A program made the translations under genes and the position numbers. Below the pieces are notes generated by a model that did not search any database, was not told the origin of the DNA, and was given only the letters and a program-made list of their open reading frames with translations. Source: Leucothrix arctica (GTDB lineage Bacteria > Pseudomonadota > Gammaproteobacteria > Thiotrichales > Thiotrichaceae). From it: a DNA stretch of 64,000 bases. Every line of letters starts with the position of its first letter. Within the stretch, counting starts at the first letter, position 1. The stretch is from assembly GCF_003172895.1 (NCBI RefSeq), contig NZ_QGKL01000035.1, forward strand, positions 124,001 to 188,000, read 5' to 3'. Shown here piece after piece: positions 1 through 64,000 of this stretch.

Positions 1-8
1 TAAGTGGC

Positions 9-524
9 TTATTCGCCTTCGTCTAGGTCGTGCAAGTACTTATATAAAAGTCGTGCAGACTTTGGTGGCTTACTCTTCTTCGCTTCAGCGTTAGCATTGC
101 GAATAAGTTGGCGTAAATACTGTACGTCACAACCCGGAAGCAAGCCGACTAATTCAGTGATTAAATTGTTATCACCTGCAATTAGTTTATCGCGCCACTC
201 TTCAGCTCGGTGCAGCTTTTCAGTTGCCATCACCGCAGGGTGAGCTAGACGATCCATTGTTAAGATCATCAAATCTAGGTCTTCATTTTCAGTACGGCCG
301 CTCATATAACGAATATGACGCTGCAATGCTGCACGCTCTATACGTCGAGCAAGTACTAAGTTTTCACGAAGATCATCTGACATAGGTACTTGATCGAAGT
401 AGCCCTGCGGTAGTGCAATCATTCGCTTTAAAACTGCCTGAATGTGATCTAACTCACGTTTGATCAGGGTTTTGTTTGGACGTTCAGCGTAAACGTAATC
501 TTGTATCTCTTCATCCCAATGCAT
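9..524 (-). CDS. yjgA: YjgA/DarP family ribosome-associated protein
   Basis: This 171-residue protein matches the DUF615 (YjgA, also called DarP) family in length and character: a small, highly charged, all-helical protein that associates with late 50S ribosomal assembly intermediates in E. coli. It begins MHWDEEIQDYVY and contains the family-like segment RPNKTLIKRELDHIQ near the N-terminus, followed by long helices rich in Arg, Leu and Glu and a basic stretch (KKSKPPKSARLL) near the C-terminus. There is no signal peptide, consistent with the cytoplasm. It is transcribed leftward toward the window edge, and the gene upstream of it ends in its own terminator, so it is probably a separate transcription unit. 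Family assignment is by sequence resemblance; function is taken from the family. Confidence 0.9.
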   Translation of the reverse strand: MHWDEEIQDYVYAERPNKTLIKRELDHIQAVLKRMIALPQGYFDQVPMSDDLRENLVLARRIERAALQRHIRYMSGRTENEDLDLMILTMDRLAHPAVMATEKLHRAEEWRDKLIAGDNNLITELVGLLPGCDVQYLRQLIRNANAEAKKSKPPKSARLLYKYLHDLDEGE

Positions 525-600
525 AACTGGACTTCATATTGACTTAACTAATTGGCGAGTTTAGCACTATTAAGAAGTGAAACCAGCTTTGCTAGGCATA

Positions 601-634
601 AAAAAAGGGCGAAGCCGTTAAGCTTCACCCTTTA
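601..634 (-). terminator. Rho-independent terminator after the glycoside-hydrolase-like gene
   Basis: Read on the minus strand, gggtgaagc and gcttcgccc form a nine-pair stem (one G-U) around the loop taacg, followed directly by a run of seven T residues. It lies 20 bp past the stop of the minus-strand gene at 654-2330. Confidence 0.8.
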
Positions 635-653
635 TTTCTATCTACGTTAGCGA

Positions 654-2330
654 TTAACGCTGACGAAGGTACTGCGTAAGTGCACGATATTTTGCAGAGT
701 TAGGGTTTTCTGGACGCTCTAACATAGCAAAGTAGTTACGGTTATCAATGTTTGAAATACCATTGAAGTGCATCATGATGCCACCGCCACTGCGCTTCCA
801 GGCTTGTAAGTACTGCTGGTATGACTGAATCATACGAGGGTCACGGTTAGCATTTGAGAACAGCTCAAAGATCTTCTCATCATGAATTCTGTGAGCGCCA
901 TCTACACGTAGTAAATGCTGACCACCTTCATAAGCGACTAATTTAACACCGTGCTTTTTAGCAAGTGCAACGTTAGGTGTCATACGGTTTTTAACTGCAC
1001 GAGGAATCGCTCCACCAGGGATATTATCTTGGATCAAGTTACCCTGATTAATTTCCCTAAACAGATTGTTCATACCTGCTGCGCCTGAATGTGCCCACTG
1101 ACGTAAAAGGTTGCGGTTTTCAATACGAGCAATGTAATCACCGAAGTATGGTGCGATACCGTAAGCATCAACTTTTTGAGCACAGTTACCGCCTGCTAGA
1201 GGGCAAGTCAGAATCTCTTCACCCATTGCTGGAGCACCTGCGTAAGCAGACACGACACAAACAACACGGTTCTTTTGGTTACCAAATACTTGCTTCCAAA
1301 TATCACAAATCTGACCAGTACGTAGTGCGTTGTAGTTTAACGCCCACTTCAGGTTACGAGAACCTTGGTTGATTTTAGGGTAACCGTTAGGCCACATTTT
1401 CTTACCCATAAGCGTTGCGTGATGAGTTGCTGGGTACATGTAGTTCCAGATCTCATTTGAATACTCAACGTATACTTTAAGGTGAGGCTTAAGGTTTTGC
1501 TTAACAGACTGAGCAAAACGATACATAAACGTGTTATCACCTAGGTGAGGCATCGAGAACCAAGGGTCAACGTTTACTTGGTTAGACAGCTCAACCATTG
1601 TCTCAACAGGCATACCAGCATTCTTATTATAGAAAGCATCGTTTGGTGTTGTACGCTGTTCCCAACGAGTCAGTAGTGTGTCTTTGGTATTCTGCCAAGG
1701 CATGAAACGAATAGAGTTAAACGGTCTGACTGTGTTTAGGTAGTCAGGGTTAAACTTTTGACGACTTGCAACGGCTACAAATTTCTTTGGGATAACTTTG
1801 ACGTTACGAAGGTAGTTACCTGGGTTGATTCGAGTCACGTGTAAGCGAAGGTTACGCTTAGTTGACTTTAAGTTGAATTCGATTCTACCCGGAGCTTCAC
1901 TTGTGATTGTTAGATCACCATGAGGCTTGATATCAACATCACCTTGATAAGTAACAACATAGTCACCCAGTGTGAAGTATTCACCTAAATCCCAAATCGC
2001 ATTGATTGAGGTATAAATAGGTGCTTCACCTGAAGCAGGTAAACGCATTGGCCAACCGAAACGGTCAACTTTAACCTTGTCAGTTTCGCCAGTGTTGAAC
2101 GATTTTTTCTTAGTACAACCCGCATCGATTGGACGATTTTCTTGCCAGTTAAACTCGCAAGATGTAATCCATCCACGAGAGACTTTAAATTTGTCTATGA
2201 AAGGGTTCGATACCGCTATCTGTGAAAGACCACTGGTATTAAATCCAAGTTTATTGCCGGGGTTAGCAGATGCCACAGAGGTCATAGCAAGCATCGCTAC
2301 ACCTAGGCCTAAATTACGCCAAAATTTCAT
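654..2330 (-). CDS. Secreted glycoside-hydrolase-like (cellulose-binding-type) protein
   Basis: A secreted protein of about 558 residues. I chose the ATG at 2330 because ggagct sits seven bases upstream and a clean signal peptide follows (MKFWRNLGLGV... ending ASA-NP); an in-frame ATG at 2348 is an alternative. The C-terminal half looks like a TIM-barrel glycoside hydrolase: VEYSNEIWN has an Asn-Glu pair at 292-293, the position of the acid/base in clan-A enzymes, and VAYEGGQH has Glu468 where the nucleophile would be. Proteins with this YSNEIWN signature are commonly annotated as cellulose-binding or glycosyl hydrolase-like, but I do not recognise a numbered GH family. The N-terminal 200 residues look like a beta-rich accessory domain. 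It is monocistronic, with its own terminator. A role in polysaccharide degradation is inference. Confidence 0.65.
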   Translation of the reverse strand: MKFWRNLGLGVAMLAMTSVASANPGNKLGFNTSGLSQIAVSNPFIDKFKVSRGWITSCEFNWQENRPIDAGCTKKKSFNTGETDKVKVDRFGWPMRLPASGEAPIYTSINAIWDLGEYFTLGDYVVTYQGDVDIKPHGDLTITSEAPGRIEFNLKSTKRNLRLHVTRINPGNYLRNVKVIPKKFVAVASRQKFNPDYLNTVRPFNSIRFMPWQNTKDTLLTRWEQRTTPNDAFYNKNAGMPVETMVELSNQVNVDPWFSMPHLGDNTFMYRFAQSVKQNLKPHLKVYVEYSNEIWNYMYPATHHATLMGKKMWPNGYPKINQGSRNLKWALNYNALRTGQICDIWKQVFGNQKNRVVCVVSAYAGAPAMGEEILTCPLAGGNCAQKVDAYGIAPYFGDYIARIENRNLLRQWAHSGAAGMNNLFREINQGNLIQDNIPGGAIPRAVKNRMTPNVALAKKHGVKLVAYEGGQHLLRVDGAHRIHDEKIFELFSNANRDPRMIQSYQQYLQAWKRSGGGIMMHFNGISNIDNRNYFAMLERPENPNSAKYRALTQYLRQR

Positions 2331-2598
2331 CACAAGCTCCATCTTCATCGGTCGCTATTGTCCTTATTTTTAGTTAATAGTTTTGTTACGCTTTTTCTAG
2401 ACACGCGTTACAAGACTAGATTCATTGTATTAATCAAACTTAATTTTTGAATTTCGCTCTTCAAACAAACTGGGGGTGTGAGTTCAAGGAGGAAGCATAT
2501 TATAGCTACAGTAGGTTGGTCACCGCCTTACGAATTAAGTTCGCAAGGTTAATGTAGGCGACCAGCTGCGGCAGAGTATGACATACTTCCTCTTATCA
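2331..2598. other. Intergenic region between parE and the glycoside-hydrolase-like gene
   Basis: No gene is visible. It must hold the promoter of the minus-strand gene starting at 2330. Near 2514-2570 an imperfect hairpin (arms around tggtc...gcct and aggcgacca) lies just past the parE stop and may act as its terminator, but there is no clear T-run. Confidence 0.4.
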
Positions 2599-4485
2599 TC
2601 AAATTATGGCTAAATCACCCTTACTTTCCAGCCATGCTTTACGATCTGGTGCACGCTTTTTGGCGAGCAGCATATCCATCATACTGTCGGCTTGATCAGG
2701 GTCGTCAAGTGTTAGCTGAATCAAGCGTCGAGTGTCTGGTGCCATACTAGTCTCTCTAAGTTGTCCGGGATTCATTTCACCCAAACCCTTAAATCGAGTA
2801 ACAGACACTTTACCTTTTAGCTTCTGTTTTTCAATACGATCCATAATTGCTTGGCGTTCACTTTCATCCAGTGCGTACTCAACTTTCTTACCAATATCGA
2901 CTCGGTAAAGTGGCGGCATAGCAATGTAGACATGCCCTGCAACGACCATCGGTTTAAAGTGTTTAACGAATAGGGCGCAGATGAGCGTTGCGATATGCGC
3001 ACCATCCGAGTCAGCATCGGCAAGAATGCAAATTTTTCCGTAACGAAGGTTGTCTAGGTTGTCTGAACCGGGGTCAACACCGACAGCAACAGAAATATCG
3101 TGGATTTCATTTGAGCTGAGTACTTGGTCAGAGTCTACTTCCCACGTATTCAAGATCTTACCGCGTAATGGCATGATTGCTTGGAACTCACGATCACGTG
3201 CTTGCTTGGCTGAGCCGCCTGCTGAGTCTCCCTCTACCAAAAATATTTCGGTTCTACTGAGGTCTTGAGAAGAGCAGTCAGCCAACTTACCCGGCAAAGC
3301 TGGGCCAGTTGCTATTTTTTTGCGAACAATTTTCTTGCTGGCTTTTTGTCGCTTTGCTGCGTTAAAAATAACGTGCTCTGCAATTTGGTCACCAATGTCA
3401 GGGTGCTGGTTTAAGAACAGGCTAAAGGCATCTTTAATTGAAGAGGACACAAAGCCCGCAGCATTTCGTGATGATAGTCGTTCTTTGGTTTGGCCAGCAA
3501 ACTGTGGCTCACTCATCTTATAAGAGATGATAAAGCTAATGCGATCCCAAACATCATCGGGAGCAATTTTAATACCACGAGGTAGTAGGTTTCTGAACTC
3601 ACTAAATTCACGTAGTGCATCCGTCAGGCCAGTACGTAAACCATTAACGTGTGTACCATCTTGCGTCGTTGGTATTAGGTTTACATAACTTTCTTGAGTT
3701 AGATCTCCGCCTTCAGGTAACCAAGTCAATGCCCAGTCTACCGCTTCTGTTTCAGTCTTTAATGAGCCAATAAAAGGATGGTCAGGTAGAGTGATGAAAT
3801 CTTTGATTGAGTCAATAAGGTAGTCGGTAAGACCATCTTCGTAATACCACTCAGTCGTATCATTCTTCGCTTCTTCTACGAAGGTAACATGCAAGCCTGG
3901 GCAAAGAACCGCTTTGGCTCTTAGGTTATGCTTGAGGCGTGTTACTGAAAATTTAACCGTGTCAAAGTACTGAGCGTTAGGCCAAAAGTGCAGGGTAGTT
4001 CCGGTGTTTTTCTTACCGACCGTACCAATAACTTCTAGATCGCTAGACTTGTAGCCGTTCTCGAACATCATTTTGTATTCTTTACCGTCACGCTTGATAC
4101 GAACATCAAGAATTAGTGATAAAGCATTTACAACAGATACACCGACACCGTGAAGACCACCAGAGAACTGATAGTTCTTGTCAGAGAACTTTCCACCTGC
4201 GTGGAGCGTACAAAGGATGACTTCAATACCCGGTAGTTTTTTCTCAGGGTGAATGTCGACAGGCATACCACGTCCATCATCCGATACCGAAAGTGAACCG
4301 TCAGCATGAAGTGTAACGTGTATTTTTGTAGCAAAGCCTGAAACGGCTTCATCGACACTATTATCTATGATTTCTTGAGCTAAGTGGTTAGGGCGTGTTG
4401 TATCTGTGTACATACCTGGACGCTTGCGCACAGGGTCTAGACCACTTAATACTTCGATTGCGGATGCGTTATATTCGCTCGTCAT
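2599..4485 (-). CDS. parE: DNA topoisomerase IV subunit B
   Basis: This 628-residue protein is the ATPase subunit of topoisomerase IV, which decatenates daughter chromosomes together with ParC (not in this window). The N-terminal GHKL ATPase shows RKRPGMYTDT, the Asn-containing motif EIIDNSVDEA, DDGRGMPVD and the glycine-rich lid GGLHGVGVSVVNALS. The C-terminal Toprim/TOPRIM-B part shows EGDSAGGSAKQARDREFQ, PLRGKILN and the acidic DADSDGAHI motif, ending in the RFKGLGEMNPGQL signature. Length equals that of E. coli ParE (about 630), clearly shorter than GyrB, which has an insert; this is the reason for calling ParE rather than GyrB. The gene is transcribed leftward after a terminator that separates it from the large surface protein gene. 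Confidence 0.96.
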   Translation of the reverse strand: MTSEYNASAIEVLSGLDPVRKRPGMYTDTTRPNHLAQEIIDNSVDEAVSGFATKIHVTLHADGSLSVSDDGRGMPVDIHPEKKLPGIEVILCTLHAGGKFSDKNYQFSGGLHGVGVSVVNALSLILDVRIKRDGKEYKMMFENGYKSSDLEVIGTVGKKNTGTTLHFWPNAQYFDTVKFSVTRLKHNLRAKAVLCPGLHVTFVEEAKNDTTEWYYEDGLTDYLIDSIKDFITLPDHPFIGSLKTETEAVDWALTWLPEGGDLTQESYVNLIPTTQDGTHVNGLRTGLTDALREFSEFRNLLPRGIKIAPDDVWDRISFIISYKMSEPQFAGQTKERLSSRNAAGFVSSSIKDAFSLFLNQHPDIGDQIAEHVIFNAAKRQKASKKIVRKKIATGPALPGKLADCSSQDLSRTEIFLVEGDSAGGSAKQARDREFQAIMPLRGKILNTWEVDSDQVLSSNEIHDISVAVGVDPGSDNLDNLRYGKICILADADSDGAHIATLICALFVKHFKPMVVAGHVYIAMPPLYRVDIGKKVEYALDESERQAIMDRIEKQKLKGKVSVTRFKGLGEMNPGQLRETSMAPDTRRLIQLTLDDPDQADSMMDMLLAKKRAPDRKAWLESKGDLAII

Positions 4486-4565
4486 AGACTTCCATAATAC
4501 GGTTTAATTTTATGAAAATAGCGTTTCTTGCGGGTGAGGTAAAGTCTTATCTTATGACAAGCATG

Positions 4566-4599
4566 AAAAAGGCCCGAAGCGTAAGCTACGGGCCTTAAT
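4566..4599 (-). terminator. Terminator after the large surface protein gene
   Basis: On the minus strand aaggcccgtagc and gcttcgggcctt pair around a short ttac loop and are followed by ttttt. It lies just past the stop of the gene at 4623-9884 and before parE. Confidence 0.8.
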
Positions 4600-4622
4600 T
4601 TAAGCGAGATTTAACTTATGGC

Positions 4623-7600
4623 TTAAATGATGTTAATTGTAAATTGTGACTCAGTAATACCTCCTTTTCCATCAGATACAGTTATGTAGATTGTATCGGT
4701 GTCACCTGAGCTTGCTTCAGTAGCGTGAGGTGTATATTCAAGAACTGAGCCGTTAAAAGTGATAGAACCACTTAGCGCATCAGCTACTGCAACATAAACT
4801 GAATCACCATCTGCATCAGATAGGTAGTTAGAAATGTCTAAAGTTGTTGTTGTCGTTTTCCCGTCAACATTTTGTGTTGGGATCGACGTAATGACTGGTG
4901 CACTGTTAGTCTGTATGTCAACTTCAACAAACTCAGTTGCTAGGTTACCCTCACCGTCTGATACTTCGTAGTAAAAAGTGTCAATACCAGAAGAGCCTGT
5001 ATTTGCTACATAGATAACATTGTCGCCATCTATAGTTGCAGTACCTTTGCTCGGCGGTGTTGAGATACGTGTTAGCGTAAGTGTATCTCCTTCAGGATCA
5101 GTGTCATCTTCAAGTACACGAATGGTTACCGGAATACCATGACCCTGAACAGCTGAGTAGTTAGGACTCAAGATAGGTGCTTGATTAGTATTCGCTTCAA
5201 CAGTTACGAAAACAGTCGCCGTTGAAGTCGCACCCTCGTTATCACATGCTATGTACACAAATGAGTCTGAACCTGAGAAACCATCAAATGGTGTGTATAC
5301 GATATCAGTTCCACTATTTGAGATATTCACAAAACCACTCGTTGGGTCTGATTGAATACCCGATACACACGTTGTTGTACCATCTGGATCAGAGTCATTC
5401 CCAGCAACATTAATTGTTACTGGAACTTCGTAAGGTGTAGTGGCCGTATCGTCAACTGCAATAGGAGCTTTGTTAGCTTCTGGGCTTACGTTAACAGTCG
5501 CTGTTGCCGTTTCTGTATGACCATTGTTGTCAGTCACTGTGTAAGTGTATGTGTCAACACCCGTAAAGCCAGTTGCAGGCGTGTAAGTCGTTCCAGTGCC
5601 TGTGAAAGTCACTGCTCCGCCTGCTGTCGTTGAAGACACTGCTGTGATAACTAATGTGTCGTTATCGCCATCAGTATCATTCAATAACACGTCCATATTG
5701 ATTGGTGTTTCAAATGGTGTTGTCACCTCATCATCAACCAGTACAGGCGCTTCATTAACTTTAACGACTGTTACTGTTACTGATGCTGTCTGAGTTGCGC
5801 CATTGTTATCAATAATGGTGTAGTCAAATATATCCGTACCATAAAAATCAGGGTTTGGCGTATAAATGATGTTAGTGCCATCAATGACAGCAGTACCACT
5901 AATTGGAGCAGTGTTGCTATCAAGGACTATGAAGTCACCATCATCAGGGTCGCTGTCATTTGACATAACTGCGATTGAGATCGCTGTATCTTCTGGCGTA
6001 CTACGTGAGTCATTTGTTGCTATCGGAGCTGTGTTGACTTTAGTAACGTTAATAGAAACCGTTGCTGTGTCGCTAAGTCCGTCAGGATCAGTGATCGTGT
6101 AGGTAAAGCTATCAGGGCCAGCATAGTCTGTATTTGGCGTGTAAATAATCTCGCCGTTAATTAAAGATACTGATCCGTTAGATGGGTTGCTTGCAATAGC
6201 AACGCTTAGATTGTCTCCATCAGGATCACTATCGTTTGAAATATAGTCAATAGTGACAGGTGTGTTCTCAGGCGTGACTTCAGCGTCATTGACTGCAACA
6301 GGGGAGGAGTTAACATTCGTTACATTAATAATAACGGTTGCTGTATCACTCATTCCGTCAGGGTCAGTAATTGTGTAAGTTAAGTTGTCTGGACCTGAAT
6401 AGCCTGTATTTGGTGTGTAAACAATCTCATTATTAACAACAGAAGCTGTACCATTTGATGGGCCAGACTCAATTGCAACCGTTAGCTCATCACCATCAGG
6501 GTCAGTGTCGTTAGCAAGAACAGTGACTGTTACAGGCGTGTCTTCAGCAGTATCTTTAGTATCATTCACTGCCATTGGTGCTGAGTTAACATCCGTTACA
6601 TTAAGAATAACTGTTGCAGTATCAGTCAAACCGTCAGGGTCTGTGATTGTGTAAGTAAGGCTGTCTGGCCCTGAGTAGCTTGCATTCGGTGTGTAAACAA
6701 TCTCATTGTTAACAACCGTAGCTGTACCGTTTGCTGGGCCAGATGCAATTGTAACAGTAAGATCATCATCGTCAGGGTCAGTATCGTTCGCTAGAACAGA
6801 AACAGTGACAGGTGTATCTTCAGTCGTTGCCTTTGCATCATCTTCAGCAACAGGCATTGAGTTAACAGTCGTTACAGTGATAGTAACGGTTGCCGTGTCA
6901 GACAAACCATCAGGGTCTGTCACTGTATAAGTTAATGTATCAGTGCCTGCGAAGTCAGTGTTAGGTGTATAAACTATCTCACCATCAACAACTGCAGCAG
7001 AACCGTTAGATGGATCAGTAGCAATCGCAACAGTAAGATCATCACCATCAGGGTCAGTATCATTGCCAATAACAGCGACTGTCACAGGTGTGCTTTCTGG
7101 CGTTGCTTCAGAGTCGTCCATCGCTACTGGCGCTGAATTAACATTGGTTACATTAATAGTAACCGTTGCCGTGTCAGACAAGCCGTCAGGGTCAGTAATT
7201 GTATAAGTTAGCGAGTCAGTACCAGAGAAGTTTGTATTAGGTGTGTAAACAACCTCACCATTAACAATCTCCGCAGTACCGTTGGCTGGGTTGCTTGCTA
7301 ACGTAACGACAAAATCATCACCATCAGGGTCAGTATCGTTGCCAATAACAGCGACTGTTACAGCTGTGTTTTCTGGCGTTACTTCAGAATCATCCATCGC
7401 CACTGGCGCTGCATTTACATTAGTTACATTGATAGTAACTGTTGCAGTATCAGACAGGCCTTCAGGGTCAGTAATGGTATAAGTTAATGTGTCAGTACCC
7501 GAGAAGTTTGTGTTAGGCGTGTAAACAACCTCACCATTAACAATTTCTGCAGTACCGTTAGCTGGGTTGCTTGCCAGTGTAACAACTAAGTCATCACCAT

Positions 7601-9884
7601 CAGGATCAACGTCACCCTCTAGAACAGGAATTGTTAATGCAGTGCCTTCAGCAGTAGAGCCTGAATCATCATCTGCTACCGGTGCAGCGTTAACATTGCT
7701 TACATTAACGTTAATCGTTGCAGTATCAGTGTTCCCATTGCCATCGTTTACTGTGTAGGTGAACGAGTCAGAACCAGAGAAGTTTTGGTTAGGCGTATAG
7801 GTAATCACGTCGCCGTTAACAACCACAGTACCGTTAGATGCTTGCCCAGCAGTGATTGTTAGTTCATCACCATCTGCATCAGTTGGGCTAACTTTAATAT
7901 CTACAGCTGTATCTTCATCGGTTGAAACAGTTTCATCCGCTGCTACAGGTGCATTGTTCAATGCCACTGGCACCGTTACGTTTACTGTTGCTGTTTGCTC
8001 ATTACCTTCACGATCCTTTACTGTGTAAGTAAATGTGTCAGTACCAGAGAAACCTGCACGTGGCGTGTAACGTAGCATGCCATTTACAATGGTAACTGTT
8101 CCGTTAGCACCTTGAGTAACACCTATGATCTCAGAGCCTGAGCTGTCATTACCAAGTACGTCTAGTAGTCCATCTCGGTCTGTAAGCGTGAACGTGTCGT
8201 TTTTAACGGTAGCAGCAGTACGAGTTGTGTAAGTGTTAATCGTCTTGTTGTGCTTAATCGTGTTACGAAGTGCACGTTTGATCCAAATAGGAGCAGACTT
8301 AACAACTTCTGTTTTCCAAACAAAGCGAGACGGTGTGCCAGGTGTTCCAGCTGTACCAGGTGTCGCTGGAATAGCTGCACGACCAGGAATTGCTGCGCGG
8401 CCAGGTGTGGCAGGGCGACCCGCTCGGCCTGGAATGGCAGCAACAGCAGGGCGACCGGCTTGAACAAGTACATTCTTATAATAAGACTGAGCATTTTGCT
8501 TTCGAGTAGAGCGCTCTGTCATATACTCTAAGTCAACACGACGGTTCTTAAAGTCGTCATCGTTACGGTTGTATTTAGGGCTACCTTTACCTAGTCCACG
8601 AGAGATTAGGTGCTGAGGGTTAAAGCCTTGCTCTACTAGATAATCACGTACTGCATTAGCACGATTTTCAGATAGACGCTGGTCGTAAATAGGGTCGCCA
8701 AGACCACACGTGTTACCCGTAATACGGATAGCACCGACATAACCATGACTACGTACTTGACCGACGATCTTATCCAAGTTGCTCATAGCAGAGCTTGTTA
8801 ATACAGAAGAGTTAAGCTTAAAGAATGTTTCATTCTCTAGTTTCATCGTTGTCTTAACGAACTCATGGCCCGGCTTCTTAACGAGTTTACGCTCATATTG
8901 AGGAGGAACTGCTGCTTGTGCCGGACGACCTGGAGTGGCGGCAATAGCTGAAGTACCTGGAATAGCTGGACGACCTTGTACAGCAGGGCGACCTGCGTGA
9001 CCTGCACGACCTGGGCGAGCAGGTGTACCTGGGATTTCTACACGACGACGTGATGTTGTTGTGTTTGACTGGAATGCACCGCCACCACCGAACTCATAAC
9101 GATATCCAAGGCGAGCGTTGTAATCTGTGTCTGTTGCATCTGCACCACCTGACTTTCTGTTTCCAGAAACGTCTAGGCTGATACTGTGAGGAGAGTCATA
9201 GAAGTACTGCTCAACACCGGCTGAGATAGTCAGGTTTGCTGGACGGTCTTCATCATCAGCGAACTCAGTACCAAACTCATAATCCAAACCACCACGAAGT
9301 CGTGTTTGAGTGCTTTCAAGGAAAGTACCTACTTCACCACCGACACCGTAGTCATAAACACTGGTTGTGACTTCATCTGTTATTACGTCGTCACCCATAC
9401 CCGCGCTAACGTGGCCAGACCAAAATAGATCTTCTGTTTCTTGTCCGTAACCAACCGTTGCCTTTGAGAGATCATCAGAATTACGGTCATAAGCACCAAA
9501 TACTTTATGAACAGTATCAGCGTTATCATTCACCCATTGGTGATTGATTTTAGCACCACCGCTATCAACACCTTTTGAGCTATTCTCATCATCTTTAGTT
9601 TTGTAACCAAACCAACCTTCTACACTTGTTGCGCTACTATCGTCATCATGAATGATTTGATTGATGTCGACCTGACCTTGTAAGTCTCTGTCGATACTCA
9701 CGCCAATACGTGTATTGCCACCTACGTAGCCAAGGCTACCAGAGTCAGCCATACCATCACGCGAGTCATCACCATTTAGTTGAATAGTCGGACCTGCTTG
9801 AAGCTGTGACGAAAGCACCGCCATAGAGCAGAAAATGGGTGCGTAATAACAGAATCTACGCAGTTGTCGGTTGGTTATTTTCAT
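4623..9884 (-). CDS. Giant surface protein: barrel-like region, OmpA-like domain and about 13 Ig/cadherin-like repeats
   Basis: A 1753-residue protein, probably at the cell surface or periplasm. Order seen: a signal peptide (about 1-30, ending LQA-GP); about 240 residues of alternating strands with YGVGGEVGTFLES and LGYRYEFGGGGAF, resembling an outer-membrane beta-barrel or inverse-autotransporter-like barrel; a Pro/Gly/Arg-rich linker (about 275-335); an OmpA-like peptidoglycan-binding domain (about 350-460, with RLSENRANAVRDYLVEQG and NRRVDLEY); a second linker of repeated PGRA/PGRP (about 478-525); then about 13 Ig-like units of 90-100 residues of the 'tandem-95' type, each with NxAPVAxDD, DPDGD and YTPNTxFSGxDxxTYTxxD. 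No type I secretion or sorting signal is visible at the C-terminus. It is monocistronic. Adhesion is the usual role of such repeats; how the repeats would cross the outer membrane after an OmpA-like domain is unclear. Confidence 0.75.
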   Translation of the reverse strand: MKITNRQLRRFCYYAPIFCSMAVLSSQLQAGPTIQLNGDDSRDGMADSGSLGYVGGNTRIGVSIDRDLQGQVDINQIIHDDDSSATSVEGWFGYKTKDDENSSKGVDSGGAKINHQWVNDNADTVHKVFGAYDRNSDDLSKATVGYGQETEDLFWSGHVSAGMGDDVITDEVTTSVYDYGVGGEVGTFLESTQTRLRGGLDYEFGTEFADDEDRPANLTISAGVEQYFYDSPHSISLDVSGNRKSGGADATDTDYNARLGYRYEFGGGGAFQSNTTTSRRRVEIPGTPARPGRAGHAGRPAVQGRPAIPGTSAIAATPGRPAQAAVPPQYERKLVKKPGHEFVKTTMKLENETFFKLNSSVLTSSAMSNLDKIVGQVRSHGYVGAIRITGNTCGLGDPIYDQRLSENRANAVRDYLVEQGFNPQHLISRGLGKGSPKYNRNDDDFKNRRVDLEYMTERSTRKQNAQSYYKNVLVQAGRPAVAAIPGRAGRPATPGRAAIPGRAAIPATPGTAGTPGTPSRFVWKTEVVKSAPIWIKRALRNTIKHNKTINTYTTRTAATVKNDTFTLTDRDGLLDVLGNDSSGSEIIGVTQGANGTVTIVNGMLRYTPRAGFSGTDTFTYTVKDREGNEQTATVNVTVPVALNNAPVAADETVSTDEDTAVDIKVSPTDADGDELTITAGQASNGTVVVNGDVITYTPNQNFSGSDSFTYTVNDGNGNTDTATINVNVSNVNAAPVADDDSGSTAEGTALTIPVLEGDVDPDGDDLVVTLASNPANGTAEIVNGEVVYTPNTNFSGTDTLTYTITDPEGLSDTATVTINVTNVNAAPVAMDDSEVTPENTAVTVAVIGNDTDPDGDDFVVTLASNPANGTAEIVNGEVVYTPNTNFSGTDSLTYTITDPDGLSDTATVTINVTNVNSAPVAMDDSEATPESTPVTVAVIGNDTDPDGDDLTVAIATDPSNGSAAVVDGEIVYTPNTDFAGTDTLTYTVTDPDGLSDTATVTITVTTVNSMPVAEDDAKATTEDTPVTVSVLANDTDPDDDDLTVTIASGPANGTATVVNNEIVYTPNASYSGPDSLTYTITDPDGLTDTATVILNVTDVNSAPMAVNDTKDTAEDTPVTVTVLANDTDPDGDELTVAIESGPSNGTASVVNNEIVYTPNTGYSGPDNLTYTITDPDGMSDTATVIINVTNVNSSPVAVNDAEVTPENTPVTIDYISNDSDPDGDNLSVAIASNPSNGSVSLINGEIIYTPNTDYAGPDSFTYTITDPDGLSDTATVSINVTKVNTAPIATNDSRSTPEDTAISIAVMSNDSDPDDGDFIVLDSNTAPISGTAVIDGTNIIYTPNPDFYGTDIFDYTIIDNNGATQTASVTVTVVKVNEAPVLVDDEVTTPFETPINMDVLLNDTDGDNDTLVITAVSSTTAGGAVTFTGTGTTYTPATGFTGVDTYTYTVTDNNGHTETATATVNVSPEANKAPIAVDDTATTPYEVPVTINVAGNDSDPDGTTTCVSGIQSDPTSGFVNISNSGTDIVYTPFDGFSGSDSFVYIACDNEGATSTATVFVTVEANTNQAPILSPNYSAVQGHGIPVTIRVLEDDTDPEGDTLTLTRISTPPSKGTATIDGDNVIYVANTGSSGIDTFYYEVSDGEGNLATEFVEVDIQTNSAPVITSIPTQNVDGKTTTTTLDISNYLSDADGDSVYVAVADALSGSITFNGSVLEYTPHATEASSGDTDTIYITVSDGKGGITESQFTINII
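4660..8150 (-). repeat. Tandem ~290-bp coding repeats (Ig-like units)
   Basis: Within the large surface gene, about 13 consecutive units of roughly 270-300 bp encode Ig-like domains. The central units (about 6000-7700) are closest to each other at DNA level, sharing long words around the codons for DPDGLSDTATV, which suggests recent duplication or gene conversion. Outer units are much more diverged. Confidence 0.75.
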
Positions 9885-10194
9885 TTTTGATACTCGTTTT
9901 TTTTATTATTACGTCAGGGGTTTTCTTTATTAATAATGCAATTAAAATGGTTATTGATTGGGGGATCAAGAAAAAAGCGCGAAGCTGTAATAACTTTTTG
10001 ATAAGTGGGGTTTGGATGCTTTTTTTCGTTTATTTATAAGTATGTTAGAGATTTTTAGCTATATCCTAGCTGAATTTATTGAGTAGTTAAGCATCCTTGG
10101 TCACATTTAAGTGTGCCTTGTGTAGAATACGCCGCAGAACAATTAATCATAAAAAAGGACATATAAAACTAATGATAATAAAGGGTGGGTTCTA
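9885..10194. other. Divergent intergenic region upstream of murJ
   Basis: About 310 bp with no convincing gene. It must contain the promoters for the divergent surface protein gene and murJ. A tagaat hexamer at 10123-10128 could be a -10 element for murJ, but no good -35 lies at 16-18 bp. A ggacat or gggtggg stretch precedes the murJ ATG. Confidence 0.4.
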
Positions 10195-11751
10195 ATGAGT
10201 CGTTTATTCCGTTCAGGCATCGCGATTAGCATCATGACGTTAATGTCGCGCATCCTTGGTTTAGTGCGCGACGTGGTTTACGCCAACTACTTTGTTATGG
10301 GTGGGGCAATGGATGCCTTTTTAGTGGCGTTTCGTATTCCAAACCTCATGCGTCGCTTGTCTGCGGAGGGTGCTTTTTCATTAGCCTTTATTCCTGTGTT
10401 GACAGAGTACAAAGAAAAACGTAGTGAGGCTGAACTGAAAGATCTGGTCAATCATGTCTGTGGCATGTTGGGTTTGATTCTCTTTATGATCACGTTAGTT
10501 GCAGTGGTTGCGGCACCATTACTGATGATGGTATTTGCGCCGGGCTTTGCCGCAAAAGCGGATGCTGAGCCTGAGTTGGCAGCTTACTTATTAAGAATTA
10601 CAGCACCCTATATGCTGTTCATTTCCTTGTCTGCATTTTTTAGCAGTATCTTAAACGCCTTTGGTAACTTTGCCGTTCCCGCTTTTACGCCGGTATTACT
10701 CAATGTTGTAATGATTGCGGCCGCAGTGTGGTGGGCGCCTCACTTTGACGAGCCTGTAGAGGCACTGGCTTGGGGTGTTTTCTTGGGAGGAATCGCACAG
10801 GCTTTGTTCCAAGTGCCTTACTTAAAGAAGCTTGGGCTTGTTCCAAACTTTAGTTTTAAGCGGGGTCATGAAGGTGTAAGTCGCATATTAAAGTTGATGG
10901 CACCTGCTTTATTAGGCTCTTCGGCAGCACAGTTAAACATCACCATTAATACCATGATCGCCTCACTGCTTGCCTCAGGCAGTATCAGTTGGTTGTACTT
11001 TTCTGACCGTTTTGTCGAGTTTCCGTTAGCATTAATTGGAGTAGCGATTGGTACAGTTATTCTGCCAAAGTTATCGGGCAATCACGCAAATGCAGAAGGT
11101 AAAGAGTTCATTCAAACGTTAGACTGGGCAATGCGCTTGTCTATGTTAGTAGCCATTCCTGCTACGTTTGGTCTAATAGTGCTAGCCGTGCCCATTTTAG
11201 CGATAGTCATTGATAACGGTGTAAATGGCTGGCGCGATGTAGAAATGGCTAGCATGAGTCTGATGACCTATGCGATTGGCTTACCTGCTTTCATTATGGT
11301 GAAAATACTTGCGCCAGGTTTTTACTCTCGACAAGACACTAAAACACCCGTAAGAATCGGTCTGATCGCGATTGGCGTAAACATTATCTCTAACTTAGTG
11401 ATTGTGTTGCCGTGGTATCAGATGGGATTTGTTGGCGCACATGCAGGTCTCGCATTATCGACAGCTATTTCCGGTTTTGTGAATGCAGGTCTACTGTATT
11501 ACACCTTGAAGAAACAAGGTCACATGGTTTTGAATAGTGGGTGGGTGCCGTACTTGCTGAAAATCACTGCTGCATCGTTGGCGATGGTGCTAGCCGTTTG
11601 GTTTTTAAATCCTGATGATGCTTGGTGGCAAGCGGCAGGCGTTTGGAAAAAACTAGGTGAGCTGGGTATTTTACTACTAACCGCGATGGTGACTTATTTA
11701 GTGGCTATTCTTGCCGTCGGTATTCGACCAAAGCAATTATTAAAAGTATGA
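10195..11751 (+). CDS. murJ: Lipid II flippase MurJ (MviN)
   Basis: This 518-residue integral membrane protein belongs to the MOP superfamily (MurJ/MviN), the flippase that moves lipid II across the inner membrane for peptidoglycan synthesis. The N-terminus has the family signatures SRILGLVRDVVYANYFG-like (here MSRILGLVRDV) and MDAFLVAFRIPNLMRRLSAEGAFSLAFIP, and there are about 14 hydrophobic segments. The motif APGFYSRQDTKTPVRIG lies in the second half as in characterised MurJ proteins, whose length is about 511. The gene overlaps the following DUF945 gene by 4 bp (atga), so the two are co-transcribed. In many gammaproteobacteria ribF and ileS follow murJ; here they do not. Confidence 0.96.
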   Translation: MSRLFRSGIAISIMTLMSRILGLVRDVVYANYFVMGGAMDAFLVAFRIPNLMRRLSAEGAFSLAFIPVLTEYKEKRSEAELKDLVNHVCGMLGLILFMITLVAVVAAPLLMMVFAPGFAAKADAEPELAAYLLRITAPYMLFISLSAFFSSILNAFGNFAVPAFTPVLLNVVMIAAAVWWAPHFDEPVEALAWGVFLGGIAQALFQVPYLKKLGLVPNFSFKRGHEGVSRILKLMAPALLGSSAAQLNITINTMIASLLASGSISWLYFSDRFVEFPLALIGVAIGTVILPKLSGNHANAEGKEFIQTLDWAMRLSMLVAIPATFGLIVLAVPILAIVIDNGVNGWRDVEMASMSLMTYAIGLPAFIMVKILAPGFYSRQDTKTPVRIGLIAIGVNIISNLVIVLPWYQMGFVGAHAGLALSTAISGFVNAGLLYYTLKKQGHMVLNSGWVPYLLKITAASLAMVLAVWFLNPDDAWWQAAGVWKKLGELGILLLTAMVTYLVAILAVGIRPKQLLKV

Positions 11752-13094
11752 ATCGTTACCTCAAGTTTACAACTGCTGTCATATTGCTACTTGTTACAGG
11801 GTGGCTAGTCAGTAGTTGGTATTTTGCTAAGCAATCAAGTCAAACATTGGATGAGCTTGTTTCTGGCTGGCATACGTCCAGTACTGAACATGTTGCGGGT
11901 TTAACGTTATTAGAGTCTGAGCAAGGCGTATTTAGTAGTCATAAAAAAATACGTGTCACACCTAACGTGCCTTATCTATTTGAGCTACTGGGTGACTTCA
12001 CTCTAAATGTCGATCAAAAAGCAGGGCCGATACTGTTTGGTGAAAACGGGTTAGCTTTTGGACGAGCAGAATGGGTCGTTACTTTAGACTTTGATGAATC
12101 TATTGAGTTGTCAGATAAGACGACTGCGCAGCTAAAGGTCATTGATGACTTTTCCTCGCGATTACAGATTGAAGGAAGTATTACTCAATTTAATACATCG
12201 ACTCTAAGTGGAGATAACGTAACGACTGAGGGTGCTGTCGATTTAGACAGTGGTGAATACCAGTTCGTGACGGTTGTAGAGGCGCTAAATGGTTATGCAT
12301 CTGGTGTTCGTTTAAAGCTTACGAATGCTCGCCTAGAGGTCGATTCAGCGATGAGCCTCATGAATGGCGAGTCGGTGAATCTAACTGAAATAGGTTTAAG
12401 TGCAGCTAACGGCCAGTTATTAAATGAAAAAAGTGGCAAAAACATGTCGCTAAATTTAAGCAGCGCTGCCTCTATCTGGAAAAAGAATGATACATTAGAT
12501 GCTGATTTTAAAGTGTCGTTTGTTAATACATTACCTCTGAACAGCAAAGAAGCTTATCTTTCTGTCCAGTTACGCCAGTGGCTAACGGCTGGTGCGCGTA
12601 ATTATTTGGAACAACTGTCTAATAGCAGTCACCTATTAAGGCAAGGGCAGTGGGCGTTGGAAGAGGTTGAAACAACCGAACAGCAAGACTTCTATCGCTC
12701 GTTGATATACCAAGCGGAGAAGGTGGGTCGTCTTAATTGGACGGATGTTATCAGTCCAATGCTGACAGCAGACCAGAGTCAATTGATGGTTGAAGTAGGT
12801 GTTAAACAGTCAATTGAAACATTAGCTAAACTAAACTTAGCAGGTAATGCTGTTCTGTTGGACGAAAAACCTAGTTTGCCGTTAACGGGCGACTTAAAAA
12901 TTGTAAGTAGCGAGTTAGATAAGCCATTTGCGCGGTTATTGCGGCGCTGGGTTAGCCGAGCTTGGCTAAGAGAATATGAAACAGCCTTTGAAGGCGATGT
13001 TGCCGTTAAGGGACAAACATTATTACTGAACAAGGGTCGAGTGTCGCTAGTGCGTTTAACGGATGAACTAAAGCGCGCATTCAATGACCAATAA
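11748..13094 (+). CDS. DUF945 family (YdgA-like) membrane-anchored protein
   Basis: A 448-residue protein with one N-terminal hydrophobic anchor (residues about 5-27) and the rest predicted outside the cytoplasm. Its layout resembles the DUF945/YdgA family: an N-terminal anchor followed by WHTSSTEHVAGLTLLESEQGVFSSHKKI-like strands, where the repeated pattern 'long strand, Gly, long strand' suggests an AsmA/LEA-like beta-rich fold. No catalytic residues are evident. The start overlaps murJ by 4 bp, so translation is probably coupled. Function of the family is not established; the link with murJ suggests an envelope role but this is inference only. Confidence 0.65.
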   Translation: MNRYLKFTTAVILLLVTGWLVSSWYFAKQSSQTLDELVSGWHTSSTEHVAGLTLLESEQGVFSSHKKIRVTPNVPYLFELLGDFTLNVDQKAGPILFGENGLAFGRAEWVVTLDFDESIELSDKTTAQLKVIDDFSSRLQIEGSITQFNTSTLSGDNVTTEGAVDLDSGEYQFVTVVEALNGYASGVRLKLTNARLEVDSAMSLMNGESVNLTEIGLSAANGQLLNEKSGKNMSLNLSSAASIWKKNDTLDADFKVSFVNTLPLNSKEAYLSVQLRQWLTAGARNYLEQLSNSSHLLRQGQWALEEVETTEQQDFYRSLIYQAEKVGRLNWTDVISPMLTADQSQLMVEVGVKQSIETLAKLNLAGNAVLLDEKPSLPLTGDLKIVSSELDKPFARLLRRWVSRAWLREYETAFEGDVAVKGQTLLLNKGRVSLVRLTDELKRAFNDQ

Positions 13095-13125
13095 AAACCA
13101 TAAAGTGGATAAATAGACTAATTAT

Positions 13126-14379
13126 ATGAGACATAAAAATAGTGTAAAAGGGTTGCTCGCGGGGTTGCTATTATTGGTAAGTATGGGGGCTTCAACTGCT
13201 CATGCTGGTATATGGAAAGCGACTAACCAGTGGTCAAATGCTTGGGAGAGCAAGTATCAGGCTTGGGTAGCAGAGAAGTGGACGACGGACTTCTTTATGA
13301 ACCCTACCGTGCCTATGTATGACCGAGTGGCTCATGACTGTGCAGATGCGATTTACTTTATGCGTATCGCTTTCTCTTATGAGAATAAGCTGCCGTTTGC
13401 GATTAATAACATCATGCGCCCTGGTGAACTTCTGACCAATGACCTTGCGACTTGGGACAAGCTTCCTGAAACACAGCGTATGAGATCATTCCTTAAGTAC
13501 ATAGCAGACCGTGTAGGTACGCGCAGCTTGTATAAGGATACTTTTCCTATTGCACTAGCAGATATCAAGGCGGGTGATTTATACGTTCAGCCGGGTGCTC
13601 ATTCATATGAGATCACGGGCATCACAGAAACGGGTGTTACTTCGATCATGAGTTCTACCACACCTGCGTCAGCGAAGAACATGGTGCGTTTGTTTGCATA
13701 CCCATTCTTCATTCCACAAGATAAGAAAAACATGCGTGACGGCTACCGTCGTTTCAAATGGCCTAAAAACATCAAGAAGCCAATGCAGCAGCAGCCGGGC
13801 TTTAGTGATGAGCAATACCGTATTGCTGAACAGGTAAAATATAACTACGTTGCATTCACTGACATTATTGCGAAGAAGCTACGTCGTCGTCCTGAGCCAC
13901 TTGAAGAAAAAGCAACACGTGTACTTTACGGTCTATGTGCTTTTGCAAAAGAGCGTGTGAACTATGTTAATGATGGTTTGAATCAGCTACGCAGAATCCG
14001 TGCTGGCGGTCGTCAGTGCATGAATCGTACTGAATATGATTATTATTCAACGCCATCTCGCGATAAGCGTTTGAAAATGTATTTCAACGAAGTAGAAAAG
14101 ATTGCTTATGCCGGTGGCGCGTTAAAGCGTAACGAGATTTCGATTGAGTTATTGGCACGTGCGATTTTCCACCCTCAGATTCCTAATCATCTGAATGCTG
14201 AATTGAATCGTTTTTGTAGTCTTGCGGCTTATCCTTCGAATACCAAACGCACGATTAATTTGCGTCAATTGTGGAGCAATCTCAAGGCCGGTAAGGTATC
14301 ATCCGACCCCCACGCAAGTATCGAGCACCGCTGGGGCACGACGAACACAACACACCGGGCAACTTGCCCAACGTATTAG
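13126..14379 (+). CDS. Secreted protein with possible NlpC/P60-like Cys-His pair
   Basis: A 417-residue exported protein with a clear signal peptide (cleavage near AHA-GI, residue 27-28). I do not recognise it as a named family. Two segments resemble the NlpC/P60-papain-like fold: AHDCADAIYFMRIAF around Cys72, followed by LPF as in many NlpC proteins, and IKAGDLYVQPGAHSYEITGI with His159, preceded by the characteristic GDL. The C-terminal 200 residues are basic and helical with several Cys. If the reading is right it would be a cell-wall or envelope hydrolase; the third catalytic residue is not identified. It follows the DUF945 gene by 31 bp and precedes rlmD by 8 bp, so it may be in the same transcript. 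Confidence 0.55.
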   Translation: MRHKNSVKGLLAGLLLLVSMGASTAHAGIWKATNQWSNAWESKYQAWVAEKWTTDFFMNPTVPMYDRVAHDCADAIYFMRIAFSYENKLPFAINNIMRPGELLTNDLATWDKLPETQRMRSFLKYIADRVGTRSLYKDTFPIALADIKAGDLYVQPGAHSYEITGITETGVTSIMSSTTPASAKNMVRLFAYPFFIPQDKKNMRDGYRRFKWPKNIKKPMQQQPGFSDEQYRIAEQVKYNYVAFTDIIAKKLRRRPEPLEEKATRVLYGLCAFAKERVNYVNDGLNQLRRIRAGGRQCMNRTEYDYYSTPSRDKRLKMYFNEVEKIAYAGGALKRNEISIELLARAIFHPQIPNHLNAELNRFCSLAAYPSNTKRTINLRQLWSNLKAGKVSSDPHASIEHRWGTTNTTHRATCPTY

Positions 14380-14387
14380 GATAGAAC

Positions 14388-15719
14388 ATGGCACGTAGAC
14401 GTAGACCACCAAAGCCACCTCAAACACCTGTTGAGGCGGTTATAGAATCACTGAGTTTAGAAGGTAAAGGGATTGCCCGCGTAGATGGCAAGACCGTTTT
14501 TGTTGGTGGCGCGTTGCCAGGTGAAAAAGTTATTTTTCAGTACACTGCGATTAATCTCAAGTACGATGAAGCTTATGTAACTAAGGTCTTAGAAGCTTCA
14601 GCAGAACGTGTTGAACCAGGCTGTGAATATTTCAATATTTGTGGTGGTTGCAGCATGCAGCACCTTGCGGTTGAAACACAGATTCACCATAAGCAAAAAG
14701 CGATGTTAGATGCTTTGAAACGCATCGGTAAAGTAGAGCCTGAAGAAGTCTTCGAGCCGATGATTGGTGAAGAGTGGGGTTACCGTCGTAAAGCACGTTT
14801 AGGCGTGCGCTACGTGGCTAAGAAAAAGAAAGTGTTGGTTGGTTTCCGTGAGCGCTCTGGTGGTATGTTGGCTGATATCGAGTCATGTAAAGTGCTTCAC
14901 CCTTCAGTGGGTGAGAAGTTAGTCGACTTCCAAGAACTTATTTACAAGATGGATGCGCGTGAAACTATTCCACAGATCGAAGTGGCAGTAGGAGATAACG
15001 CGACCGCACTTGTGTTCCGTAACTTGCAACCACTGAGTGACAAAGACACGCAACTACTGATTGAGTTTGCTAAAGAGCACAACTTCTTGATGTACTTGCA
15101 GCCTAAAGGTCCGACGACTGTTCATTGCATTTGGCCAGAAAATCCAGGTTTGTTCTATGAGCATCCCGAGTTTGATACCAAAGTTGCTTTTGGTCCTCAA
15201 GATTTCTTCCAAGTGAATAGCAGCATCAACCGTAAGATGGTGCCACGCGCTGTTGAACTTCTTAAGCTAGACGGCACTCAAAAGGTGTTAGACCTGTTCT
15301 GTGGTTTAGGTAACTTCACACTGCCAATCGCTCGCAATGCGAAAGAGGTTGTGGGTGTTGAAGGTGATACTGTGATGGTGCAACGTGCAAAGCAGACAGC
15401 GCTAGACAACGGTATCGAGAATACAAGCTACTTTGCCTTTGACTTAACGTCGGATGTAAAGAGTGAGCCGTGGATGAAGCAGACGTATGACTGTATCTTG
15501 CTTGATCCGCCACGTTCAGGTGCTAAAGAGATTATTGAACATTTCGGAAAGTTGAAAGCTGCGCGTATCGTTTACGTGTCTTGCCACCCAGGAACATTAG
15601 CGCGTGATGCTGAAATCTTGGTGAATCAGCAAGGCTATCGCTTAGTGGGTGCTGGTGTGATGGATATGTTCCCTCATACTGCACATGTTGAGTCGATTGC
15701 GGTTTTTGAAAAAGGCTAA
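14388..15719 (+). CDS. rlmD: 23S rRNA (uracil-1939 C5)-methyltransferase
   Basis: This 443-residue enzyme methylates U1939 of 23S rRNA using S-adenosylmethionine. It starts with a basic tail and an N-terminal TRAM RNA-binding domain (about 12-70, with IESLSLEGKGIARVDGKTVFV). Cysteines 79, 85 and 88 (CEYFNICGGC) with a later Cys in IESCKVLHP are placed as the [4Fe-4S] ligands of RlmD. The methyltransferase domain shows QVNSSIN, DLFCGLGNFTLPIA (SAM binding), LLDPPRSGA and the catalytic-Cys motif YVSCHPGTLARD. Length matches E. coli RumA/RlmD (433). RlmD is preferred over RlmC because of the TRAM domain and length. It sits downstream of the secreted protein gene and upstream of a likely terminator. 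Confidence 0.95.
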   Translation: MARRRRPPKPPQTPVEAVIESLSLEGKGIARVDGKTVFVGGALPGEKVIFQYTAINLKYDEAYVTKVLEASAERVEPGCEYFNICGGCSMQHLAVETQIHHKQKAMLDALKRIGKVEPEEVFEPMIGEEWGYRRKARLGVRYVAKKKKVLVGFRERSGGMLADIESCKVLHPSVGEKLVDFQELIYKMDARETIPQIEVAVGDNATALVFRNLQPLSDKDTQLLIEFAKEHNFLMYLQPKGPTTVHCIWPENPGLFYEHPEFDTKVAFGPQDFFQVNSSINRKMVPRAVELLKLDGTQKVLDLFCGLGNFTLPIARNAKEVVGVEGDTVMVQRAKQTALDNGIENTSYFAFDLTSDVKSEPWMKQTYDCILLDPPRSGAKEIIEHFGKLKAARIVYVSCHPGTLARDAEILVNQQGYRLVGAGVMDMFPHTAHVESIAVFEKG

Positions 15720-15787
15720 ATATTCAGCTTAGGTTCTGACTTTATAGCCTTTAATGTAATAGAAACGTTAATGTACAATAACGGTCA

Positions 15788-15812
15788 CTACTCGGAAGGG
15801 TCGAGTAGTTTT
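15788..15812 (+). terminator. Possible terminator after rlmD
   Basis: ctactcg and cgagtag form a perfect seven-pair stem with a gaagggt loop, followed by tttt. A second small hairpin (ttggaa/ttccaa) follows at about 15811-15830. The T-run is short. Confidence 0.45.
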
Positions 15813-15891
15813 GGAAGCGGGGGTTTCCAAGCTGTTAACTCTGAATCTACTTCAGACTAGCTACTATTATAATAAATTCTAAAGGCCAGAT

Positions 15892-16614
15892 ATGTTTGAA
15901 TATATTACAGCGGGAGGATTCTTAGTAATCCCGATCTTACTTTGTTCTGTATTAGCAATGGCGATAGTTATCGCCTTGTTTATAAAGTTGAGCTCGAAGA
16001 AGGTTGTGCCTGAGGGCGTTGCTGAAATGGCAGGTAAGTTGGCGCTGTCAGGTAAAATGACGCCATCTCACATTGCACAAATTCGTGACGGTTCGCTTCT
16101 AGGTCGAGTGCTTGCAGCCGGTTTGGAAAGTGTTGACCAGCCACGTCATGTCATGAAAACGAATATTGAAGAAACTGGGCGTCACGTGATCCACGAGATG
16201 GATCGCTACATGACGACGCTTGGAACCATTGCTGCGATTGCACCATTACTTGGTCTGTTAGGAACAGTAGTGGGTATGATCAGTGTGTTTAGTGTTATCA
16301 CTAGTCAAGGTGTTGGTAACCCAACTGAGCTTGCGGGTGGTATCTCACAAGCACTGATTACAACGGCAGCTGGTATTTCAGTCGCTGTTCCTGCATTAAT
16401 ATTTCATCGCTATTTCCGCAGTAAGATTAATGGTCTTGCTATAGATATGGAAAAGTCTGCGATGAAGCTAGTTGATACAGTGAGTAGTGCCACAGCTAGC
16501 AAGCGTAGTGCGGCGGCAGTTGCATCAGCGGCGGCTCCTACTTCTGTAGGCTCACAAAAAGCAATGGCGGCGATCAGAGCAGCCAAGGCTAAAGCAGCAG
16601 GCGGTGTAGCATGA
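15892..16614 (+). CDS. exbB: MotA/TolQ/ExbB proton channel family protein
   Basis: This 240-residue inner membrane protein belongs to the ExbB/TolQ family, which with ExbD forms the proton-driven motor energising TonB or related systems. It has a first membrane helix at about 8-28 (GGFLVIPILLCSVLAMAIVIA) and two more in the C-terminal half, with the family signatures LGTIAAIAPLLGLLGTVVGMI and EISQALITTAAGISVAVPALIFH-like (GGISQALITTAAG). The C-terminal 35 residues are Ala/Lys-rich. It overlaps exbD by 4 bp and heads the exbB-exbD-msbA-lpxK-ycaR-kdsB operon, an arrangement known from Pseudomonas and relatives. No tonB is near, so its partner protein is unknown. A tataat at 15868-15873 may be the -10 of the operon promoter. 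Confidence 0.92.
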   Translation: MFEYITAGGFLVIPILLCSVLAMAIVIALFIKLSSKKVVPEGVAEMAGKLALSGKMTPSHIAQIRDGSLLGRVLAAGLESVDQPRHVMKTNIEETGRHVIHEMDRYMTTLGTIAAIAPLLGLLGTVVGMISVFSVITSQGVGNPTELAGGISQALITTAAGISVAVPALIFHRYFRSKINGLAIDMEKSAMKLVDTVSSATASKRSAAAVASAAAPTSVGSQKAMAAIRAAKAKAAGGVA

Positions 16615-17033
16615 ATTTTACACAACATGTACCAGACGAGGTGGAGGTTAACTTAACGCCCCTTATCGATGTGGTATTCTTGTTGTTGATATTTTTCATG
16701 CTGACAACAACGTTTGACCGCAACGCAAAAATTAAGATTGACCTACCAAAAACGCAAAGTGCGGTGGCGGTAGCTGAAAAGAACACGATGGAATTGATGA
16801 TTGATGGCGGCGGTAACTATTATATCGATGGCCGTGAAGTGCTTAATAAAAAGTCTGAAACACTATTCCAAGCAATGAGTCAGGCACTTGATGACCGTGG
16901 TAGTAACCCACCACTTGTTATTAGTGCAGATGCTAATGCTAATTATCAGTCAGTAATTACGGCGATGGATATTGCTGGTCGACTTGGACTGACTAACTTC
17001 TCAATGGCAACGGCTCAGTCTCAACGTAAATAA
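16611..17033 (+). CDS. exbD: ExbD/TolR biopolymer transport protein
   Basis: A 140-residue partner of ExbB. It has one N-terminal membrane helix (about 19-40) containing the key Asp of the family in VNLTPLIDVVFLLLIFFM, the residue that takes part in proton translocation, and a C-terminal periplasmic domain with LMIDGGGNYYIDG and PPLVISADANANYQSVI. Length matches ExbD (about 140). The start overlaps exbB by 4 bp and msbA starts 15 bp downstream. Confidence 0.94.
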   Translation: MNFTQHVPDEVEVNLTPLIDVVFLLLIFFMLTTTFDRNAKIKIDLPKTQSAVAVAEKNTMELMIDGGGNYYIDGREVLNKKSETLFQAMSQALDDRGSNPPLVISADANANYQSVITAMDIAGRLGLTNFSMATAQSQRK

Positions 17034-17048
17034 ACTTACAAAGACAGG

Positions 17049-18812
17049 ATGTCATCTTTGACAAATAGTACAACAACCCCGCCTCCGAGCGGGGTTGGCA
17101 TATATAAGCGTTTAGGAAGCTATTCACTCAAGCACTGGCGCTATCTTCTATTGGCCTTATCTGGCCTAATTATTAATGCTCTAACACAACCCATGTTTGC
17201 TGCTTATCTCCAACCCTTGTTGGATGGTACGTTCATGGATAAGGACCCTGATATTATTCGTTGGGCGCCTGTGGCATTACTCTTCATATTCTTACTGCGT
17301 GGTGTCTCTGGTTTTTTATCCGGCTACTTCATGGCGTGGGTTGGACGAAAAGTGGTGACAGAGCTTCGAAAGCAAGTGTTCTCTCGTTTGATACACCTTC
17401 CTGTTAGTTACTACGACCGCACGAACTCGGGTCAGCTAATTACTAAAGTGATTTACCATGTAGAGCAGGTTGCGAATGCAGCAACGAGCGGACTCACTGT
17501 GTTGGTACAAGACATTGCAACGATTGTTGGCTTGCTAGGTTTGATGATGTATTACAGCTGGGAGCTAACGCTGATTGTGTTGCTCACAGGACCCGTGATT
17601 GCCGTTATTATTAACTACGTATCTAAGCGCTTCAAACGTTTTAGTCGACAGATACAAGAGTCTACGGGTGAAGTTTCCCAGATCAGTAGCGAAGTGATTC
17701 AAGCGACACGTGAAGTACGAATCTTTGGTGCGACTGATTTTGAGAAAGATCGTTTTTCTGAAGTGAATGAGCGCAATCGTGTGTCATATATGAAGCGTAT
17801 TTTGACTGAGCGATTGAGTATGCCTCTCGTTCATTTCATTGTCGCCATCGCACTATCAGTGATCATTGTTGTAGCGACCCGTGGTGACTTACTGGAGCGT
17901 TTTTCTCCAGGTATGTTTATGTCGTTTATGGCGGCAATGATGTTGTTGTTTGATCCACTCAAGCGTCTAACGTCGGTAAGTTCGACTTTGCAAGCCGGTG
18001 TCGCAGCAGGAGAAAGCATCTTTGCAATCATTGATGCGCCGGTTGAGGTAAATCAAGGAACTCATAAGACTGAACGTGCGAAAGGTGACTTGGTGTTTAA
18101 CCAAGTGACATTCAAATATGACGATGCTGAGCCGGTACTAAAAGGCATTAGCTTCGAGGTTAAAGCAGGTGAGAAGATCGCGCTAGTCGGTAAGTCAGGT
18201 AGCGGTAAAACAACACTAGTGAACTTACTGCCACGTTTTTATGATTACCAAGGCGGTGATATTAAATTAGACGGCGTTGCTTTAAAAGATTATGAGTTAG
18301 CAAACTTACGTGAGCAGTTTGCATATGTTGGTCAAAACATTACGCTGTTTAACGACACAATACGTAACAATATTGCTTACGGTCAGTTGCGTGATGCTGA
18401 TGATACGAAAGTGATTGCAGCAGCGACAGCCGCCCATGCGATGGAGTTCATCGATCAGTTCCCGCTAGGTCTGGACACGATGATTGGTGAGAATGGTACG
18501 TTACTTTCTGGTGGCCAAAAACAGCGTCTAGCAATCGCACGAGCGATACTCTCAGATACGCCTATTCTGATTCTGGATGAAGCGACGTCAGCACTGGATA
18601 CTCAGTCTGAGCGTTATATTCAGGCCGCTTTAGACGAGCTTCTAAAAGACCGTACGACCTTCATGATAGCTCATCGTTTAACGACTATCGAGCAAGCTGA
18701 TAAGATCTTAGTGATGGACCAAGGGCAGATTGTTGAGTCTGGCACGCACCAAGAGTTAATCAAGGCTAATGGTGTTTATGCGGCGCTTCAGCATATGCAA
18801 ACTGATGGCTAA
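17049..18812 (+). CDS. msbA: Lipid A/LPS core flippase MsbA, ABC transporter
   Basis: A 587-residue half-transporter that flips lipid A-core across the inner membrane using ATP. The first 320 residues hold six membrane helices (with PVSYYDRTNSGQLITKV at the coupling region). The nucleotide-binding domain shows Walker A GKSGSGKTT, Q-loop AYVGQNITLFNDTIRNNIAYG, signature LLSGGQKQRLAIARA, Walker B PILILDEATSALD and the H-loop MIAHRLTT. Length equals E. coli MsbA (582). The gene lies between exbD and lpxK, the classical msbA-lpxK pairing, and its last 8 bp overlap lpxK. Confidence 0.96.
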   Translation: MSSLTNSTTTPPPSGVGIYKRLGSYSLKHWRYLLLALSGLIINALTQPMFAAYLQPLLDGTFMDKDPDIIRWAPVALLFIFLLRGVSGFLSGYFMAWVGRKVVTELRKQVFSRLIHLPVSYYDRTNSGQLITKVIYHVEQVANAATSGLTVLVQDIATIVGLLGLMMYYSWELTLIVLLTGPVIAVIINYVSKRFKRFSRQIQESTGEVSQISSEVIQATREVRIFGATDFEKDRFSEVNERNRVSYMKRILTERLSMPLVHFIVAIALSVIIVVATRGDLLERFSPGMFMSFMAAMMLLFDPLKRLTSVSSTLQAGVAAGESIFAIIDAPVEVNQGTHKTERAKGDLVFNQVTFKYDDAEPVLKGISFEVKAGEKIALVGKSGSGKTTLVNLLPRFYDYQGGDIKLDGVALKDYELANLREQFAYVGQNITLFNDTIRNNIAYGQLRDADDTKVIAAATAAHAMEFIDQFPLGLDTMIGENGTLLSGGQKQRLAIARAILSDTPILILDEATSALDTQSERYIQAALDELLKDRTTFMIAHRLTTIEQADKILVMDQGQIVESGTHQELIKANGVYAALQHMQTDG

Positions 18813-19836
18813 GTCAGACCCTAAATCTTCACAGAGTCAGATCAGTTGGGTGCAACGTCGCCTAGAAAAAATCTGGTACAAGGGTGGCTGGGGCGCAAGC
18901 GTCTTGCTACCTTTGGAAGGTCTATATCGCCTATTGGCAAAAGCTGATCAGTCTTCCAGTAAAAATAAGCAAATACCTCATCCATTGCCTATAATTGTTG
19001 TAGGGAATATTAGTGTTGGCGGTACAGGCAAAACTCCACTCGTTATCTATTTAGCAGAACAGCTTCAACAAGCGGGCTATCGCCCTGCGATTATCACGCG
19101 AGGTTATGCGGGTGACTTGCAAGAATGGCCTGTAATGGTGTCGCCAGAGAGTGATCCATCTGTCTGCGGTGATGAGCCGGTGTTAATGGCACAACGAAGT
19201 GGCGTACCCGTCATAGCCGGGCCAGATCGTAATGCTGATGTAACATTTCTGTTAGAAAATACCGACTGCAATATCGTGATCAGTGATGATGGTTTGCAAC
19301 ATTACAAACTCAAGCGTGATATTGAAATAGCGGTAATCGATGGTGCGAGAGGCTTAGGTAATGGACATTGCTTACCGGCAGGTCCCTTACGTGAGCCCGC
19401 AGCAAGGTTAGCGTCATGTGATTTTGTCATTGTGAACGAAGTGATGGCTAATGCCGACATAAGTATGCAACTACAAGTAAGCGAGCTATCTCACTTGAAT
19501 TCTGGTAATCAACAACCATTATCAGCGTGGAAAGGACAAACGGTACATGCGGTGACTGGGATAGGGAATCCATCTCGGTTCTTTGACACGTTACGCAGTG
19601 AAGGTTTGGATGTAATTGAACATTATTTCCCCGATCATCATCCGTTCAGCTTGAGTGATATAGAATTCGACGACCGATTTTTAGTGGTAATGACTGAAAA
19701 AGATGCAGTCAAATGTCATTCGTTTGCAACAGATAAACATTGGTGTGTACCCGTTACCGCTAAAGTCAGTAAAGCATTCATCAAGGATTTGTTGAAACGC
19801 TTAGGAGAAATGGAGTTTGAACACAATAAGCCATAA
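18805..19836 (+). CDS. lpxK: Tetraacyldisaccharide 4'-kinase
   Basis: LpxK phosphorylates the 4' position of lipid A disaccharide at the inner membrane. About 343 residues from the ATG at 18805, which I prefer over an in-frame GTG/ATG further upstream because it gives the usual length and an 8-bp overlap with msbA. It shows the P-loop [21 protein letters not shown] (here [10 protein letters not shown]), [44 protein letters not shown] and PAGPLREP, all LpxK signatures. The gene is followed by ycaR with a 20-bp overlap. Confidence 0.94.
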
Positions 19837-20011
19837 GTTGTTAGATATTTTAGTCTGTCCTGTTACTAAGGGACGCTTGATCTACGACCGTGATAAGCAA
19901 GAACTCATTTCCCGCTCAGCTCGCCTCGCATACCCAATCATTGACGGTAAGCCGATCATGCTTGAAAGCGAAGCCCGACCACTGACCCAACAGGAAGTAG
20001 AGCAACGATGA
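19817..20011 (+). CDS. ycaR: Trm112-family protein YcaR
   Basis: A 64-residue protein of the UPF0434/Trm112 family. It shows [34 protein letters not shown], with the single CP of the degenerate zinc-knuckle half. It begins at a TTG, with aggag nine bases upstream inside the end of lpxK, and overlaps kdsB by 4 bp. The lpxK-ycaR-kdsB order is conserved in Gammaproteobacteria. Function is not established. Confidence 0.9.
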
Positions 20012-20769
20012 AAACCATACTCGTTATTCCAGCTCGATATAATTCAACTCGTTTACCCGGTAAGCCGTTATTGCCTATTGCGGGTAAACCTATGATTCAA
20101 CGCGTTCATGAATGCGCACGCTTAGCAGGTTTCGATGACATCATCATTGCAACCGATGATGAGCGTATTCGTGAAGTCTGTAGTACCTTTTCAGCAGATG
20201 TTTGCATGACCAGTCCTCACCATGAAACGGGTAGTGATCGTCTGGCAGAAGTCGTATCAATGCGTGGGTTTGATGATGAAGACATCATCGTTAACCTGCA
20301 GGGTGATGAGCCGTTAACGCCCGCTGCGAACTTACACCAAGTTGCTGAGAACTTAATCGCTCATCCAGAAGCGATGATTGCGACCTTGTGTACGCCGATC
20401 ATGACTGATGAAGAATACACTGATCCAAATGTCGTAATGGTTGTAAAAGATCATGTAGGCATGGCGATGTATTTCTCTCGCGCACAGATTCCTTACCAGC
20501 GTGACCAAGACTTTGAAACGTCTGAATTTGCTAATCGTCATATTGGTATTTATGCTTATCGTGCGAAGTACCTGCGTGATTTTGTCAATATGGAAAGTTG
20601 CCAGCTGGAACAGTTGGAGAAATTAGAGCAGTTACGCGCTATGTGGTACGGCACACGTATACACGTTGCTGAGGCGCAAGAAGTGCCCGGTGGTGGTGTT
20701 GATACAGCTGAAGATCTAGCGGCTGTTGAGCGCGTGTTTTTAGCACGTCAAGCAGGTCTTCAAGAGTAG
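20008..20769 (+). CDS. kdsB: CMP-Kdo synthetase (3-deoxy-manno-octulosonate cytidylyltransferase)
   Basis: KdsB activates Kdo with CTP before its transfer to lipid A. This 253-residue protein has the nucleotidyltransferase signature [16 protein letters not shown] at the N-terminus, [25 protein letters not shown], the metal-binding [10 protein letters not shown] and [22 protein letters not shown] and [10 protein letters not shown] near the end. Length matches E. coli KdsB (248). It closes the operon with lpxK and ycaR. Confidence 0.96.
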
Positions 20770-20943
20770 GCTGAGTATGTATTAGGTCAGCAACTGGTCT
20801 TTGCGAGTCTTTACTCTTCCACAAGTCGATTGGCTTGTGTCGTGTTTCAGTTCATAGTAATGGTATGGCAGTGTCGCTGGGTAATTGATACTCAGTGGCG
20901 CTGATAGCATTACTACTAACGTGTTTAGCTTAGGAGCTTACAA

Positions 20944-21405
20944 GTGAAAACATTTGAAACGATCAAAGACATCTTTGACAATACAGAAAAATTCCACAGC
21001 TATGCCGCTGACTTTTATGACAAGCTCGATGAAGAAAGCAGTAATCCACGTACAAAAATGTTGCTGAGTTATGTGAAAAAGCATCATAAAGCGGCGGTCA
21101 AAGAACTTAAAAAATTCACTGAGCATACCTCAGACGCTGTACTGAAAACGTGGGTGCAGGTTACCTTAGAAAAATCTCCGGAAGACTTCTTTAGTCACCT
21201 CTCATTTCATAAAGACATGAATCACGAGGAAGTGGGTGCGCTTGGACAACAAGTAGATGGTTATCTAGTCGATGTTTATGACGAGATGAAGGACGTCGCT
21301 TCAACGGACGAGTTGCGAGGCATATTTCAAAATTTGATGGAAATGGAAGTGACGAGAAAACGTCGTTTGTCTCAGGCGGTGAATAGCTTGTTACGAGAAA
21401 TGTAA
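20944..21405 (+). CDS. Conserved-looking helical protein, ferritin-like character
   Basis: A 153-residue, highly charged, almost entirely helical protein that I cannot name. It starts at a GTG preceded by taggagctta. The pattern of paired His and Glu residues (FHSYAADFYDKL, YVKKHHKAAVKELKKF, SHLSFHKDMNHEEV, NLMEMEVTRKRRL) resembles a four-helix bundle of the rubrerythrin/ferritin-like kind, but canonical ExxH motifs are not clear. There is no signal peptide. It stands alone between kdsB (174 bp upstream) and the convergent purN, sharing a bidirectional terminator with it. Confidence 0.6.
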   Translation: MKTFETIKDIFDNTEKFHSYAADFYDKLDEESSNPRTKMLLSYVKKHHKAAVKELKKFTEHTSDAVLKTWVQVTLEKSPEDFFSHLSFHKDMNHEEVGALGQQVDGYLVDVYDEMKDVASTDELRGIFQNLMEMEVTRKRRLSQAVNSLLREM

Positions 21406-21406
21406 G

Positions 21407-21440
21407 AAAGACAGTGCGCTTATGTGCGCACTGTTTCTTG
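21407..21440. terminator. Bidirectional terminator between the helical protein gene and purN
   Basis: acagtgcgc and gcgcactgt form a perfect nine-pair stem with a six-base loop. It has ttt-c-tt on the plus side and tctttctt on the minus side. The purN stop codon lies in the loop, so the stem includes the end of purN. Confidence 0.75.
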
Positions 21441-22073
21441 ATCGATAATGACGGGTTGAGTTAACGGCTTGCCGTCTAAGTAAGCGATATCACCTTGGTT
21501 ATTCAAACGTCCGTTTGCAAACCAAGTGACTACTTCTGGATATACGACATGTTCAATTTTATGAACACGTGCCTGAAGTGCTTCCTCATCATCGCCTGCT
21601 AAAACAGGGACGCGACCTTGAACAATGACCGCACCAGAATCAAGCTCAGGCGTCACATAGTGGACACTAGCACCGTGGTGACTAACACCATCAGCTAGTG
21701 CACGCTTATGAGTGTCTAAGCCTTTGTAAGCAGGGAGTAGCGCAGGGTGTATGTTGATCATACGACCGTTATAATGCTCAACAAAACCTTCGCTCAGTAT
21801 GCGCATGAAGCCAGCTAATACGATGAGCTCAGGATTGATTGGATCAATCACCTTAATCATCTCTTGATCAAACGCTTCACGAGAGTCAAATTGCTTATGG
21901 TCGATTACCGCGGTTGGGATACCTGCTTTTGCAGCACGCTCCAAACCAAATGCATCCGCACGATTACTCAGTACTAACTCAATTTTAGCATCTAGATTAT
22001 CGGCAGCCAGACGATCCATGATCGCCTGTAAGTTGCTGCCGCTACCAGAAATTAATACAACAATTGATCGCAT
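21420..22073 (-). CDS. purN: Phosphoribosylglycinamide formyltransferase
   Basis: PurN transfers a formyl group from 10-formyltetrahydrofolate to GAR in purine synthesis. The 217-residue protein begins RSIVVLISGSGSNLQAIMD (phosphate-binding loop) and shows ELIVLAGFMRILS, the catalytic Asn-His pair in GRMINIHPALLPAYKGLDTH, and HYVTPELDSGAVIVQ with the catalytic Asp. Length equals E. coli PurN (212). It follows purM by 3 bp, the standard purM-purN operon. Confidence 0.96.
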   Translation of the reverse strand: MRSIVVLISGSGSNLQAIMDRLAADNLDAKIELVLSNRADAFGLERAAKAGIPTAVIDHKQFDSREAFDQEMIKVIDPINPELIVLAGFMRILSEGFVEHYNGRMINIHPALLPAYKGLDTHKRALADGVSHHGASVHYVTPELDSGAVIVQGRVPVLAGDDEEALQARVHKIEHVVYPEVVTWFANGRLNNQGDIAYLDGKPLTQPVIIDQETVRT

Positions 22074-22076
22074 TGA

Positions 22077-23126
22077 TTAAACGTACTCAACATAGGCTTC
22101 TTCAGTCTCAGCAGCGCTGATCTGACCAAGCTTAAAGCTCTTAATGTCTTGTAGCTTAAAGCTGTTGATGACTTCATCAGCTTGATCTTCAGCGACAACC
22201 AATACCATACCAATACCGCAGTTAAAGGTTTTTAGCATTTCCATGTCTTCGATGTTGCCTTCTTTTTGAAGCCAATTGAAGATCTCAGGACGGTCCCAGC
22301 TCGTTAGATCAATTACTGCTTTGCAGTTACTTGGTAAAACACGAGGAAGGTTTTCAGTTAAACCGCCGCCTGTAATATGAGCAAGTGCTTTAATATCAAA
22401 CTGCTTAAGCGCTTTTAGCAAAGGCTTAACGTAGATAATTGTTGGTTCTAGAAGTGCATCACCTAGTAACGTTTCTTCTTTATCAGAGAACTTCTCATCT
22501 AGCTTAGCGCCAGATACTTCGATCACTTTACGTACTAAAGAATAGCCGTTTGAGTGAGGGCCGCTAGAAGCAAGACCGATCAACACGTTGCCGTTAGCAA
22601 CAGAGCTTTGATCAATGATTGCGTCACGCTCAACAACACCTACACTGAAGCCAGCAAGGTCAAAATCGCCTTCACGATAGATGCCCGGCATTTCAGCCGT
22701 TTCACCACCAATTAGCGCAGCGCCAGCTTGCTCACAACCGTCAGCAATACCTTTGATTACGTTTTCCGCGTCATCATTATTCAACTTACCCGTTGCATAA
22801 TAGTCGAGGAAAAATAATGGCTCAGCGCCCGTTACAATGATGTCATTGACACACATAGCAACCAAATCCACACCAATCGTGTCAAAACGGTTCATATCAA
22901 TAGCGAGTTTTAACTTGGTACCAACACCGTCAGTACCAGACACTAGTACAGGGTTTTCGTAGCGACTTGGGATAGACATAAGCGCACCAAAACCACCAAG
23001 ACCACCCAATACTTCCGGGCGTTTAGTACGTTTTGCGTGAGGTTTAATGCGGTCGATTAATGCGTTACCAGTTTCGATGCTAACACCAGCGTCCTGATAG
23101 GTCAGGGAGGTTTTATTCTCTTCCAT
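22077..23126 (-). CDS. purM: Phosphoribosylformylglycinamidine cyclo-ligase (AIR synthetase)
   Basis: PurM closes the imidazole ring to make AIR, using ATP. I place the start at 23126 ([20 protein letters not shown]), which gives 349 residues as in E. coli; the open frame continues upstream to 23270 but would overlap recQ's start region and lacks family similarity. Signatures include [49 protein letters not shown] and [17 protein letters not shown]. It forms an operon with purN and diverges from recQ across 115 bp. Confidence 0.95.
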
Positions 23127-23241
23127 TGAAGCGTAGATCCTTACGAACCGTTTAAAAAAGAGAATTCTACCATGTTTTAATTCAATTACGACGTGTGATG
23201 TGTTTTTATTACGAGCCCTGATTGATGCTGTAGGTTGATGG

Positions 23242-25356
23242 ATGTCACGCGCACTAGAAATTCTTAACACGACCTTTGGTTATTCTGAGTTTAGACATAA
23301 CCAAGCGGACATTATTGATACCGTCATATCTGGGCAAGATGCCTTTGTATTGATGCCTACAGGTGGCGGAAAGTCACTTTGTTATCAAATACCTGCAATG
23401 GTTCGTGACGGTATCGGGATTGTTATATCGCCACTCATTGCTTTGATGCAAGACCAGGTGGATGCCTTAACCCAAGTAGGTGTTAGAGCGGCTTTCTTGA
23501 ACTCGACTTTAGATAATCAGCAGCGACAAGCGGTTGAATCAGCCTTACGAAACCAAGAGTTGGACTTTCTCTATATAGCGCCAGAGCGTCTGAGTAATGA
23601 GTACACATTAAGCCTATTGAGTCAGTGCAAAATCTCTTTGTTTGCAGTGGATGAAGCACATTGTGTATCGCAGTGGGGTCATGATTTTCGACCAGAGTAT
23701 CAGCAGCTAAAAATCCTTAATGAGCGCTTCCCAGACATTCCATGTATTGCGCTGACAGCAACGGCGGATAAGCGTACTCGCCAAGAAATTATTGATCAGC
23801 TTCACCTACAAGACGCCAAAGTATTTGTTAATAGCTTTGATCGACCTAATATCAAATACACATTGTCAGATGCGCCAAATTCACGTGATCGTTTATGGCG
23901 TTTCATACAAGAAAATCATCCTACGGATGCCGGTATTGTTTATTGCCTATCACGTAAGAAGGTAGAGGCAACCGCAGAGTGGTTAAGTAATAAAGGCCGA
24001 GTCGCCTTACCGTATCATGCAGGTTTACCGGCAGAGCTACGCCAACATACTCAAGCGCGTTTTCTGCGAGACGAAGGTGTGATTATCGTTGCGACAATTG
24101 CTTTCGGCATGGGTATTGATAAGCCTGATGTACGTTTTGTGGCTCATCTAAGCCTACCTAAAAATATAGAAGCTTATTACCAAGAAACAGGTCGAGCAGG
24201 GCGTGACGGTACACCCGCTAACGCGTGGATGAGTTATGGCCTTCAAGATGTTATTACGCTTCGGCAAATGATGCAGGATGGCACGGGTAGTGAAGACTAC
24301 AAGCGTGTCACGCAGCATAAGCTTGAGGCGATGTTGGCATTGTGCGAAACAGTCAGTTGTCGTCGTGCGGCTATTCTAAATTACTTTGGTGAGCCTAGAG
24401 ATAATGGCTGTGGTAATTGCGATAATTGCATCAACCCACCTGAAACCTGGGATGCGACTGAGGATGCGCAAAAAGCATTGTCAGCAGTGTACCGCTCAGG
24501 ACAAAGCTTCGGTGTTGCTTATGTGACCGACATATTGGTGGGTAAGGATGATGACCGAATCAAAAATAATGGTCATGACAAGCTGAAAGTATTTGGGTTA
24601 GGCAAACACCATACTCAAGTGGATTGGCGCAGCCTGTTTCGTCAGTTGATTGCGCAAGGTTACTTGTTGATTAATATGGAACGGTTTGGTGCTTTGCAAC
24701 TCACTGAAAAAGCACGTCCATTACTAAAAGGCGATGCGGGGCTTCAAGCGCGTAAATTAGCTATTCCAAAGCTTGCAGGGAAGTCTGGAAAAACACGAGA
24801 ACGTGCACAACTGAGCTCCGATGATGATGTACTGCTAACCGCGCTAAAGGCGCTTCGGTCTGAACTTGCGAAAGAGCAGGGTGTGCCGCCTTACGTTATT
24901 TTCCATGACAAAACCTTGGAAGAAATGGCGCAGCGTCAGCCGCAAAGTAATGAAGAGTTCCGTTATCTTGCAGGTGTGGGAGAGTCAAAGTTAGACCGTT
25001 ATGGTGATGACTTTATGGCGGCTATCTCTGAGCACCTTATTCATAATGAGCCTGTCAGTCCTGCGAGTTCTGCGACAACGACGTTGGCTATGTTTGAGCA
25101 GGGTATGACGATAGAGCAGATAGCTAAGCAACGGCAAGTTGTTGCGATGACGGTGTATAGTGAACTGGCTGATGCAGTGCGTGAAGGAAAGTTGTCGGTT
25201 GAAGATGCGACAGATTTAGGTGAGGAAGAAATTGCTGAAATTCGTCAGGCGGCGGCTAAGTTGTCAAACCAGTCTGAGGGAGCGTTGAAGCAACTCTATG
25301 CAGATTTGAATGGGGTTTGGAGTTATGGAGTGCTTAGGTGTGTTTTGGCTGGGTAA
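23242..25356 (+). CDS. recQ: ATP-dependent DNA helicase RecQ
   Basis: RecQ is a 3'-5' helicase of recombination and fork repair. The 704-residue protein shows the aromatic/Q-motif [14 protein letters not shown], Walker [13 protein letters not shown], the DEAH box with aromatic loop [23 protein letters not shown]-type LTATADKRT, and motif [14 protein letters not shown]. The zinc-binding RQC cysteines are in [12 protein letters not shown]...NGCGNCDNC, followed by a winged helix and an HRDC domain (about 525-600). An extra C-terminal segment of about 85 residues ([24 protein letters not shown]) looks like a helix-turn-helix domain, found in some RecQ proteins but not in E. coli RecQ (609 residues). 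Confidence 0.95.
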
Positions 25357-25394
25357 GAATATATTAATATTTTGACGCTCTTTCATTCTCATTT

Positions 25395-25431
25395 AAAAGC
25401 CACCTGTGAATACTTTCATCAGGTGACTTTT
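25395..25431. terminator. Convergent terminator after recQ
   Basis: aaaagccacctg and caggtgactttt form a 12-position stem with one mismatch (wobble in one orientation), with T-rich flanks on both sides. It lies between recQ and the convergent DUF1566 gene. Confidence 0.65.
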
Positions 25432-25461
25432 GTTTAACTAACAGTTAAATGCGTTAAGCGC

Positions 25462-25992
25462 TTAATTATTCGTGTCGTCTTTAACCAAACGAGTAAGTAG
25501 TGCCGAATTCGCTCTATTTGAACCCGTTGCACCATCTTGAAAGTAAACAGCCCAAGATAGCTGATCAGCAGGTCGAAAATTAGCATACATAGGAGCCTTG
25601 CTTAAACTAGAGCTCCAAACAGAGGCTACCGTTGTCGTCGGAAATATACTGAGATTAATAGCAGGGTTTCCACAGCCATATTCAACAATACTGATTAGCT
25701 CTTTAATGTTAGGAAGTCTCCAACCCTCGGGGACTTCTTGGTGAGCTTGAAGCCAGTTTCTTGCTATCGGGCTACCTTCACACGTGCTTGTTTCTTGGCT
25801 CCATGCTTGTCCTTCCATGCAACGCTTCCAGATTAAACCCGTTTGCTTATCCTTAGCTTCGCCATCAGACAGTTCATATCGTGAGTTCGGTGCTAACTGC
25901 TCAGTGTTCTCATTACAGACTTGAGCGGCGAATGCTGCACTAGATACGCTCAATAATAGTGTTACTAGAGTTGCGTGAGTAATTGATTTCAT
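25462..25992 (-). CDS. Secreted DUF1566 (Lcl C-terminal) domain protein
   Basis: A 176-residue exported protein with a signal peptide ending AFA-AQ (residue 22-23) and essentially one DUF1566/Lcl_C domain: RYELSDGEAKDKQTGLIWKRCMEGQAW, WLQAHQEVPEGWRLPNIKEL and a final SALLTRLVKD. These match the family hallmarks 'TGLxWxRC', 'GWRLPNxxEL' and 'xxRxVR'. Four Cys could form two disulfides. The domain is common in surface and secreted proteins of proteobacteria; its ligand is not known. It follows the larger Ig/DUF1566 gene by 2 bp and is surely co-transcribed. Confidence 0.8.
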   Translation of the reverse strand: MKSITHATLVTLLLSVSSAAFAAQVCNENTEQLAPNSRYELSDGEAKDKQTGLIWKRCMEGQAWSQETSTCEGSPIARNWLQAHQEVPEGWRLPNIKELISIVEYGCGNPAINLSIFPTTTVASVWSSSLSKAPMYANFRPADQLSWAVYFQDGATGSNRANSALLTRLVKDDTNN

Positions 25993-25994
25993 GA

Positions 25995-27737
25995 TTATTC
26001 CTCGCTTGCCGTCGTTGATTTACTGACAAGTCGTACAGCCAAAGATGAAGACTTAAGATTCGTATGAATATGACCGTCATAAAACGCAATGACCATAGCG
26101 TACGCAGGTGAACGAGCACTCAATGTTTCTGTGCTGTAAGTACCGTAAGTTGTATGCGGGAAGAACGTTGAGTCAATTGTGCGGCTGTTATCATTAAAGT
26201 TAAGCAGCGAAGAAAGTTCATGGACTGTTGGCATCTGCCAGTCAGTTAAACCACAAAGTGATTCAGCATTTACACGTGCAACAAAAGCTTCCGTATTACA
26301 GTATGTGCTTGTATCGTTTACATCAAACCCTGAGCAAGAGTTTGGGCTGTAAATGGAGCGTATTGTTCCATTACCTGCGCTACCATTCTTACTAGGGTCT
26401 GTTGAGTACCATGTAAATGTATCGTCAGCAGAGTGCGCACCTGCAGCGGCAGTGCCGTTACCGAGTCCTTTTTTACTCTCCCAAACTAAGCCAGAAACAT
26501 TATCTTTAACGCAAGACCAGCTTTGTGCCGATGCAGCTAGTGGGCTACCTGAAGCATCTAGTTTAGTAAAACTAAAGCCTGCGTGACCATCACTATCATC
26601 GTTTGCAGTTGCGTCACGGCCACTGACAGCATCTTGACCTTGTGGTATCGCGTCGCCTTCTGAGTCAGTTTCAGCAGTACATGTCGTTAAGTCATTTTGA
26701 TGGTTAACGCTATTATCATAAGCATAATCACCACAAACAGTGAGGCCCGTATCGTTAAGAGGTACTTGAGCAACAGGCGTTGTAGCACCCACATTCACCA
26801 CTACTTTAGCGCTATTTGTACGTCCCCAAGCATCTTCAAAGACATACCAAAACTCATCTACACCTTCGAAGTCAGCATAGGGAGTGTAAGATAATTTCCC
26901 ATTAGTGATTGCAACAGTGCCCCAGCGTACTGAGCTTGTATTGACGCTTTTCAGGCTTAACCCGATACCCGCGTCATTAGCGAGTACATCTATGATAGCG
27001 CTAGTGTTAACGGTAGTTTCAGCAGTATCGCCACTCGCTGTTGGCCAAGCGTCAGGCTTATCTTCAGTGCTTAAAAGTACTTTGACTTTGCCCGCGTTTG
27101 AGCGTCCCCAGCTATCTTCAAATACATACCAAAATTCATCGACCATTGGCCATGAGTTTTGAGAGACAAATGCTCTAAACGTCACGCTTTTCTTGTCATC
27201 ACTTAGGCGAACGATATTGCCATTTTGAGTCCATTCGTTAACGGATGTGATTGATAGTCCCACACCGATGTCGTTAGCAAGAACATCAATAGGGATGTAA
27301 GAGTCAGAGCTAATGATATAGTTTGGTTGCGCTGTCTTTATGTGTATGAAATCTTCAGTAGCCGTAGGCCAAGCTTCAGGTTGTTCAGTCACATCACCTT
27401 CGATACGCACCGTCACCTGTGCCGCATTAGTTCGACCTTGGTTGTCTTGAAAGTCGTACCAAAACGTATCTGACCCTTGGAAATCAGTGCCTGGGACAAA
27501 AGTCACCGATGTTCCATCTTCATTAATACTGGCGCGCCCACCGTTAACAGACCAGTCATTTACTTTGGTGAGCACCAAGCCTTCACCGGTATCATTAGCA
27601 AGCACGTCGATGCTAATGGATTGGTTAACGGTTGTGACTGCGTTATCTGCTTCTGAAATAGGCCAGTCTGCAGCGACTGCCGTGGCAAAAGGGATACCCG
27701 CCATCGCTAGATATAAGAGGCTTTGTTTTAGTTTCAT
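25995..27737 (-). CDS. Secreted protein with three Ig-like repeats and a DUF1566 domain
   Basis: A 580-residue exported protein. After a signal peptide (ending AVA-AD near residue 23) come three Ig-like units of about 95-100 residues, each starting near NxxxxIDVLANDxGxGLxLxxVN and containing SVTF or LSYTP, DEFWYVFEDxWGRTNxAKVxV. The C-terminal third is a DUF1566/Lcl_C-like domain, with VSGLVWESKKG, CGLTDWQMPTVHELSSLLNF and SLAVRLVSK. Cysteines are confined to this part. No sorting signal is visible. The two-gene operon with the shorter DUF1566 protein suggests a shared surface role, but no substrate can be inferred. Confidence 0.75.
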   Translation of the reverse strand: MKLKQSLLYLAMAGIPFATAVAADWPISEADNAVTTVNQSISIDVLANDTGEGLVLTKVNDWSVNGGRASINEDGTSVTFVPGTDFQGSDTFWYDFQDNQGRTNAAQVTVRIEGDVTEQPEAWPTATEDFIHIKTAQPNYIISSDSYIPIDVLANDIGVGLSITSVNEWTQNGNIVRLSDDKKSVTFRAFVSQNSWPMVDEFWYVFEDSWGRSNAGKVKVLLSTEDKPDAWPTASGDTAETTVNTSAIIDVLANDAGIGLSLKSVNTSSVRWGTVAITNGKLSYTPYADFEGVDEFWYVFEDAWGRTNSAKVVVNVGATTPVAQVPLNDTGLTVCGDYAYDNSVNHQNDLTTCTAETDSEGDAIPQGQDAVSGRDATANDDSDGHAGFSFTKLDASGSPLAASAQSWSCVKDNVSGLVWESKKGLGNGTAAAGAHSADDTFTWYSTDPSKNGSAGNGTIRSIYSPNSCSGFDVNDTSTYCNTEAFVARVNAESLCGLTDWQMPTVHELSSLLNFNDNSRTIDSTFFPHTTYGTYSTETLSARSPAYAMVIAFYDGHIHTNLKSSSLAVRLVSKSTTASEE

Positions 27738-27927
27738 TGTTGTCCTTAACGTATGTGATTTATGAGTCAGAATAAAATCAATAACAAGACAGTAACGGCT
27801 TTACTAAATCAACGAATGTGGGATGCGGGTCAGTGGTGGGAGTTCTCAGATATTAGGTAAGTCATAAAATGATTATTTTATAAGCTGAATATTTTTTTAT
27901 TAGGGAATTTACTGCATGGTCAAATAC

Positions 27928-27966
27928 AAAAAAGGCACACCTACGTAAGCAGGTATGCCTTTTGAA
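27928..27966 (-). terminator. Terminator after the yceI-like gene
   Basis: On the minus strand aaaaggcatacct and aggtgtgcctttttt pair around gcttacgt and end in a T-run. It lies just past the stop of the gene at 27982. Confidence 0.75.
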
Positions 27967-27981
27967 AACTAAAGCATTGGC

Positions 27982-28551
27982 TTATTTGTTCTTAATGCCT
28001 TCAACAAACAAGTCTAGCTCAACTTCAGCATCGCCAAGTTTTGTGATGTTGTAATCTTTAAGTGCAAAGCTTGCATCGCCTTTAAAACCGATACGCTCGC
28101 CACCCCAAGGATCTTTACCAGCATTCGTCATTTTCACATCAATCGTTAATGGCTTAGTGACGCCATTAAGAGTGAAATCACCCACTAGCGTGCCTTTCTT
28201 ATCTTCGCCAAGTTTAAAGCTAGTGCTCTTAAACGTTGCTTCGCCAAACTTATCCGTATTTAAGTAGTCAGCACCACGTAAATGCTTATCACGTTCAGCG
28301 TGGTTAGAGTCAACAGTTGTCGTTTTGATTGTTACGTTAAGTGTTGAGTCCTCTGGCTTTGCTTCATCAAAGCTGAAAGAGCCTTCAAATTCATTAAAAC
28401 GACCATTTACCCAGCCAAAGCCAAGGTGGCTTACAGCAAACTCAATCGCTGTGTGAGCGCCTTTTGTATCAAGCGTATAGTCAGCAGCTAGCGCATTACC
28501 AGTAAACGGCAGCGTTGTTGCAAGTAGTGCAGAAGCAATTAATTTTTTCAT
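27982..28551 (-). CDS. YceI family periplasmic protein
   Basis: A 189-residue periplasmic protein with a signal peptide ending ALA-AD. It matches the YceI lipocalin-like family, which binds isoprenoid lipids: YTLDTKGAHTAIEFAVSHLGFGWVNGRFNEFEG at the N-terminus, HLRGADYLNTDKF, GDFTLNGVTKPLTIDVKM and KDPWGGERIGFKGDASF further on. Length equals E. coli YceI (191). The ATG overlaps the cytochrome b561 stop by 4 bp, reproducing the yceJ-yceI arrangement of E. coli; the pair is thought to act in membrane redox or lipid handling. Confidence 0.92.
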   Translation of the reverse strand: MKKLIASALLATTLPFTGNALAADYTLDTKGAHTAIEFAVSHLGFGWVNGRFNEFEGSFSFDEAKPEDSTLNVTIKTTTVDSNHAERDKHLRGADYLNTDKFGEATFKSTSFKLGEDKKGTLVGDFTLNGVTKPLTIDVKMTNAGKDPWGGERIGFKGDASFALKDYNITKLGDAEVELDLFVEGIKNK

Positions 28552-29102
28552 GTTTTATGTTTCCTAAGTGTCATGTTATTCAATGTGTCATCACGGTCGA
28601 TATAGTGATGTTTTAAGGCGGCCAGACCATGAGCGCCTGCTAAAAGTACTAAAGCCCAAGCAAGATAAAAGTGAACGTCACCTGCAAGGTCAGTGTATTC
28701 GGGAGTAATTTTTAATACTGAGGGCACGTCAAACCACCCAAAAAACTCAACGCCATCGCCTTTCGAAGTGGATATCAAATAACCACTACAACCAACAATA
28801 AGAGTCAATACATACAACAAGCGATGGCTAATGGATGCAATTTTTTTCTCCCATGGCTTATGTGCTGCTAAGGGGCGAGGCTTAGGGTTGACCATTTTCC
28901 AAAACAATCGAACTATAAGTAAGCTTAGTACAAGCAGCCCAAAGCTTTTATGCCACCAAGGCGCTATGTGATATAAAGAGTCGTAGTAGCCGAGGTCGGT
29001 CATGTACAAACCGACACCAAATAATGCAAACAATATAAGAGCCATACTCCAGTGCAAGGCGACAGCGACTAAGCCATAGGCCGTGCTGGTATTTCTAATC
29101 AA
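28548..29102 (-). CDS. Cytochrome b561 family protein (YceJ-like)
   Basis: A 184-residue four-helix inner-membrane cytochrome b. Heme-ligand histidines are seen in LVAVALHWSMALILF (first helix), APWWHKSFGLLVL (second), and DVHFYLAWALVLLAGAHGLAALKHHYIDRDD (fourth). The NPKPRPLAAHKPWEK loop after helix 2 is typical of the family. It is the first gene of a two-gene unit with yceI and is divergent from the LysR remnant across 101 bp, so a LysR regulator probably once controlled it. Confidence 0.9.
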   Translation of the reverse strand: MIRNTSTAYGLVAVALHWSMALILFALFGVGLYMTDLGYYDSLYHIAPWWHKSFGLLVLSLLIVRLFWKMVNPKPRPLAAHKPWEKKIASISHRLLYVLTLIVGCSGYLISTSKGDGVEFFGWFDVPSVLKITPEYTDLAGDVHFYLAWALVLLAGAHGLAALKHHYIDRDDTLNNMTLRKHKT

Positions 29103-29203
29103 AGGCTTTTTCCTTAAGTGTTTAATTTGTTATGTTTTTGATTACGGGAATAATAGCGGTTTGGATTCATAACACAATTAGAAAATATTGCTCATAGGTT
29201 TCA

Positions 29204-29711
29204 ATGAATTCGAACGCTAAAATTGACTTAGATAGTTTACGTGTAATAGAAGCAGTCGCTGAACAAGGTAGCTTTAGTGGTGCTGGGATCGTATTGCACC
29301 GTGTGACATCAACTATTTCCTATACTGTTGCGAAACTAGAAAAATCATTTGGTGTTAAGTTTTTCGAAAGGCAAAAAAACGGCGTCGTGTTAACCGAGGC
29401 TGGGCGAGAATTATTGCGTCACAGTCAAAATTTGCTGCAGGTTGCCAGTGATGCACAACGTGCCATTGAGCGTGTTGCCAATGGTTGAGGCACAGCGAAA
29501 GGGGCTCGGTGTGGGAACTGTTTCGAGAAAACTGGTCGAACCACATATCGCTAGCGGCGAGATGGTAATTAAAGAAGTTGAATTAGATACCAACGGATTT
29601 TACCCAGCGGTGTGTGCGTGGCGAACAACGCACAAAGGGCAAGGTCTGCAATGGCTAATCAAGCAGTTGCAGAAGGATGAAATAAAACAACAATTATTGG
29701 ATGTGAAATAA
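29204..29711 (+). pseudogene. LysR-family regulator with an internal deletion
   Basis: The first 92 codons encode an intact LysR winged helix-turn-helix (LDSLRVIEAVAEQGSFSGAGIVLHRVTSTISYTVAKLEK, then FERQKNGVVLTEAGRELL) and end RVANG-stop at 29488. In another frame, from about 29476, the sequence resumes with VEAQRKGLGVGTVSRKLVEPHIASGEMV, the typical C-terminal part of the LysR effector domain. The total of about 508 bp is 390 bp short of a normal LysR gene, so roughly 130 codons of the effector domain are missing and the two ends are joined out of frame. The HTH portion could still be made as a 94-residue peptide. It overlaps the RNase T2 start by one base. Confidence 0.8.
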
Positions 29712-30667
29712 TGAATGTAATGAAGTGGTCTATAAGTACCTTACTATGTAGCTTGACCTTAATAGCGACACCCAGTGTTGCATCAGAAAAAATGAGTGGT
29801 GTATTCACTGTCTCAAAAAGTTGCGAGGCCTATCGCTCTATTCGCAAACAATCTAACCCTGTTGAGTTGGAGAAAGGTAAAGCGTATACGGTGAGAGCAA
29901 AGAACAAACCAGCGCCAAGTCATTACCTAATCGATATTCCAAAGCAGTCAGTACCAAGCTGGGTCTCTGTTGACTGTGGAAGTTTAAAGGGTGGGGCGGT
30001 CGCAAGCTCAGCACCTAAAAGCTCAAAATCAAAAGGTAATGAATACTTACTAGCATTGAGCTGGCAGCCAGGTTTTTGCTCAACACACGGTAGCAAGAAA
30101 GAATGTAAACGTGCGGATAGTGGTGATCACTCAGCGAAGAACTTATCGCTACATGGTTTATGGCCACAGCCGCGTGACAATGCTTATTGCGGTGTGAGTG
30201 AAGCGGATAAAGCAATTGATCGTCGTGGTCGCTGGGACTTGTTAAAGAAGCTAGACCTAAGCTCTGATACTGTTAAAGCGTTAAGTGTGGCGATGCCGGG
30301 TTACTTGTCGGCTCTACAGCGTCATGAGTGGATTAAACATGGAACATGTTATTCGAAAGATGCTGAGACTTACTACAAAGACTCTATTCGAGTAACTAAT
30401 GAGTTTAATGAAAGCCCTGTTGGAGCGTTGTTTGCATCAAATAAAGGCCGCTCATTGCGCTTGAAAGATATACGTAAAGCCGTTGCTAAAAGCTTTGGTG
30501 ATCAAGCAGCGTCGAGAGTTTCATTGCGTTGCGGCCGTAGAGATCAAATCACAGAGTTGTGGATTGGTATGAAAGGCGATGCGGCAAATGACTCAATGAA
30601 AGATTTGATGGCTGCGGGTAAAGCGCCTTCATCAAACTGTCAGTCTGGCTTAGTTGCAAAATATTAA
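29711..30667 (+). CDS. Secreted ribonuclease T2 family protein
   Basis: A 318-residue exported RNase T2-type endoribonuclease, which cleaves RNA through 2',3'-cyclic phosphates. The signal peptide ends SVA-SE near residue 25. Residues about 28-90 form a small extra domain (VFTVSKSCEAYRSI... VSVDCG). The T2 domain has LALSWQPGFCSTH, the first catalytic site LSLHGLWPQ, and the second RHEWIKHGTC with the His-Glu-His pattern, plus Cys residues positioned for the conserved disulfides. The last part has ELWIGM and SSNCQ. The stop of the LysR remnant overlaps the ATG, and a terminator follows. RNA scavenging in the periplasm or outside is the likely role, as for E. coli RNase I. Confidence 0.92.
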   Translation: MNVMKWSISTLLCSLTLIATPSVASEKMSGVFTVSKSCEAYRSIRKQSNPVELEKGKAYTVRAKNKPAPSHYLIDIPKQSVPSWVSVDCGSLKGGAVASSAPKSSKSKGNEYLLALSWQPGFCSTHGSKKECKRADSGDHSAKNLSLHGLWPQPRDNAYCGVSEADKAIDRRGRWDLLKKLDLSSDTVKALSVAMPGYLSALQRHEWIKHGTCYSKDAETYYKDSIRVTNEFNESPVGALFASNKGRSLRLKDIRKAVAKSFGDQAASRVSLRCGRRDQITELWIGMKGDAANDSMKDLMAAGKAPSSNCQSGLVAKY

Positions 30668-30679
30668 GACATAAAGTTC

Positions 30680-30727
30680 ACCCTGTCGGATGGTAGCTTA
30701 ACGGCATTGCCTCCGATCAGGGTTTAT
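30680..30727 (+). terminator. Terminator after the RNase T2 gene
   Basis: accctgtcgga pairs with tccgatcagggt (one bulged base) across a loop that can itself fold, followed by tttat. It is 12 bp past the stop codon. Confidence 0.55.
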
Positions 30728-30824
30728 ATTGCTGGATGTACGGCAGCGCATTAATCTACGGCTAAGCATGAGGCAACCCCAAGCCTCAACCTCTAATAGT
30801 GTCAGTTCAGGTATACTGTTTCAT

Positions 30825-31526
30825 ATGGATTTTTCAAAACCCCTCAAAATCTACCCCACTGCTATGCACGCTTGCGCTTATTTGCCAGGTAAACTCGCTC
30901 GAAATGCCGTAATAGACCCTGATTTTGATATGACAATGTCGGTGTATGATTACTTGATAAAATCAGGTTTTCGTCGCAGTGGCAGTCAAGTATATCGCCC
31001 GTATTGTGAAGGCTGTAATGGGTGCATTACGACGCGTATTGAAGTCAAAAAGTTTGCCATGAGCAAAAGCCAAAAGCGTAACGCAAAGCTAAATCAAGAC
31101 TTACGTGTTGTGATCAATGAAGATGGCTTTAAAGATAAATACCTTCCACTTTATGAGTCTTATTTAGCGTCACGTCATGACGATACTGAAGCAGAAGGCG
31201 TACAGGATTTCTTGGCTGCCTCTTGGTGCGACACGTTGTTTGTAGAGTTTTACGACGGCGAAGAAATGATTTCGGTGGCAGCGGTTGATCGTTTGGAATC
31301 AGGCTTATCGGCGGTCTATACCTTCTTTGACCCTGAAAAAGGCGGTAAACGTGGATTAGGTGTTTTTGCGGTGATCTGGCAAATAGAGCACGCGAAGAGC
31401 CTTGGGCTAGAGTATGTCTACCCCGGTTACTGGATTAAAGAGTGCCGCAAAATGAATTACAAAACCCGCTTCCAACCTTTAGAAGGCTTGGTTGACGGTA
31501 ATTGGAAGCCGCTAGAAAAGCAGTGA
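30825..31526 (+). CDS. bpt: Aspartate/glutamate leucyltransferase (bacterial N-end rule)
   Basis: Bpt transfers leucine from Leu-tRNA to N-terminal Asp or Glu of proteins, marking them for ClpSP. I set the start at 30825 because MDFSKPLKIYPTAMHACAYLPGKLARN matches the usual N-terminus of the family (234 residues in total), while the 32 codons upstream in frame do not. Family motifs are PCxYLPG (here HACAYLPG), SGFRRSGSQVYRPYCEGCNGCITTRI with its Cys pair, YTFFDP, GLGVFAVIWQI and YPGYWI. The upstream ribosome binding site is weak. The gene stands between two hairpins and may be transcribed alone. Confidence 0.93.
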   Translation: MDFSKPLKIYPTAMHACAYLPGKLARNAVIDPDFDMTMSVYDYLIKSGFRRSGSQVYRPYCEGCNGCITTRIEVKKFAMSKSQKRNAKLNQDLRVVINEDGFKDKYLPLYESYLASRHDDTEAEGVQDFLAASWCDTLFVEFYDGEEMISVAAVDRLESGLSAVYTFFDPEKGGKRGLGVFAVIWQIEHAKSLGLEYVYPGYWIKECRKMNYKTRFQPLEGLVDGNWKPLEKQ

Positions 31527-31573
31527 GAACGACTTTCTTCTCACTCATCGGCTAACCATAATAAAATTCCCTT

Positions 31574-31601
31574 AATCACCATTATTACCTAATGGTGATT
31601 T
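31574..31601 (+). terminator. Possible terminator after bpt
   Basis: aatcaccatt and aatggtgatt form a perfect ten-pair stem with a seven-base loop. The stem is AT-rich and the following T-run is poor (tct), so efficiency is uncertain. Confidence 0.4.
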
Positions 31602-31685
31602 CTATCGCTTCGGTAGTTTAAATAAATAGCCGCTTTACTGTAATTCCCAAGAAATTTGGTTATCATTCCCCTTCGGTTTAACTGC

Positions 31686-31739
31686 AGGAATATAAACTGT
31701 ACGCAGAAGTTTCAATGCTTTTGCTGCGTTCGAATTCCT
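31686..31739 (+). other. Potentially structured leader upstream of hisG
   Basis: aggaat (31686-31691) can pair with attcct (31734-31739), and inside it acgcag (31701-31706) with ctgcgt (31724-31729). The two stems are separated by an asymmetric internal loop. The element ends 54 bp before hisG. No run of histidine codons is seen nearby, so it is not a classical his attenuator. Confidence 0.35.
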
Positions 31740-31793
31740 CGCTTATAAAGCAGTTTCATAAACTCAGGTTTAGAAGCATTAAGGTGCTATAGC

Positions 31794-32432
31794 ATGACAC
31801 AGACAATTACGATCGCCCTTTCAAAAGGTCGTATCTACAAAGAAACAATGCCACTTCTCAAAGCAGCAGGTATTGAAGTATTAGATGATCCAGAAACTAG
31901 CCGAAAGCTGATTTTGGACACCACCAATGAAAACATTAAAGTAGTTATTATTCGCGCGACAGACGTACCGACTTATGTTGAGTACGGTGCTGCGGATTTG
32001 GGTGTCATTGGTAAAGACGTATTGATGGAGCATGGCGGTCATGGTTTGTACGAAATGCTTGACCTAAATATCGCGTGTTGCAAGTTAATGACCGCGGGGT
32101 TTAAAGACACTCCATTGCCAGAAGGTCAGCTGAAAGTGGCGACAAAGTTCGTTAACTGTGCAAAAGACTTCTTCTCTGGACAAGGGCGTCAAATCGAAGT
32201 GATCAAACTTTACGGCTCAATGGAACTAGCACCGATTGTTGGTTTAGCTGACTGTATTGTTGACGTTGTAGATACGGGTAATACATTGCGTGCTAACGGC
32301 TTAGTTCCACAAGAGCATATTGCTGACATTAGTTCGCGTCTTGTTGTGAACAAGGCATCAATGAAAATGAAACATACTGCTTTGCAGGGCATTTTAGACA
32401 AAGTGTCTGCGGCAGTAGGCGCAAGAAAATAA
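31794..32432 (+). CDS. hisG: ATP phosphoribosyltransferase, short form
   Basis: HisG catalyses the first step of histidine synthesis, joining ATP and PRPP. At 212 residues it is the short form, which lacks the C-terminal regulatory domain and needs the HisZ subunit (not in this window). Signatures are [70 protein letters not shown], with the PRPP-binding loop in the last. A DAHP synthase gene begins 14 bp downstream and hisD follows, so hisG, that gene and hisD appear to be one operon. Confidence 0.96.
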
Positions 32433-32446
32433 CGGAGCTTTACAAA

Positions 32447-33508
32447 ATGAAACACCAGACGGATGATTTGCGAATTACAGCAGTAGAAGAAGTTTTATCA
32501 CCAGCGGAACTTATTAAAGAGTTTCCAGGTTCTGATAACGCTTTTGATACTGTCTATCAAGCACGTCAAGAAGCGCATCGCATCATCAAGGGTGAAGATG
32601 ATCGCTTGTTAGTTGTCGTTGGCCCATGTTCTATCCATGACACTAAGGCAGCGCATGAATATGCGGATCGTCTAATGGTGATGAAGGAAGAGCTAAAAGA
32701 TCATCTACAGATCGTCATGCGTGTTTATTTTGAAAAGCCTCGTACGAGCGTTGGTTGGAAAGGACTGATCAACGATCCTGATATTACAGGTGAGTTCAAC
32801 ATCAATAAAGGCTTACGTGTAGCGCGTGGTTTGTTGGTTGAGCTTTCTGAAAAAGGCATGCCAGCGGCGACTGAGTTCTTGGATTTGATCTCACCACAGT
32901 ATGTTGCTGACTTGATTAGTTGGGGCGCTATTGGTGCGCGCACGACTGAAAGCCAGGGCCATCGTGAATTGGCATCGGGCGCGTCTTGCCCAATCGGTTT
33001 CAAGAACGGTACTTACGGTAATGTTGATATTGCGATCAATGCAATCAAAGCAGCATCGAAGCCGCATCACTTCTTGTCTGTGACTAAAGAAGGCCATTCA
33101 GCGATTTTCACTACGAAAGGTAATGAAGATTGTCATGTGATTTTACGCGGTGGTCAGCGTCCTAATTATGATTCGGTCAGTGTTGAAGATGCGTCAAATG
33201 AGCTTGCTAAAAATGGCTTATCACCATCATTGATGATTGATTTTAGTCATGCGAACAGCCGTAAAGATCATAACAACCAACCTAAAGTCTCGGCGACAGT
33301 AGCGAATCAAGTCGCTAGCGGCAGTCATGCGGTAAGTGGCGTGATGATTGAGAGTCATTTGGTTGCTGGAAATCAGAATGGTGAGGGCGTAGATAATAGT
33401 AGTTTGACTTACGGTCAGAGTATTACGGATGCGTGTATTGATTGGGACGATACGGTAAAAGTACTTCGTCAATTAGCAGATGCAGTGGCAACACGCCGCG
33501 CACTGTAA
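32447..33508 (+). CDS. aroG: 3-deoxy-7-phosphoheptulonate (DAHP) synthase, AroG/F/H class
   Basis: This enzyme condenses phosphoenolpyruvate and erythrose 4-phosphate, the first step of the shikimate pathway. The 353 residues match the AroG/AroF/AroH class: [73 protein letters not shown], and [13 protein letters not shown], which supply substrate and metal-binding Cys, His, Glu and Asp. I use aroG only as a class label; which amino acid inhibits it cannot be read here. The gene lies between hisG (14 bp) and hisD (13 bp), an unusual position that links aromatic and histidine synthesis in one transcript. Confidence 0.9.
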
Positions 33509-33521
33509 GCAGGTAAGCGAG

Positions 33522-34820
33522 ATGGATATTAAGCGATTAAACACCAGTGATGCTAGCTTTTGGGATGACCTAAAGGGCATGCTGGAGTGGGAAACGGTTT
33601 CTGATAAAGCAGTTTTTAACACAGTAAATGACATCCTAGCCGATGTACGTACGCGTGGTGATGAAGCGCTGCTTGAGTACACAAACCGCTTTGACCGTAT
33701 GGATGCTGGAGCAATGTCTCAGCTAGAAATTCCACAAGCGCGTTTGCATGAAGCACATGCTAACTTGCCCGCTGACCAGCGTGAAGCGCTTGAGTTGGCA
33801 GCAGGTCGTATTCGTAATTATGCTGAGCATCAGACGATGGAGTCTTGGCAGTATACGGAAGCGGACGGTACGGTATTGGGGCAGCAAGTCACCCCGCTTG
33901 ACCGTGTTGGTTTGTATGTGCCAGGTGGTAAAGCGGCTTATCCTTCATCGGTATTAATGAATGCAATCCCTGCGAAAGTCGCGGGTGTTGCTGAGTTGAT
34001 CATGGTTGTACCAACGCCAGATGGTGTTGTGAATGAATTAGTATTGGCTGCTGCGTTAGTCGCAGGTGTTGATCGTGTATTTACAGTGGGTGGCGCGCAA
34101 GCGGTTGCTGCATTGGCTTATGGTACTGAGTCTGTTCCACCGGTTGATAAGATCGTTGGGCCGGGTAATATTTATGTTGCTACGGCTAAGCGCATGGTAT
34201 TTGGAACGGTGGGTATCGACATGATCGCTGGGCCATCTGAAATCCTTGTGATGTGTGATGGCAAGACTGATCCAGATTGGATTGCGATGGACTTGTTCTC
34301 ACAGGCTGAGCACGACGAAGACGCACAGGCTATCTTGCTAACCACTGACGCTGCATTTGCTGAGCAAGTCATTGAAAGCATGAAGCGCCAAGTATTAGAA
34401 ATGCCACGTGCAGACATCATTCGTGAGTCGATCGTTAGTCGCGGTGTTGTGATTGTTGCCGATGACTTGGATAACGCCATTGAAGTGGCTAACTTCATTG
34501 CACCTGAGCATTTAGAGTTGTCTTTAGATGACGCAATGGAAGTGTCTAGCAAGATTCGTCATGCAGGTGCTATCTTCATTGGTCGTTATACGTCTGAAGC
34601 GATTGGTGACTACTGTGCTGGGCCTAACCACGTACTGCCAACGTCACGTACAGCGAGATTCTCTTCACCGTTGGGTGTTTATGATTTCCAAAAGCGTTCG
34701 TCGTTGATTTCATGTACTGCTGACTCTGCGTCTCGTTTAGGAAAAACAGCGTCAGTATTGGCACGTGGCGAAGGGCTCATCGCTCACGCACGTTCTGCTG
34801 AGTATCGTATAAAGGACTAA
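33522..34820 (+). CDS. hisD: Histidinol dehydrogenase
   Basis: HisD oxidises L-histidinol to histidine with two NAD+. From the ATG at 33522 (432 residues; [14 protein letters not shown]) the length matches the family. It shows [89 protein letters not shown] with zinc-ligand residues, and [20 protein letters not shown]. It follows the DAHP synthase gene and precedes the Nif3-family gene by 3 bp. hisC, the usual next gene, is not here. Confidence 0.96.
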
Positions 34821-34823
34821 GAT

Positions 34824-35573
34824 ATGGTTGCACTGACTGAGTTAGTAAAAGCTGCTGATGAATTATTGGATGTGAGTCGATTTAGAGACTACGCACCGAA
34901 TGGTTTGCAGCTGGAAGGTAAGTCTGAGGTGCAACGTATCGTCTCTGGTGTGACCGCGAGTCAGGCACTCATTGATGCTGCAATCGCTGAAAATGCAGAT
35001 GCCATACTGGTACACCATGGTTGGTTCTGGAAAGGTGAAGACCAGCGCATTGTTGGGATGAAAAAGAATCGCGTAAAAGCGCTACTGCTGAATGACATTA
35101 GCCTGATTGGCTATCATCTGCCATTAGACGCACACCCTGAGCTTGGTAATAACGCTCAACTTGCTAAGCGTTTTGGTTTTATTCGCGAAGGTGCGATGAA
35201 CAAAGAAGGTGTGGGTGACTACGGTCATCTTGCTGAAGCGTTATCCGTTTACGAACTTGCACAAACTATTCAAAAATCATTAAGCCGCACACCGACTGTT
35301 GTGGTTGCAGGCGAGCATAAAATCAAAACTGTTGCTTGGTGTACGGGCGGCGCTCAGTCTTATATTGAGCAAGCTATTGAGCTGGGTGTTGATGCCTTTG
35401 TGAGTGGTGAAATTTCAGAGCAAACGACGCATTTGGCGCGTGAGAATAGTGTTCATTATTTCGCGGCAGGGCATCATGCTACTGAGCGATATGGTGCGCC
35501 AGCGCTGGGTGAGCACTTGGCTGAGAAGTTTGGGTTAGAGCATACGTTTATTGATATTGATAACCCTGCTTAA
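34824..35573 (+). CDS. Nif3-like dinuclear metal-centre protein (YbgI family)
   Basis: A 249-residue member of the Nif3/YbgI family, hexameric proteins with a two-metal site. Signatures are FRDYAPNGLQLEGK, ADAILVHHGWFWKGED (metal-binding HH), YHLPLDAHPELGNNAQLAKRFG, DAFVSGEISEQTTHLARENSVHYFAAGHHATERYGAPALGEHL (metal-binding H and E). The length equals E. coli YbgI (247). Biochemical role is not settled; it has been linked to GTP cyclohydrolase-like activity. It follows hisD with a 3-bp gap and is probably co-transcribed. Confidence 0.92.
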   Translation: MVALTELVKAADELLDVSRFRDYAPNGLQLEGKSEVQRIVSGVTASQALIDAAIAENADAILVHHGWFWKGEDQRIVGMKKNRVKALLLNDISLIGYHLPLDAHPELGNNAQLAKRFGFIREGAMNKEGVGDYGHLAEALSVYELAQTIQKSLSRTPTVVVAGEHKIKTVAWCTGGAQSYIEQAIELGVDAFVSGEISEQTTHLARENSVHYFAAGHHATERYGAPALGEHLAEKFGLEHTFIDIDNPA

Positions 35574-35926
35574 GTATAGTTTTCCACAAGATGAAGAACG
35601 TTTGCACAGTTTAATAGTCTACTTAGCGTGATTTATGGAATTAAATATTATAAGTGTATTAGCTATGACTTTAAAAAACTAATCGTTATTTTTCATTAAA
35701 AAAGATAAGTAACAAGGTGGCGAGTTATATGCCAACTTCATCGTTTTGCCAAAATTATGACTAATGAATTTATCTGTGTAGTTGGACTTAATGAAAAGGT
35801 AATCATCCAAAAGCATGAATAACTTACCTAGTAAAATTATCTGTGATCACTGTGGATAAAGTGTTTTTTGACGTAACCTTCGAGTCGAAAATGTCCAAAA
35901 ATTAGATATGTGTTCACAGTTAGCTA
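35574..35926. other. AT-rich intergenic stretch before the accessory block
   Basis: About 350 bp with no supported gene, noticeably richer in A and T than the flanking operons. I see no terminator-like hairpin after the Nif3 gene and no repeat of note. It marks the left boundary of the accessory scar that ends near 39640. Confidence 0.5.
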
Positions 35927-36118
35927 TTGTCCAAAAGCCTCAAGAAGTTTGAAAGAGTGAGTCAGGAAGTCGCAACCTCATCTTCTGCTTATAATGCTTC
36001 AATGTTGAGTGATCAGACAGCGATGTCGTTTGTACCTGTAAATAAGGTCACTATACCTTTTATAGCGAGCTTTTCAGCTGTAGGTACACTAATGGATGCG
36101 TATAACTACGGTAGATGA
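35927..36118 (+). CDS. Small hypothetical ORF in the accessory block
   Basis: A 63-codon frame starting at a TTG (MSKSLKKFERVSQEVATSS if translated), ending VGTLMDAYNYGR. It has a short polar N-terminus and a moderately hydrophobic stretch near VTIPFIASFSAVGTL. There is no good ribosome binding site and nothing recognisable in it. It precedes a better-supported small membrane protein gene by 18 bp. It could be the tail of a lost toxin or tip protein, or not a gene. Confidence 0.3.
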   Translation: MSKSLKKFERVSQEVATSSSAYNASMLSDQTAMSFVPVNKVTIPFIASFSAVGTLMDAYNYGR

Positions 36119-36136
36119 TAGTTTGGAGGGGGAGAA

Positions 36137-36466
36137 ATGGTTACTGGATCTAATTTATATACCGAAGAGCAGCAGGCGTGGCGTGAGTATTCTGCGTTGG
36201 GAGGAGTGATACCTGTATTGGCTTTGTCTTTCAATCAAACGGCCATTTATTTGTTGGCTTTTAGTGTGGCTATACTCTTTTTTTTATGGGTGAAGAGAAA
36301 AAGAAGTTGGTACAATAAAAAAAAGAAATTAACATTATTTTTTCTGTTGTGTACGAGTTTCGCTGTTGTGATGCAAGGTCATAATGAAGGATTAGCTCTT
36401 TTAACATATGTTATTGGTTGGGTAATATATTTATTTTCTTACCCAAAGTCTAAAAGTGCGAAATAA
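36137..36466 (+). CDS. Small membrane protein of unknown function, orphan in the Rhs block
   Basis: A 109-residue protein with an excellent ribosome binding site (ggagggggagaa before ATG). It has about three hydrophobic segments (AIYLLAFSVAILFFLWV, LTLFFLLCTSFAVVM and LLTYVIGWVIYLFSY) separated by very basic loops (KRKRSWYNKKKK). I recognise no family. Its AT-rich composition and position next to an Rhs tip suggest a transferred accessory gene; small membrane proteins at such sites are often immunity proteins for pore-forming or periplasmic toxins, but there is no toxin beside it now. That role is inference. Confidence 0.55.
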   Translation: MVTGSNLYTEEQQAWREYSALGGVIPVLALSFNQTAIYLLAFSVAILFFLWVKRKRSWYNKKKKLTLFFLLCTSFAVVMQGHNEGLALLTYVIGWVIYLFSYPKSKSAK

Positions 36467-36505
36467 TACAATAGCATTGATAATTGGGAGCATCAGATGG
36501 TGTTA

Positions 36506-36879
36506 CTATTTAGATAATTGATACTGTTGGCATAAGTACGCTAAGCGCAGCTGGTTACTCTGAATCGACTGATGCGTTCGTTCCAGCCTACGCCTTTCTA
36601 TCTGCATGGTATCCACCATCAAAAAAGGTAGTGATTTACCATAAAACCGCTTGGTCGCAGCTTCTAAAAAATCCCGTTCGATCTTCGCATAATGTACCAA
36701 CAGCACCTTGCCTTTTACCGCTTCAAGTAAACGATCCAAAGCATCATGCAGCGGCACACCTGTTTTCATTCTGTCATCGGTAATCTGGTGAATGACAACA
36801 CCCTGTGCGGGGAGATCACGTTTGAGTCTAATCACTTCATAGTTAGACGAAGCCATCGAAATACGCCCGTCTTTATACG
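36506..36879 (-). pseudogene. DnaQ-like 3'-5' exonuclease fragment, copy A
   Basis: Minus-strand reading gives YKDGRISMASSNYEVIRL, then GVVIHQITDDRMKTGVPLHDAL, KVLLVHYAKIERDFLEAA, FLMVDTMQIERRRLER and NQLRLAYLCQQYQLSK-stop. This is the middle part of a DEDDh exonuclease of the type linked with DUF294 nucleotidyltransferases. The N-terminal motif with the first Asp and Glu is missing because an Rhs sequence begins exactly at 36880. The C-terminal part, which should contain YxAHxALxDAxATAEL, is cut off by a stop. A second decayed copy is at 39250-39545. It is not expected to be active. Confidence 0.75.
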
Positions 36880-38592
36880 TTTAAAGACGCGAGATACCAC
36901 AATTATGACGCGACTAAAACCCATGCACTTCGCTATGTGAAAAATACTGCTGGCACCACATTACGAACGTATAACTACGATGCCAATGGAAATATGGAAA
37001 GTGGTGATAGCCGAACTATTGAATGGACAAGTTTTAACAAACCATCAAAAATTACCAAAGGCAAAACTGTTGTATCGTTTGGTTACGGTATAAACCGTGA
37101 ATGCCTGGTTAAAGAGGTAAAAGATGGTACCAAGACATGGTACATCGGTGGTTTAGTTGAGCGTGAGCTTAAGAAGGATGGTTCAGAACTACTAAAGTAC
37201 CACCTTAAAGTCGGTGGTAACGCCTTTGGTACTATCAAGCAAAACTTTAATGCTGCGAAAAGCCGTACATCACTGACCTTGCGCTATGTGCTAAAAGACT
37301 ACTTAGGCTCTGTCGATACCATTGTTGACTCTAATAACAAGAAAGTGGCTAAGCTAAGTTTTAGCAGTTGGGGTGAGAGACGTGGTGATACATGGAGTCC
37401 ATTAAATACGATTCAGTACAACAGTATGCTCGCGGGGATCAATAAAGAGTCAGTTAAACGAGGCTTTACAGGTCATGAGCATGATGATGAAGTTGGTTTA
37501 ATCAATATGGGTGGGCGTTTGTATGACGCGAAGATCGGTCGATTCATTAGTGCTGATCCGCATGTCCAAGCACCGAGTGATACTCAGAGTTATAATCGGT
37601 ATAGCTATGTGAAGAATAATCCGCTGTCTTATACTGACCCTAGTGGTTACTTCTTTAAGAAGTTGTTTAATAAGATCGGGACATTCCTGAAAAAGTATGG
37701 ACGTACGATACTTGCTATTGGTGCGGCTGCATTGACAGCTGGGTGGTCTTTGGGGTGACAGGCTGCTGCAGGTATTGGTACTGCGATGAAAGCCGGTGCG
37801 TTAGCAGGGGCTGTGTCAGGTGCTATAATGACTGGGAGTGTCAAAGGAGCTTTATTTGGAGGTTTGTCTGCTGGGATTGCATTTAAAATAGGTGCTGCTG
37901 CTAGTTTAGGTAAGTTTGGTAAGTCACTTGCTCATGGCGCAACACAAGGAGGGGTCAATGTTCTTCAGGGCGGAAAGTTCAGATCAGGCTTTATGGGAGG
38001 TTTTTTTGGTCACCTTTCTGCTGGCTTAGGGCAAAGTCTTGTTGGCGATGGCCGTTCATGGGGGAGCATTATGGGTCGTACTGCTGTTTCCTCAGTGGTA
38101 GGAGGCACTATCTCTAGAGTATCGGGTGGTAAGTTTGCTAATGGTGCAATTACAGCTGCTTTTACACACTTGTTTAATGCAGAGACAGCAAAAAAAATTA
38201 CTTGGGATAAGTTATCATTAGCCCAAAAAAGAAATGTTGTCTCAGGAGTGGGGTCTGACTACGATAGATTATTAAAAGATTATGGTAATATGACTGATAA
38301 GGAGATAGGGGCACTTCTTGGAATTAACCCCTTTGAAGCTAGATATAGGGCTTTAAAAGGACTTAATCGAATTAAAATGAATATTCTAAATGTACAAATC
38401 GCAGATGCATTCGCTGATACGGCATCTTATGCATCTGACGCTTTTGCTCTAAAAAGAACATCTAAGGTTGCTCAGGGTCTCTGGGGCTTTCTCTCGGGTG
38501 CGACAGGCGATGGTCATGTTGTAGCACGAGGCTATATTTACGTTGATACTAAACATGGTTATATTTTTAAGGCAGGTTGGGGAATTGAATAA
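36880..38592 (+). pseudogene. Rhs C-terminal tip, 5'-truncated and interrupted by an in-frame TGA
   Basis: The frame opens at the junction with the exonuclease fragment and reads HALRYVKN, TYNYDANGNMESGDSRTIEWTSFNKP, DYLGSVDTIVD, GFTGHEHDDEVGLINMGGRLYDAKIGRFISADP and YSYVKNNPLSYTDPSGY, the conserved end of the Rhs core. At 37756-37758 a TGA interrupts the same frame after AGWSLG, and the frame continues QAAAGIGTAMKAG to 38592. The second half has the Gly-rich linker (GGKFRSGFMGGFFGHLSAG, GGKFANGAITAAFTHLFN) usual before Rhs toxins, then about 125 residues (ITWDKLSLAQKRNVV ... YIFKAGWGIE) that would be the toxin domain, which I do not recognise. No ribosome binding site precedes either half. 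Confidence 0.8.
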
Positions 38593-39184
38593 TTTAAGTA
38601 AGTTGTTATTTGTTTTTTTCATGTTTTTTTGTGTAAGTTGCCAAGCGAGTTCAGAGCTCTCTGCCTTATTAGAAAAGGTTAGAAAAGAACAGTCAAAGTT
38701 AAATAACGCAAGATCAGTTCTTGATTTAAAAACATACACCTCGTATGTCGATCAATATAATAATCATATTGTTGATCATGGCTTCGAGGATCTTTCTCCT
38801 AGCATTATCTCTCATATTAGAGGTCGTTTAGAGTCGGTGGACTGTAAAAATTTGGTAGAAAAAAATGATAGAGAAACACTCCACATGTTATTTCGAAACT
38901 TCAATATTTTTGAATATAGGTGTATTTCAGATTTTTCATTTGATAATGATCTTGAATTTTTATTATTTCATACTGACTCTATTGATGAAATTGTAAATAA
39001 ATACGAATCAACGGTTGGTTCAATCCCGCCAGCAGCGGAAAAATTCATATATGATCTTGCCTTTGTGTATTGTGAAAAATACCTCATAGACTATTTATCT
39101 GAGAGAGGCGTTTCAGAGGGTAATATGTTCACTGAAGCAGAGTTTATACTTAGAGAAGAGTCCAGTATGTACTCCTGTTTGTAA
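38585..39184 (+). CDS. Exported, Cys-containing protein; candidate immunity protein of the Rhs tip
   Basis: About 200 residues from a TTG at 38585 that overlaps the Rhs stop by 8 bp, with ggcagg upstream. The N-terminus (LSKLLFVFFMFFCVSCQASS) looks like a signal peptide, possibly of a lipoprotein with Cys as +1, though the lipobox is not ideal. The rest is acidic and helical (LSALLEKVRKEQSKL, DRETLHMLFRNFNIF, SIDEIVNKYESTVGS), with several Cys. The composition is strongly AT-rich. No family is recognised. The position directly after a variable Rhs tip is where cognate immunity genes lie, and export would fit a toxin acting in the periplasm; both points are inference. Confidence 0.55.
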   Translation: MNNLSKLLFVFFMFFCVSCQASSELSALLEKVRKEQSKLNNARSVLDLKTYTSYVDQYNNHIVDHGFEDLSPSIISHIRGRLESVDCKNLVEKNDRETLHMLFRNFNIFEYRCISDFSFDNDLEFLLFHTDSIDEIVNKYESTVGSIPPAAEKFIYDLAFVYCEKYLIDYLSERGVSEGNMFTEAEFILREESSMYSCL

Positions 39185-39249
39185 CTAACTAGGTATTTTT
39201 TGTTCTTAGTGTTTTGTCTATATGGATGTTTTAGCTATCGTCGTTTACA

Positions 39250-39545
39250 TCATTCAGTGGCACACCTGTTTTTCATTTTGTCATCGGTAATTTGTTGAAT
39301 AACAACACAGTTAGATGAAGCCATCGAAATACGCCCGTCTTTATACGGCATATAACTCACGCTCAGGATCGCGTCAGTATTTGCTTGGAGTCCTGTCGTT
39401 TAAAATTCAATGGCAGAAAGACCACCTCATCAATCGGTGTTTTTTTAACAGGTAATACCGCATTCAAATAAGCACGTGCAGTCGGGTTGTTGACATGGGG
39501 TAGCAGCTTATGTTGCTGGTGGACAAACCAGATATTAAATTCCCT
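39250..39545 (-). pseudogene. DnaQ-like exonuclease remnant, copy B
   Basis: On the minus strand the sequence can be read, with frameshifts, as KLLPHVNNPTARAYLNAVLP, then PIDEVVFLPLNFK, shifting to TGLQANTDAILSVSYMPYKD and GRISMASSNCVVIQQITDDKM. This is the N-terminal half of the same exonuclease as copy A, including the decayed first motif that should read D-x-E-T-T-G. About 95 bp (near 39255-39347) are nearly identical to 36750-36879, apart from a deletion of about 40 bp in this copy. It is non-functional. Confidence 0.7.
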
Positions 39546-39639
39546 GAAAGATTACTAAGCAAGGTCCCAGTCGCGGAAATAAACAAAGCCTGCATCTGTC
39601 AGTCTTGCTTGTTAAAACATGCGGCTAGTCAACGAGCAT

Positions 39640-39676
39640 AAAAAAGCCACCAATGCTAAAAGCAAAGGTGGCTTAT
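39640..39676 (-). terminator. Terminator after the succinate-semialdehyde dehydrogenase gene
   Basis: On the minus strand aagccacc and ggtggctt form a stem with a 15-base loop, followed by ttttttat. It lies 25 bp past the stop codon at 39701. Confidence 0.75.
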
Positions 39677-39700
39677 ATTCAAGCTCTCAAGCAGTCAGTC

Positions 39701-41161
39701 TTAGCTTAAACCACCCAAGCAAACATACTTGATTTCTAAGTAGTCTTCGATCCCGTACATAGACCCTTCACGGCCCAAGCCAGACTCTTTCACACCACCA
39801 AAGGGTGCAACTTCAGTCGAGAACGCGCCGGTGTTCACCGCAACAATTCCATACTCCAAACCTTCACTCACTTTTGTATAAGTGTTGATGCTCTGAGTGT
39901 AGAGGTATGCCGCCAAACCAGCGTCAGTGTCGTTTGATACAGCAATCGCTTCATCAATCGTTTCAAACTTATAGACAGGTGCAACAGGGCCAAAGATCTC
40001 TTTAGAGCAAAGTTGCATAGAGTCATCAGCGTTAGTTAAAACAACAGGACTTATGAAAGGTGCTCTTTTGTTAGTGACTAAGTCACGCTTAGTCGCTTGC
40101 ACAGCACCTTTCTCTTTAGCATCTAGAATTAGTTTAAGTACTGACTCATGTGCCTTCTCATCAATTAAAGGCCCTAAATCAACACCTTCTTCCATGCCGT
40201 TACCGATTTTAAGCTTGTCAACCTCAGCTGCCAGCTTTTCAACAAACTCATCATGAATGCCGCTTTGTACATAGAAGCGATTAGGGCAAACACAGGTTTG
40301 ACCGTTGTTTCTAAACTTAGCAACGACTGCACCGGCGACCGCAGCATTAACATTAGCGTCATCAAAAACGATAAATGGCGCGTTTCCACCGAGCTCAAGA
40401 GATAGCTTTTTGATGTTGTCCGCAGACTGTCGCATAAGGATTTTACCGACACCTGTAGAGCCAGTGAAAGACAGCTTACGTACTGTTTTGCTTTCACAAA
40501 ACACTTCACCGATAGCAATAGAGTCACCTGTAATGACTTGTAAAACTCCAGCTGGAACACCTGCTTCTTCAGCGAGTGCAACTAGTGCAAATGCGGTTAG
40601 TGGTGTCTGTGGTGCAGGTTTAATAATCATCGTGCAACCTGCCGCTAGAGCAGGGCCCGCTTTACGTGTGATCATTGCTGCTGGAAAGTTCCAAGGTGTA
40701 ATCGCAACCGTTACACCAATAGGCTCTTTTCTAACCGTCATGCGTGTGCCAGGAATGTTCTCAGGAATGATGTCCCCATAGATACGTTTACCTTCTTCGC
40801 CAAACCACTCGATAAACGACGCGGCATAAGCGATTTCACCCTTAGCCTCGCCGAAAGGCTTGCCTTGCTCAGATGAAAGAATTAACGCTAAGTCATCCTG
40901 GTTAGCCATCACTAACTCGAACCAGCGACGTAATATCGCAGATCTAGTTTTTGCAAGTTCTGAGCGCCAGCCAATTTGTGCAGCTGCTGCATGCTCAATG
41001 GCTTTAAGTGCTTCCGTATCATCCATGAACGGCACAGCAGTAATCACTTCGCCTGTTGCAGGGTTCATTATATCTTCTGTCTTCCCTGAAGCCGCTGAGT
41101 GCCACTCTCCGTTGATATAACATTTGTCTTTCAATAGAGCAGGTTGAGTAAGAGTCTTCAT
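39701..41161 (-). CDS. gabD: NAD(P)-dependent succinate-semialdehyde dehydrogenase
   Basis: A 486-residue aldehyde dehydrogenase of the GabD type, which oxidises succinate semialdehyde to succinate. Signatures are CYINGEW, NPATGEVI, TPWNFPAAMITRKAGPALAAGCTMIIKPAPQTPL (cofactor binding), the catalytic Glu in LELGGNAPFIVFDDA, the catalytic Cys in FRNNGQTCVCPNRFYV and the C-terminal GGVKESGLGREGS. Length and TxKP region match GabD. It is the last gene of a minus-strand run phaR, alpha/beta hydrolase, gabD, with gaps of 15 and 122 bp. Its position beside PHA genes and a decarboxylase/acetolactate-synthase-like gene suggests that its substrate arises from 2-oxoglutarate or from stored 4-hydroxybutyrate; substrate remains inferred. 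Confidence 0.88.
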   Translation of the reverse strand: MKTLTQPALLKDKCYINGEWHSAASGKTEDIMNPATGEVITAVPFMDDTEALKAIEHAAAAQIGWRSELAKTRSAILRRWFELVMANQDDLALILSSEQGKPFGEAKGEIAYAASFIEWFGEEGKRIYGDIIPENIPGTRMTVRKEPIGVTVAITPWNFPAAMITRKAGPALAAGCTMIIKPAPQTPLTAFALVALAEEAGVPAGVLQVITGDSIAIGEVFCESKTVRKLSFTGSTGVGKILMRQSADNIKKLSLELGGNAPFIVFDDANVNAAVAGAVVAKFRNNGQTCVCPNRFYVQSGIHDEFVEKLAAEVDKLKIGNGMEEGVDLGPLIDEKAHESVLKLILDAKEKGAVQATKRDLVTNKRAPFISPVVLTNADDSMQLCSKEIFGPVAPVYKFETIDEAIAVSNDTDAGLAAYLYTQSINTYTKVSEGLEYGIVAVNTGAFSTEVAPFGGVKESGLGREGSMYGIEDYLEIKYVCLGGLS

Positions 41162-41283
41162 GAATATTACCTCATGTTTGATGTTGTATGATTTTTATGA
41201 CTGCCTTGATATAAAAAGTTAGGCGGTTTACCTATATTAATTACATTTAAGGGTGGTTAGATGCTTTGTAATTGTCTGGCTTA

Positions 41284-42174
41284 TTAGGTGCTTTTTAGCC
41301 AGTCAGCAATTACATTGACTTGTTCGTCATTACGCAGTGTTGGCGTATGGCCGGTGTTTTCAAATTCCACTAGGGTCGTTTCTGGGCCTGTTGATATCAT
41401 TCTTTGTGCAACCTCTTCAGTCAAAAAACTTGAGTCTTTGCCTCGAAGTATGAGTACTGGGCAGCTTATTTGGTCCCATGCTTCCCACATATCAACATTA
41501 AGATAAGTAATTGATTTTCTAAAAGCTTCACCGACACACTTGTCCGTTTTCAAACGCCATTTACCCTTGCTCGTGCGTCGGCAGGAGTGCTTTGTTAGGT
41601 GTTTCCAGTCCACATCAGTCATGGGAGCAAACTCTTCATAAATAACTCTGAAATAAGCTTCGACGTCTTCAAGTGTGTCAAAGTCTTCCTTCGGTTCCAT
41701 GTTCTCAGACAGTGAGAGTAAGGTATCGCGAGCAACTTCCGGACCAATATCATTAATCACGAGTCGGCGAATAGGGGACTGCGGCAGTGAGGCTAAAACC
41801 ATACCGATGATGCCTCCCATAGAAGTACCAATCCAGTTCACTTCTGTAACACCTAGGCGAGCAATCAGAGCATTCATGTCTGAATTGTACTGTAGGTAGT
41901 TGTAGCCTTCGTCTGTACCTAGGTGGTCGCTATCACCACGGCCCACAACGTCAGGACATACGACTCGATAATCTTTGCACATTTTCTTTGCTAGATAATC
42001 AAAATCACGGGCGTTTCGGGTAATACCGTGTACGCAGAGCAGGGTTTCTTGTGTGTTGAATTTACTCGCTTTTCCCCATTCAATGTAATGGATTCTGTGA
42101 AAGCCGTGAAAGCCTAAACCAAGATGAAATTTTGTTGAATAAGCAGTGGCAGGTTGGGTTACTTTATGTGGCAT
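41284..42174 (-). CDS. Alpha/beta hydrolase next to phaR, possible PHA oligomer hydrolase
   Basis: A 296-residue cytoplasmic alpha/beta-hydrolase. The oxyanion region is LLCVHGITRNARDFDYLA, the nucleophile elbow is WIGTSMGGIIG (Ser), the Asp is in LILRGKDSSFLTEEV, and the catalytic His is in FENTGHTPTL. It has no signal peptide. Proteins of this kind next to PHA genes are often annotated as hydrolases or intracellular depolymerases. It lies 15 bp after phaR and before the semialdehyde dehydrogenase gene, so these three may serve PHA mobilisation. The substrate is not determined. Confidence 0.75.
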   Translation of the reverse strand: MPHKVTQPATAYSTKFHLGLGFHGFHRIHYIEWGKASKFNTQETLLCVHGITRNARDFDYLAKKMCKDYRVVCPDVVGRGDSDHLGTDEGYNYLQYNSDMNALIARLGVTEVNWIGTSMGGIIGMVLASLPQSPIRRLVINDIGPEVARDTLLSLSENMEPKEDFDTLEDVEAYFRVIYEEFAPMTDVDWKHLTKHSCRRTSKGKWRLKTDKCVGEAFRKSITYLNVDMWEAWDQISCPVLILRGKDSSFLTEEVAQRMISTGPETTLVEFENTGHTPTLRNDEQVNVIADWLKST

Positions 42175-42189
42175 ATTATTAGCTCCTGA

Positions 42190-42825
42190 TTATTTGGTTG
42201 ATTTTAGAGACTTGAGTTGTCCTTGAAGGACTTCAAGCTCTGCTTGCATATTGGCCAACTTTTTCTCCAAATCTACAGTGGTATTACTACCTGTAGCTTC
42301 AGTGGTCTCTGTATCTTCTGTTGTCTTATGATTAAATATTTGAAGCGATTGATTGAAAAACTCAATGTTTTGTCGTGCAATATTTTGACCAAATTCCATC
42401 GCTACTTGGGTGTTTTTGTTGATGGCGTCACCCCAAGCTTCGGTCATTTTGTTCTTTTCTGTTTGAAACAACCGCATCGATTCTGTTAGATAATCAGGCA
42501 CCATGTGTGAACAAGTATCCGAGTACATATTGATCAATTGCTTTTGTACTTCTAACGAAAAGTGATAATTTTTAGGCTTAACTTCTTTCTCAAAAATGAT
42601 CTGATTAAGAATGCTACGGGTGATGTCATCACCGGTTTTTTTGTCTTGAATAATAAATGGTGTATCTGAATTAATCAGCTCTATCACATCATCTAGTACT
42701 ATATATGTACTAGTCGAAGTGTTGTAAAGACGACGATTAGGGTACTTCTTTATTAAGATCGGAGTTGGCTCGGCTGATGCCGTATTCTCATTCTCTAGGG
42801 TTGTTTTTTTTGTAGAGTTTGGCAC
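42190..42825 (-). CDS. phaR: Polyhydroxyalkanoate synthesis repressor PhaR
   Basis: PhaR represses phasin genes and is titrated away by PHA granules. This 211-residue protein has the DNA-binding PHB_acc_N domain (about 25-85: ILIKKYPNRRLYNTSTSTYIVLDDVIELI, FIIQDKKTGDDITRSILNQIIFE), followed by a PHB_acc segment (KNYHFSLEVQKQLINMYSD... YLTESMRLF) and a C-terminal coiled coil (LEKKLANMQAELEVLQGQLKSLKS). Family length is about 180-200. It is divergent from the phasin gene; TGC-rich inverted sequences in the 280-bp gap are candidate binding sites. Confidence 0.94.
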   Translation of the reverse strand: MPNSTKKTTLENENTASAEPTPILIKKYPNRRLYNTSTSTYIVLDDVIELINSDTPFIIQDKKTGDDITRSILNQIIFEKEVKPKNYHFSLEVQKQLINMYSDTCSHMVPDYLTESMRLFQTEKNKMTEAWGDAINKNTQVAMEFGQNIARQNIEFFNQSLQIFNHKTTEDTETTEATGSNTTVDLEKKLANMQAELEVLQGQLKSLKSTK

Positions 42826-42842
42826 GTTCGTTACCTGTTATA

Positions 42843-42854
42843 TTGCAGTGCACA
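42843..42854. promoter_or_regulatory. phaR: Possible PhaR site in the phaR promoter
   Basis: ttgcagtgcaca, 18 bp upstream of the phaR ATG, contains a short TGCA-type palindrome like those reported for PhaR sites. It would allow autoregulation. Assigned by resemblance only. Confidence 0.35.
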
Positions 42855-42983
42855 TCTTATCATGTATGTTTATTGCAAACAAATATATGTAATTACGGGT
42901 TTGTTTTTTAGAGATTAACTATATGTTTTAATTGTATTTATTTTGGGTTTGATGTTTCTTTGGAGGGTAGTTATGAGCTTGAA

Positions 42984-43019
42984 TTGTGCGGCGCAGCAAA
43001 TAAATGTTGCAACGCACAA
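42984..43019. promoter_or_regulatory. Compound inverted repeat upstream of the phasin gene, candidate PhaR operator
   Basis: ttgtgcg (42984-42990) and cgcacaa (43013-43019) are perfect inverted repeats, and inside them gcagcaa and ttgcaac form a second, imperfect pair. The TGC/GCA-rich character is similar to operators of PhaR in other bacteria, and it lies 86 bp before the phasin ATG. Confidence 0.5.
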
Positions 43020-43104
43020 ATAGTTGGGTTAATCTAGCATCACGGTCTGACTAAAGATGGAGATTTACATCTCTAAAATTTAATTCATTAAGAGGTAATT
43101 TGAC

Positions 43105-43500
43105 ATGGCTACAGTAAAGACGAAAACAGAAGCGAAAGTACAAGAAGCAGTAGAAAAGACACAGGAATTTGCAACAAAGCAAATCACTGCATCTGAGAAA
43201 GCTACTGAGAGCATGATTGAGTTCAACGCAGCAATGTTTAAGAACAGTGAAGTTGTTGCTAAGAAAGTTTATGACAACTACTTATCAAATGTTGCAGCAA
43301 GCTTTGAAGCAATGAAGTCATTGAACAAAGCATCTGACGCAGCAGAGTTTTACAAAGTTGCTTCTAAGAATTCAGCAACAGCTTCTGAAAAATTCATGGA
43401 ACAGTCGAAAGATCTAATCGAGCTTTCTGGTAAGATGATTAAAGAGACGACTGAAATTGGTCAAAGTGCTTACGCTAAGAGCTTTGCTTCAAGCATGTAA
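43105..43500 (+). CDS. phaP: Phasin family protein
   Basis: A 131-residue, low-complexity, amphipathic helical protein rich in Ala, Lys, Glu and Ser with no Cys or Trp, as expected of a phasin coating PHA granules. It has EAVEKTQEFATKQITASEKATESMIEFNAAMFKNSEVVAKKVYDNYLSNV and AASFEAMKSLNKASDAAEFYKV, the pattern of the phasin_2-like family. The ribosome binding site agaggt precedes the ATG. It is monocistronic, with a strong terminator downstream. The symbol phaP is used in the generic sense. Confidence 0.85.
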   Translation: MATVKTKTEAKVQEAVEKTQEFATKQITASEKATESMIEFNAAMFKNSEVVAKKVYDNYLSNVAASFEAMKSLNKASDAAEFYKVASKNSATASEKFMEQSKDLIELSGKMIKETTEIGQSAYAKSFASSM

Positions 43501-43548
43501 AAAGCGTTTAGTTCGCAGGTTATGAAAGTAATTTGTAGGCATACTAGA

Positions 43549-43588
43549 AAAAGCGATTTCATTTAATTATGGAATCGCTTTTTTTTTA
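43549..43588 (+). terminator. Strong terminator after the phasin gene
   Basis: aaaagcgatt and aatcgctttt form a ten-pair stem around about 12 bases and are followed by eight or more T residues. Confidence 0.85.
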
Positions 43589-43757
43589 CTCAATTGTACG
43601 AAAAAACAAGAACATTGGCTGATATTGTTTAATTATTGACGTATGATTTGGTCTTATCTTGATCTATTCTAAGTCCATTATTATTAAAATAAATATTCAT
43701 TATAATTTAATGATATATATAGAATTTATCGTATAGACAGGGGAATTCACCAAACGG

Positions 43758-43775
43758 TATTGTGATTACACAATA
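43758..43775. promoter_or_regulatory. Palindrome TATTGTG-N4-CACAATA upstream of the decarboxylase operon
   Basis: tattgtg and cacaata are perfect inverted repeats with a four-base spacer (atta), 32 bp before the ATG at 43808. The core TGT-N4-ACA resembles operators of GntR/FadR-like regulators. No such regulator is encoded in the window. Confidence 0.45.
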
Positions 43776-43807
43776 TGTTTTAACAAGCGTGTACGGAGAA
43801 AAAACGA

Positions 43808-45448
43808 ATGAATGCAGCTCAACTACTCGTAAAGTGTCTCGAAAATGAGGGGGTAGAATATATTTTCGGCATCCCAGGAGAAGAAAATATCGCAGTGATG
43901 GATGCACTGCTTGATAGTCCAATTGAGTTTATAATTACACGACATGAGCAGGGTGCTGCTTTCATGGCTGACGTGTACGGAAGATTGACGGGCCGAGCAG
44001 GTGTTTGTATGTCAACGTTGGGTCCGGGTGCAACTAACCTAGTGACTGGTGTTGCTGATGGAAATATGGATTTCGCCCCGATGGTTGCGATCGCTGGTCA
44101 AGGCGCGACAACTAGAATGCACAAAGAGAGTCATCAGGTACTAGACTTAGTTAATCTGTTTGACCCAATTACTAAGTACTCTACACAAATTCGCGAACCA
44201 GAAATTGTGCCAGAAATTGTACGTAAAGCGTTCAAAAATGCTCAAGCTGAAAAGCCGGGCGCAGCATTCATTGATTTCCCAGAAAACGTAGCCGATATGG
44301 ACGTGGGAAATAGCGTTCCGTTGTTTGTACAATCTCCGCAACAATCAACTGCGCCAGTCGGTAAGTGTCGCCAAGTTGCTGAACTTATTAGTGCAGCAAA
44401 AAATCCTATTATTATTGCTGGTAACGGCATTATTCGAAACAAAGCATCTGCCGAACTCGTTCATTTTGCTGAGTTGGTAAACGCGCCTGTTGCGACAACA
44501 TTTATGGCGAAGGGTGTTTTACCTTCAGCTCATCCATTAAGTCTTGGCACGGTTGGCTTGAAAGCATATGACCTTGTTTCATACGGCATAGATGACGCGG
44601 ACTTAGTGATTTGTATCGGTTATGACATGATCGAATATGATCCTGCTTATTGGAATCCTAATGCTGATAAGCGCATTATTCATATTGATTCTCGTGCAGC
44701 TGAAGTAGATACAAACTACATCGTTGAAGCTGGCGTTATTGGTGACATGAAAAACTCGCTAACTCGTATCGCGGCACGTTGTGAGAGTGAGCCACGCAAG
44801 CCAATGGTAAAGTTGCGTGAAAAAATTAAGCATGAACTTAATAAGCACGCTGACGATACTGGTTTCCCAGTTAAGCCTCAGAAGATTATCCATGACTTGG
44901 GTAAGGTGTTAGACCCTGAAGATATTCTAATATCGGATGTTGGTGCTCACAAAATGTGGGTTGCGCGTATGTATCAGGCACAGCGTCCTAATACTTGTAT
45001 CATTTCAAATGGTTTTGCATCAATGGGAATCGCCTTACCGGGCGCTATCGCAGCAAAGCTGGTTTACCCTGAAAAGAACATCGTTGCAGTGGCGGGTGAT
45101 TCTGGTTTCATGATGAATAGTCAAGAAGTCGAAACAGCGGTACGTCTTGGTCTAAATATTACGATTATCATCTTTAACGATAACAAGTACGGTCTTATTG
45201 AGTGGCATCAGCTACGTCATTATGGACGTGCGAGTCATATTGATGTGACAAACCCAGACTTTGTTATGTTTGCTGAAAGCTTTGGTGCTAAAGGCTACAA
45301 AGTTGACAGTGCAGAGTCGTTGGTAGGAATTCTTGAAGAAGCAATGAATGATGGCACTGTGTCTATTATTGATTGCCCAGTCGATTATTCTGAAAATATG
45401 AAGCTAACCGAACGATTAAAATCTCTAACATCTATTGATCAAGAGTAA
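43808..45448 (+). CDS. TPP-dependent acetolactate-synthase-like enzyme, candidate 2-oxoglutarate decarboxylase
   Basis: A 546-residue thiamine-diphosphate enzyme. It begins MNAAQLLVKCLENEGVEYIFGIPGEENIAV, with catalytic Glu47 in ITRHEQGAAFMADVYGR, and shows STLGPGATNLVTGVADG in the PYR domain and the cofactor motif GDSGFMMNSQEVETA ... FNDNKYGLI near 430-460. By family it would be called acetolactate synthase. However, this N-terminus is very like that of the cyanobacterial 2-oxoglutarate decarboxylase that is usually misannotated so and sits beside a succinate-semialdehyde dehydrogenase. No ilvN/H small subunit or alsD is next to it. The following genes (alcohol dehydrogenase 6 bp away, phaE, phaC, CoA-transferase) fit a decarboxylase making succinate semialdehyde. 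Function is inference. Confidence 0.75.
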   Translation: MNAAQLLVKCLENEGVEYIFGIPGEENIAVMDALLDSPIEFIITRHEQGAAFMADVYGRLTGRAGVCMSTLGPGATNLVTGVADGNMDFAPMVAIAGQGATTRMHKESHQVLDLVNLFDPITKYSTQIREPEIVPEIVRKAFKNAQAEKPGAAFIDFPENVADMDVGNSVPLFVQSPQQSTAPVGKCRQVAELISAAKNPIIIAGNGIIRNKASAELVHFAELVNAPVATTFMAKGVLPSAHPLSLGTVGLKAYDLVSYGIDDADLVICIGYDMIEYDPAYWNPNADKRIIHIDSRAAEVDTNYIVEAGVIGDMKNSLTRIAARCESEPRKPMVKLREKIKHELNKHADDTGFPVKPQKIIHDLGKVLDPEDILISDVGAHKMWVARMYQAQRPNTCIISNGFASMGIALPGAIAAKLVYPEKNIVAVAGDSGFMMNSQEVETAVRLGLNITIIIFNDNKYGLIEWHQLRHYGRASHIDVTNPDFVMFAESFGAKGYKVDSAESLVGILEEAMNDGTVSIIDCPVDYSENMKLTERLKSLTSIDQE

Positions 45449-45454
45449 AATCTA

Positions 45455-46609
45455 ATGCATACATTTCAATTTAATACGACGAAGTCTGTGCTTTGTGAAG
45501 TTGGCGGCACAGCCAAAATTGGCGACCTGATGGTAGCAATGGGCTGTAAGAAAGTCGCATTTGTTACAGACAAGATTATTTTAGAATTGGGTTTAGCGGA
45601 AGCTGCCTTAGAAGGACTAAAAATTGCAGGTGTAGAAGTTCACTTAATTGATGATGTTGTTCCTGATCCACCAGAGGCAATGGTGCTAACAGCCGTTGCT
45701 GAAGCTGAGAAAGCAGGTGTTGATGGTGTTGTCTCTGTGGGTGGTGGTTCATCGTTAGATACTGCAAAACTGATTGCAGCATTGGTCGGTTCAAAGCAAG
45801 AAATTAGTGAAATGTACGGTGTCGGTCAAATTACCGGTAAGCGTCTACCACTTATACTTGCGCCAACAACTGCAGGTACAGGTTCAGAAGTAACGTCCAT
45901 CTCGATTGTCTCTACTGGCGATAGTGAGAAAAAGGGTGTTGTTTCAGAAGTGTTACTACCTGACTGGGCAGTACTTGATGCAGAGCTAACGGTTGGTTTG
46001 CCGAGTCACATTACGGCAGCAACGGGTATTGATGCGATGGTACATGCCGTCGAAGCCTATACCTCAAAGATTAAGAAAAATATCCTTTCAGATACTTTGG
46101 CCTGTCGTGCTTTAGCGTTACTTGGAGAAAATATCCATATCGCGTGTAAAGATGGTCAAAATCGTGAAGCACGTTCAAACATGTTATTGGGTTCGATGCT
46201 TGCAGGTATGGCATTTGCCAATTCACCTGTGGCTGCTGTGCATGCGCTGGCATATCCATTAGGTGGACATTTTCATGTTCCTCACGGACTTTCAAACGCA
46301 TTAGTACTGCCTTATGTACTAGAGTTTAATATGGTTGAAGCCAGTGAGCAGTATGCAGATATTGCCCCTATCATCTTCCCAGAATTAGCAGGATTGTCTG
46401 TTGAAGCTAAGGCTGATGGTATGGTTAAAGGCTTTATGGAGCTAGGGCCAGCATTGGGTTTACCTACTAAGCTGTCTGAAGTGGGCGTTACCGAAGGTGA
46501 CTTAGCGATGTTAGCGGAAGATGCTATGAAGCAAAGCCGCTTGTTAATGAATAACCCACGCGAAATGACTTATGAAGCTGCTTTAGCGATTTACACTAAA
46601 GCACTGTAA
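45455..46609 (+). CDS. Iron-containing alcohol dehydrogenase, candidate 4-hydroxybutyrate dehydrogenase
   Basis: A 384-residue group III alcohol dehydrogenase. It has the nucleotide-binding GVVSVGGGSSLDTAKLIA and APTTAGTGSEVTSISIVS, and metal ligands in TGIDAMVHAVEAYTS (Asp and His) and VHALAYPLGGHFHVPHG (His residues). By family it reduces an aldehyde to an alcohol with NAD(P)H. In this context (directly after a putative 2-oxoglutarate decarboxylase and before PHA synthase genes) the likely substrate is succinate semialdehyde, giving 4-hydroxybutyrate. The family also includes butanol, propanediol and other dehydrogenases, so specificity is not determined by sequence. Confidence 0.85.
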   Translation: MHTFQFNTTKSVLCEVGGTAKIGDLMVAMGCKKVAFVTDKIILELGLAEAALEGLKIAGVEVHLIDDVVPDPPEAMVLTAVAEAEKAGVDGVVSVGGGSSLDTAKLIAALVGSKQEISEMYGVGQITGKRLPLILAPTTAGTGSEVTSISIVSTGDSEKKGVVSEVLLPDWAVLDAELTVGLPSHITAATGIDAMVHAVEAYTSKIKKNILSDTLACRALALLGENIHIACKDGQNREARSNMLLGSMLAGMAFANSPVAAVHALAYPLGGHFHVPHGLSNALVLPYVLEFNMVEASEQYADIAPIIFPELAGLSVEAKADGMVKGFMELGPALGLPTKLSEVGVTEGDLAMLAEDAMKQSRLLMNNPREMTYEAALAIYTKAL

Positions 46610-46654
46610 GCGTTTTTCACTGATTCAATTGCGACACTTGTCGGAGGATTTTAA

Positions 46655-47431
46655 ATGTCAAAGAATGATGGTTTTGAACAAATGATGAATATGTGGAGCG
46701 AGGGTCAGGCGGCCTTTTTTAAGGCTCAGAAAGATTCAATGGAAAGTTTTGAAAACGCGTTATCAGGCACTAAAAAGCAAAAGGACTCCGACCCTTTTGC
46801 AATGTGGCAGGACTTTGTTCAAGCATGGGCACCCAATTGGGATGTTAAGTCGATGTTGGATAATCCGCTAGATGCAGGATTCTCTAGTGGGCGTGATGCT
46901 TTTTTAAATATGATTACGCCGTCGAATTGGTCACCTTTTGCGCCTGAGCAACTGCGAACAATTCTTGAAAGTGTTGCGCAAGGTCCTCAATTTGCTGACC
47001 TTGCGACACCTCAAATTGAAATGGCTGAGGCGTGGCGTGAAACATTAGACTACCAACAGTCCTTAGCTGATATGGGGAAGGTGCTGCAAGAAACATGGGC
47101 ACGTACTCTTAAAAAATATACTGAAGAATATTCAGTAGATGATCTAAACTCTGGTGACGTTTCTGGCGCTTTAGAAACGTGGCTGAAAATTGCTAACTCA
47201 GAATTATTAGAGACACAGCGCTCTAATGAATTTATGGCTGCTCAGCGCGGTATGTTGCGCTCTTCAATAGAAATCAAAGCGCGCATGCGAGAGGTTGCTG
47301 AGAACTGGAGTGAGTCCTATCAAATGCCTACACGAACAGAGCTTGATGACCTGATGAAGACGGTTCATGAGTTACGCCGTGAAGTGCGCAAATTAAAGCG
47401 TGATGTGGTATTGCTTAAAAAGGGCCAGTAA
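46655..47431 (+). CDS. phaE: Class III PHA synthase subunit PhaE
   Basis: A 258-residue helical protein that activates class III PhaC by complex formation. It has MWSEGQAAFFKAQKDSMESF at the N-terminus, FAMWQDFVQAW, LQETWARTLKKYTE, FMAAQRGMLRSSIEIKARMREVAENW, and the C-terminal PTRTELDDLMKTVHELRREVRKLKRDV, the conserved PhaE end that also occurs in PhaR-type class IV partners. Length is somewhat shorter than the 350-residue Allochromatium PhaE. It precedes phaC by 2 bp, which supports a class III pair. Confidence 0.9.
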   Translation: MSKNDGFEQMMNMWSEGQAAFFKAQKDSMESFENALSGTKKQKDSDPFAMWQDFVQAWAPNWDVKSMLDNPLDAGFSSGRDAFLNMITPSNWSPFAPEQLRTILESVAQGPQFADLATPQIEMAEAWRETLDYQQSLADMGKVLQETWARTLKKYTEEYSVDDLNSGDVSGALETWLKIANSELLETQRSNEFMAAQRGMLRSSIEIKARMREVAENWSESYQMPTRTELDDLMKTVHELRREVRKLKRDVVLLKKGQ

Positions 47432-47433
47432 TC

Positions 47434-48795
47434 ATGATACCAAGTAAAAGAAATAGATCTGGTGAGCCAGTAAATGCTTACGAAGAAGCCGCAGAAGCGT
47501 GGGGCTTAGCTTGGCAACAAATGGTTGCTTCTGGGACTAAGGCTGCAAAATCGAATGCCTTTCTTACGGAAATCAAAGCAGAAGATATTCAGATAGCAGA
47601 AACGCCTTCTGAAGTTGTCTTTGAAATTGATAAAGTAAAACTGCATCGCTATTTGCCACTGACTGACAAAAAGAAAGATGCTGACCCTCTACTGATCTGT
47701 TACGGCCTGTTTGGTCGTCAAACAATGATTGATCTGCAAGAAGACCGTTCATTGGTTCGAAACTTACTAATGGAAGGGTTTGAAGTGTATGTCGTGGATT
47801 GGGGTAACCCAACACGCGCTGATCAGTTCCTCAACTTTGATGATTACATCGACCTATACTTAGGTTCGTGTGTCGAACATGCGGTAGAAGCTAACGGTGG
47901 TAAGCCGATTAGATTGTTTGGAATTTGTGAAGGTGGAACGTTTGCCGCTTCTTTAGCAGCACTAAGACCAGAGCTACTTTCCGGTTTAATACTGGCTATT
48001 ACCCCTATCGATTTTCATGGTAAACCAGATGAGTTTTGGGCAGGAGAGGGCTTCTTAAACACGTGGTTTAATAACCTGTCTGAAGATGATGTTAACTTGG
48101 TTATTGATACTTTAGGTATGTTACCGGGCGCAATGACTGGGGCAATATTTTCTTCACTGTCGACCGTTAACAGTTCTACTAAGTACAGCCTTGGCTTGCT
48201 CAAGATGGAAGGGAATGAAGCAGCGATGCTAAACTTCCTTCGTATGGAAAAGTGGATTGCTGATCGTCCTGACCACCCCGGTGAAGCTGCACGTCAATGG
48301 GTTAACGAGCTCTACCGCGAAAATCGTTTGATTAAAGGCACTTTCGAAGTGTCTGGTGAGAAAGTAGATCTCGCGAAAATCCAGTGTCCAGTACTGAATA
48401 TTTATGCTGAAAAAGATCATATTATTCCGGTGAGTTGTACTAAAGCACTCGGACAGTTTGTTAAAAAAGACCTGTATGAAGAAATCGGTTTCCCCGGTGG
48501 TCATGTCGGTGTTTTTGTAAGCCGCAAAGCACAAGGAGTGGTTGCGGGAGGTATTCTTGATTGGGTCAACCGTACAACAGTTAAGGCGCCTACAAGAGCC
48601 AAGAAAGCACCAGTAAAAGCAGCAACTAAAGCACCTGTTAAGGCCGCAGCAAAGACGGTAGCAAAGGCACCTGTTAAAGCCGCAGCAAAGACGGTATCAA
48701 AAGCACCTGTTGAAGCTGCAGTAAAGACAGCGTCAAAAGCACCCGCTAAAGCACCAGCAAGGGCTAGGGCACCAAAAGCTCCCCCAAAGAAATAG
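47434..48795 (+). CDS. phaC: Class III poly(hydroxyalkanoate) synthase PhaC with a basic, histone-H1-like tail
   Basis: PhaC polymerises hydroxyacyl-CoA into polyester at granules. Residues about 50-380 are the synthase: LLICYGLFGRQTMIDLQEDRSLV, VYVVDWGNPTRADQFLNFDDYI, the lipase-like box FGICEGGTFAAS with catalytic Cys, NIYAEKDHIIP with catalytic Asp and FPGGHVGVFVS with catalytic His. Class III is indicated by the length of the synthase part (about 350 residues) and by the adjacent phaE. The last 70 residues (384-453) are a Lys/Ala/Pro-rich tail of repeated KAPVKAAAKTV units, unusual for PhaC and like the DNA-binding tails of histone H1-like AlgP or PhaM. It could tie granules to the nucleoid; this is inference. 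Confidence 0.93.
   Translation: MIPSKRNRSGEPVNAYEEAAEAWGLAWQQMVASGTKAAKSNAFLTEIKAEDIQIAETPSEVVFEIDKVKLHRYLPLTDKKKDADPLLICYGLFGRQTMIDLQEDRSLVRNLLMEGFEVYVVDWGNPTRADQFLNFDDYIDLYLGSCVEHAVEANGGKPIRLFGICEGGTFAASLAALRPELLSGLILAITPIDFHGKPDEFWAGEGFLNTWFNNLSEDDVNLVIDTLGMLPGAMTGAIFSSLSTVNSSTKYSLGLLKMEGNEAAMLNFLRMEKWIADRPDHPGEAARQWVNELYRENRLIKGTFEVSGEKVDLAKIQCPVLNIYAEKDHIIPVSCTKALGQFVKKDLYEEIGFPGGHVGVFVSRKAQGVVAGGILDWVNRTTVKAPTRAKKAPVKAATKAPVKAAAKTVAKAPVKAAAKTVSKAPVEAAVKTASKAPAKAPARARAPKAPPKK
48583..48792 (+). repeat. 36-bp tandem repeats encoding the PhaC basic tail
   Basis: The end of phaC contains about four related 36-bp units (12 codons, KAPVKAAAKTVA, KAPVKAAAKTVS, KAPVEAAVKTAS and KAPAKAPARARA), preceded by a partial unit. 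The repeats keep the frame and end three codons before the stop. Confidence 0.7.
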
Positions 48796-48843
48796 GCTAT
48801 TCTATTTACTGATCAAAACGTACACGAGGAAGGGAATCATTTA

Positions 48844-50775
48844 ATGGTCGATAAAGTAGTTAAGTTGGAAGACGCAGTAGCCGCAATTAACGACGGTGAC
48901 ACAGTGTGTGTATCAGGTTTTGTCGGGATTGGTACGCCTGAGTGTTTGCTGCGTGGTATAGAAAATCGCTTTTTAGAAGAGGCGATGCCTAAGAATATTT
49001 CTTTATTGTTTGCTGCTGCCCCAGGTGATGGACAAGAGCGAGGCTTAAATCGCTTAGCGATTCCTGGCTTGGTGAAGCGCGCCATCGGTGGGCACTGGTC
49101 ATTAGTACCGAAGTTAGGTGCGATGGCTATTAATAATGAGATTGAAGCGTATAACTTACCCCTAGGTTGTATCTCACAGTTGTATCGGGATATTGCTGCG
49201 GGTAAGCCCGGCATGTTCTCTAAAGTAGGGTTACATACGTTTGTTGACCCTAGGCAAACGGGTGGTGCGATCAATGATTTGACGACTAAGCCACTCGTTG
49301 AACTCAAAGAAATCGATAATGAAGAGTGGTTGTTCTATCGATCCATTCCTGTCGATGTGGCATTGATTCGAGGTACTACGGCAGATCGCCTTGGTAACAT
49401 TACGATGGAGCGTGAAGCGTTGACGTTGGACATGCTGTCGATTGCGATGGCTGCGAAAAACTCAGGTGGCTTAGTGATTGCGCAAGTTGAGCGAATTGCC
49501 GCTAATGGTAGTCTGGACCCTAGACAAGTAGTTATACCGGGTAATCTGGTGGATTGTGTTGTGGTCTCTGGCTCTGAGGAACATCTTCAGACTTATTCTA
49601 CCGCTTATGACCATGCATTTAGTGGTCGTATGAGGGCTGACGTTGATCATGTGCAGTATATGGATCTTAACGAGCGCAAGATTATTGCGCGTCGTGCAGC
49701 GATGGAACTTCCAATTAATGGTGTCGTCAATTTGGGTATTGGTATGCCTGAAGGAGTATCTGCGATTGCTAATGAAGAGGGGATTATCGATAACATCACG
49801 TTGACAACAGAAGCGGGTGTTTTTGGTGGTATTCCTCAGTCTGGGCTCGATTTTGGCGCGGCAATCAATGCCAGTGCTGTTATTCAAACCCACCAACAGT
49901 TTGATTTTTATGATGGCGGTGGTTTGGATTTAGCCTGCTTAGGTATGGCAGAAGTTGATGCTCGCGGTGATGTGAATGTGAGTTGCTTTAAAGGCCGTTT
50001 TGCTGGCGCAGGTGGCTTTATTAATATTTCACAAAATGCCCGTAAGGTAGTGTTTGTGGGAACCTTTACCGCAGGGGGCTTAAAGGTTGAAGTGTCAGGT
50101 GGTGAGTTAAAGATCATTCAGGAAGGTCGTAACCGTAAGTTCTTGGAGGCAGTCGAGCAGATTACTTTCAACGGTGAATACTCTAGAACGCAAGGCCAAG
50201 AGGTACTTTACGTCACGGAGCGTTGTGTATTTCGTTTTTGTGACTCAGGGTTAGAGCTAACTGAGATAGCCCCTGGTATCGACTTAGAAAGAGATATTTT
50301 GAGTCAAATGAACTTTACGCCGCTTATTAGAAACGTAAAACTTATGGATGCGTGTATTTTTGATGAGCGACGTATGAAGTTGCGCAGTCATTTACTTGAT
50401 ATTCCGATAAAAGATCGATTGGTTCACGACGAAAAAACTAACATCGTTTTTGGGAACTTAAGTGGACTACGAGTCAGCTCAGTTGAGCAGCTTGAAGTTT
50501 TAAATGATGAATTAAATTCGTTTTTCAAAAATATCGGTAGAAAAGTTAACCTTGTATCCAACCATGATGGGGTGGATATCTCTTCTAAAATGGAAGCCAA
50601 GTTCGTTAACATGTTGCAGCAATTGGAGCGTGATTATTACCTCAAGGCATCCCGTTATTCTACGAGTGCTTTCCTTCGTCAGAAGCTTGGTAAAGATCTT
50701 AAGAATCGTTCTATTCCTTCTCATATTTTTGAAACGCGTGAAGAAGCCGCTTCTTTTATCTCTAAAAGTAAGTAG
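48844..50775 (+). CDS. Fused acyl-CoA:acetate CoA-transferase (YdiF/Pct type) with a C-terminal extension
   Basis: A 643-residue family I CoA-transferase that carries both subunits in one chain, like E. coli YdiF or propionate CoA-transferase (about 520-530 residues). The alpha-like half has DGDTVCVSGFVGIGTPECLL and GKPGMFSKVGLHTFVDPRQTGG; the beta-like half has VVNLGIGMPEGVSAIA, the catalytic Glu323 in LTTEAGVFGGIP, and GGGLDLACLGMAEVDARGDVN. About 115 extra residues (from about 530) include VSNHDGVDIS, QQLERDYYLKASRYSTSAFLRQKLG and SHIFETREEAASF, of unknown role. It closes the operon with the decarboxylase, alcohol dehydrogenase and PHA synthase; a role in making 4-hydroxybutyryl-CoA is inference. 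A terminator follows. Confidence 0.85.
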   Translation: MVDKVVKLEDAVAAINDGDTVCVSGFVGIGTPECLLRGIENRFLEEAMPKNISLLFAAAPGDGQERGLNRLAIPGLVKRAIGGHWSLVPKLGAMAINNEIEAYNLPLGCISQLYRDIAAGKPGMFSKVGLHTFVDPRQTGGAINDLTTKPLVELKEIDNEEWLFYRSIPVDVALIRGTTADRLGNITMEREALTLDMLSIAMAAKNSGGLVIAQVERIAANGSLDPRQVVIPGNLVDCVVVSGSEEHLQTYSTAYDHAFSGRMRADVDHVQYMDLNERKIIARRAAMELPINGVVNLGIGMPEGVSAIANEEGIIDNITLTTEAGVFGGIPQSGLDFGAAINASAVIQTHQQFDFYDGGGLDLACLGMAEVDARGDVNVSCFKGRFAGAGGFINISQNARKVVFVGTFTAGGLKVEVSGGELKIIQEGRNRKFLEAVEQITFNGEYSRTQGQEVLYVTERCVFRFCDSGLELTEIAPGIDLERDILSQMNFTPLIRNVKLMDACIFDERRMKLRSHLLDIPIKDRLVHDEKTNIVFGNLSGLRVSSVEQLEVLNDELNSFFKNIGRKVNLVSNHDGVDISSKMEAKFVNMLQQLERDYYLKASRYSTSAFLRQKLGKDLKNRSIPSHIFETREEAASFISKSK

Positions 50776-50799
50776 AAAAAAAAGACTCCAGAAGACATG

Positions 50800-50831
50800 T
50801 TTCCCGCTTTGCACTGCGAGGCGGGAATTTA
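50800..50831 (+). terminator. Terminator after the CoA-transferase gene
   Basis: ttcccgc and gcgggaa form a seven-pair stem with a 13-base loop, followed by ttt. It lies 25 bp past the stop. Confidence 0.55.
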
Positions 50832-51132
50832 GACTTTCCAAGTACTAGACTATTCCGTTCGTTTTAGATCATTCCCCCCTTTAAATTAATAAGCAGGCTT
50901 AAAAGTAAGCACTGTTTTATCGTTAAATTGACTCCTTTAGAAGTTTTTTTTACTTACTAGTACAACGGTACACTGGTTAAATTTCACTAATTCTATTTAT
51001 CTAATATGCTACATAATTTGTTTATTTAGCTTTCACTATTGTCTTATCTTGGTGATAAATGTTTTTTTATAAGTGTTTTTAAGCGACTTATACACATTAT
51101 TGCAATGTTTGTTTGCGCGCTTGATCTTTGTA

Positions 51133-51170
51133 TTTGTAAGAAATAACTCGTAGACAGCTTACAAATTTTT
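51133..51170 (+). promoter_or_regulatory. Inverted repeat TTTGTAAG-N17-CTTACAAA in the dctP leader
   Basis: Eight-base perfect inverted repeats followed by ttttt, 79 bp before dctP. It may be a hairpin terminating an upstream short transcript or an operator; both are open. The 473 bp from 50776 to 51248 otherwise hold only the terminator at 50800 and the promoter region of the TRAP operon; I see no sigma-54 motif. Confidence 0.4.
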
Positions 51171-51248
51171 ACATATAGTCGATTCAACGGTTTGAGCGGT
51201 GTCGCTATCGATATCCACTTCAACCTCATCATTATCTGAGGAGAAATT

Positions 51249-52244
51249 ATGTTATTTAATAAGAGCGTTAAGACGCTTGTAAAAGCTACTTTAGTAGGTG
51301 TTGCAATTGCAGCGTTCACTTCATCTGTAAGTGCTGAAACTTTACGTGGCGCAAGCATGTTCGACGATAAGCATACCTTTACCAAGACAATGGTTAAGTT
51401 CGGCGAGTTAGTTGAAAAGCATTATGATGGTGACGTTGAGTTTGACCTTCGTTTGAATAGTGAGTTGGGTGTTGAGAAAGATTATGTAACTTTCCTAAAC
51501 CAAGGTGTAGCAATTGATTACACAATTCTTGCGCCTTCAAACATGGCTCGTTTTGCACCTTCGATTCCATTAATGGATATGCCTTTCTTGTTCCGTGATC
51601 TAGAGCACTGGAATACTGCATTAGGTAGCGATGTAATGGCTCCTTTAGAGAAAGAGCTTTCTGACAAGGCAGATATTGTTATCGTTGGTTATGCAGGTGG
51701 TGGAACACGTAACTTATTATCTAAAAACCCAGTGGGTAATTTAGAAGAGTTAAAGGGTCATAAAATGCGTGTTATGGGTGCACCTATTCAGGCACAAATT
51801 TTTGATGCTTTAGGCGCAGCTCCATCGGCTATTGCATATAACGAAGTTTATAATGCTATTCAAACAGGTGTTATTGCTGGATTTGAGAACGAAGCGGCAA
51901 GTATTCAGAACCTAAAGTTCTACGAAGTAGCTCCTAACGTTACTTTGACTGGCCATACAATTACTGTACGTCCAATCGTATTCAGTGGTAAGAAGTTCCG
52001 TAAACTGCCTGCTAAGCTTCAAGAAGCAATCATGCAAGCGGGTAAAGAAGCGGGTGCATTTGGTCGTGAACTTGAGTCTCGTGAAGATGCTATCAAGCTG
52101 AAAGAAATGTCTGATGCTAAGCAAATCATTGTTTCTGAGTTTGAAGGCCGTGAAAAGCTATTAGACATGGTTAAGCCAGTACAAGATAAGTTCGCAGAAA
52201 GCATTGAGGCAACAGAGTTACTGAAAGCTATTCGTAGCAAGTAA
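51249..52244 (+). CDS. dctP: TRAP transporter substrate-binding protein DctP
   Basis: A 331-residue periplasmic binding protein of the DctP family. The signal peptide ends VSA-ET near residue 27. Family features are GASMFDDKHTFTKTMVKFGELVEKHYDGDVEFDL, LMDMPFLFRDLEHW, LSKNPVGNLEELKGHKMRVMGAPIQAQIFDALGAAPSAIAYNEVYNAIQTGVIAGFENEAAS with the conserved Arg that binds the substrate carboxylate, and FSGKKFRKLPAKLQEAI. The ribosome binding site tgaggaga is excellent. Together with DctQ and DctM it imports a carboxylate using the sodium gradient. Ligand cannot be read from sequence; a C4-dicarboxylate or hydroxy-acid is plausible. Confidence 0.93.
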   Translation: MLFNKSVKTLVKATLVGVAIAAFTSSVSAETLRGASMFDDKHTFTKTMVKFGELVEKHYDGDVEFDLRLNSELGVEKDYVTFLNQGVAIDYTILAPSNMARFAPSIPLMDMPFLFRDLEHWNTALGSDVMAPLEKELSDKADIVIVGYAGGGTRNLLSKNPVGNLEELKGHKMRVMGAPIQAQIFDALGAAPSAIAYNEVYNAIQTGVIAGFENEAASIQNLKFYEVAPNVTLTGHTITVRPIVFSGKKFRKLPAKLQEAIMQAGKEAGAFGRELESREDAIKLKEMSDAKQIIVSEFEGREKLLDMVKPVQDKFAESIEATELLKAIRSK

Positions 52245-52270
52245 ATAAGTCGCGTTACCCCCGTTCTGAT

Positions 52271-52309
52271 ATCCCCGTGGTCTTAATTGATCACGGGGAT
52301 GTTTTTTTT
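52271..52309 (+). terminator. Intra-operon hairpin between dctP and dctQ
   Basis: atccccgtg and cacggggat form a perfect nine-pair stem around a 12-base loop, followed by gttttttt. It lies between dctP and dctQ and would lower transcription of the membrane genes relative to the binding protein. Confidence 0.8.
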
Positions 52310-52342
52310 AAGTTAACCCAATTGCCTCCTTGAGGATTATTC

Positions 52343-52837
52343 ATGATTAAACGCGGATTAGAATCGCTGTGTACCGTACTTCGGGTGATGTTAGCTATAT
52401 TAGTCGGAGTCCTAATTATTCCAGTTGCGATGCAGGTGATTGCTCGTTATACCGGCATTATTCCTGTCTACCTTTGGACCGAAGAATTAGCCACCTTTAT
52501 TTTCGTCTGGGTCGTTATGATCGGTTCGGTGGTTGCTGTTTGGGATGGTACGCACTTTGACGTACAAGTCCTTCCAGATAGTTCTAGCCCATTTATTTTG
52601 TTTATCCAAAAAGCGATTGTACTTATACTCGTGGGTGGTTTTGGTGTGTTGTTCGCTTGGTACGGCATCGACTATGCGAAGTTTGGCTATGCTCAACATT
52701 CAGTGATGATGAATGCTAATTATTTGATAACGCACGTCACGATTCCACTGGCCGGATTGCTGTGGGGCGTTTTTTCTTTCTTCCGCTTAAGCGAAGCATT
52801 TACAGAATACAAATCGACTAAAAAGGTTGCTTCATGA
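52343..52837 (+). CDS. dctQ: TRAP transporter small membrane subunit DctQ
   Basis: A 164-residue membrane protein with four helices, matching the DctQ family: VMLAILVGVLIIPVAMQVIARYTGIIPVYLWTEELATFIFVWVVMIGSVVAVWDGTHFDVQVL, containing the conserved EELA/F region, and two more helices (VLILVGGFGVLFAWYG, HVTIPLAGLLWGVFSFF). It starts 33 bp after the hairpin, with aggatt upstream of the ATG, and overlaps dctM by 4 bp. Confidence 0.93.
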   Translation: MIKRGLESLCTVLRVMLAILVGVLIIPVAMQVIARYTGIIPVYLWTEELATFIFVWVVMIGSVVAVWDGTHFDVQVLPDSSSPFILFIQKAIVLILVGGFGVLFAWYGIDYAKFGYAQHSVMMNANYLITHVTIPLAGLLWGVFSFFRLSEAFTEYKSTKKVAS

Positions 52838-54144
52838 TTCTTTCTACCGGACTTGCTTGCGCGCTATTAGTGGGCGGCTTTTTACTTTTGGTTATCCTGC
52901 GTGTGCCAGTGGCATTTGCTTTGGGTATTGCCACCATTCCTGTTGTTGCGATGGATTTGCGTTTGACGCCATTCATCATCATCGACCGTATGTTTCAGTC
53001 GTATAACTCGTTTATATTATTGGCCGTACCGTTCTTCTTGTTAGCCGCCAACCTTATGAACTCGGGAAAGATTACCGATAAGCTCATCGACTTGGCAAGG
53101 GTGCTCACAGGCTGGATGCCGGGCGGCTTGGGTCATGTAAACGTTGCGGTATCAATGCTGTTTGCAGGTATCTCTGGGTCGTCTACAGCGGATGCAGCAG
53201 GTTGTGGAAAAATTCTTATTCCTTCGATGATTAAAGAAGGCTATGACCCGCGTTTTGCTATTGCACTGACTGCTTGCTCATCGGTTATGGGTGTCATCAT
53301 TCCTCCAAGTATTTTGATGATTGTTTGGGGTGGTGTGATGCAGGTATCGGTTGGGGCATTGTTCTTAGCTGGCGCAATACCCGGCTTAATGATTGGTTTC
53401 GCGCTAATGGCGACGGTGTACGGTTACGCGAAAGTGTACAACTACCCAATCGCTGAGAAGCCTACACTTAAAACAGCCTTTAAAGCGTTTAAAGGTGCTT
53501 TCCTTGCGATGTTAACGCCAGTGTTCGTTATCTACGGTATCGTTGCTGGTGTTGTGACACCAACTGAAAGTGCAATTATTGCAGCGGGTTACTCGTTGTT
53601 CTTAGGTATGGTTGTTTACAGAACAGTGACGGTACGTGAAGTAGGGACTATCCTTTATGACACAGGTCGCTTTGCATCAATCTCGTTATTCGCGATTGGT
53701 ACAGCGTCAGTGTTTGGTTGGTTGTTAGCATTCTATAAAGTGCCGTTGTTGATCATTACGTTTATGACTGACATGCAGCTAGGTAGCTTTGAAACTGCAT
53801 TGGCTATCGCGTTCCTATTCTTGTTCTTCGGTTTGTTTATTGATGCGATTCCGACGATCATTATTTTGGGAACCGTGTTACTACCTGTAGCGGCTCAAGC
53901 GGATATTTCTCCGATTATATTCGCTATCATCGGAATCATCTCGTTGGCGTTTGGACTGGTTACTCCTCCTTATGGTCTATGCCTGCTGATCTCCGCCTCC
54001 ATTGGTGGGATGAATGTGACTCAGGTGTTGAAGGAAGTGGTTATTATCCTTATACCGATGTTGCTGATTTTGTTGTTGATTATTATCTTCCCTGAGATTG
54101 CGCTTTGGTTACCTAAGCAACTTATGCCGGCTTCTTTTAATTAA
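52834..54144 (+). CDS. dctM: TRAP transporter large permease DctM
   Basis: A 436-residue permease of the DctM family with about 12-13 membrane segments. Signatures are LAVPFFLLAANLMNSGKITDKLIDLARVLTGWMPGGLGHVNVAVSMLFAGISGSSTADAAGCGKILIPSM, KEGYDPRFAIALTACSSVMGVIIPPS, GVVTPTESAII, DAIPTIIILGTVLLPVA and LAFGLVTPPYGLCLL. Length equals DctM (about 430). It overlaps dctQ by 4 bp and ends the operon. Confidence 0.95.
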   Translation: MILSTGLACALLVGGFLLLVILRVPVAFALGIATIPVVAMDLRLTPFIIIDRMFQSYNSFILLAVPFFLLAANLMNSGKITDKLIDLARVLTGWMPGGLGHVNVAVSMLFAGISGSSTADAAGCGKILIPSMIKEGYDPRFAIALTACSSVMGVIIPPSILMIVWGGVMQVSVGALFLAGAIPGLMIGFALMATVYGYAKVYNYPIAEKPTLKTAFKAFKGAFLAMLTPVFVIYGIVAGVVTPTESAIIAAGYSLFLGMVVYRTVTVREVGTILYDTGRFASISLFAIGTASVFGWLLAFYKVPLLIITFMTDMQLGSFETALAIAFLFLFFGLFIDAIPTIIILGTVLLPVAAQADISPIIFAIIGIISLAFGLVTPPYGLCLLISASIGGMNVTQVLKEVVIILIPMLLILLLIIIFPEIALWLPKQLMPASFN

Positions 54145-54172
54145 GAGCGTTTCAAGCAGTTAGTACTGAAGA

Positions 54173-54206
54173 GGGAGTAATGAGATTTCATTGCTCCCTT
54201 TTTTGT
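54173..54206 (+). terminator. Terminator after dctM
   Basis: gggagtaatga and tcattgctccc pair (one wobble) with a short gattt loop and are followed by tttttt. It lies 28 bp past the stop. Confidence 0.8.
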
Positions 54207-54323
54207 TTCATGGAATGAGTAAGTTGTTTGGGAGGTTATTGTTGGGAGTATATTATTTATTCTATTAAAAATAACCTCTCTGTGTCGACCTTATAGACTA
54301 TTTAGTAGTAGAGGAAAATATCA

Positions 54324-54671
54324 GTGATAGATCGCAAACATGGTATTTATAATGGCCGTAACAAGTCCTCCGCCTATAAAGACTTGGCATGGACGGTAGC
54401 CACATCATCGGATACCTCGTTAGATATCAAAGGGCAAACCAAATCAACACTAGATACAATTCAAGATAACCTAGTTGAGCTTGGTAGCGATAAAACTAGA
54501 ATAGTATCTGCTCAAGTCTATATCGCAGATATGAAGTTCAAATCATCGATGGATGCTGTTTGGTGCGAATGGTTTGGTGAAAACTCTCAAGACTGGCCAC
54601 AAAGAGCTTGTTTAGGTGTAGATCTTGACGGTGATGTGTTAATTGAAATAACCGTTACAGCAGTCCGTTAA
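54324..54671 (+). CDS. RidA/YjgF/YER057c/UK114 family protein
   Basis: A 115-residue protein starting at a GTG preceded by gaggaa. It shows the RidA fold signatures in diverged form: DLAWTVATSSDTSLDIKGQTKSTLDTIQDNLVELGSDKTRIVSAQVYIADMKFKSSMDAVWCEWF, then RACLGVDL and VLIEITVTAV. It resembles the diverged Rid subfamilies; the archetypal RidA has an Arg in the active site that removes reactive enamines or imines, and the equivalent here may be the Arg in QRACLG. No partner enzyme is adjacent. It follows the TRAP terminator and stands alone. Confidence 0.8.
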   Translation: MIDRKHGIYNGRNKSSAYKDLAWTVATSSDTSLDIKGQTKSTLDTIQDNLVELGSDKTRIVSAQVYIADMKFKSSMDAVWCEWFGENSQDWPQRACLGVDLDGDVLIEITVTAVR

Positions 54672-54738
54672 CTTACTTGTTAGTACTTCACTCAAAATGA
54701 TAAATAACAAGGTGTTTGAAGCAAGCAGGAATAGAATC

Positions 54739-55149
54739 ATGATCCAAAAGATTGGAAATACCAAAATTCAACCCAAGCACAAAGCTACATGTCACTGCGG
54801 TGCAGTTGAGCTTGAAATAACTTTGCCAAATGGTATTGAGAGTCCAAGGCGTTGTGACTGTTCAATTTGTCGTAGAAAAGGAGCTATTGTTGCTTCGGTT
54901 AAACTGGATAATATTCGAATAGTAAAAGGCCAAGATGTATTAAAGCTTTATCAGTTCGATACAAAAGAAGCTAAGCATTATTTTTGTACAAATTGTGGTA
55001 TTTACACTCATCATCAGCGTAGATCAAATCCGACTGAATATGGTTTTAATGTAGGGTGTTTAGAAGGCGTTAACCCTTTTGATTTGGGTGAGATTGTTAC
55101 TAATGACGGTGTAAATCATCCGTCTGATCGAAGCGCTCCGAGTGCTTAA
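54739..55149 (+). CDS. GFA-family (CENP-V type) zinc-binding protein
   Basis: A 136-residue protein of the GFA/CENP-V fold, related to glutathione-dependent formaldehyde-activating enzymes. I place the start at the ATG at 54739 with gcagga upstream. Zinc-binding Cys are in ATCHCGAVELEITLP, RRCDCSICRRKGAI and HYFCTNCGIYTHH. GFA itself is longer (about 190), and this short form occurs widely as an uncharacterised enzyme. Its function is therefore open. It follows the RidA-like gene by 67 bp. Confidence 0.85.
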   Translation: MIQKIGNTKIQPKHKATCHCGAVELEITLPNGIESPRRCDCSICRRKGAIVASVKLDNIRIVKGQDVLKLYQFDTKEAKHYFCTNCGIYTHHQRRSNPTEYGFNVGCLEGVNPFDLGEIVTNDGVNHPSDRSAPSA

Positions 55150-55179
55150 GTGACGTGTCTAACGTAAACTACCAACACA

Positions 55180-55478
55180 CAATCAAAGCGACTTTCTAGC
55201 AGACAAACTTCCACTAATATTACCACTTTCCAGTAAGCTATCAGCAAGATCACGTTTCTGCTGATGCTGTTTAATGATCTTCTGCTCGATAATATTTTCA
55301 GCAACTAAGCGATAAACCGTCACAGGGCGCGTTTGTCTAATACGATGCGCACGGTCAGACGCTTGATCTTCAATCGAAGGGTTCCACCAAGTATCCATGT
55401 GAACTACGTAGTTGGCTTCCGTCAAGTTTAGATCTGAGCCACCATCTTTCAAACTGATTAGGAATACATCGCCTATAG
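55180..55478 (-). pseudogene. Decayed copy of the 3' end of the SNF2 helicase gene
   Basis: On the minus strand the frame reads [90 protein letters not shown] before a stop. This corresponds nearly residue for residue to the last about 95 residues of the intact helicase at 55935-60098. The invariant Gly of motif VI (HRIGQ) is Arg here, and the copy lacks everything upstream. It is separated from the intact gene only by the VF530-family gene, so a partial duplication or an insertion event is likely. Confidence 0.8.
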
Positions 55479-55546
55479 CTACTTCGCAGTTGCAACTTTT
55501 GGCGTTATGCTATGTATACTTTCAGAAAGGTAAGAAAATTTATAGT

Positions 55547-55795
55547 ATGAGTAATAAACAGGAAAATAATTTCTTACACGGTATTACGTTAGAAAAAATG
55601 GTAACTGACCTAGTTGAGCATTACGGCTGGGACGGATTGGCTCAAAGGATCGATGTTAATTGCTTTAAGAGTGACCCATCAATTAAGTCATCTCTAAAAT
55701 TCTTACGTAAAACGCAATGGGCGAGAGATAAGGTTGAAAGTTTGTATATTTCAACATTTTCAAAACCATCACCGTGGGATAATTTTAAAAAATAA
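55547..55795 (+). CDS. VF530-family (DUF2132) small DNA-binding-like protein
   Basis: A protein of about 82 residues from the ATG at 55547. [58 protein letters not shown] matches the VF530 family, small proteins with a helical fold suggested to bind DNA. The frame extends upstream but only the part from MSNKQENN is family-like. The gene sits between a fragment and the intact form of the same helicase gene, which suggests it arrived together with the duplicated segment. Confidence 0.8.
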
Positions 55796-55872
55796 GTGGG
55801 GCTTTTGTTGCCAGATCATTAGAGATTAGATAAACACTTCAGCACATGAATCAAACTAGATTTATCGCAGAC

Positions 55873-55908
55873 ATAAAAAAGGAGCAATGAATTACCATTG
55901 CTCCTTTT
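55873..55908. terminator. Terminator between the VF530 gene and the helicase gene
   Basis: aaaggagcaatg and cattgctccttt form a perfect twelve-pair stem with a six-base loop. It has tttttt on the minus side (helicase) and tttt on the plus side. It probably serves both convergent genes. Confidence 0.85.
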
Positions 55909-55934
55909 GAAATACTTCCAGCTAAACCTTAGCC

Positions 55935-58900
55935 TTAAATATCTCGAATAAGCGCCAACATTTCCTTAGCACCCAAACTACCACTAATATCACCACCTTC
56001 CAGTAGGCTATCAGCAAGATCACGTTTCTGCTGATGCAGCTTAATGATCTTCTCTTCAATAGTGTCTTGAGCAACCAGACGATAAACCGTCACAGGGCGT
56101 GTCTGCCCAATACGATGAGCACGGTCAGATGCCTGATCTTCTACCGCAGGGTTCCACCAAGGATCCATATGAACCACGTAGTCAGCAGCGGTAAGGTTTA
56201 GACCAGAACCACCAGCCTTCAAGCTGATCAGGAATATATCGCCTTCACCCGCTTGGAACGCGTCTACACGCTCTTTACGCTGTGCCATGCTGGTACTACC
56301 ATCAAGGTACTGATAAGAGATGCCAGCTTGATCTAGGTACTCACGAATCAACTTCAAGTGCTTAACGAACTGACTAAAGACAAGCGCCTTATGGTCGTTC
56401 TCAAGCAGCTCTTCGGTCAGCGTCGCAAACTGCTGTAACTTACTACTTGGTAGCGTCGTTTCAGGCATAACCAATTTAGGGTTACAACTTGCCATACGTA
56501 GGCGCGTAATCGCAGCCAGTACTTTAAGGTGATCACCACCGTTCTCAGATTTACCCGGCTCCAAACCTTCAATAGCTTGCAGTCGAACCGCTTCATAAAG
56601 TGCGCGCTCGCCTTCACTTAACGGTACTTCTAGCGTTATCTCAGTACGAGGAGGTAGCTCACTAAGTACCTGTCCCTTAGTACGACGCAGCATAAATGGT
56701 TGGATCAATGCGCGAAGTGCATGACGTGCGCCATCATTCTTATCGCGTTCAATCGGCAGCATAAAGCGCTTCATAAACTGATCTTGTGTGTGCAATAGGC
56801 CCGGATTCAAGAAGCGGAATAAGCTCCAAAGCTCACCCAAATGATTCTCAATCGGTGTACCTGTTGTTACCAAGCGGAAGTCAGATTTAAGCTGGTGTGC
56901 GGTACGTGTACGCTTAGCGCCAACATTTTTAATGGCTTGAGCTTCATCCAATACAACCGTTGTCCACTGTGCTTCAATGAACTGTTCAGCATCTTGCTGA
57001 AGCAAACCGTAACTACAAATAATTAGGTCATTGGGCCCAGCATCTTTCAGTATTTCATCACGTTCTTTACCGCGATAAAAAATAGGGGTCAGTGTCGGTG
57101 CAAACTTTTCAGTTTCACTCATCCAGTTGTTACAAACGGATGTTGGTGCAACGACTAACGTTGGACCTTGCTCTGAACGCTGTAGGATCAATGCCAGTGT
57201 CTGGATAGTTTTACCCAAACCCATGTCATCGGCTAGACAGGCACCTACGCCCCATTCAGCCAAGCGGCATAACCACTGGAAACCTTGTTCCTGGTAGTCA
57301 CGTAGCTCTGTATTAAGCGTGTCAGGTACTGCAGGAGTAAAGTCTTTTAGCGACTCTAGTCGTGCGAGGTGTTTAACCCAAGCGTCATCAACAATACGCT
57401 CGCCAATGTCTTGTGTTAACTCATCAAGCGCCAACGCAGCAAGACTACTAATACGAATTTTGCCTTCGTGCTCTTCAGCTAAGCTGTGTAGTGCATTCAA
57501 TTTTTTCTGAAGCTGACGGGTTAGGGCAACATACTCGCCATCACCTAACTCAATAAAGCGACCGTTGCTTGATTTAGATAAGTCTAAAATCTGTTGCAGC
57601 GTTAGTACTAAGTCGTCATTAACAACTAAGCTACCATCTAACTGGAACCAGTCATCTGACTTGTTGATGTTAAGGCGCATACTGCCGCTATCAACACGAG
57701 ACTCAACACGTAGTGCTTCACCTTCTGGCCAAGCGATAACGACTTCTTCGCCTAACTCACGTAGCTGCTCTAGTAGCTCCAAGCAATCCTGAGGATCTTC
57801 GATAATGTATTCATCATCGTAGTCATCTTCGTCATGCTCAAGCGTTGCACTGTGCATCAATATATTTTGCTGACGCTCAGTCTCTAAGCCAAGGTCACGT
57901 TCGGTTTTGTACTTATCGCCATAGTGCTCAGTAACAAGCTTTCTACGACCTTGTCCCGGAGGGTAAAGTGGACCAAACGAACCAAACGGCTTAACACGTA
58001 ACGTGGCACGTAAACCTTCACCATAAGGTAATAAGTTAGCGTGAATACGCGTGTCAGACTCAACATCTTCTGCGTCAACCACACCTTCAAGGTCAGACTG
58101 AATACTGATCATCGGTGCTAGTGAGCCAAGTGTGTCGCGCAGCTGAGCTTCAGCTTCACGAGGAATAACCAAGCCTTGTGCCAAAATGTCATGCAGGCGC
58201 ATAACCTGATCGTTTTTGCGGTAGATGCAAAGACGGGTTGGTGTTTCTTTCTGAAGTACAAACTGGTCATTCGTTTTGCTTGAGAATACCGGTGGATAGA
58301 AGCTGATGCGTAACTTGTCACCTTCCTCATTAACCAATAGTTCAAACTCACTCTGAACCACTTCAAGCGGTGTATGACGAGATTGATCCCAATACAAAGC
58401 AGGGTGGCTCACCAACACTGGCCAAGCTGTATTCATGTCAATATAGCAAGGCGAGCTAGTGTCTGACTGTAAGTCAAAGTCAGGTCTATGCTGGATAAGG
58501 TTACATAGCTCAACATCTTTATCGCTAAGGTAAGCTAGCTCGGTGTACTCAAGCTTTAAACGTGCCAGTGACAGTGTGCGACCTTTTGACCATCCACCGG
58601 CAGCTTTGCGTTTTTGCACTTTCGGCATCAAGTTATAGCTGTCGTGGGTATCGGCTTCAAGCAACCAAATTAAGCGTTCTTCGCTGTGACGAACTGCTTG
58701 TACTTGGTGATCTGCCAGCATGTTTAGCGCATCAAGTGCACGTTCCCACTTAGCTTTTGGTGTAATTAGACTAAACAGTGAGCTAGTGCCGAGTGCTTTG
58801 TGCGCTTGCTCAGCAATCGCCTTATAGTCTTCTTGTGACTCAGGCTTACCTAAAAACGCGAGCGCCTGTGCGTACTCTGCTGCTAACCAATGGTAATTGG

Positions 58901-60098
58901 CATCACTTGACTGTTTGTAGCGTGTTTCTAGTTCTGCCTGTGTGACTTCATCTAACTGCTGACTCAGCCAATGCGTTAACACGCAGAATAATAATAGATT
59001 TAACTGACCGTGCTCAATATCCACAGGTGTTTTACTAACACTGAAGACACCTGTCGAAACAGACTCTAAATACTGTTGTAGTAACGTATGGGTAGAGGTG
59101 CGTTGGCTTTGCGTTAGCGCCAATCGAGCAATATGCAGATGATCAGCGTTTGGGCTAGCCATTAACGCAAGCGTCGGCAGAACAGTGAGTTCATGGTTCA
59201 GTGTGATAACACTTGAGCCTTTCCCTTCGACGTCCATCCCAATTATTTCGAGACTTGCATCAACACCAGAATGAATAAGGTGGCGAATTGACTCCAATAA
59301 GATATTAGCAGGGTTATGTGCTGAATCATCTGGCGCAACATCTAACGCGTCTAACTGACCCGTTAGCAAACAGTATAGTGTTTGCGTTTCAAGTATTTCG
59401 TCAGTCGCTTCAGCTTGCTCCGTACTCTCTGAAGTCGCTTTACGTTGCTGCATCAACTCCCACAACGGCTGTAGGTTTTGCAGCTTCTGCATACCAGTAT
59501 GCGCAAGGTCTTTAAATGCGTCAGATAGGATCGCAGGTTTAAGTGTTTCTAGTACTTCCGGATCTGGCGGCGTACCAAAAATAGGCTCATAAAAGCCTTT
59601 AGCATCCAGCGGTGTTTCGCTGTCTGAAAACTGTGCATAAGCTGTTTTAAGCGTCTCACGTAATCGCTCGCGGTCACCTCTAAATAGGTGAATACGAGCG
59701 TGAGAAATACCGTGTTCAAGATCCTGCCATGTCACCATGCCGTCAACTTGGCGTGGTTCAAATGCTTCTAAGATGCTTTCTGAGTAACTATCAAAGGTGC
59801 CATTACGCATAGCATCCATGGTAATTAGCTCACGCATTTCAGAGAGACAAGCAAAACGGTTGATGCCGGATGTAATCCAGCCACTATCCATCAGACCTTG
59901 AAGCACGGGTTTCAAACTATGTAGATTGAAACTCTCATCTCCGTCTGGGTTTTTAATGCCAACTTTGCGTGCACAGATTGCCAGTGGTGTCGCTGCCGTA
60001 GGAGCATAGATCACCGACAATAAGTGCAGTAGAGAACGCTCTAAGTCAGGTAGTGCTTGAAATGTGGATAGATCAAATTGAACGGTATTATCAGTCAT
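55935..60098 (-). CDS. SNF2-family DEAD/DEAH-box helicase (Rad54/HepA-like)
   Basis: A 1387-residue SWI2/SNF2-type ATPase. The first about 900 residues are divergent, helical and partly acidic (HDEDDYDDEYIIEDPQDC); I recognise no domain there. The motor spans about 930-1370: ELRDYQEQGFQWLCRLAEWGVGACLADDMGLGKTIQTLALI (Walker A), [112 protein letters not shown]. Such proteins remodel protein-DNA complexes or RNA polymerase. Gene neighbours do not show its role, and no defence partner genes are seen. It is transcribed toward the duplicated fragment. Confidence 0.9.
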   Translation of the reverse strand: MTDNTVQFDLSTFQALPDLERSLLHLLSVIYAPTAATPLAICARKVGIKNPDGDESFNLHSLKPVLQGLMDSGWITSGINRFACLSEMRELITMDAMRNGTFDSYSESILEAFEPRQVDGMVTWQDLEHGISHARIHLFRGDRERLRETLKTAYAQFSDSETPLDAKGFYEPIFGTPPDPEVLETLKPAILSDAFKDLAHTGMQKLQNLQPLWELMQQRKATSESTEQAEATDEILETQTLYCLLTGQLDALDVAPDDSAHNPANILLESIRHLIHSGVDASLEIIGMDVEGKGSSVITLNHELTVLPTLALMASPNADHLHIARLALTQSQRTSTHTLLQQYLESVSTGVFSVSKTPVDIEHGQLNLLLFCVLTHWLSQQLDEVTQAELETRYKQSSDANYHWLAAEYAQALAFLGKPESQEDYKAIAEQAHKALGTSSLFSLITPKAKWERALDALNMLADHQVQAVRHSEERLIWLLEADTHDSYNLMPKVQKRKAAGGWSKGRTLSLARLKLEYTELAYLSDKDVELCNLIQHRPDFDLQSDTSSPCYIDMNTAWPVLVSHPALYWDQSRHTPLEVVQSEFELLVNEEGDKLRISFYPPVFSSKTNDQFVLQKETPTRLCIYRKNDQVMRLHDILAQGLVIPREAEAQLRDTLGSLAPMISIQSDLEGVVDAEDVESDTRIHANLLPYGEGLRATLRVKPFGSFGPLYPPGQGRRKLVTEHYGDKYKTERDLGLETERQQNILMHSATLEHDEDDYDDEYIIEDPQDCLELLEQLRELGEEVVIAWPEGEALRVESRVDSGSMRLNINKSDDWFQLDGSLVVNDDLVLTLQQILDLSKSSNGRFIELGDGEYVALTRQLQKKLNALHSLAEEHEGKIRISSLAALALDELTQDIGERIVDDAWVKHLARLESLKDFTPAVPDTLNTELRDYQEQGFQWLCRLAEWGVGACLADDMGLGKTIQTLALILQRSEQGPTLVVAPTSVCNNWMSETEKFAPTLTPIFYRGKERDEILKDAGPNDLIICSYGLLQQDAEQFIEAQWTTVVLDEAQAIKNVGAKRTRTAHQLKSDFRLVTTGTPIENHLGELWSLFRFLNPGLLHTQDQFMKRFMLPIERDKNDGARHALRALIQPFMLRRTKGQVLSELPPRTEITLEVPLSEGERALYEAVRLQAIEGLEPGKSENGGDHLKVLAAITRLRMASCNPKLVMPETTLPSSKLQQFATLTEELLENDHKALVFSQFVKHLKLIREYLDQAGISYQYLDGSTSMAQRKERVDAFQAGEGDIFLISLKAGGSGLNLTAADYVVHMDPWWNPAVEDQASDRAHRIGQTRPVTVYRLVAQDTIEEKIIKLHQQKRDLADSLLEGGDISGSLGAKEMLALIRDI

Positions 60099-60122
60099 AA
60101 AAGGTCTTAATAGATTTTAAGC

Positions 60123-60602
60123 TTAGGTGTTTTTCAACACGCGTTGTTTGTCGCGATTCCAATCTTTCTCTTTAGAGTCAGCGCGCTTATCGTGTGTCTG
60201 TTTACCTTTTCCAAGGCCGATCTCGAGCTTCACTCTGTTATTTTTCCAATACAGAGCGAGCGGAACAATAGTATAACCCTTACGCTCGACTGATTGACTC
60301 AGCTTTACTAGCTCTTCAACGTGAAGAAGTAGCTTACGGTTACGTAGTGGGTCAGCGACGATGTGCGTTGAGACAGTACTCAACGGGGATATGTGGGTGT
60401 TGTTTAACCACGCTTCGCCTTTTTTGATAAAGACGTAACTTTCTTTCAGTTGAACTTTGCCTTCTCGAAGGCTCTTAACCTCCCAGCCTTCCATCACCAA
60501 ACCTGCTTCGAAAGTATCTTCGATAAAGTATTCGTGACGTGCAACCTTGTTCAACGCGATTGTTAAACCACCATGCCCTTTTTTCTTTTGCTTCTTAGCC
60601 AT
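60123..60602 (-). CDS. smpB: SsrA-binding protein SmpB
   Basis: SmpB binds tmRNA and is required for trans-translation. This 159-residue protein has the family signatures [108 protein letters not shown]. The C-terminal basic tail, which enters the decoding site, is present. It is divergent from ratA (88 bp), the usual arrangement. The tmRNA gene is not in this window. Confidence 0.96.
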
Positions 60603-60690
60603 CCGTGTATTATACCCTCAGGTTGATTGCATTCGATACCGCTATTCGTTGATATTTTTAAGCAAGACACGTTTCAGGAAAGTTTACGCT

Positions 60691-61128
60691 ATGCCCAGCA
60701 TTAATCGCAGTGCACTGGTTTCTTACAGTGCAGAGCAAATGTACCAACTGGTCGATGATATATCCGCTTACCCAGAGTTTCTACCCTGGTGTGGTGGTTC
60801 TGAAGAGCATAATCGTTCTGAAGACCAAGTAAAAGCCTCCGTTACAATCCAAAAAGGCGCTATAAATAAGGTGTTTACCACGCAAAACACCCTTAAAAAA
60901 AATAGTCTAATTGAATTAAATTTATTGAACGGTCCCTTCAAAAAGTTGCATGGAACGTGGCGTTTTGAGCCACTTTCAGAAAAAGCCTGTCGAGTTACCT
61001 TCGATTTACACTTCGAATTTTCCAATATGTTAATCGGTTTGGCTATCGGTCCGATCTTTAATCAGATCGCAAATACCTTCGTTGATTCCTTTGTTGAGCG
61101 CGCCAAGGTCGTTTATGGCAAGTCTTAA
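60691..61128 (+). CDS. ratA: Ribosome association toxin RatA (START/polyketide-cyclase family)
   Basis: RatA is a START-like protein that in E. coli blocks subunit association; homologues are Coq10-like. From the ATG at 60691 (MPSINRSALVSYSAEQMYQLVDDISAYPEFLPWCGGSEE) it has 145 residues, as E. coli RatA. The longer open frame upstream overlaps smpB and was not used. Other features are VTIQKGAINKVFTTQN, LLNGPFKKLHGTWRFEPL and a C-terminal amphipathic helix FNQIANTFVDSFVERAKVVYG. Its last 14 bp overlap rnfH. Confidence 0.93.
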   Translation: MPSINRSALVSYSAEQMYQLVDDISAYPEFLPWCGGSEEHNRSEDQVKASVTIQKGAINKVFTTQNTLKKNSLIELNLLNGPFKKLHGTWRFEPLSEKACRVTFDLHFEFSNMLIGLAIGPIFNQIANTFVDSFVERAKVVYGKS

Positions 61129-61423
61129 TGTGGAGATCGTTTACGCCATGCCTGAGAAGCAAACGTTGTTGAGCTTTGAGGTAGAAGAGGGCACGACGCT
61201 CGACCAAGCGATTGGTTTATCCGGCCTTCAAACACATTATCCAGACCTTGATTTTTCAGAAATGAAAGTGGGCCTATTTGGCAAGCTAACACCGCGCACT
61301 CATGTGTTGCGAGAGAAAGATCGTATCGAACTTTACCGTCCGTTATTAGCTGACCCGAAAGAAGTCAGAAAACAACGTGCGGCTGCAGGCAAGAAAATGA
61401 AAAAAGGCGGGGATACAAAGTGA
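61115..61423 (+). CDS. rnfH: RnfH family ubiquitin-like protein
   Basis: A 102-residue protein of the RnfH (UPF0125) family with a beta-grasp fold. I start it at the ATG at 61115, which overlaps ratA by 14 bp. It shows VEIVYAMPEKQTLLSFEVEEGTTLDQAI, MKVGLFGKLTPRTHVLREKDRIELYRPLLADPKEVRKQRAAAGKK. The ratA-rnfH pair is conserved; its function is not known. The last 4 bp overlap holA, which is unusual because bamE normally follows. Confidence 0.93.
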   Translation: MASLNVEIVYAMPEKQTLLSFEVEEGTTLDQAIGLSGLQTHYPDLDFSEMKVGLFGKLTPRTHVLREKDRIELYRPLLADPKEVRKQRAAAGKKMKKGGDTK

Positions 61424-62457
61424 ATGTAAATGCTGACCAGTTTTTGCGTTTATTTGATGACGGTAAGCCGTTAAGCCCGATCTACTTGTTAAGTGGTGAT
61501 GAGCCTCTGCAAATGATGGAAGCGGCTGATGCTGTGCGTAAAGCGGCACGAGATCAAGGCTACATTGAGCGTGAAATACTACGTGTTGAAGCAGGGTTTG
61601 ACTGGTCATCACTTGGACAATCTGCTGATGAAATGTCATTGTTTAGCCAGCAAAAAATACTTGATCTTCGCTTAGAAAAACAGTCACCCGGCGCAAAAGG
61701 TAGTAAAGCACTGAGTGAATATGTGAAGCGTATTCCTGAAGATAAAATTCTACTAATAACGTGTCAGAAACTGGACTACCGGCAGAAGAACAGTGCGTGG
61801 GTCAAAGCGTTATCTGGTGCGGGTGTCTTTGTACAGTTTTGGGACTTATCGCTCGCGCAAACATTAGGCTGGGTGGCAAAGCGCCTGCGTCATAATGGAC
61901 TGCAGCCAACGCAAGAAGCGGTGCGACTACTCACTGAGCGTGTTGAAGGTAACTTGCTTGCTGCCGCACAAGAAATTGATAAGTTAAAATTACTCTACGG
62001 CAAAGCGCAAATTAGTGAAGTAGAAGTTTTGGAAGTGGTCAGTGATAGTGCGCGTTTTAGCGTGTTTGATCTATCGACTGCAATAACCTCTGCGGACAGT
62101 CGTCGCGTACAACATATTTTGTATCATCTGCGTCAAGAAGGTGTACCAACGACTCTGGTGCTTTGGGTGGTGAATGACTTAGTCACTCAGCTGTCAGAGG
62201 CGAGCTTTGTCATGCGAAATGGTGGTAATGAACAACAAGCACTGAGCAAAGTACCTAAGCCCCGTCAAAAGGTATTTCAGCCGGCATTGCGTCGGTTACA
62301 GTCAGCGGATTGGCCGCACATTACAGAAAAGGCTATTGAAGTTGATCGCTTGATCAAAGGTTTGAGTCAGGTTGCGAACAAAGGCGATGCCCGTGTTTGG
62401 GTTGAGTTATTAGACTTGAGTTTGTTGCTAGCAGGTACTGAGATTGTCGGTAGTTAA
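61420..62457 (+). CDS. holA: DNA polymerase III subunit delta
   Basis: HolA is the delta subunit of the clamp loader, opening the beta clamp. The 345-residue protein, starting at GTG, shows PIYLLSGDEPLQMMEAADAVR, FDWSSLGQSADEMSLFSQQKILDLRL, ILLITCQKLDYRQKNSAW, EGNLLAAAQEIDKLKLLY, DSARFSVFDLSTAITSAD and DARVWVELLDLSLLLAG. Length equals E. coli HolA (343). The start overlaps rnfH by 4 bp; in E. coli it is with lptE far away. It is convergent with the peroxidase gene, overlapping by 4 bp. Confidence 0.95.
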   Translation: MNVNADQFLRLFDDGKPLSPIYLLSGDEPLQMMEAADAVRKAARDQGYIEREILRVEAGFDWSSLGQSADEMSLFSQQKILDLRLEKQSPGAKGSKALSEYVKRIPEDKILLITCQKLDYRQKNSAWVKALSGAGVFVQFWDLSLAQTLGWVAKRLRHNGLQPTQEAVRLLTERVEGNLLAAAQEIDKLKLLYGKAQISEVEVLEVVSDSARFSVFDLSTAITSADSRRVQHILYHLRQEGVPTTLVLWVVNDLVTQLSEASFVMRNGGNEQQALSKVPKPRQKVFQPALRRLQSADWPHITEKAIEVDRLIKGLSQVANKGDARVWVELLDLSLLLAGTEIVGS

Positions 62458-63629
62458 TCAGACAGTGAATGTAGAAAAGCGACAAGGTCACTGACCTCAT
62501 CTTTAGAAAGCCCGAGTGGTTTTAAAACCGCTTCACCGTCCGCGTGTAAGCGTTCCATATCAATATTATTGTAGTGCTGTACGACATCTTCCAATGTTTT
62601 AAGCGAACCGTTGTGCATATAGGGTGCTGTTTTGGCAACGTTACGCAGGCTTGGTACGCGGAATATCCCAAAGTTAGAATGTAATTGAGTCACTTTCTGC
62701 ACTGCCCAAGCGCCTGTCTTGTTTGGATCGTCGTTGTACTTTCCGTCTAGCGTAAAAGGTGACTCCTTTAAGTCAATAATACCTTGGTGACGACCTTTAT
62801 CAACGACACCGGATCGGATGAAATAGGGCACGCCAGCATCATGAAACTCACCATTGGTAAACAGTGCGCCTTGATGGCAAAAGCTGCATCGTCCACGACC
62901 AACAAATAGTGCCAAACCACGTTGAGCGGCTTTTGGGTAGTTGGCTACCGTTACCCAGTCTTCTTTGGCTGCGGCATCTCTAAAGGTATCAAACGGTGTT
63001 TTGCCAGTGACTAATGTTTCTTGGTAGGCCGCTAGGGCTTTACCGATATTAACCAATATTTCCTCACTTGACTGAGGTTCGGGAGCGCCGAATAGTGCGT
63101 TGTATTGATTAGCTAAGTCCTTAGCGCTTGCAACATCCCGTATTTTTTCTATCGGCAAGTTCATTTCAGAAGTATGAAGGATAGGTCTTATCGATTGTGC
63201 CCAGAGGTTGTCGTTGCGCCCGTCCCAGCCGAACCAACGGTTAAACCTTACATTGACGAGTGTTTGGGTGTCGCGGTCTAACTCATGGTGGTTAAGTGAT
63301 TTGGCTGACTCGCTAGTTGAGTCATTGGTAAACGCTTGATCGGGTGAATGGCAGGAAGCGCAGCTAGTGCTGTTGTCGCCAGACAAAGCGGTACTTGAGA
63401 ATAACTGCTTACCAAAGGCAATAGCATCGCTATTTCCTGAGACTCGGTTACTTGGGTCTATCGGTGAATTAGATATTGATGACGGAGGCCAAGGGCCATG
63501 TGCTAAGGCACTGGATAATATTTGTGGCGACAGCTGTAAGTCTTTTTTACTTTTATCATTCGCAAGCACTAGGCCACAGTTTCCGAAAAGAACCACTGCC
63601 GCCATGAACAAAACCCAGAGTCGCTTCAT
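62454..63629 (-). CDS. Di-heme cytochrome c peroxidase (MauG/CcpA family)
   Basis: A 391-residue periplasmic protein with a signal peptide ending VLA-ND. Two heme c sites are seen: CASCHSPDQAF near residue 90 and CSFCHQGALF near residue 250. The family features RDTQTLVNVRFNRWFGWDGRNDNLWAQ, FRVPSLRNVAKTAPYMHNGSLKTLEDVVQHYN and the C-terminal DLVAFLHSL are present. Such enzymes reduce hydrogen peroxide or, as MauG, oxidise protein residues. It follows the partial gene at 63634 by a few bases, so the two are probably co-expressed. Which activity it has cannot be told here. Confidence 0.92.
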   Translation of the reverse strand: MKRLWVLFMAAVVLFGNCGLVLANDKSKKDLQLSPQILSSALAHGPWPPSSISNSPIDPSNRVSGNSDAIAFGKQLFSSTALSGDNSTSCASCHSPDQAFTNDSTSESAKSLNHHELDRDTQTLVNVRFNRWFGWDGRNDNLWAQSIRPILHTSEMNLPIEKIRDVASAKDLANQYNALFGAPEPQSSEEILVNIGKALAAYQETLVTGKTPFDTFRDAAAKEDWVTVANYPKAAQRGLALFVGRGRCSFCHQGALFTNGEFHDAGVPYFIRSGVVDKGRHQGIIDLKESPFTLDGKYNDDPNKTGAWAVQKVTQLHSNFGIFRVPSLRNVAKTAPYMHNGSLKTLEDVVQHYNNIDMERLHADGEAVLKPLGLSKDEVSDLVAFLHSLSD

Positions 63630-63633
63630 GTGT

Positions 63634-64000
63634 CTAATTGATGGTTATGTTTTGTGAATAGTGTACTGCGAAGTCTCCCGTATACGTCGAAATATTCACA
63701 GTCCATTGGCCCGGCATGTGGAACAGGAAGTCCTTAATTTTGTAGGTCTGACTTGCGACGTCAAACGTAACGGTCGGTGTGTAGTTCATCCCATGCTGAT
63801 GTGCAGGCATGATTGCAGTGGCGGTGACACGATCAGGTTGGTCTTTTTTGGTATCACAAAGGGCAACGTGAAATGAAAATGGCTGACCAAGGGTGATGTC
63901 ATCTTTAGTTAAGTCACTCATAACAGGACCGCTCTCAGCTTCAGCTGTTTGGAGAAAGCTCCAGCCAGAGCCTGACCGACACTCTTGCGCAACAAACGCA
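63634..64000 (-). CDS. Partial secreted protein with a YtkA/FixH-like domain, 5' end beyond the window
   Basis: The frame is open from the right edge to its stop at 63634, so at least 121 codons are present. An internal ATG is at 63921 but the frame continues upstream of it (AFVAQECRSGSGWSFLQTAEAESG). The domain shows LGQPFSFHVALCDT, ATAIMPAHQHGMNYTPTVTFD, YKIKDFLFHMPGQWTVNISTYTG, a pattern like the YtkA-type beta-sandwich that occurs next to di-heme peroxidases. The HQHGM and FHMPG His/Met cluster could bind copper. This is inferred from the residues. The start lies outside the window. Confidence 0.7.
   Translation of the reverse strand, partial: AFVAQECRSGSGWSFLQTAEAESGPVMSDLTKDDITLGQPFSFHVALCDTKKDQPDRVTATAIMPAHQHGMNYTPTVTFDVASQTYKIKDFLFHMPGQWTVNISTYTGDFAVHYSQNITIN

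Follow-up and report, generated by a model that had tools for sequence, protein, structure and literature searches.

The window, a stretch of 64,000 nucleotides from Leucothrix arctica (contig NZ_QGKL01000035.1), contains a cluster of genes for polyhydroxyalkanoate (PHA) metabolism arranged on both strands. The minus strand encodes a probable GabD-type succinate-semialdehyde dehydrogenase (SSADH; 39701..41161, 486 aa), an alpha/beta hydrolase whose role is predicted (41284..42174, 296 aa; Abhydrolase_1), and the PHA-responsive repressor PhaR, which starts at a GTG codon (42190..42825, 211 aa). On the plus strand lie a ThDP (TPP) enzyme that is a predicted 2-oxoglutarate decarboxylase (43808..45448, 546 aa), an Fe-type alcohol dehydrogenase (Fe-ADH; 45455..46609, 384 aa; PF00465) predicted to be an NADH-dependent, 4-hydroxybutyrate-forming succinate-semialdehyde reductase, the class III-like PHA synthase partner subunit PhaE (46655..47431, 258 aa) and catalytic subunit PhaC (47434..48795, 453 aa), and a fused CoA-transferase (CoAT; 48844..50775, 643 aa; CoA_trans, FadX/YdiF-like) that is a predicted acyl-CoA:4-hydroxybutyrate CoA-transferase. 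These five genes are separated by gaps of 6, 45, 2 and 48 bp, and the last four form one operon-like run, as in the GhbD-PhaE-PhaC-GhbT operon of the poly(4-hydroxybutyrate) (P4HB) cycle. The first-pass annotation had described this tight run, and its ORFs, coordinates, gaps and family assignments hold, as do the three minus-strand genes that it listed. All eight genes that it named are real, but it overlooked a phasin gene, encoding a granule coat protein, between PhaR and the ThDP gene (43105..43500, plus strand, 131 aa; Phasin_2 PF09361, 46.7 bits). Promoter and terminator scans returned matches at or below chance level.

By name, the ThDP enzyme is an acetolactate synthase, as this is what NCBIfam calls it, and it scores 787 bits against PRK08322 (cut-off 509). 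The score against the AlsS model TIGR02418, 493.8 bits, is under the cut-off of 551, and the PDB matches are confined to AlsS, AHAS and CEAS kin. In a tree that took in AlsS and AHAS, part of the comparison that the first-pass annotation had proposed as a check, the enzyme branches outside both clades; its likeness to the cyanobacterial 2-oxoglutarate decarboxylases (2OGDC) was judged from published residues. The reference is MaKGD of Microcystis, a characterised 2-oxoglutarate decarboxylase for which residues including Lys386 and Ala408 are given as substrate contacts (PMC10418658). The catalytic residues are kept, with E47, D431, D458 and M406 corresponding to Glu50, Asp435, Asp462 and Met410 of MaKGD, and V378, K382, A404 and L463 correspond to the 2-oxoglutarate contacts Val382, Lys386, Ala408 and Leu467, which in the reference derive from docking. 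Other positions differ: the docking contact Lys471 is replaced by His467, as in most relatives at 60-70% identity, the docking contact Gln254 probably by Lys252, and Gly436 by Ser432.

If the enzyme were nevertheless a true catabolic acetolactate synthase, the succinate semialdehyde (SSA) for the polymer would need another origin, GABA among others, in line with the proposal for S. meliloti; the rhizobial preprint favours GABA (PMC12636752). We consider this role unlikely, given the separate clade, Ala404 in place of the Gln of AlsS, Lys382 at a position occupied by Ala, His or Tyr in AlsS, the absence from the cluster of the acetolactate decarboxylase neighbour found at AlsS loci, and the absence from the genome of any GabT-level transaminase above cut-off. 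The enzyme is instead predicted to be a 2-oxoglutarate decarboxylase, and part of the large 'acetolactate synthase' family NF006187 is probably misnamed. Pairs of TPP and aldehyde dehydrogenase genes recur among the 60-70% relatives and resemble the cyanobacterial 2OGDC-SSADH shunt. No cyanobacterial kin of the ThDP enzyme were present among the best 80 matches of a scan of genome contigs, and none on plasmids, and a scan of viral sequences returned just 27-34% kin.

The Fe-ADH is 54% identical to GhbD of S. meliloti HM006. A preprint of October 2025 describes the purification of GhbD and its NADH-dependent reduction of SSA to 4-hydroxybutyrate (4HB), and also records an increase of SSA and GHB in nodules (PMC12636752). 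As unclustered homologues at 54-55% identity also occur, the Fe-ADH by itself was rejected as a marker of the pathway. The CoAT groups with GhbT of S. meliloti and with the transferases of other P4HB-type clusters (97% SH-aLRT), whereas CoATs from other contexts fall apart from this clade, and it is predicted to transfer CoA to 4HB, with acetyl-CoA probably the donor.

The first-pass annotation had suggested looking for the same gene set elsewhere, and a core of hydrolase, PhaR, phasin, TPP enzyme, Fe-ADH, PhaE, PhaC and CoAT is found together in five named alphaproteobacterial genomes, at 44-81% protein identity; since the core stays together in these genomes, the arrangement is not due to chance. 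The phasin gene adjoins the cluster in L022-L026 too, but on the opposite strand. L026 (56%) and L022 (52%) also have an SSADH copy next to their clusters, and G615 has PhaE-PhaC-CoAT and the start of an Fe-ADH. As judged by sequence, other bacteria assemble the same pathway from different parts, namely two decarboxylase lineages, an Fe- or Zn-dependent ADH, and one CoA-transferase clade. Three homologous operons also hold genes for the supply of 2-oxoglutarate. In Bosea, the order is AcnA-ICDH-TPP-FeADH-PhaE-PhaC-CoAT-phasin-ABH-Acs-PPase-Adk-citrate symporter (ABH being the hydrolase), where the supply genes encode aconitase, isocitrate dehydrogenase (ICDH) and the citrate symporter. In betaproteobacterium GR16-43, ICDH adjoins CoAT, accompanied by a TctC receptor, and in Xenophilus a KgtP-type permease that shares 67% identity with the KgtP of E. 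coli lies 25 bp upstream of the TPP gene. The TPP enzymes of Bosea and S. meliloti belong to a separate lineage, at about 40% identity, so their context transfers by analogy only.

PHA synthases take several omega-hydroxyacyl-CoAs, and the enzyme family, through its conserved Lys382, specifies no more than a 2-oxo acid bearing a distal carboxylate. Both points would accommodate a different dicarboxylate 2-oxo acid passing through the same order of enzymes, either oxaloacetate, by way of malonate semialdehyde to 3-hydroxypropionate (poly-3HP), or 2-oxoadipate to 5-hydroxyvalerate. Such a substrate is improbable, because the context in the three related operons is specific to 2-oxoglutarate, a GabD-type SSADH is adjacent, GhbD acts on SSA (PMC12636752), and strict specificity for 2-oxoglutarate is reported for the Microcystis enzyme (PMC10418658). 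The SSADH, of the Aldedh family, scores 645.7 bits against TIGR01780 (cut-off 646.35) and 660 bits against PRK11241, and its best PDB kin are SSADHs, including 4v6h and 3jz4.

The polymer genes are a divergent, class III-like PhaC/PhaE pair, as judged from sequence comparison. PhaC scores 317 bits against TIGR01836 (PHA_synth_III_C; cut-off 365), and the adjacent PhaE 52.6 bits against TIGR01834 (cut-off 155), with a match to PHA_synth_III_E (PF09712) at 3e-12. The catalytic triad of PhaC, Cys165, Asp328 and His357, is kept in all cluster PhaCs, and the C-terminal tail is rich in Ala, Lys and Pro. PhaR matches PHB_acc_N at 6e-25 and TIGR01848 at 109.3 bits, with a cut-off of 109.45. As PhaC, PhaE, SSADH and PhaR all fall at or below curated cut-offs, their substrates are not readable from family names. 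The hydrolase weakly matches the intracellular PHA depolymerase model NF050089 (62 bits, cut-off 300), and most P4HB-type clusters in the comparison carry a relative of it at 38-71% identity; it is probably an intracellular depolymerase or a 4HB-oligomer esterase.

The set of PhaR, phasin and PhaEC is that of ordinary PHB metabolism, and 3HB-CoA is the usual class III substrate, yet a mixed or mostly 3-hydroxybutyrate polymer with a minor 4HB branch is improbable, as the cluster lacks PhaA/PhaB, its PhaC is the only one in the genome (which has no class I PhaC), and the genome has no PhaB above the curated cut-off, its best acetoacetyl-CoA-reductase match being FabG in the fab operon. A 270-bit PhaB-like gene was rejected as a real PhaB, as it is located between FabD and FabF.

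The best explanation, which we consider likely to be correct, is a P4HB-cycle cluster on the chromosome that encodes its own entry enzyme; the decarboxylase substrate, CoA donor, polymer and depolymerase role are its predicted elements. The ThDP enzyme would decarboxylate 2-oxoglutarate to SSA, which the Fe-ADH would reduce with NADH to 4HB; the CoAT would convert 4HB to 4HB-CoA, probably with acetyl-CoA as the CoA donor, for polymerisation by PhaE/PhaC. Phasin would coat the granule, and PhaR would repress until polymer appears. In the return direction, the hydrolase would free 4HB from the polymer, the reversible Fe-ADH or another dehydrogenase would regenerate SSA, and the SSADH would deliver succinate back into the TCA cycle. 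The first-pass annotation had read the genes as this route, which is well supported by the tree and residues of the ThDP enzyme, by the supply genes in homologous operons, and by the GhbD assay, which concerns the S. meliloti homologue only; the substrate of the enzyme and the polymer are the predicted parts. The genome also encodes an ordinary 2-oxoglutarate dehydrogenase E1, which counts against this reading. More broadly, and with somewhat less confidence, we favour the view that a dedicated decarboxylase-led pathway drains 2-oxoglutarate straight to P4HB and that bacteria put it together on more than one occasion, using parts that are not orthologous (an Fe- or a Zn-ADH, and either of two ThDP lineages). 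In rhizobia, its decarboxylase would be the split gene ahead of ghbD that is annotated as 'pseudogenes'. 2-oxoglutarate is the carbon skeleton that accumulates under nitrogen shortage.

Relative to known systems, a dedicated P4HB operon now has a precedent, as the October 2025 preprint proposes a P4HB cycle for an S. meliloti operon in plant-nodule bacteria that is closely related to the second half of the present route, and the earlier statement that natural 4HB-polymer clusters had not been described is outdated. The preprint favours GABA as the SSA source and does not recognise the decarboxylase (PMC12636752). The HM006 pha-1/pha-2 operon (GhbD-PhaE-PhaC2-GhbT-Acs) shares with the window the order FeADH-PhaE-PhaC-CoAT, at 54, 34 (partial), 46 and 57% identity, and the proposed logic from SSA through 4HB to polymer. 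It differs in being plasmid-borne and symbiotic, in lacking PhaR and phasin, and in using attKLM for catabolism in place of the SSADH/hydrolase arm; its upstream TPP gene is in two pieces, annotated as pseudogenes. The cyanobacterial shunt (Synechococcus 7002 A2770/A2771; MaKGD, PMC10418658) has a ThDP enzyme of equal length with the same catalytic residues and some of the same 2-oxoglutarate contacts, and an SSADH nearby, but it closes the TCA cycle, whereas the window cluster, with its GabD-type SSADH on the opposite strand, would send SSA to polymer. Class III phaC-phaE loci share the PhaE/PhaC pair, the catalytic Cys within its G-x-C-x-G-G box and the presence of PhaR and phasin, but ordinarily have phaA/phaB for 3HB-CoA where the window has predicted 4HB-CoA-forming genes. 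Engineered routes combine 2OGDC, 4HB dehydrogenase and CoA-transferase in Synechococcus 7002, with chemistry from 2-oxoglutarate identical to that predicted here, or sucD-4hbD-orfZ-phaC in E. coli (PMC7147479); these are man-made from the genes of several organisms, whereas the window cluster is natural. What is new is a predicted dedicated 2-oxoglutarate decarboxylase heading a chromosomal cluster that includes a PhaR, a phasin, a hydrolase and an SSADH of its own.

P4HB is a medical polymer, and the cluster genes would be directly usable for its production. The reviews consulted credit engineering with the making of 4HB polymers from unrelated carbon (PMC7147479), whereas this cluster and related ones suggest that natural pathways do so from a TCA intermediate. 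A split decarboxylase would give a role to the genes upstream in the S. meliloti P4HB operon, which are so far unexplained, and bacteroids may then draw succinate semialdehyde from 2-oxoglutarate as an alternative to GABA.

The genes at 39701-50775 most likely constitute a cluster that diverts 2-oxoglutarate to poly-4-hydroxybutyrate (P4HB) and recovers succinate, with both the enzyme activity and the polymer composition being predictions. The gene positions and intergenic gaps of the first-pass annotation match the window exactly, and domain searches bear out its gene calls: the minus strand carries SSADH, an alpha/beta hydrolase (ABH) and PhaR, and the plus strand a ThDP enzyme of PRK08322 type, Fe-ADH, PhaE, PhaC and a CoA-transferase (CoAT) of the fused kind. 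A phasin gene (43105-43500) was absent from its list. One flank holds HisG, HisD and NIF3, and the opposite flank SmpB and DNA polymerase III delta; these are ordinary chromosomal genes, indicating that the cluster is chromosomal. The CoAT carries a C-terminal extension of ~130 aa past the FadX/YdiF fold (50390-50775), common to the wider family. Two successive ORFs of 273 and 268 aa without a Pfam match adjoin the cluster (36937-38592), and a DctPQM TRAP transporter (51249-54144) lies 0.5 kb downstream of the CoAT gene on the same strand, with no counterpart beside the cluster in the five genomes that share its eight-gene core (L022-L026).

The ThDP enzyme (43808-45448) had been suspected of being a decarboxylase in spite of its likeness to acetolactate synthase, and its separation from the latter is borne out by a tree of 73 proteins. 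AlsS (two PDB sequences and two budA-linked genes) and AHAS (E. coli IlvB, IlvI and the copy from the window's own genome) form fully supported clades apart from the window enzyme, whose own large clade is made up of relatives at 60-81% identity. An aldehyde dehydrogenase gene adjoins many of these, as it does in the cyanobacterial shunt of 2-oxoglutarate decarboxylase and SSADH. As the tree includes no cyanobacterial sequence, assignment as a 2-oxoglutarate decarboxylase rests on context and on residues reported for the characterised Microcystis enzyme (PMC10418658), transferred by position. Glu50, Val382, Ala384, His385, Lys386, Ala408, Met410, Asp435, Asp462, Tyr465, Leu467 and Tyr531 (Microcystis numbering) are kept, whereas Lys471 is replaced by His, Gly436 by Ser and Gln254 probably by Lys. 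The Lys386 position is occupied by Ala, His or Tyr in AlsS proteins and by Gln in AHAS, and the Ala408 position by Gln in AlsS proteins and by Gly in AHAS. The window and Bosea proteins match NCBIfam NF006187 (PRK08322), an equivalog named 'acetolactate synthase large subunit', at 787 and 820 bits. Both lack the AlsS residues, and many automatic NF006187 annotations are probably wrong. A Leisingera sp. S132 plasmid (L104:10572-13635) carries a window-type ThDP gene (70%) and an aldehyde dehydrogenase gene beside genes for TRAP and glyoxalase proteins; there the same decarboxylase clade is put to a different use.

In the window's genome, an ordinary 2-oxoglutarate dehydrogenase E1 is present, and thus the ThDP enzyme is not required for TCA cycle closure. 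The PhaC_N search found one PhaC only, that of the cluster, and no acetoacetyl-CoA reductase scored over the curated cut-off, the best match being FabG in the fab operon; PhaAB supply of 3HB-CoA is therefore not evident. Nor did any GABA transaminase in this genome exceed the cut-off.

Three related operons point to 2-oxoglutarate as the substrate. In the case of Bosea vaviloviae, AcnA and an isocitrate dehydrogenase-family gene are directly upstream and a citrate symporter is downstream, and the operon also holds Acs, PPase and Adk, a set that would allow acetate, PPi and AMP to be recycled. In GR16-43, CoAT is followed within a few bases by an isocitrate dehydrogenase gene that shares 75% identity with its Bosea counterpart, and TctC, a tricarboxylate receptor, lies within the gene run. 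In Xenophilus, a permease gene lies 25 bp upstream of the ThDP gene, and its product shares 67% identity with KgtP, the alpha-ketoglutarate symporter of E. coli.

The first-pass view that natural 4HB-polymer clusters are undescribed does not hold, as a P4HB operon has already been proposed. A preprint (PMC12636752, October 2025) on the operon FeADH(GhbD)-PhaE-PhaC2-CoAT(GhbT)-Acs of S. meliloti HM006 reports that purified GhbD reduces succinate semialdehyde (SSA) with NADH, that SSA and GHB are raised in nodules and that granules form; its authors propose a P4HB cycle in which SSA likely comes from GABA, and remark on two annotated pseudogenes upstream. Engineered strains combining 2-oxoglutarate decarboxylase, 4HB dehydrogenase and CoA-transferase use the same chemistry (PMC7147479). 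In the HM006 pSymA record (L116:4470-6121), the 'pseudogenes' are a ThDP enzyme in two open ORFs, split at the PYR/central-domain boundary. Both copies on R. johnstonii 3841 pRL10 (L105:6098-8009, 18183-19810) are split at the same place; in one the ORFs overlap, and in the other the linker is rearranged. The overlaps (GTGA in HM006; GTGA/ATGA across the two) resemble translational coupling. A dN/dS of ~0.5 among split copies, versus ~0.3 to the unsplit Bosea gene, suggests that they may form a two-subunit enzyme or else be decaying slowly.

Clusters built on this plan vary in their components, with ThDP enzymes from two lineages and alcohol dehydrogenases from two unrelated families. TPP-FeADH-PhaE-PhaC-CoAT is the window type. 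In the betaproteobacterial type, a window-type TPP gene is followed in order by Zn-ADH, PhaE, PhaC, ABH and CoAT; it is represented by Xenophilus L032, where an ALDH is added, GR16-43 L058, and Variovorax L048, which lacks PhaEC at that locus. The rhizobial type (Bosea, Methylobacterium, R. leguminosarum, S. meliloti) has a TPP lineage 40% identical, with FeADH, PhaE, PhaC, CoAT and, where retained, Acs; Caballeronia and Skermanella join a rhizobial-type TPP enzyme to Zn-ADH and CoAT. The CoA-transferases of all these clusters form a single clade, separate from those of other contexts. A second operon on R. leguminosarum BIHB 1217 pPR4 (L119:13998-22416), TPP-FeADH-CoAT-Acs-Adk without PhaEC, is a putative 4HB-CoA module.

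When 84,980 species genomes were scanned for the ThDP enzyme, then among the best 80 loci the set ABH-PhaR-phasin-TPP-FeADH-PhaE-PhaC-CoAT recurs together in L022-L026 (Hyphomicrobiales, Rhizobiaceae-group and Amylibacter MAGs), with SSADH additionally in L026 and L022. In a phylum sample of 398 genomes, one (G615) has the Fe-ADH gene start and, behind it in matching order, PhaE, PhaC and CoAT. The ThDP gene is absent from close relatives within the genus of the window, and trees of the ThDP enzyme, Fe-ADH and CoA-transferase group the window with the genomes that share its cluster genes, making horizontal transfer likely.

The P4HB operon as a kind had already been proposed, and what is new here is a self-contained chromosomal version led by a predicted decarboxylase, together with the recurrent assembly of the pathway from different parts, in which the logic of 2-oxo acid decarboxylase, aldehyde reductase, CoA-transferase and PHA synthase is held constant.
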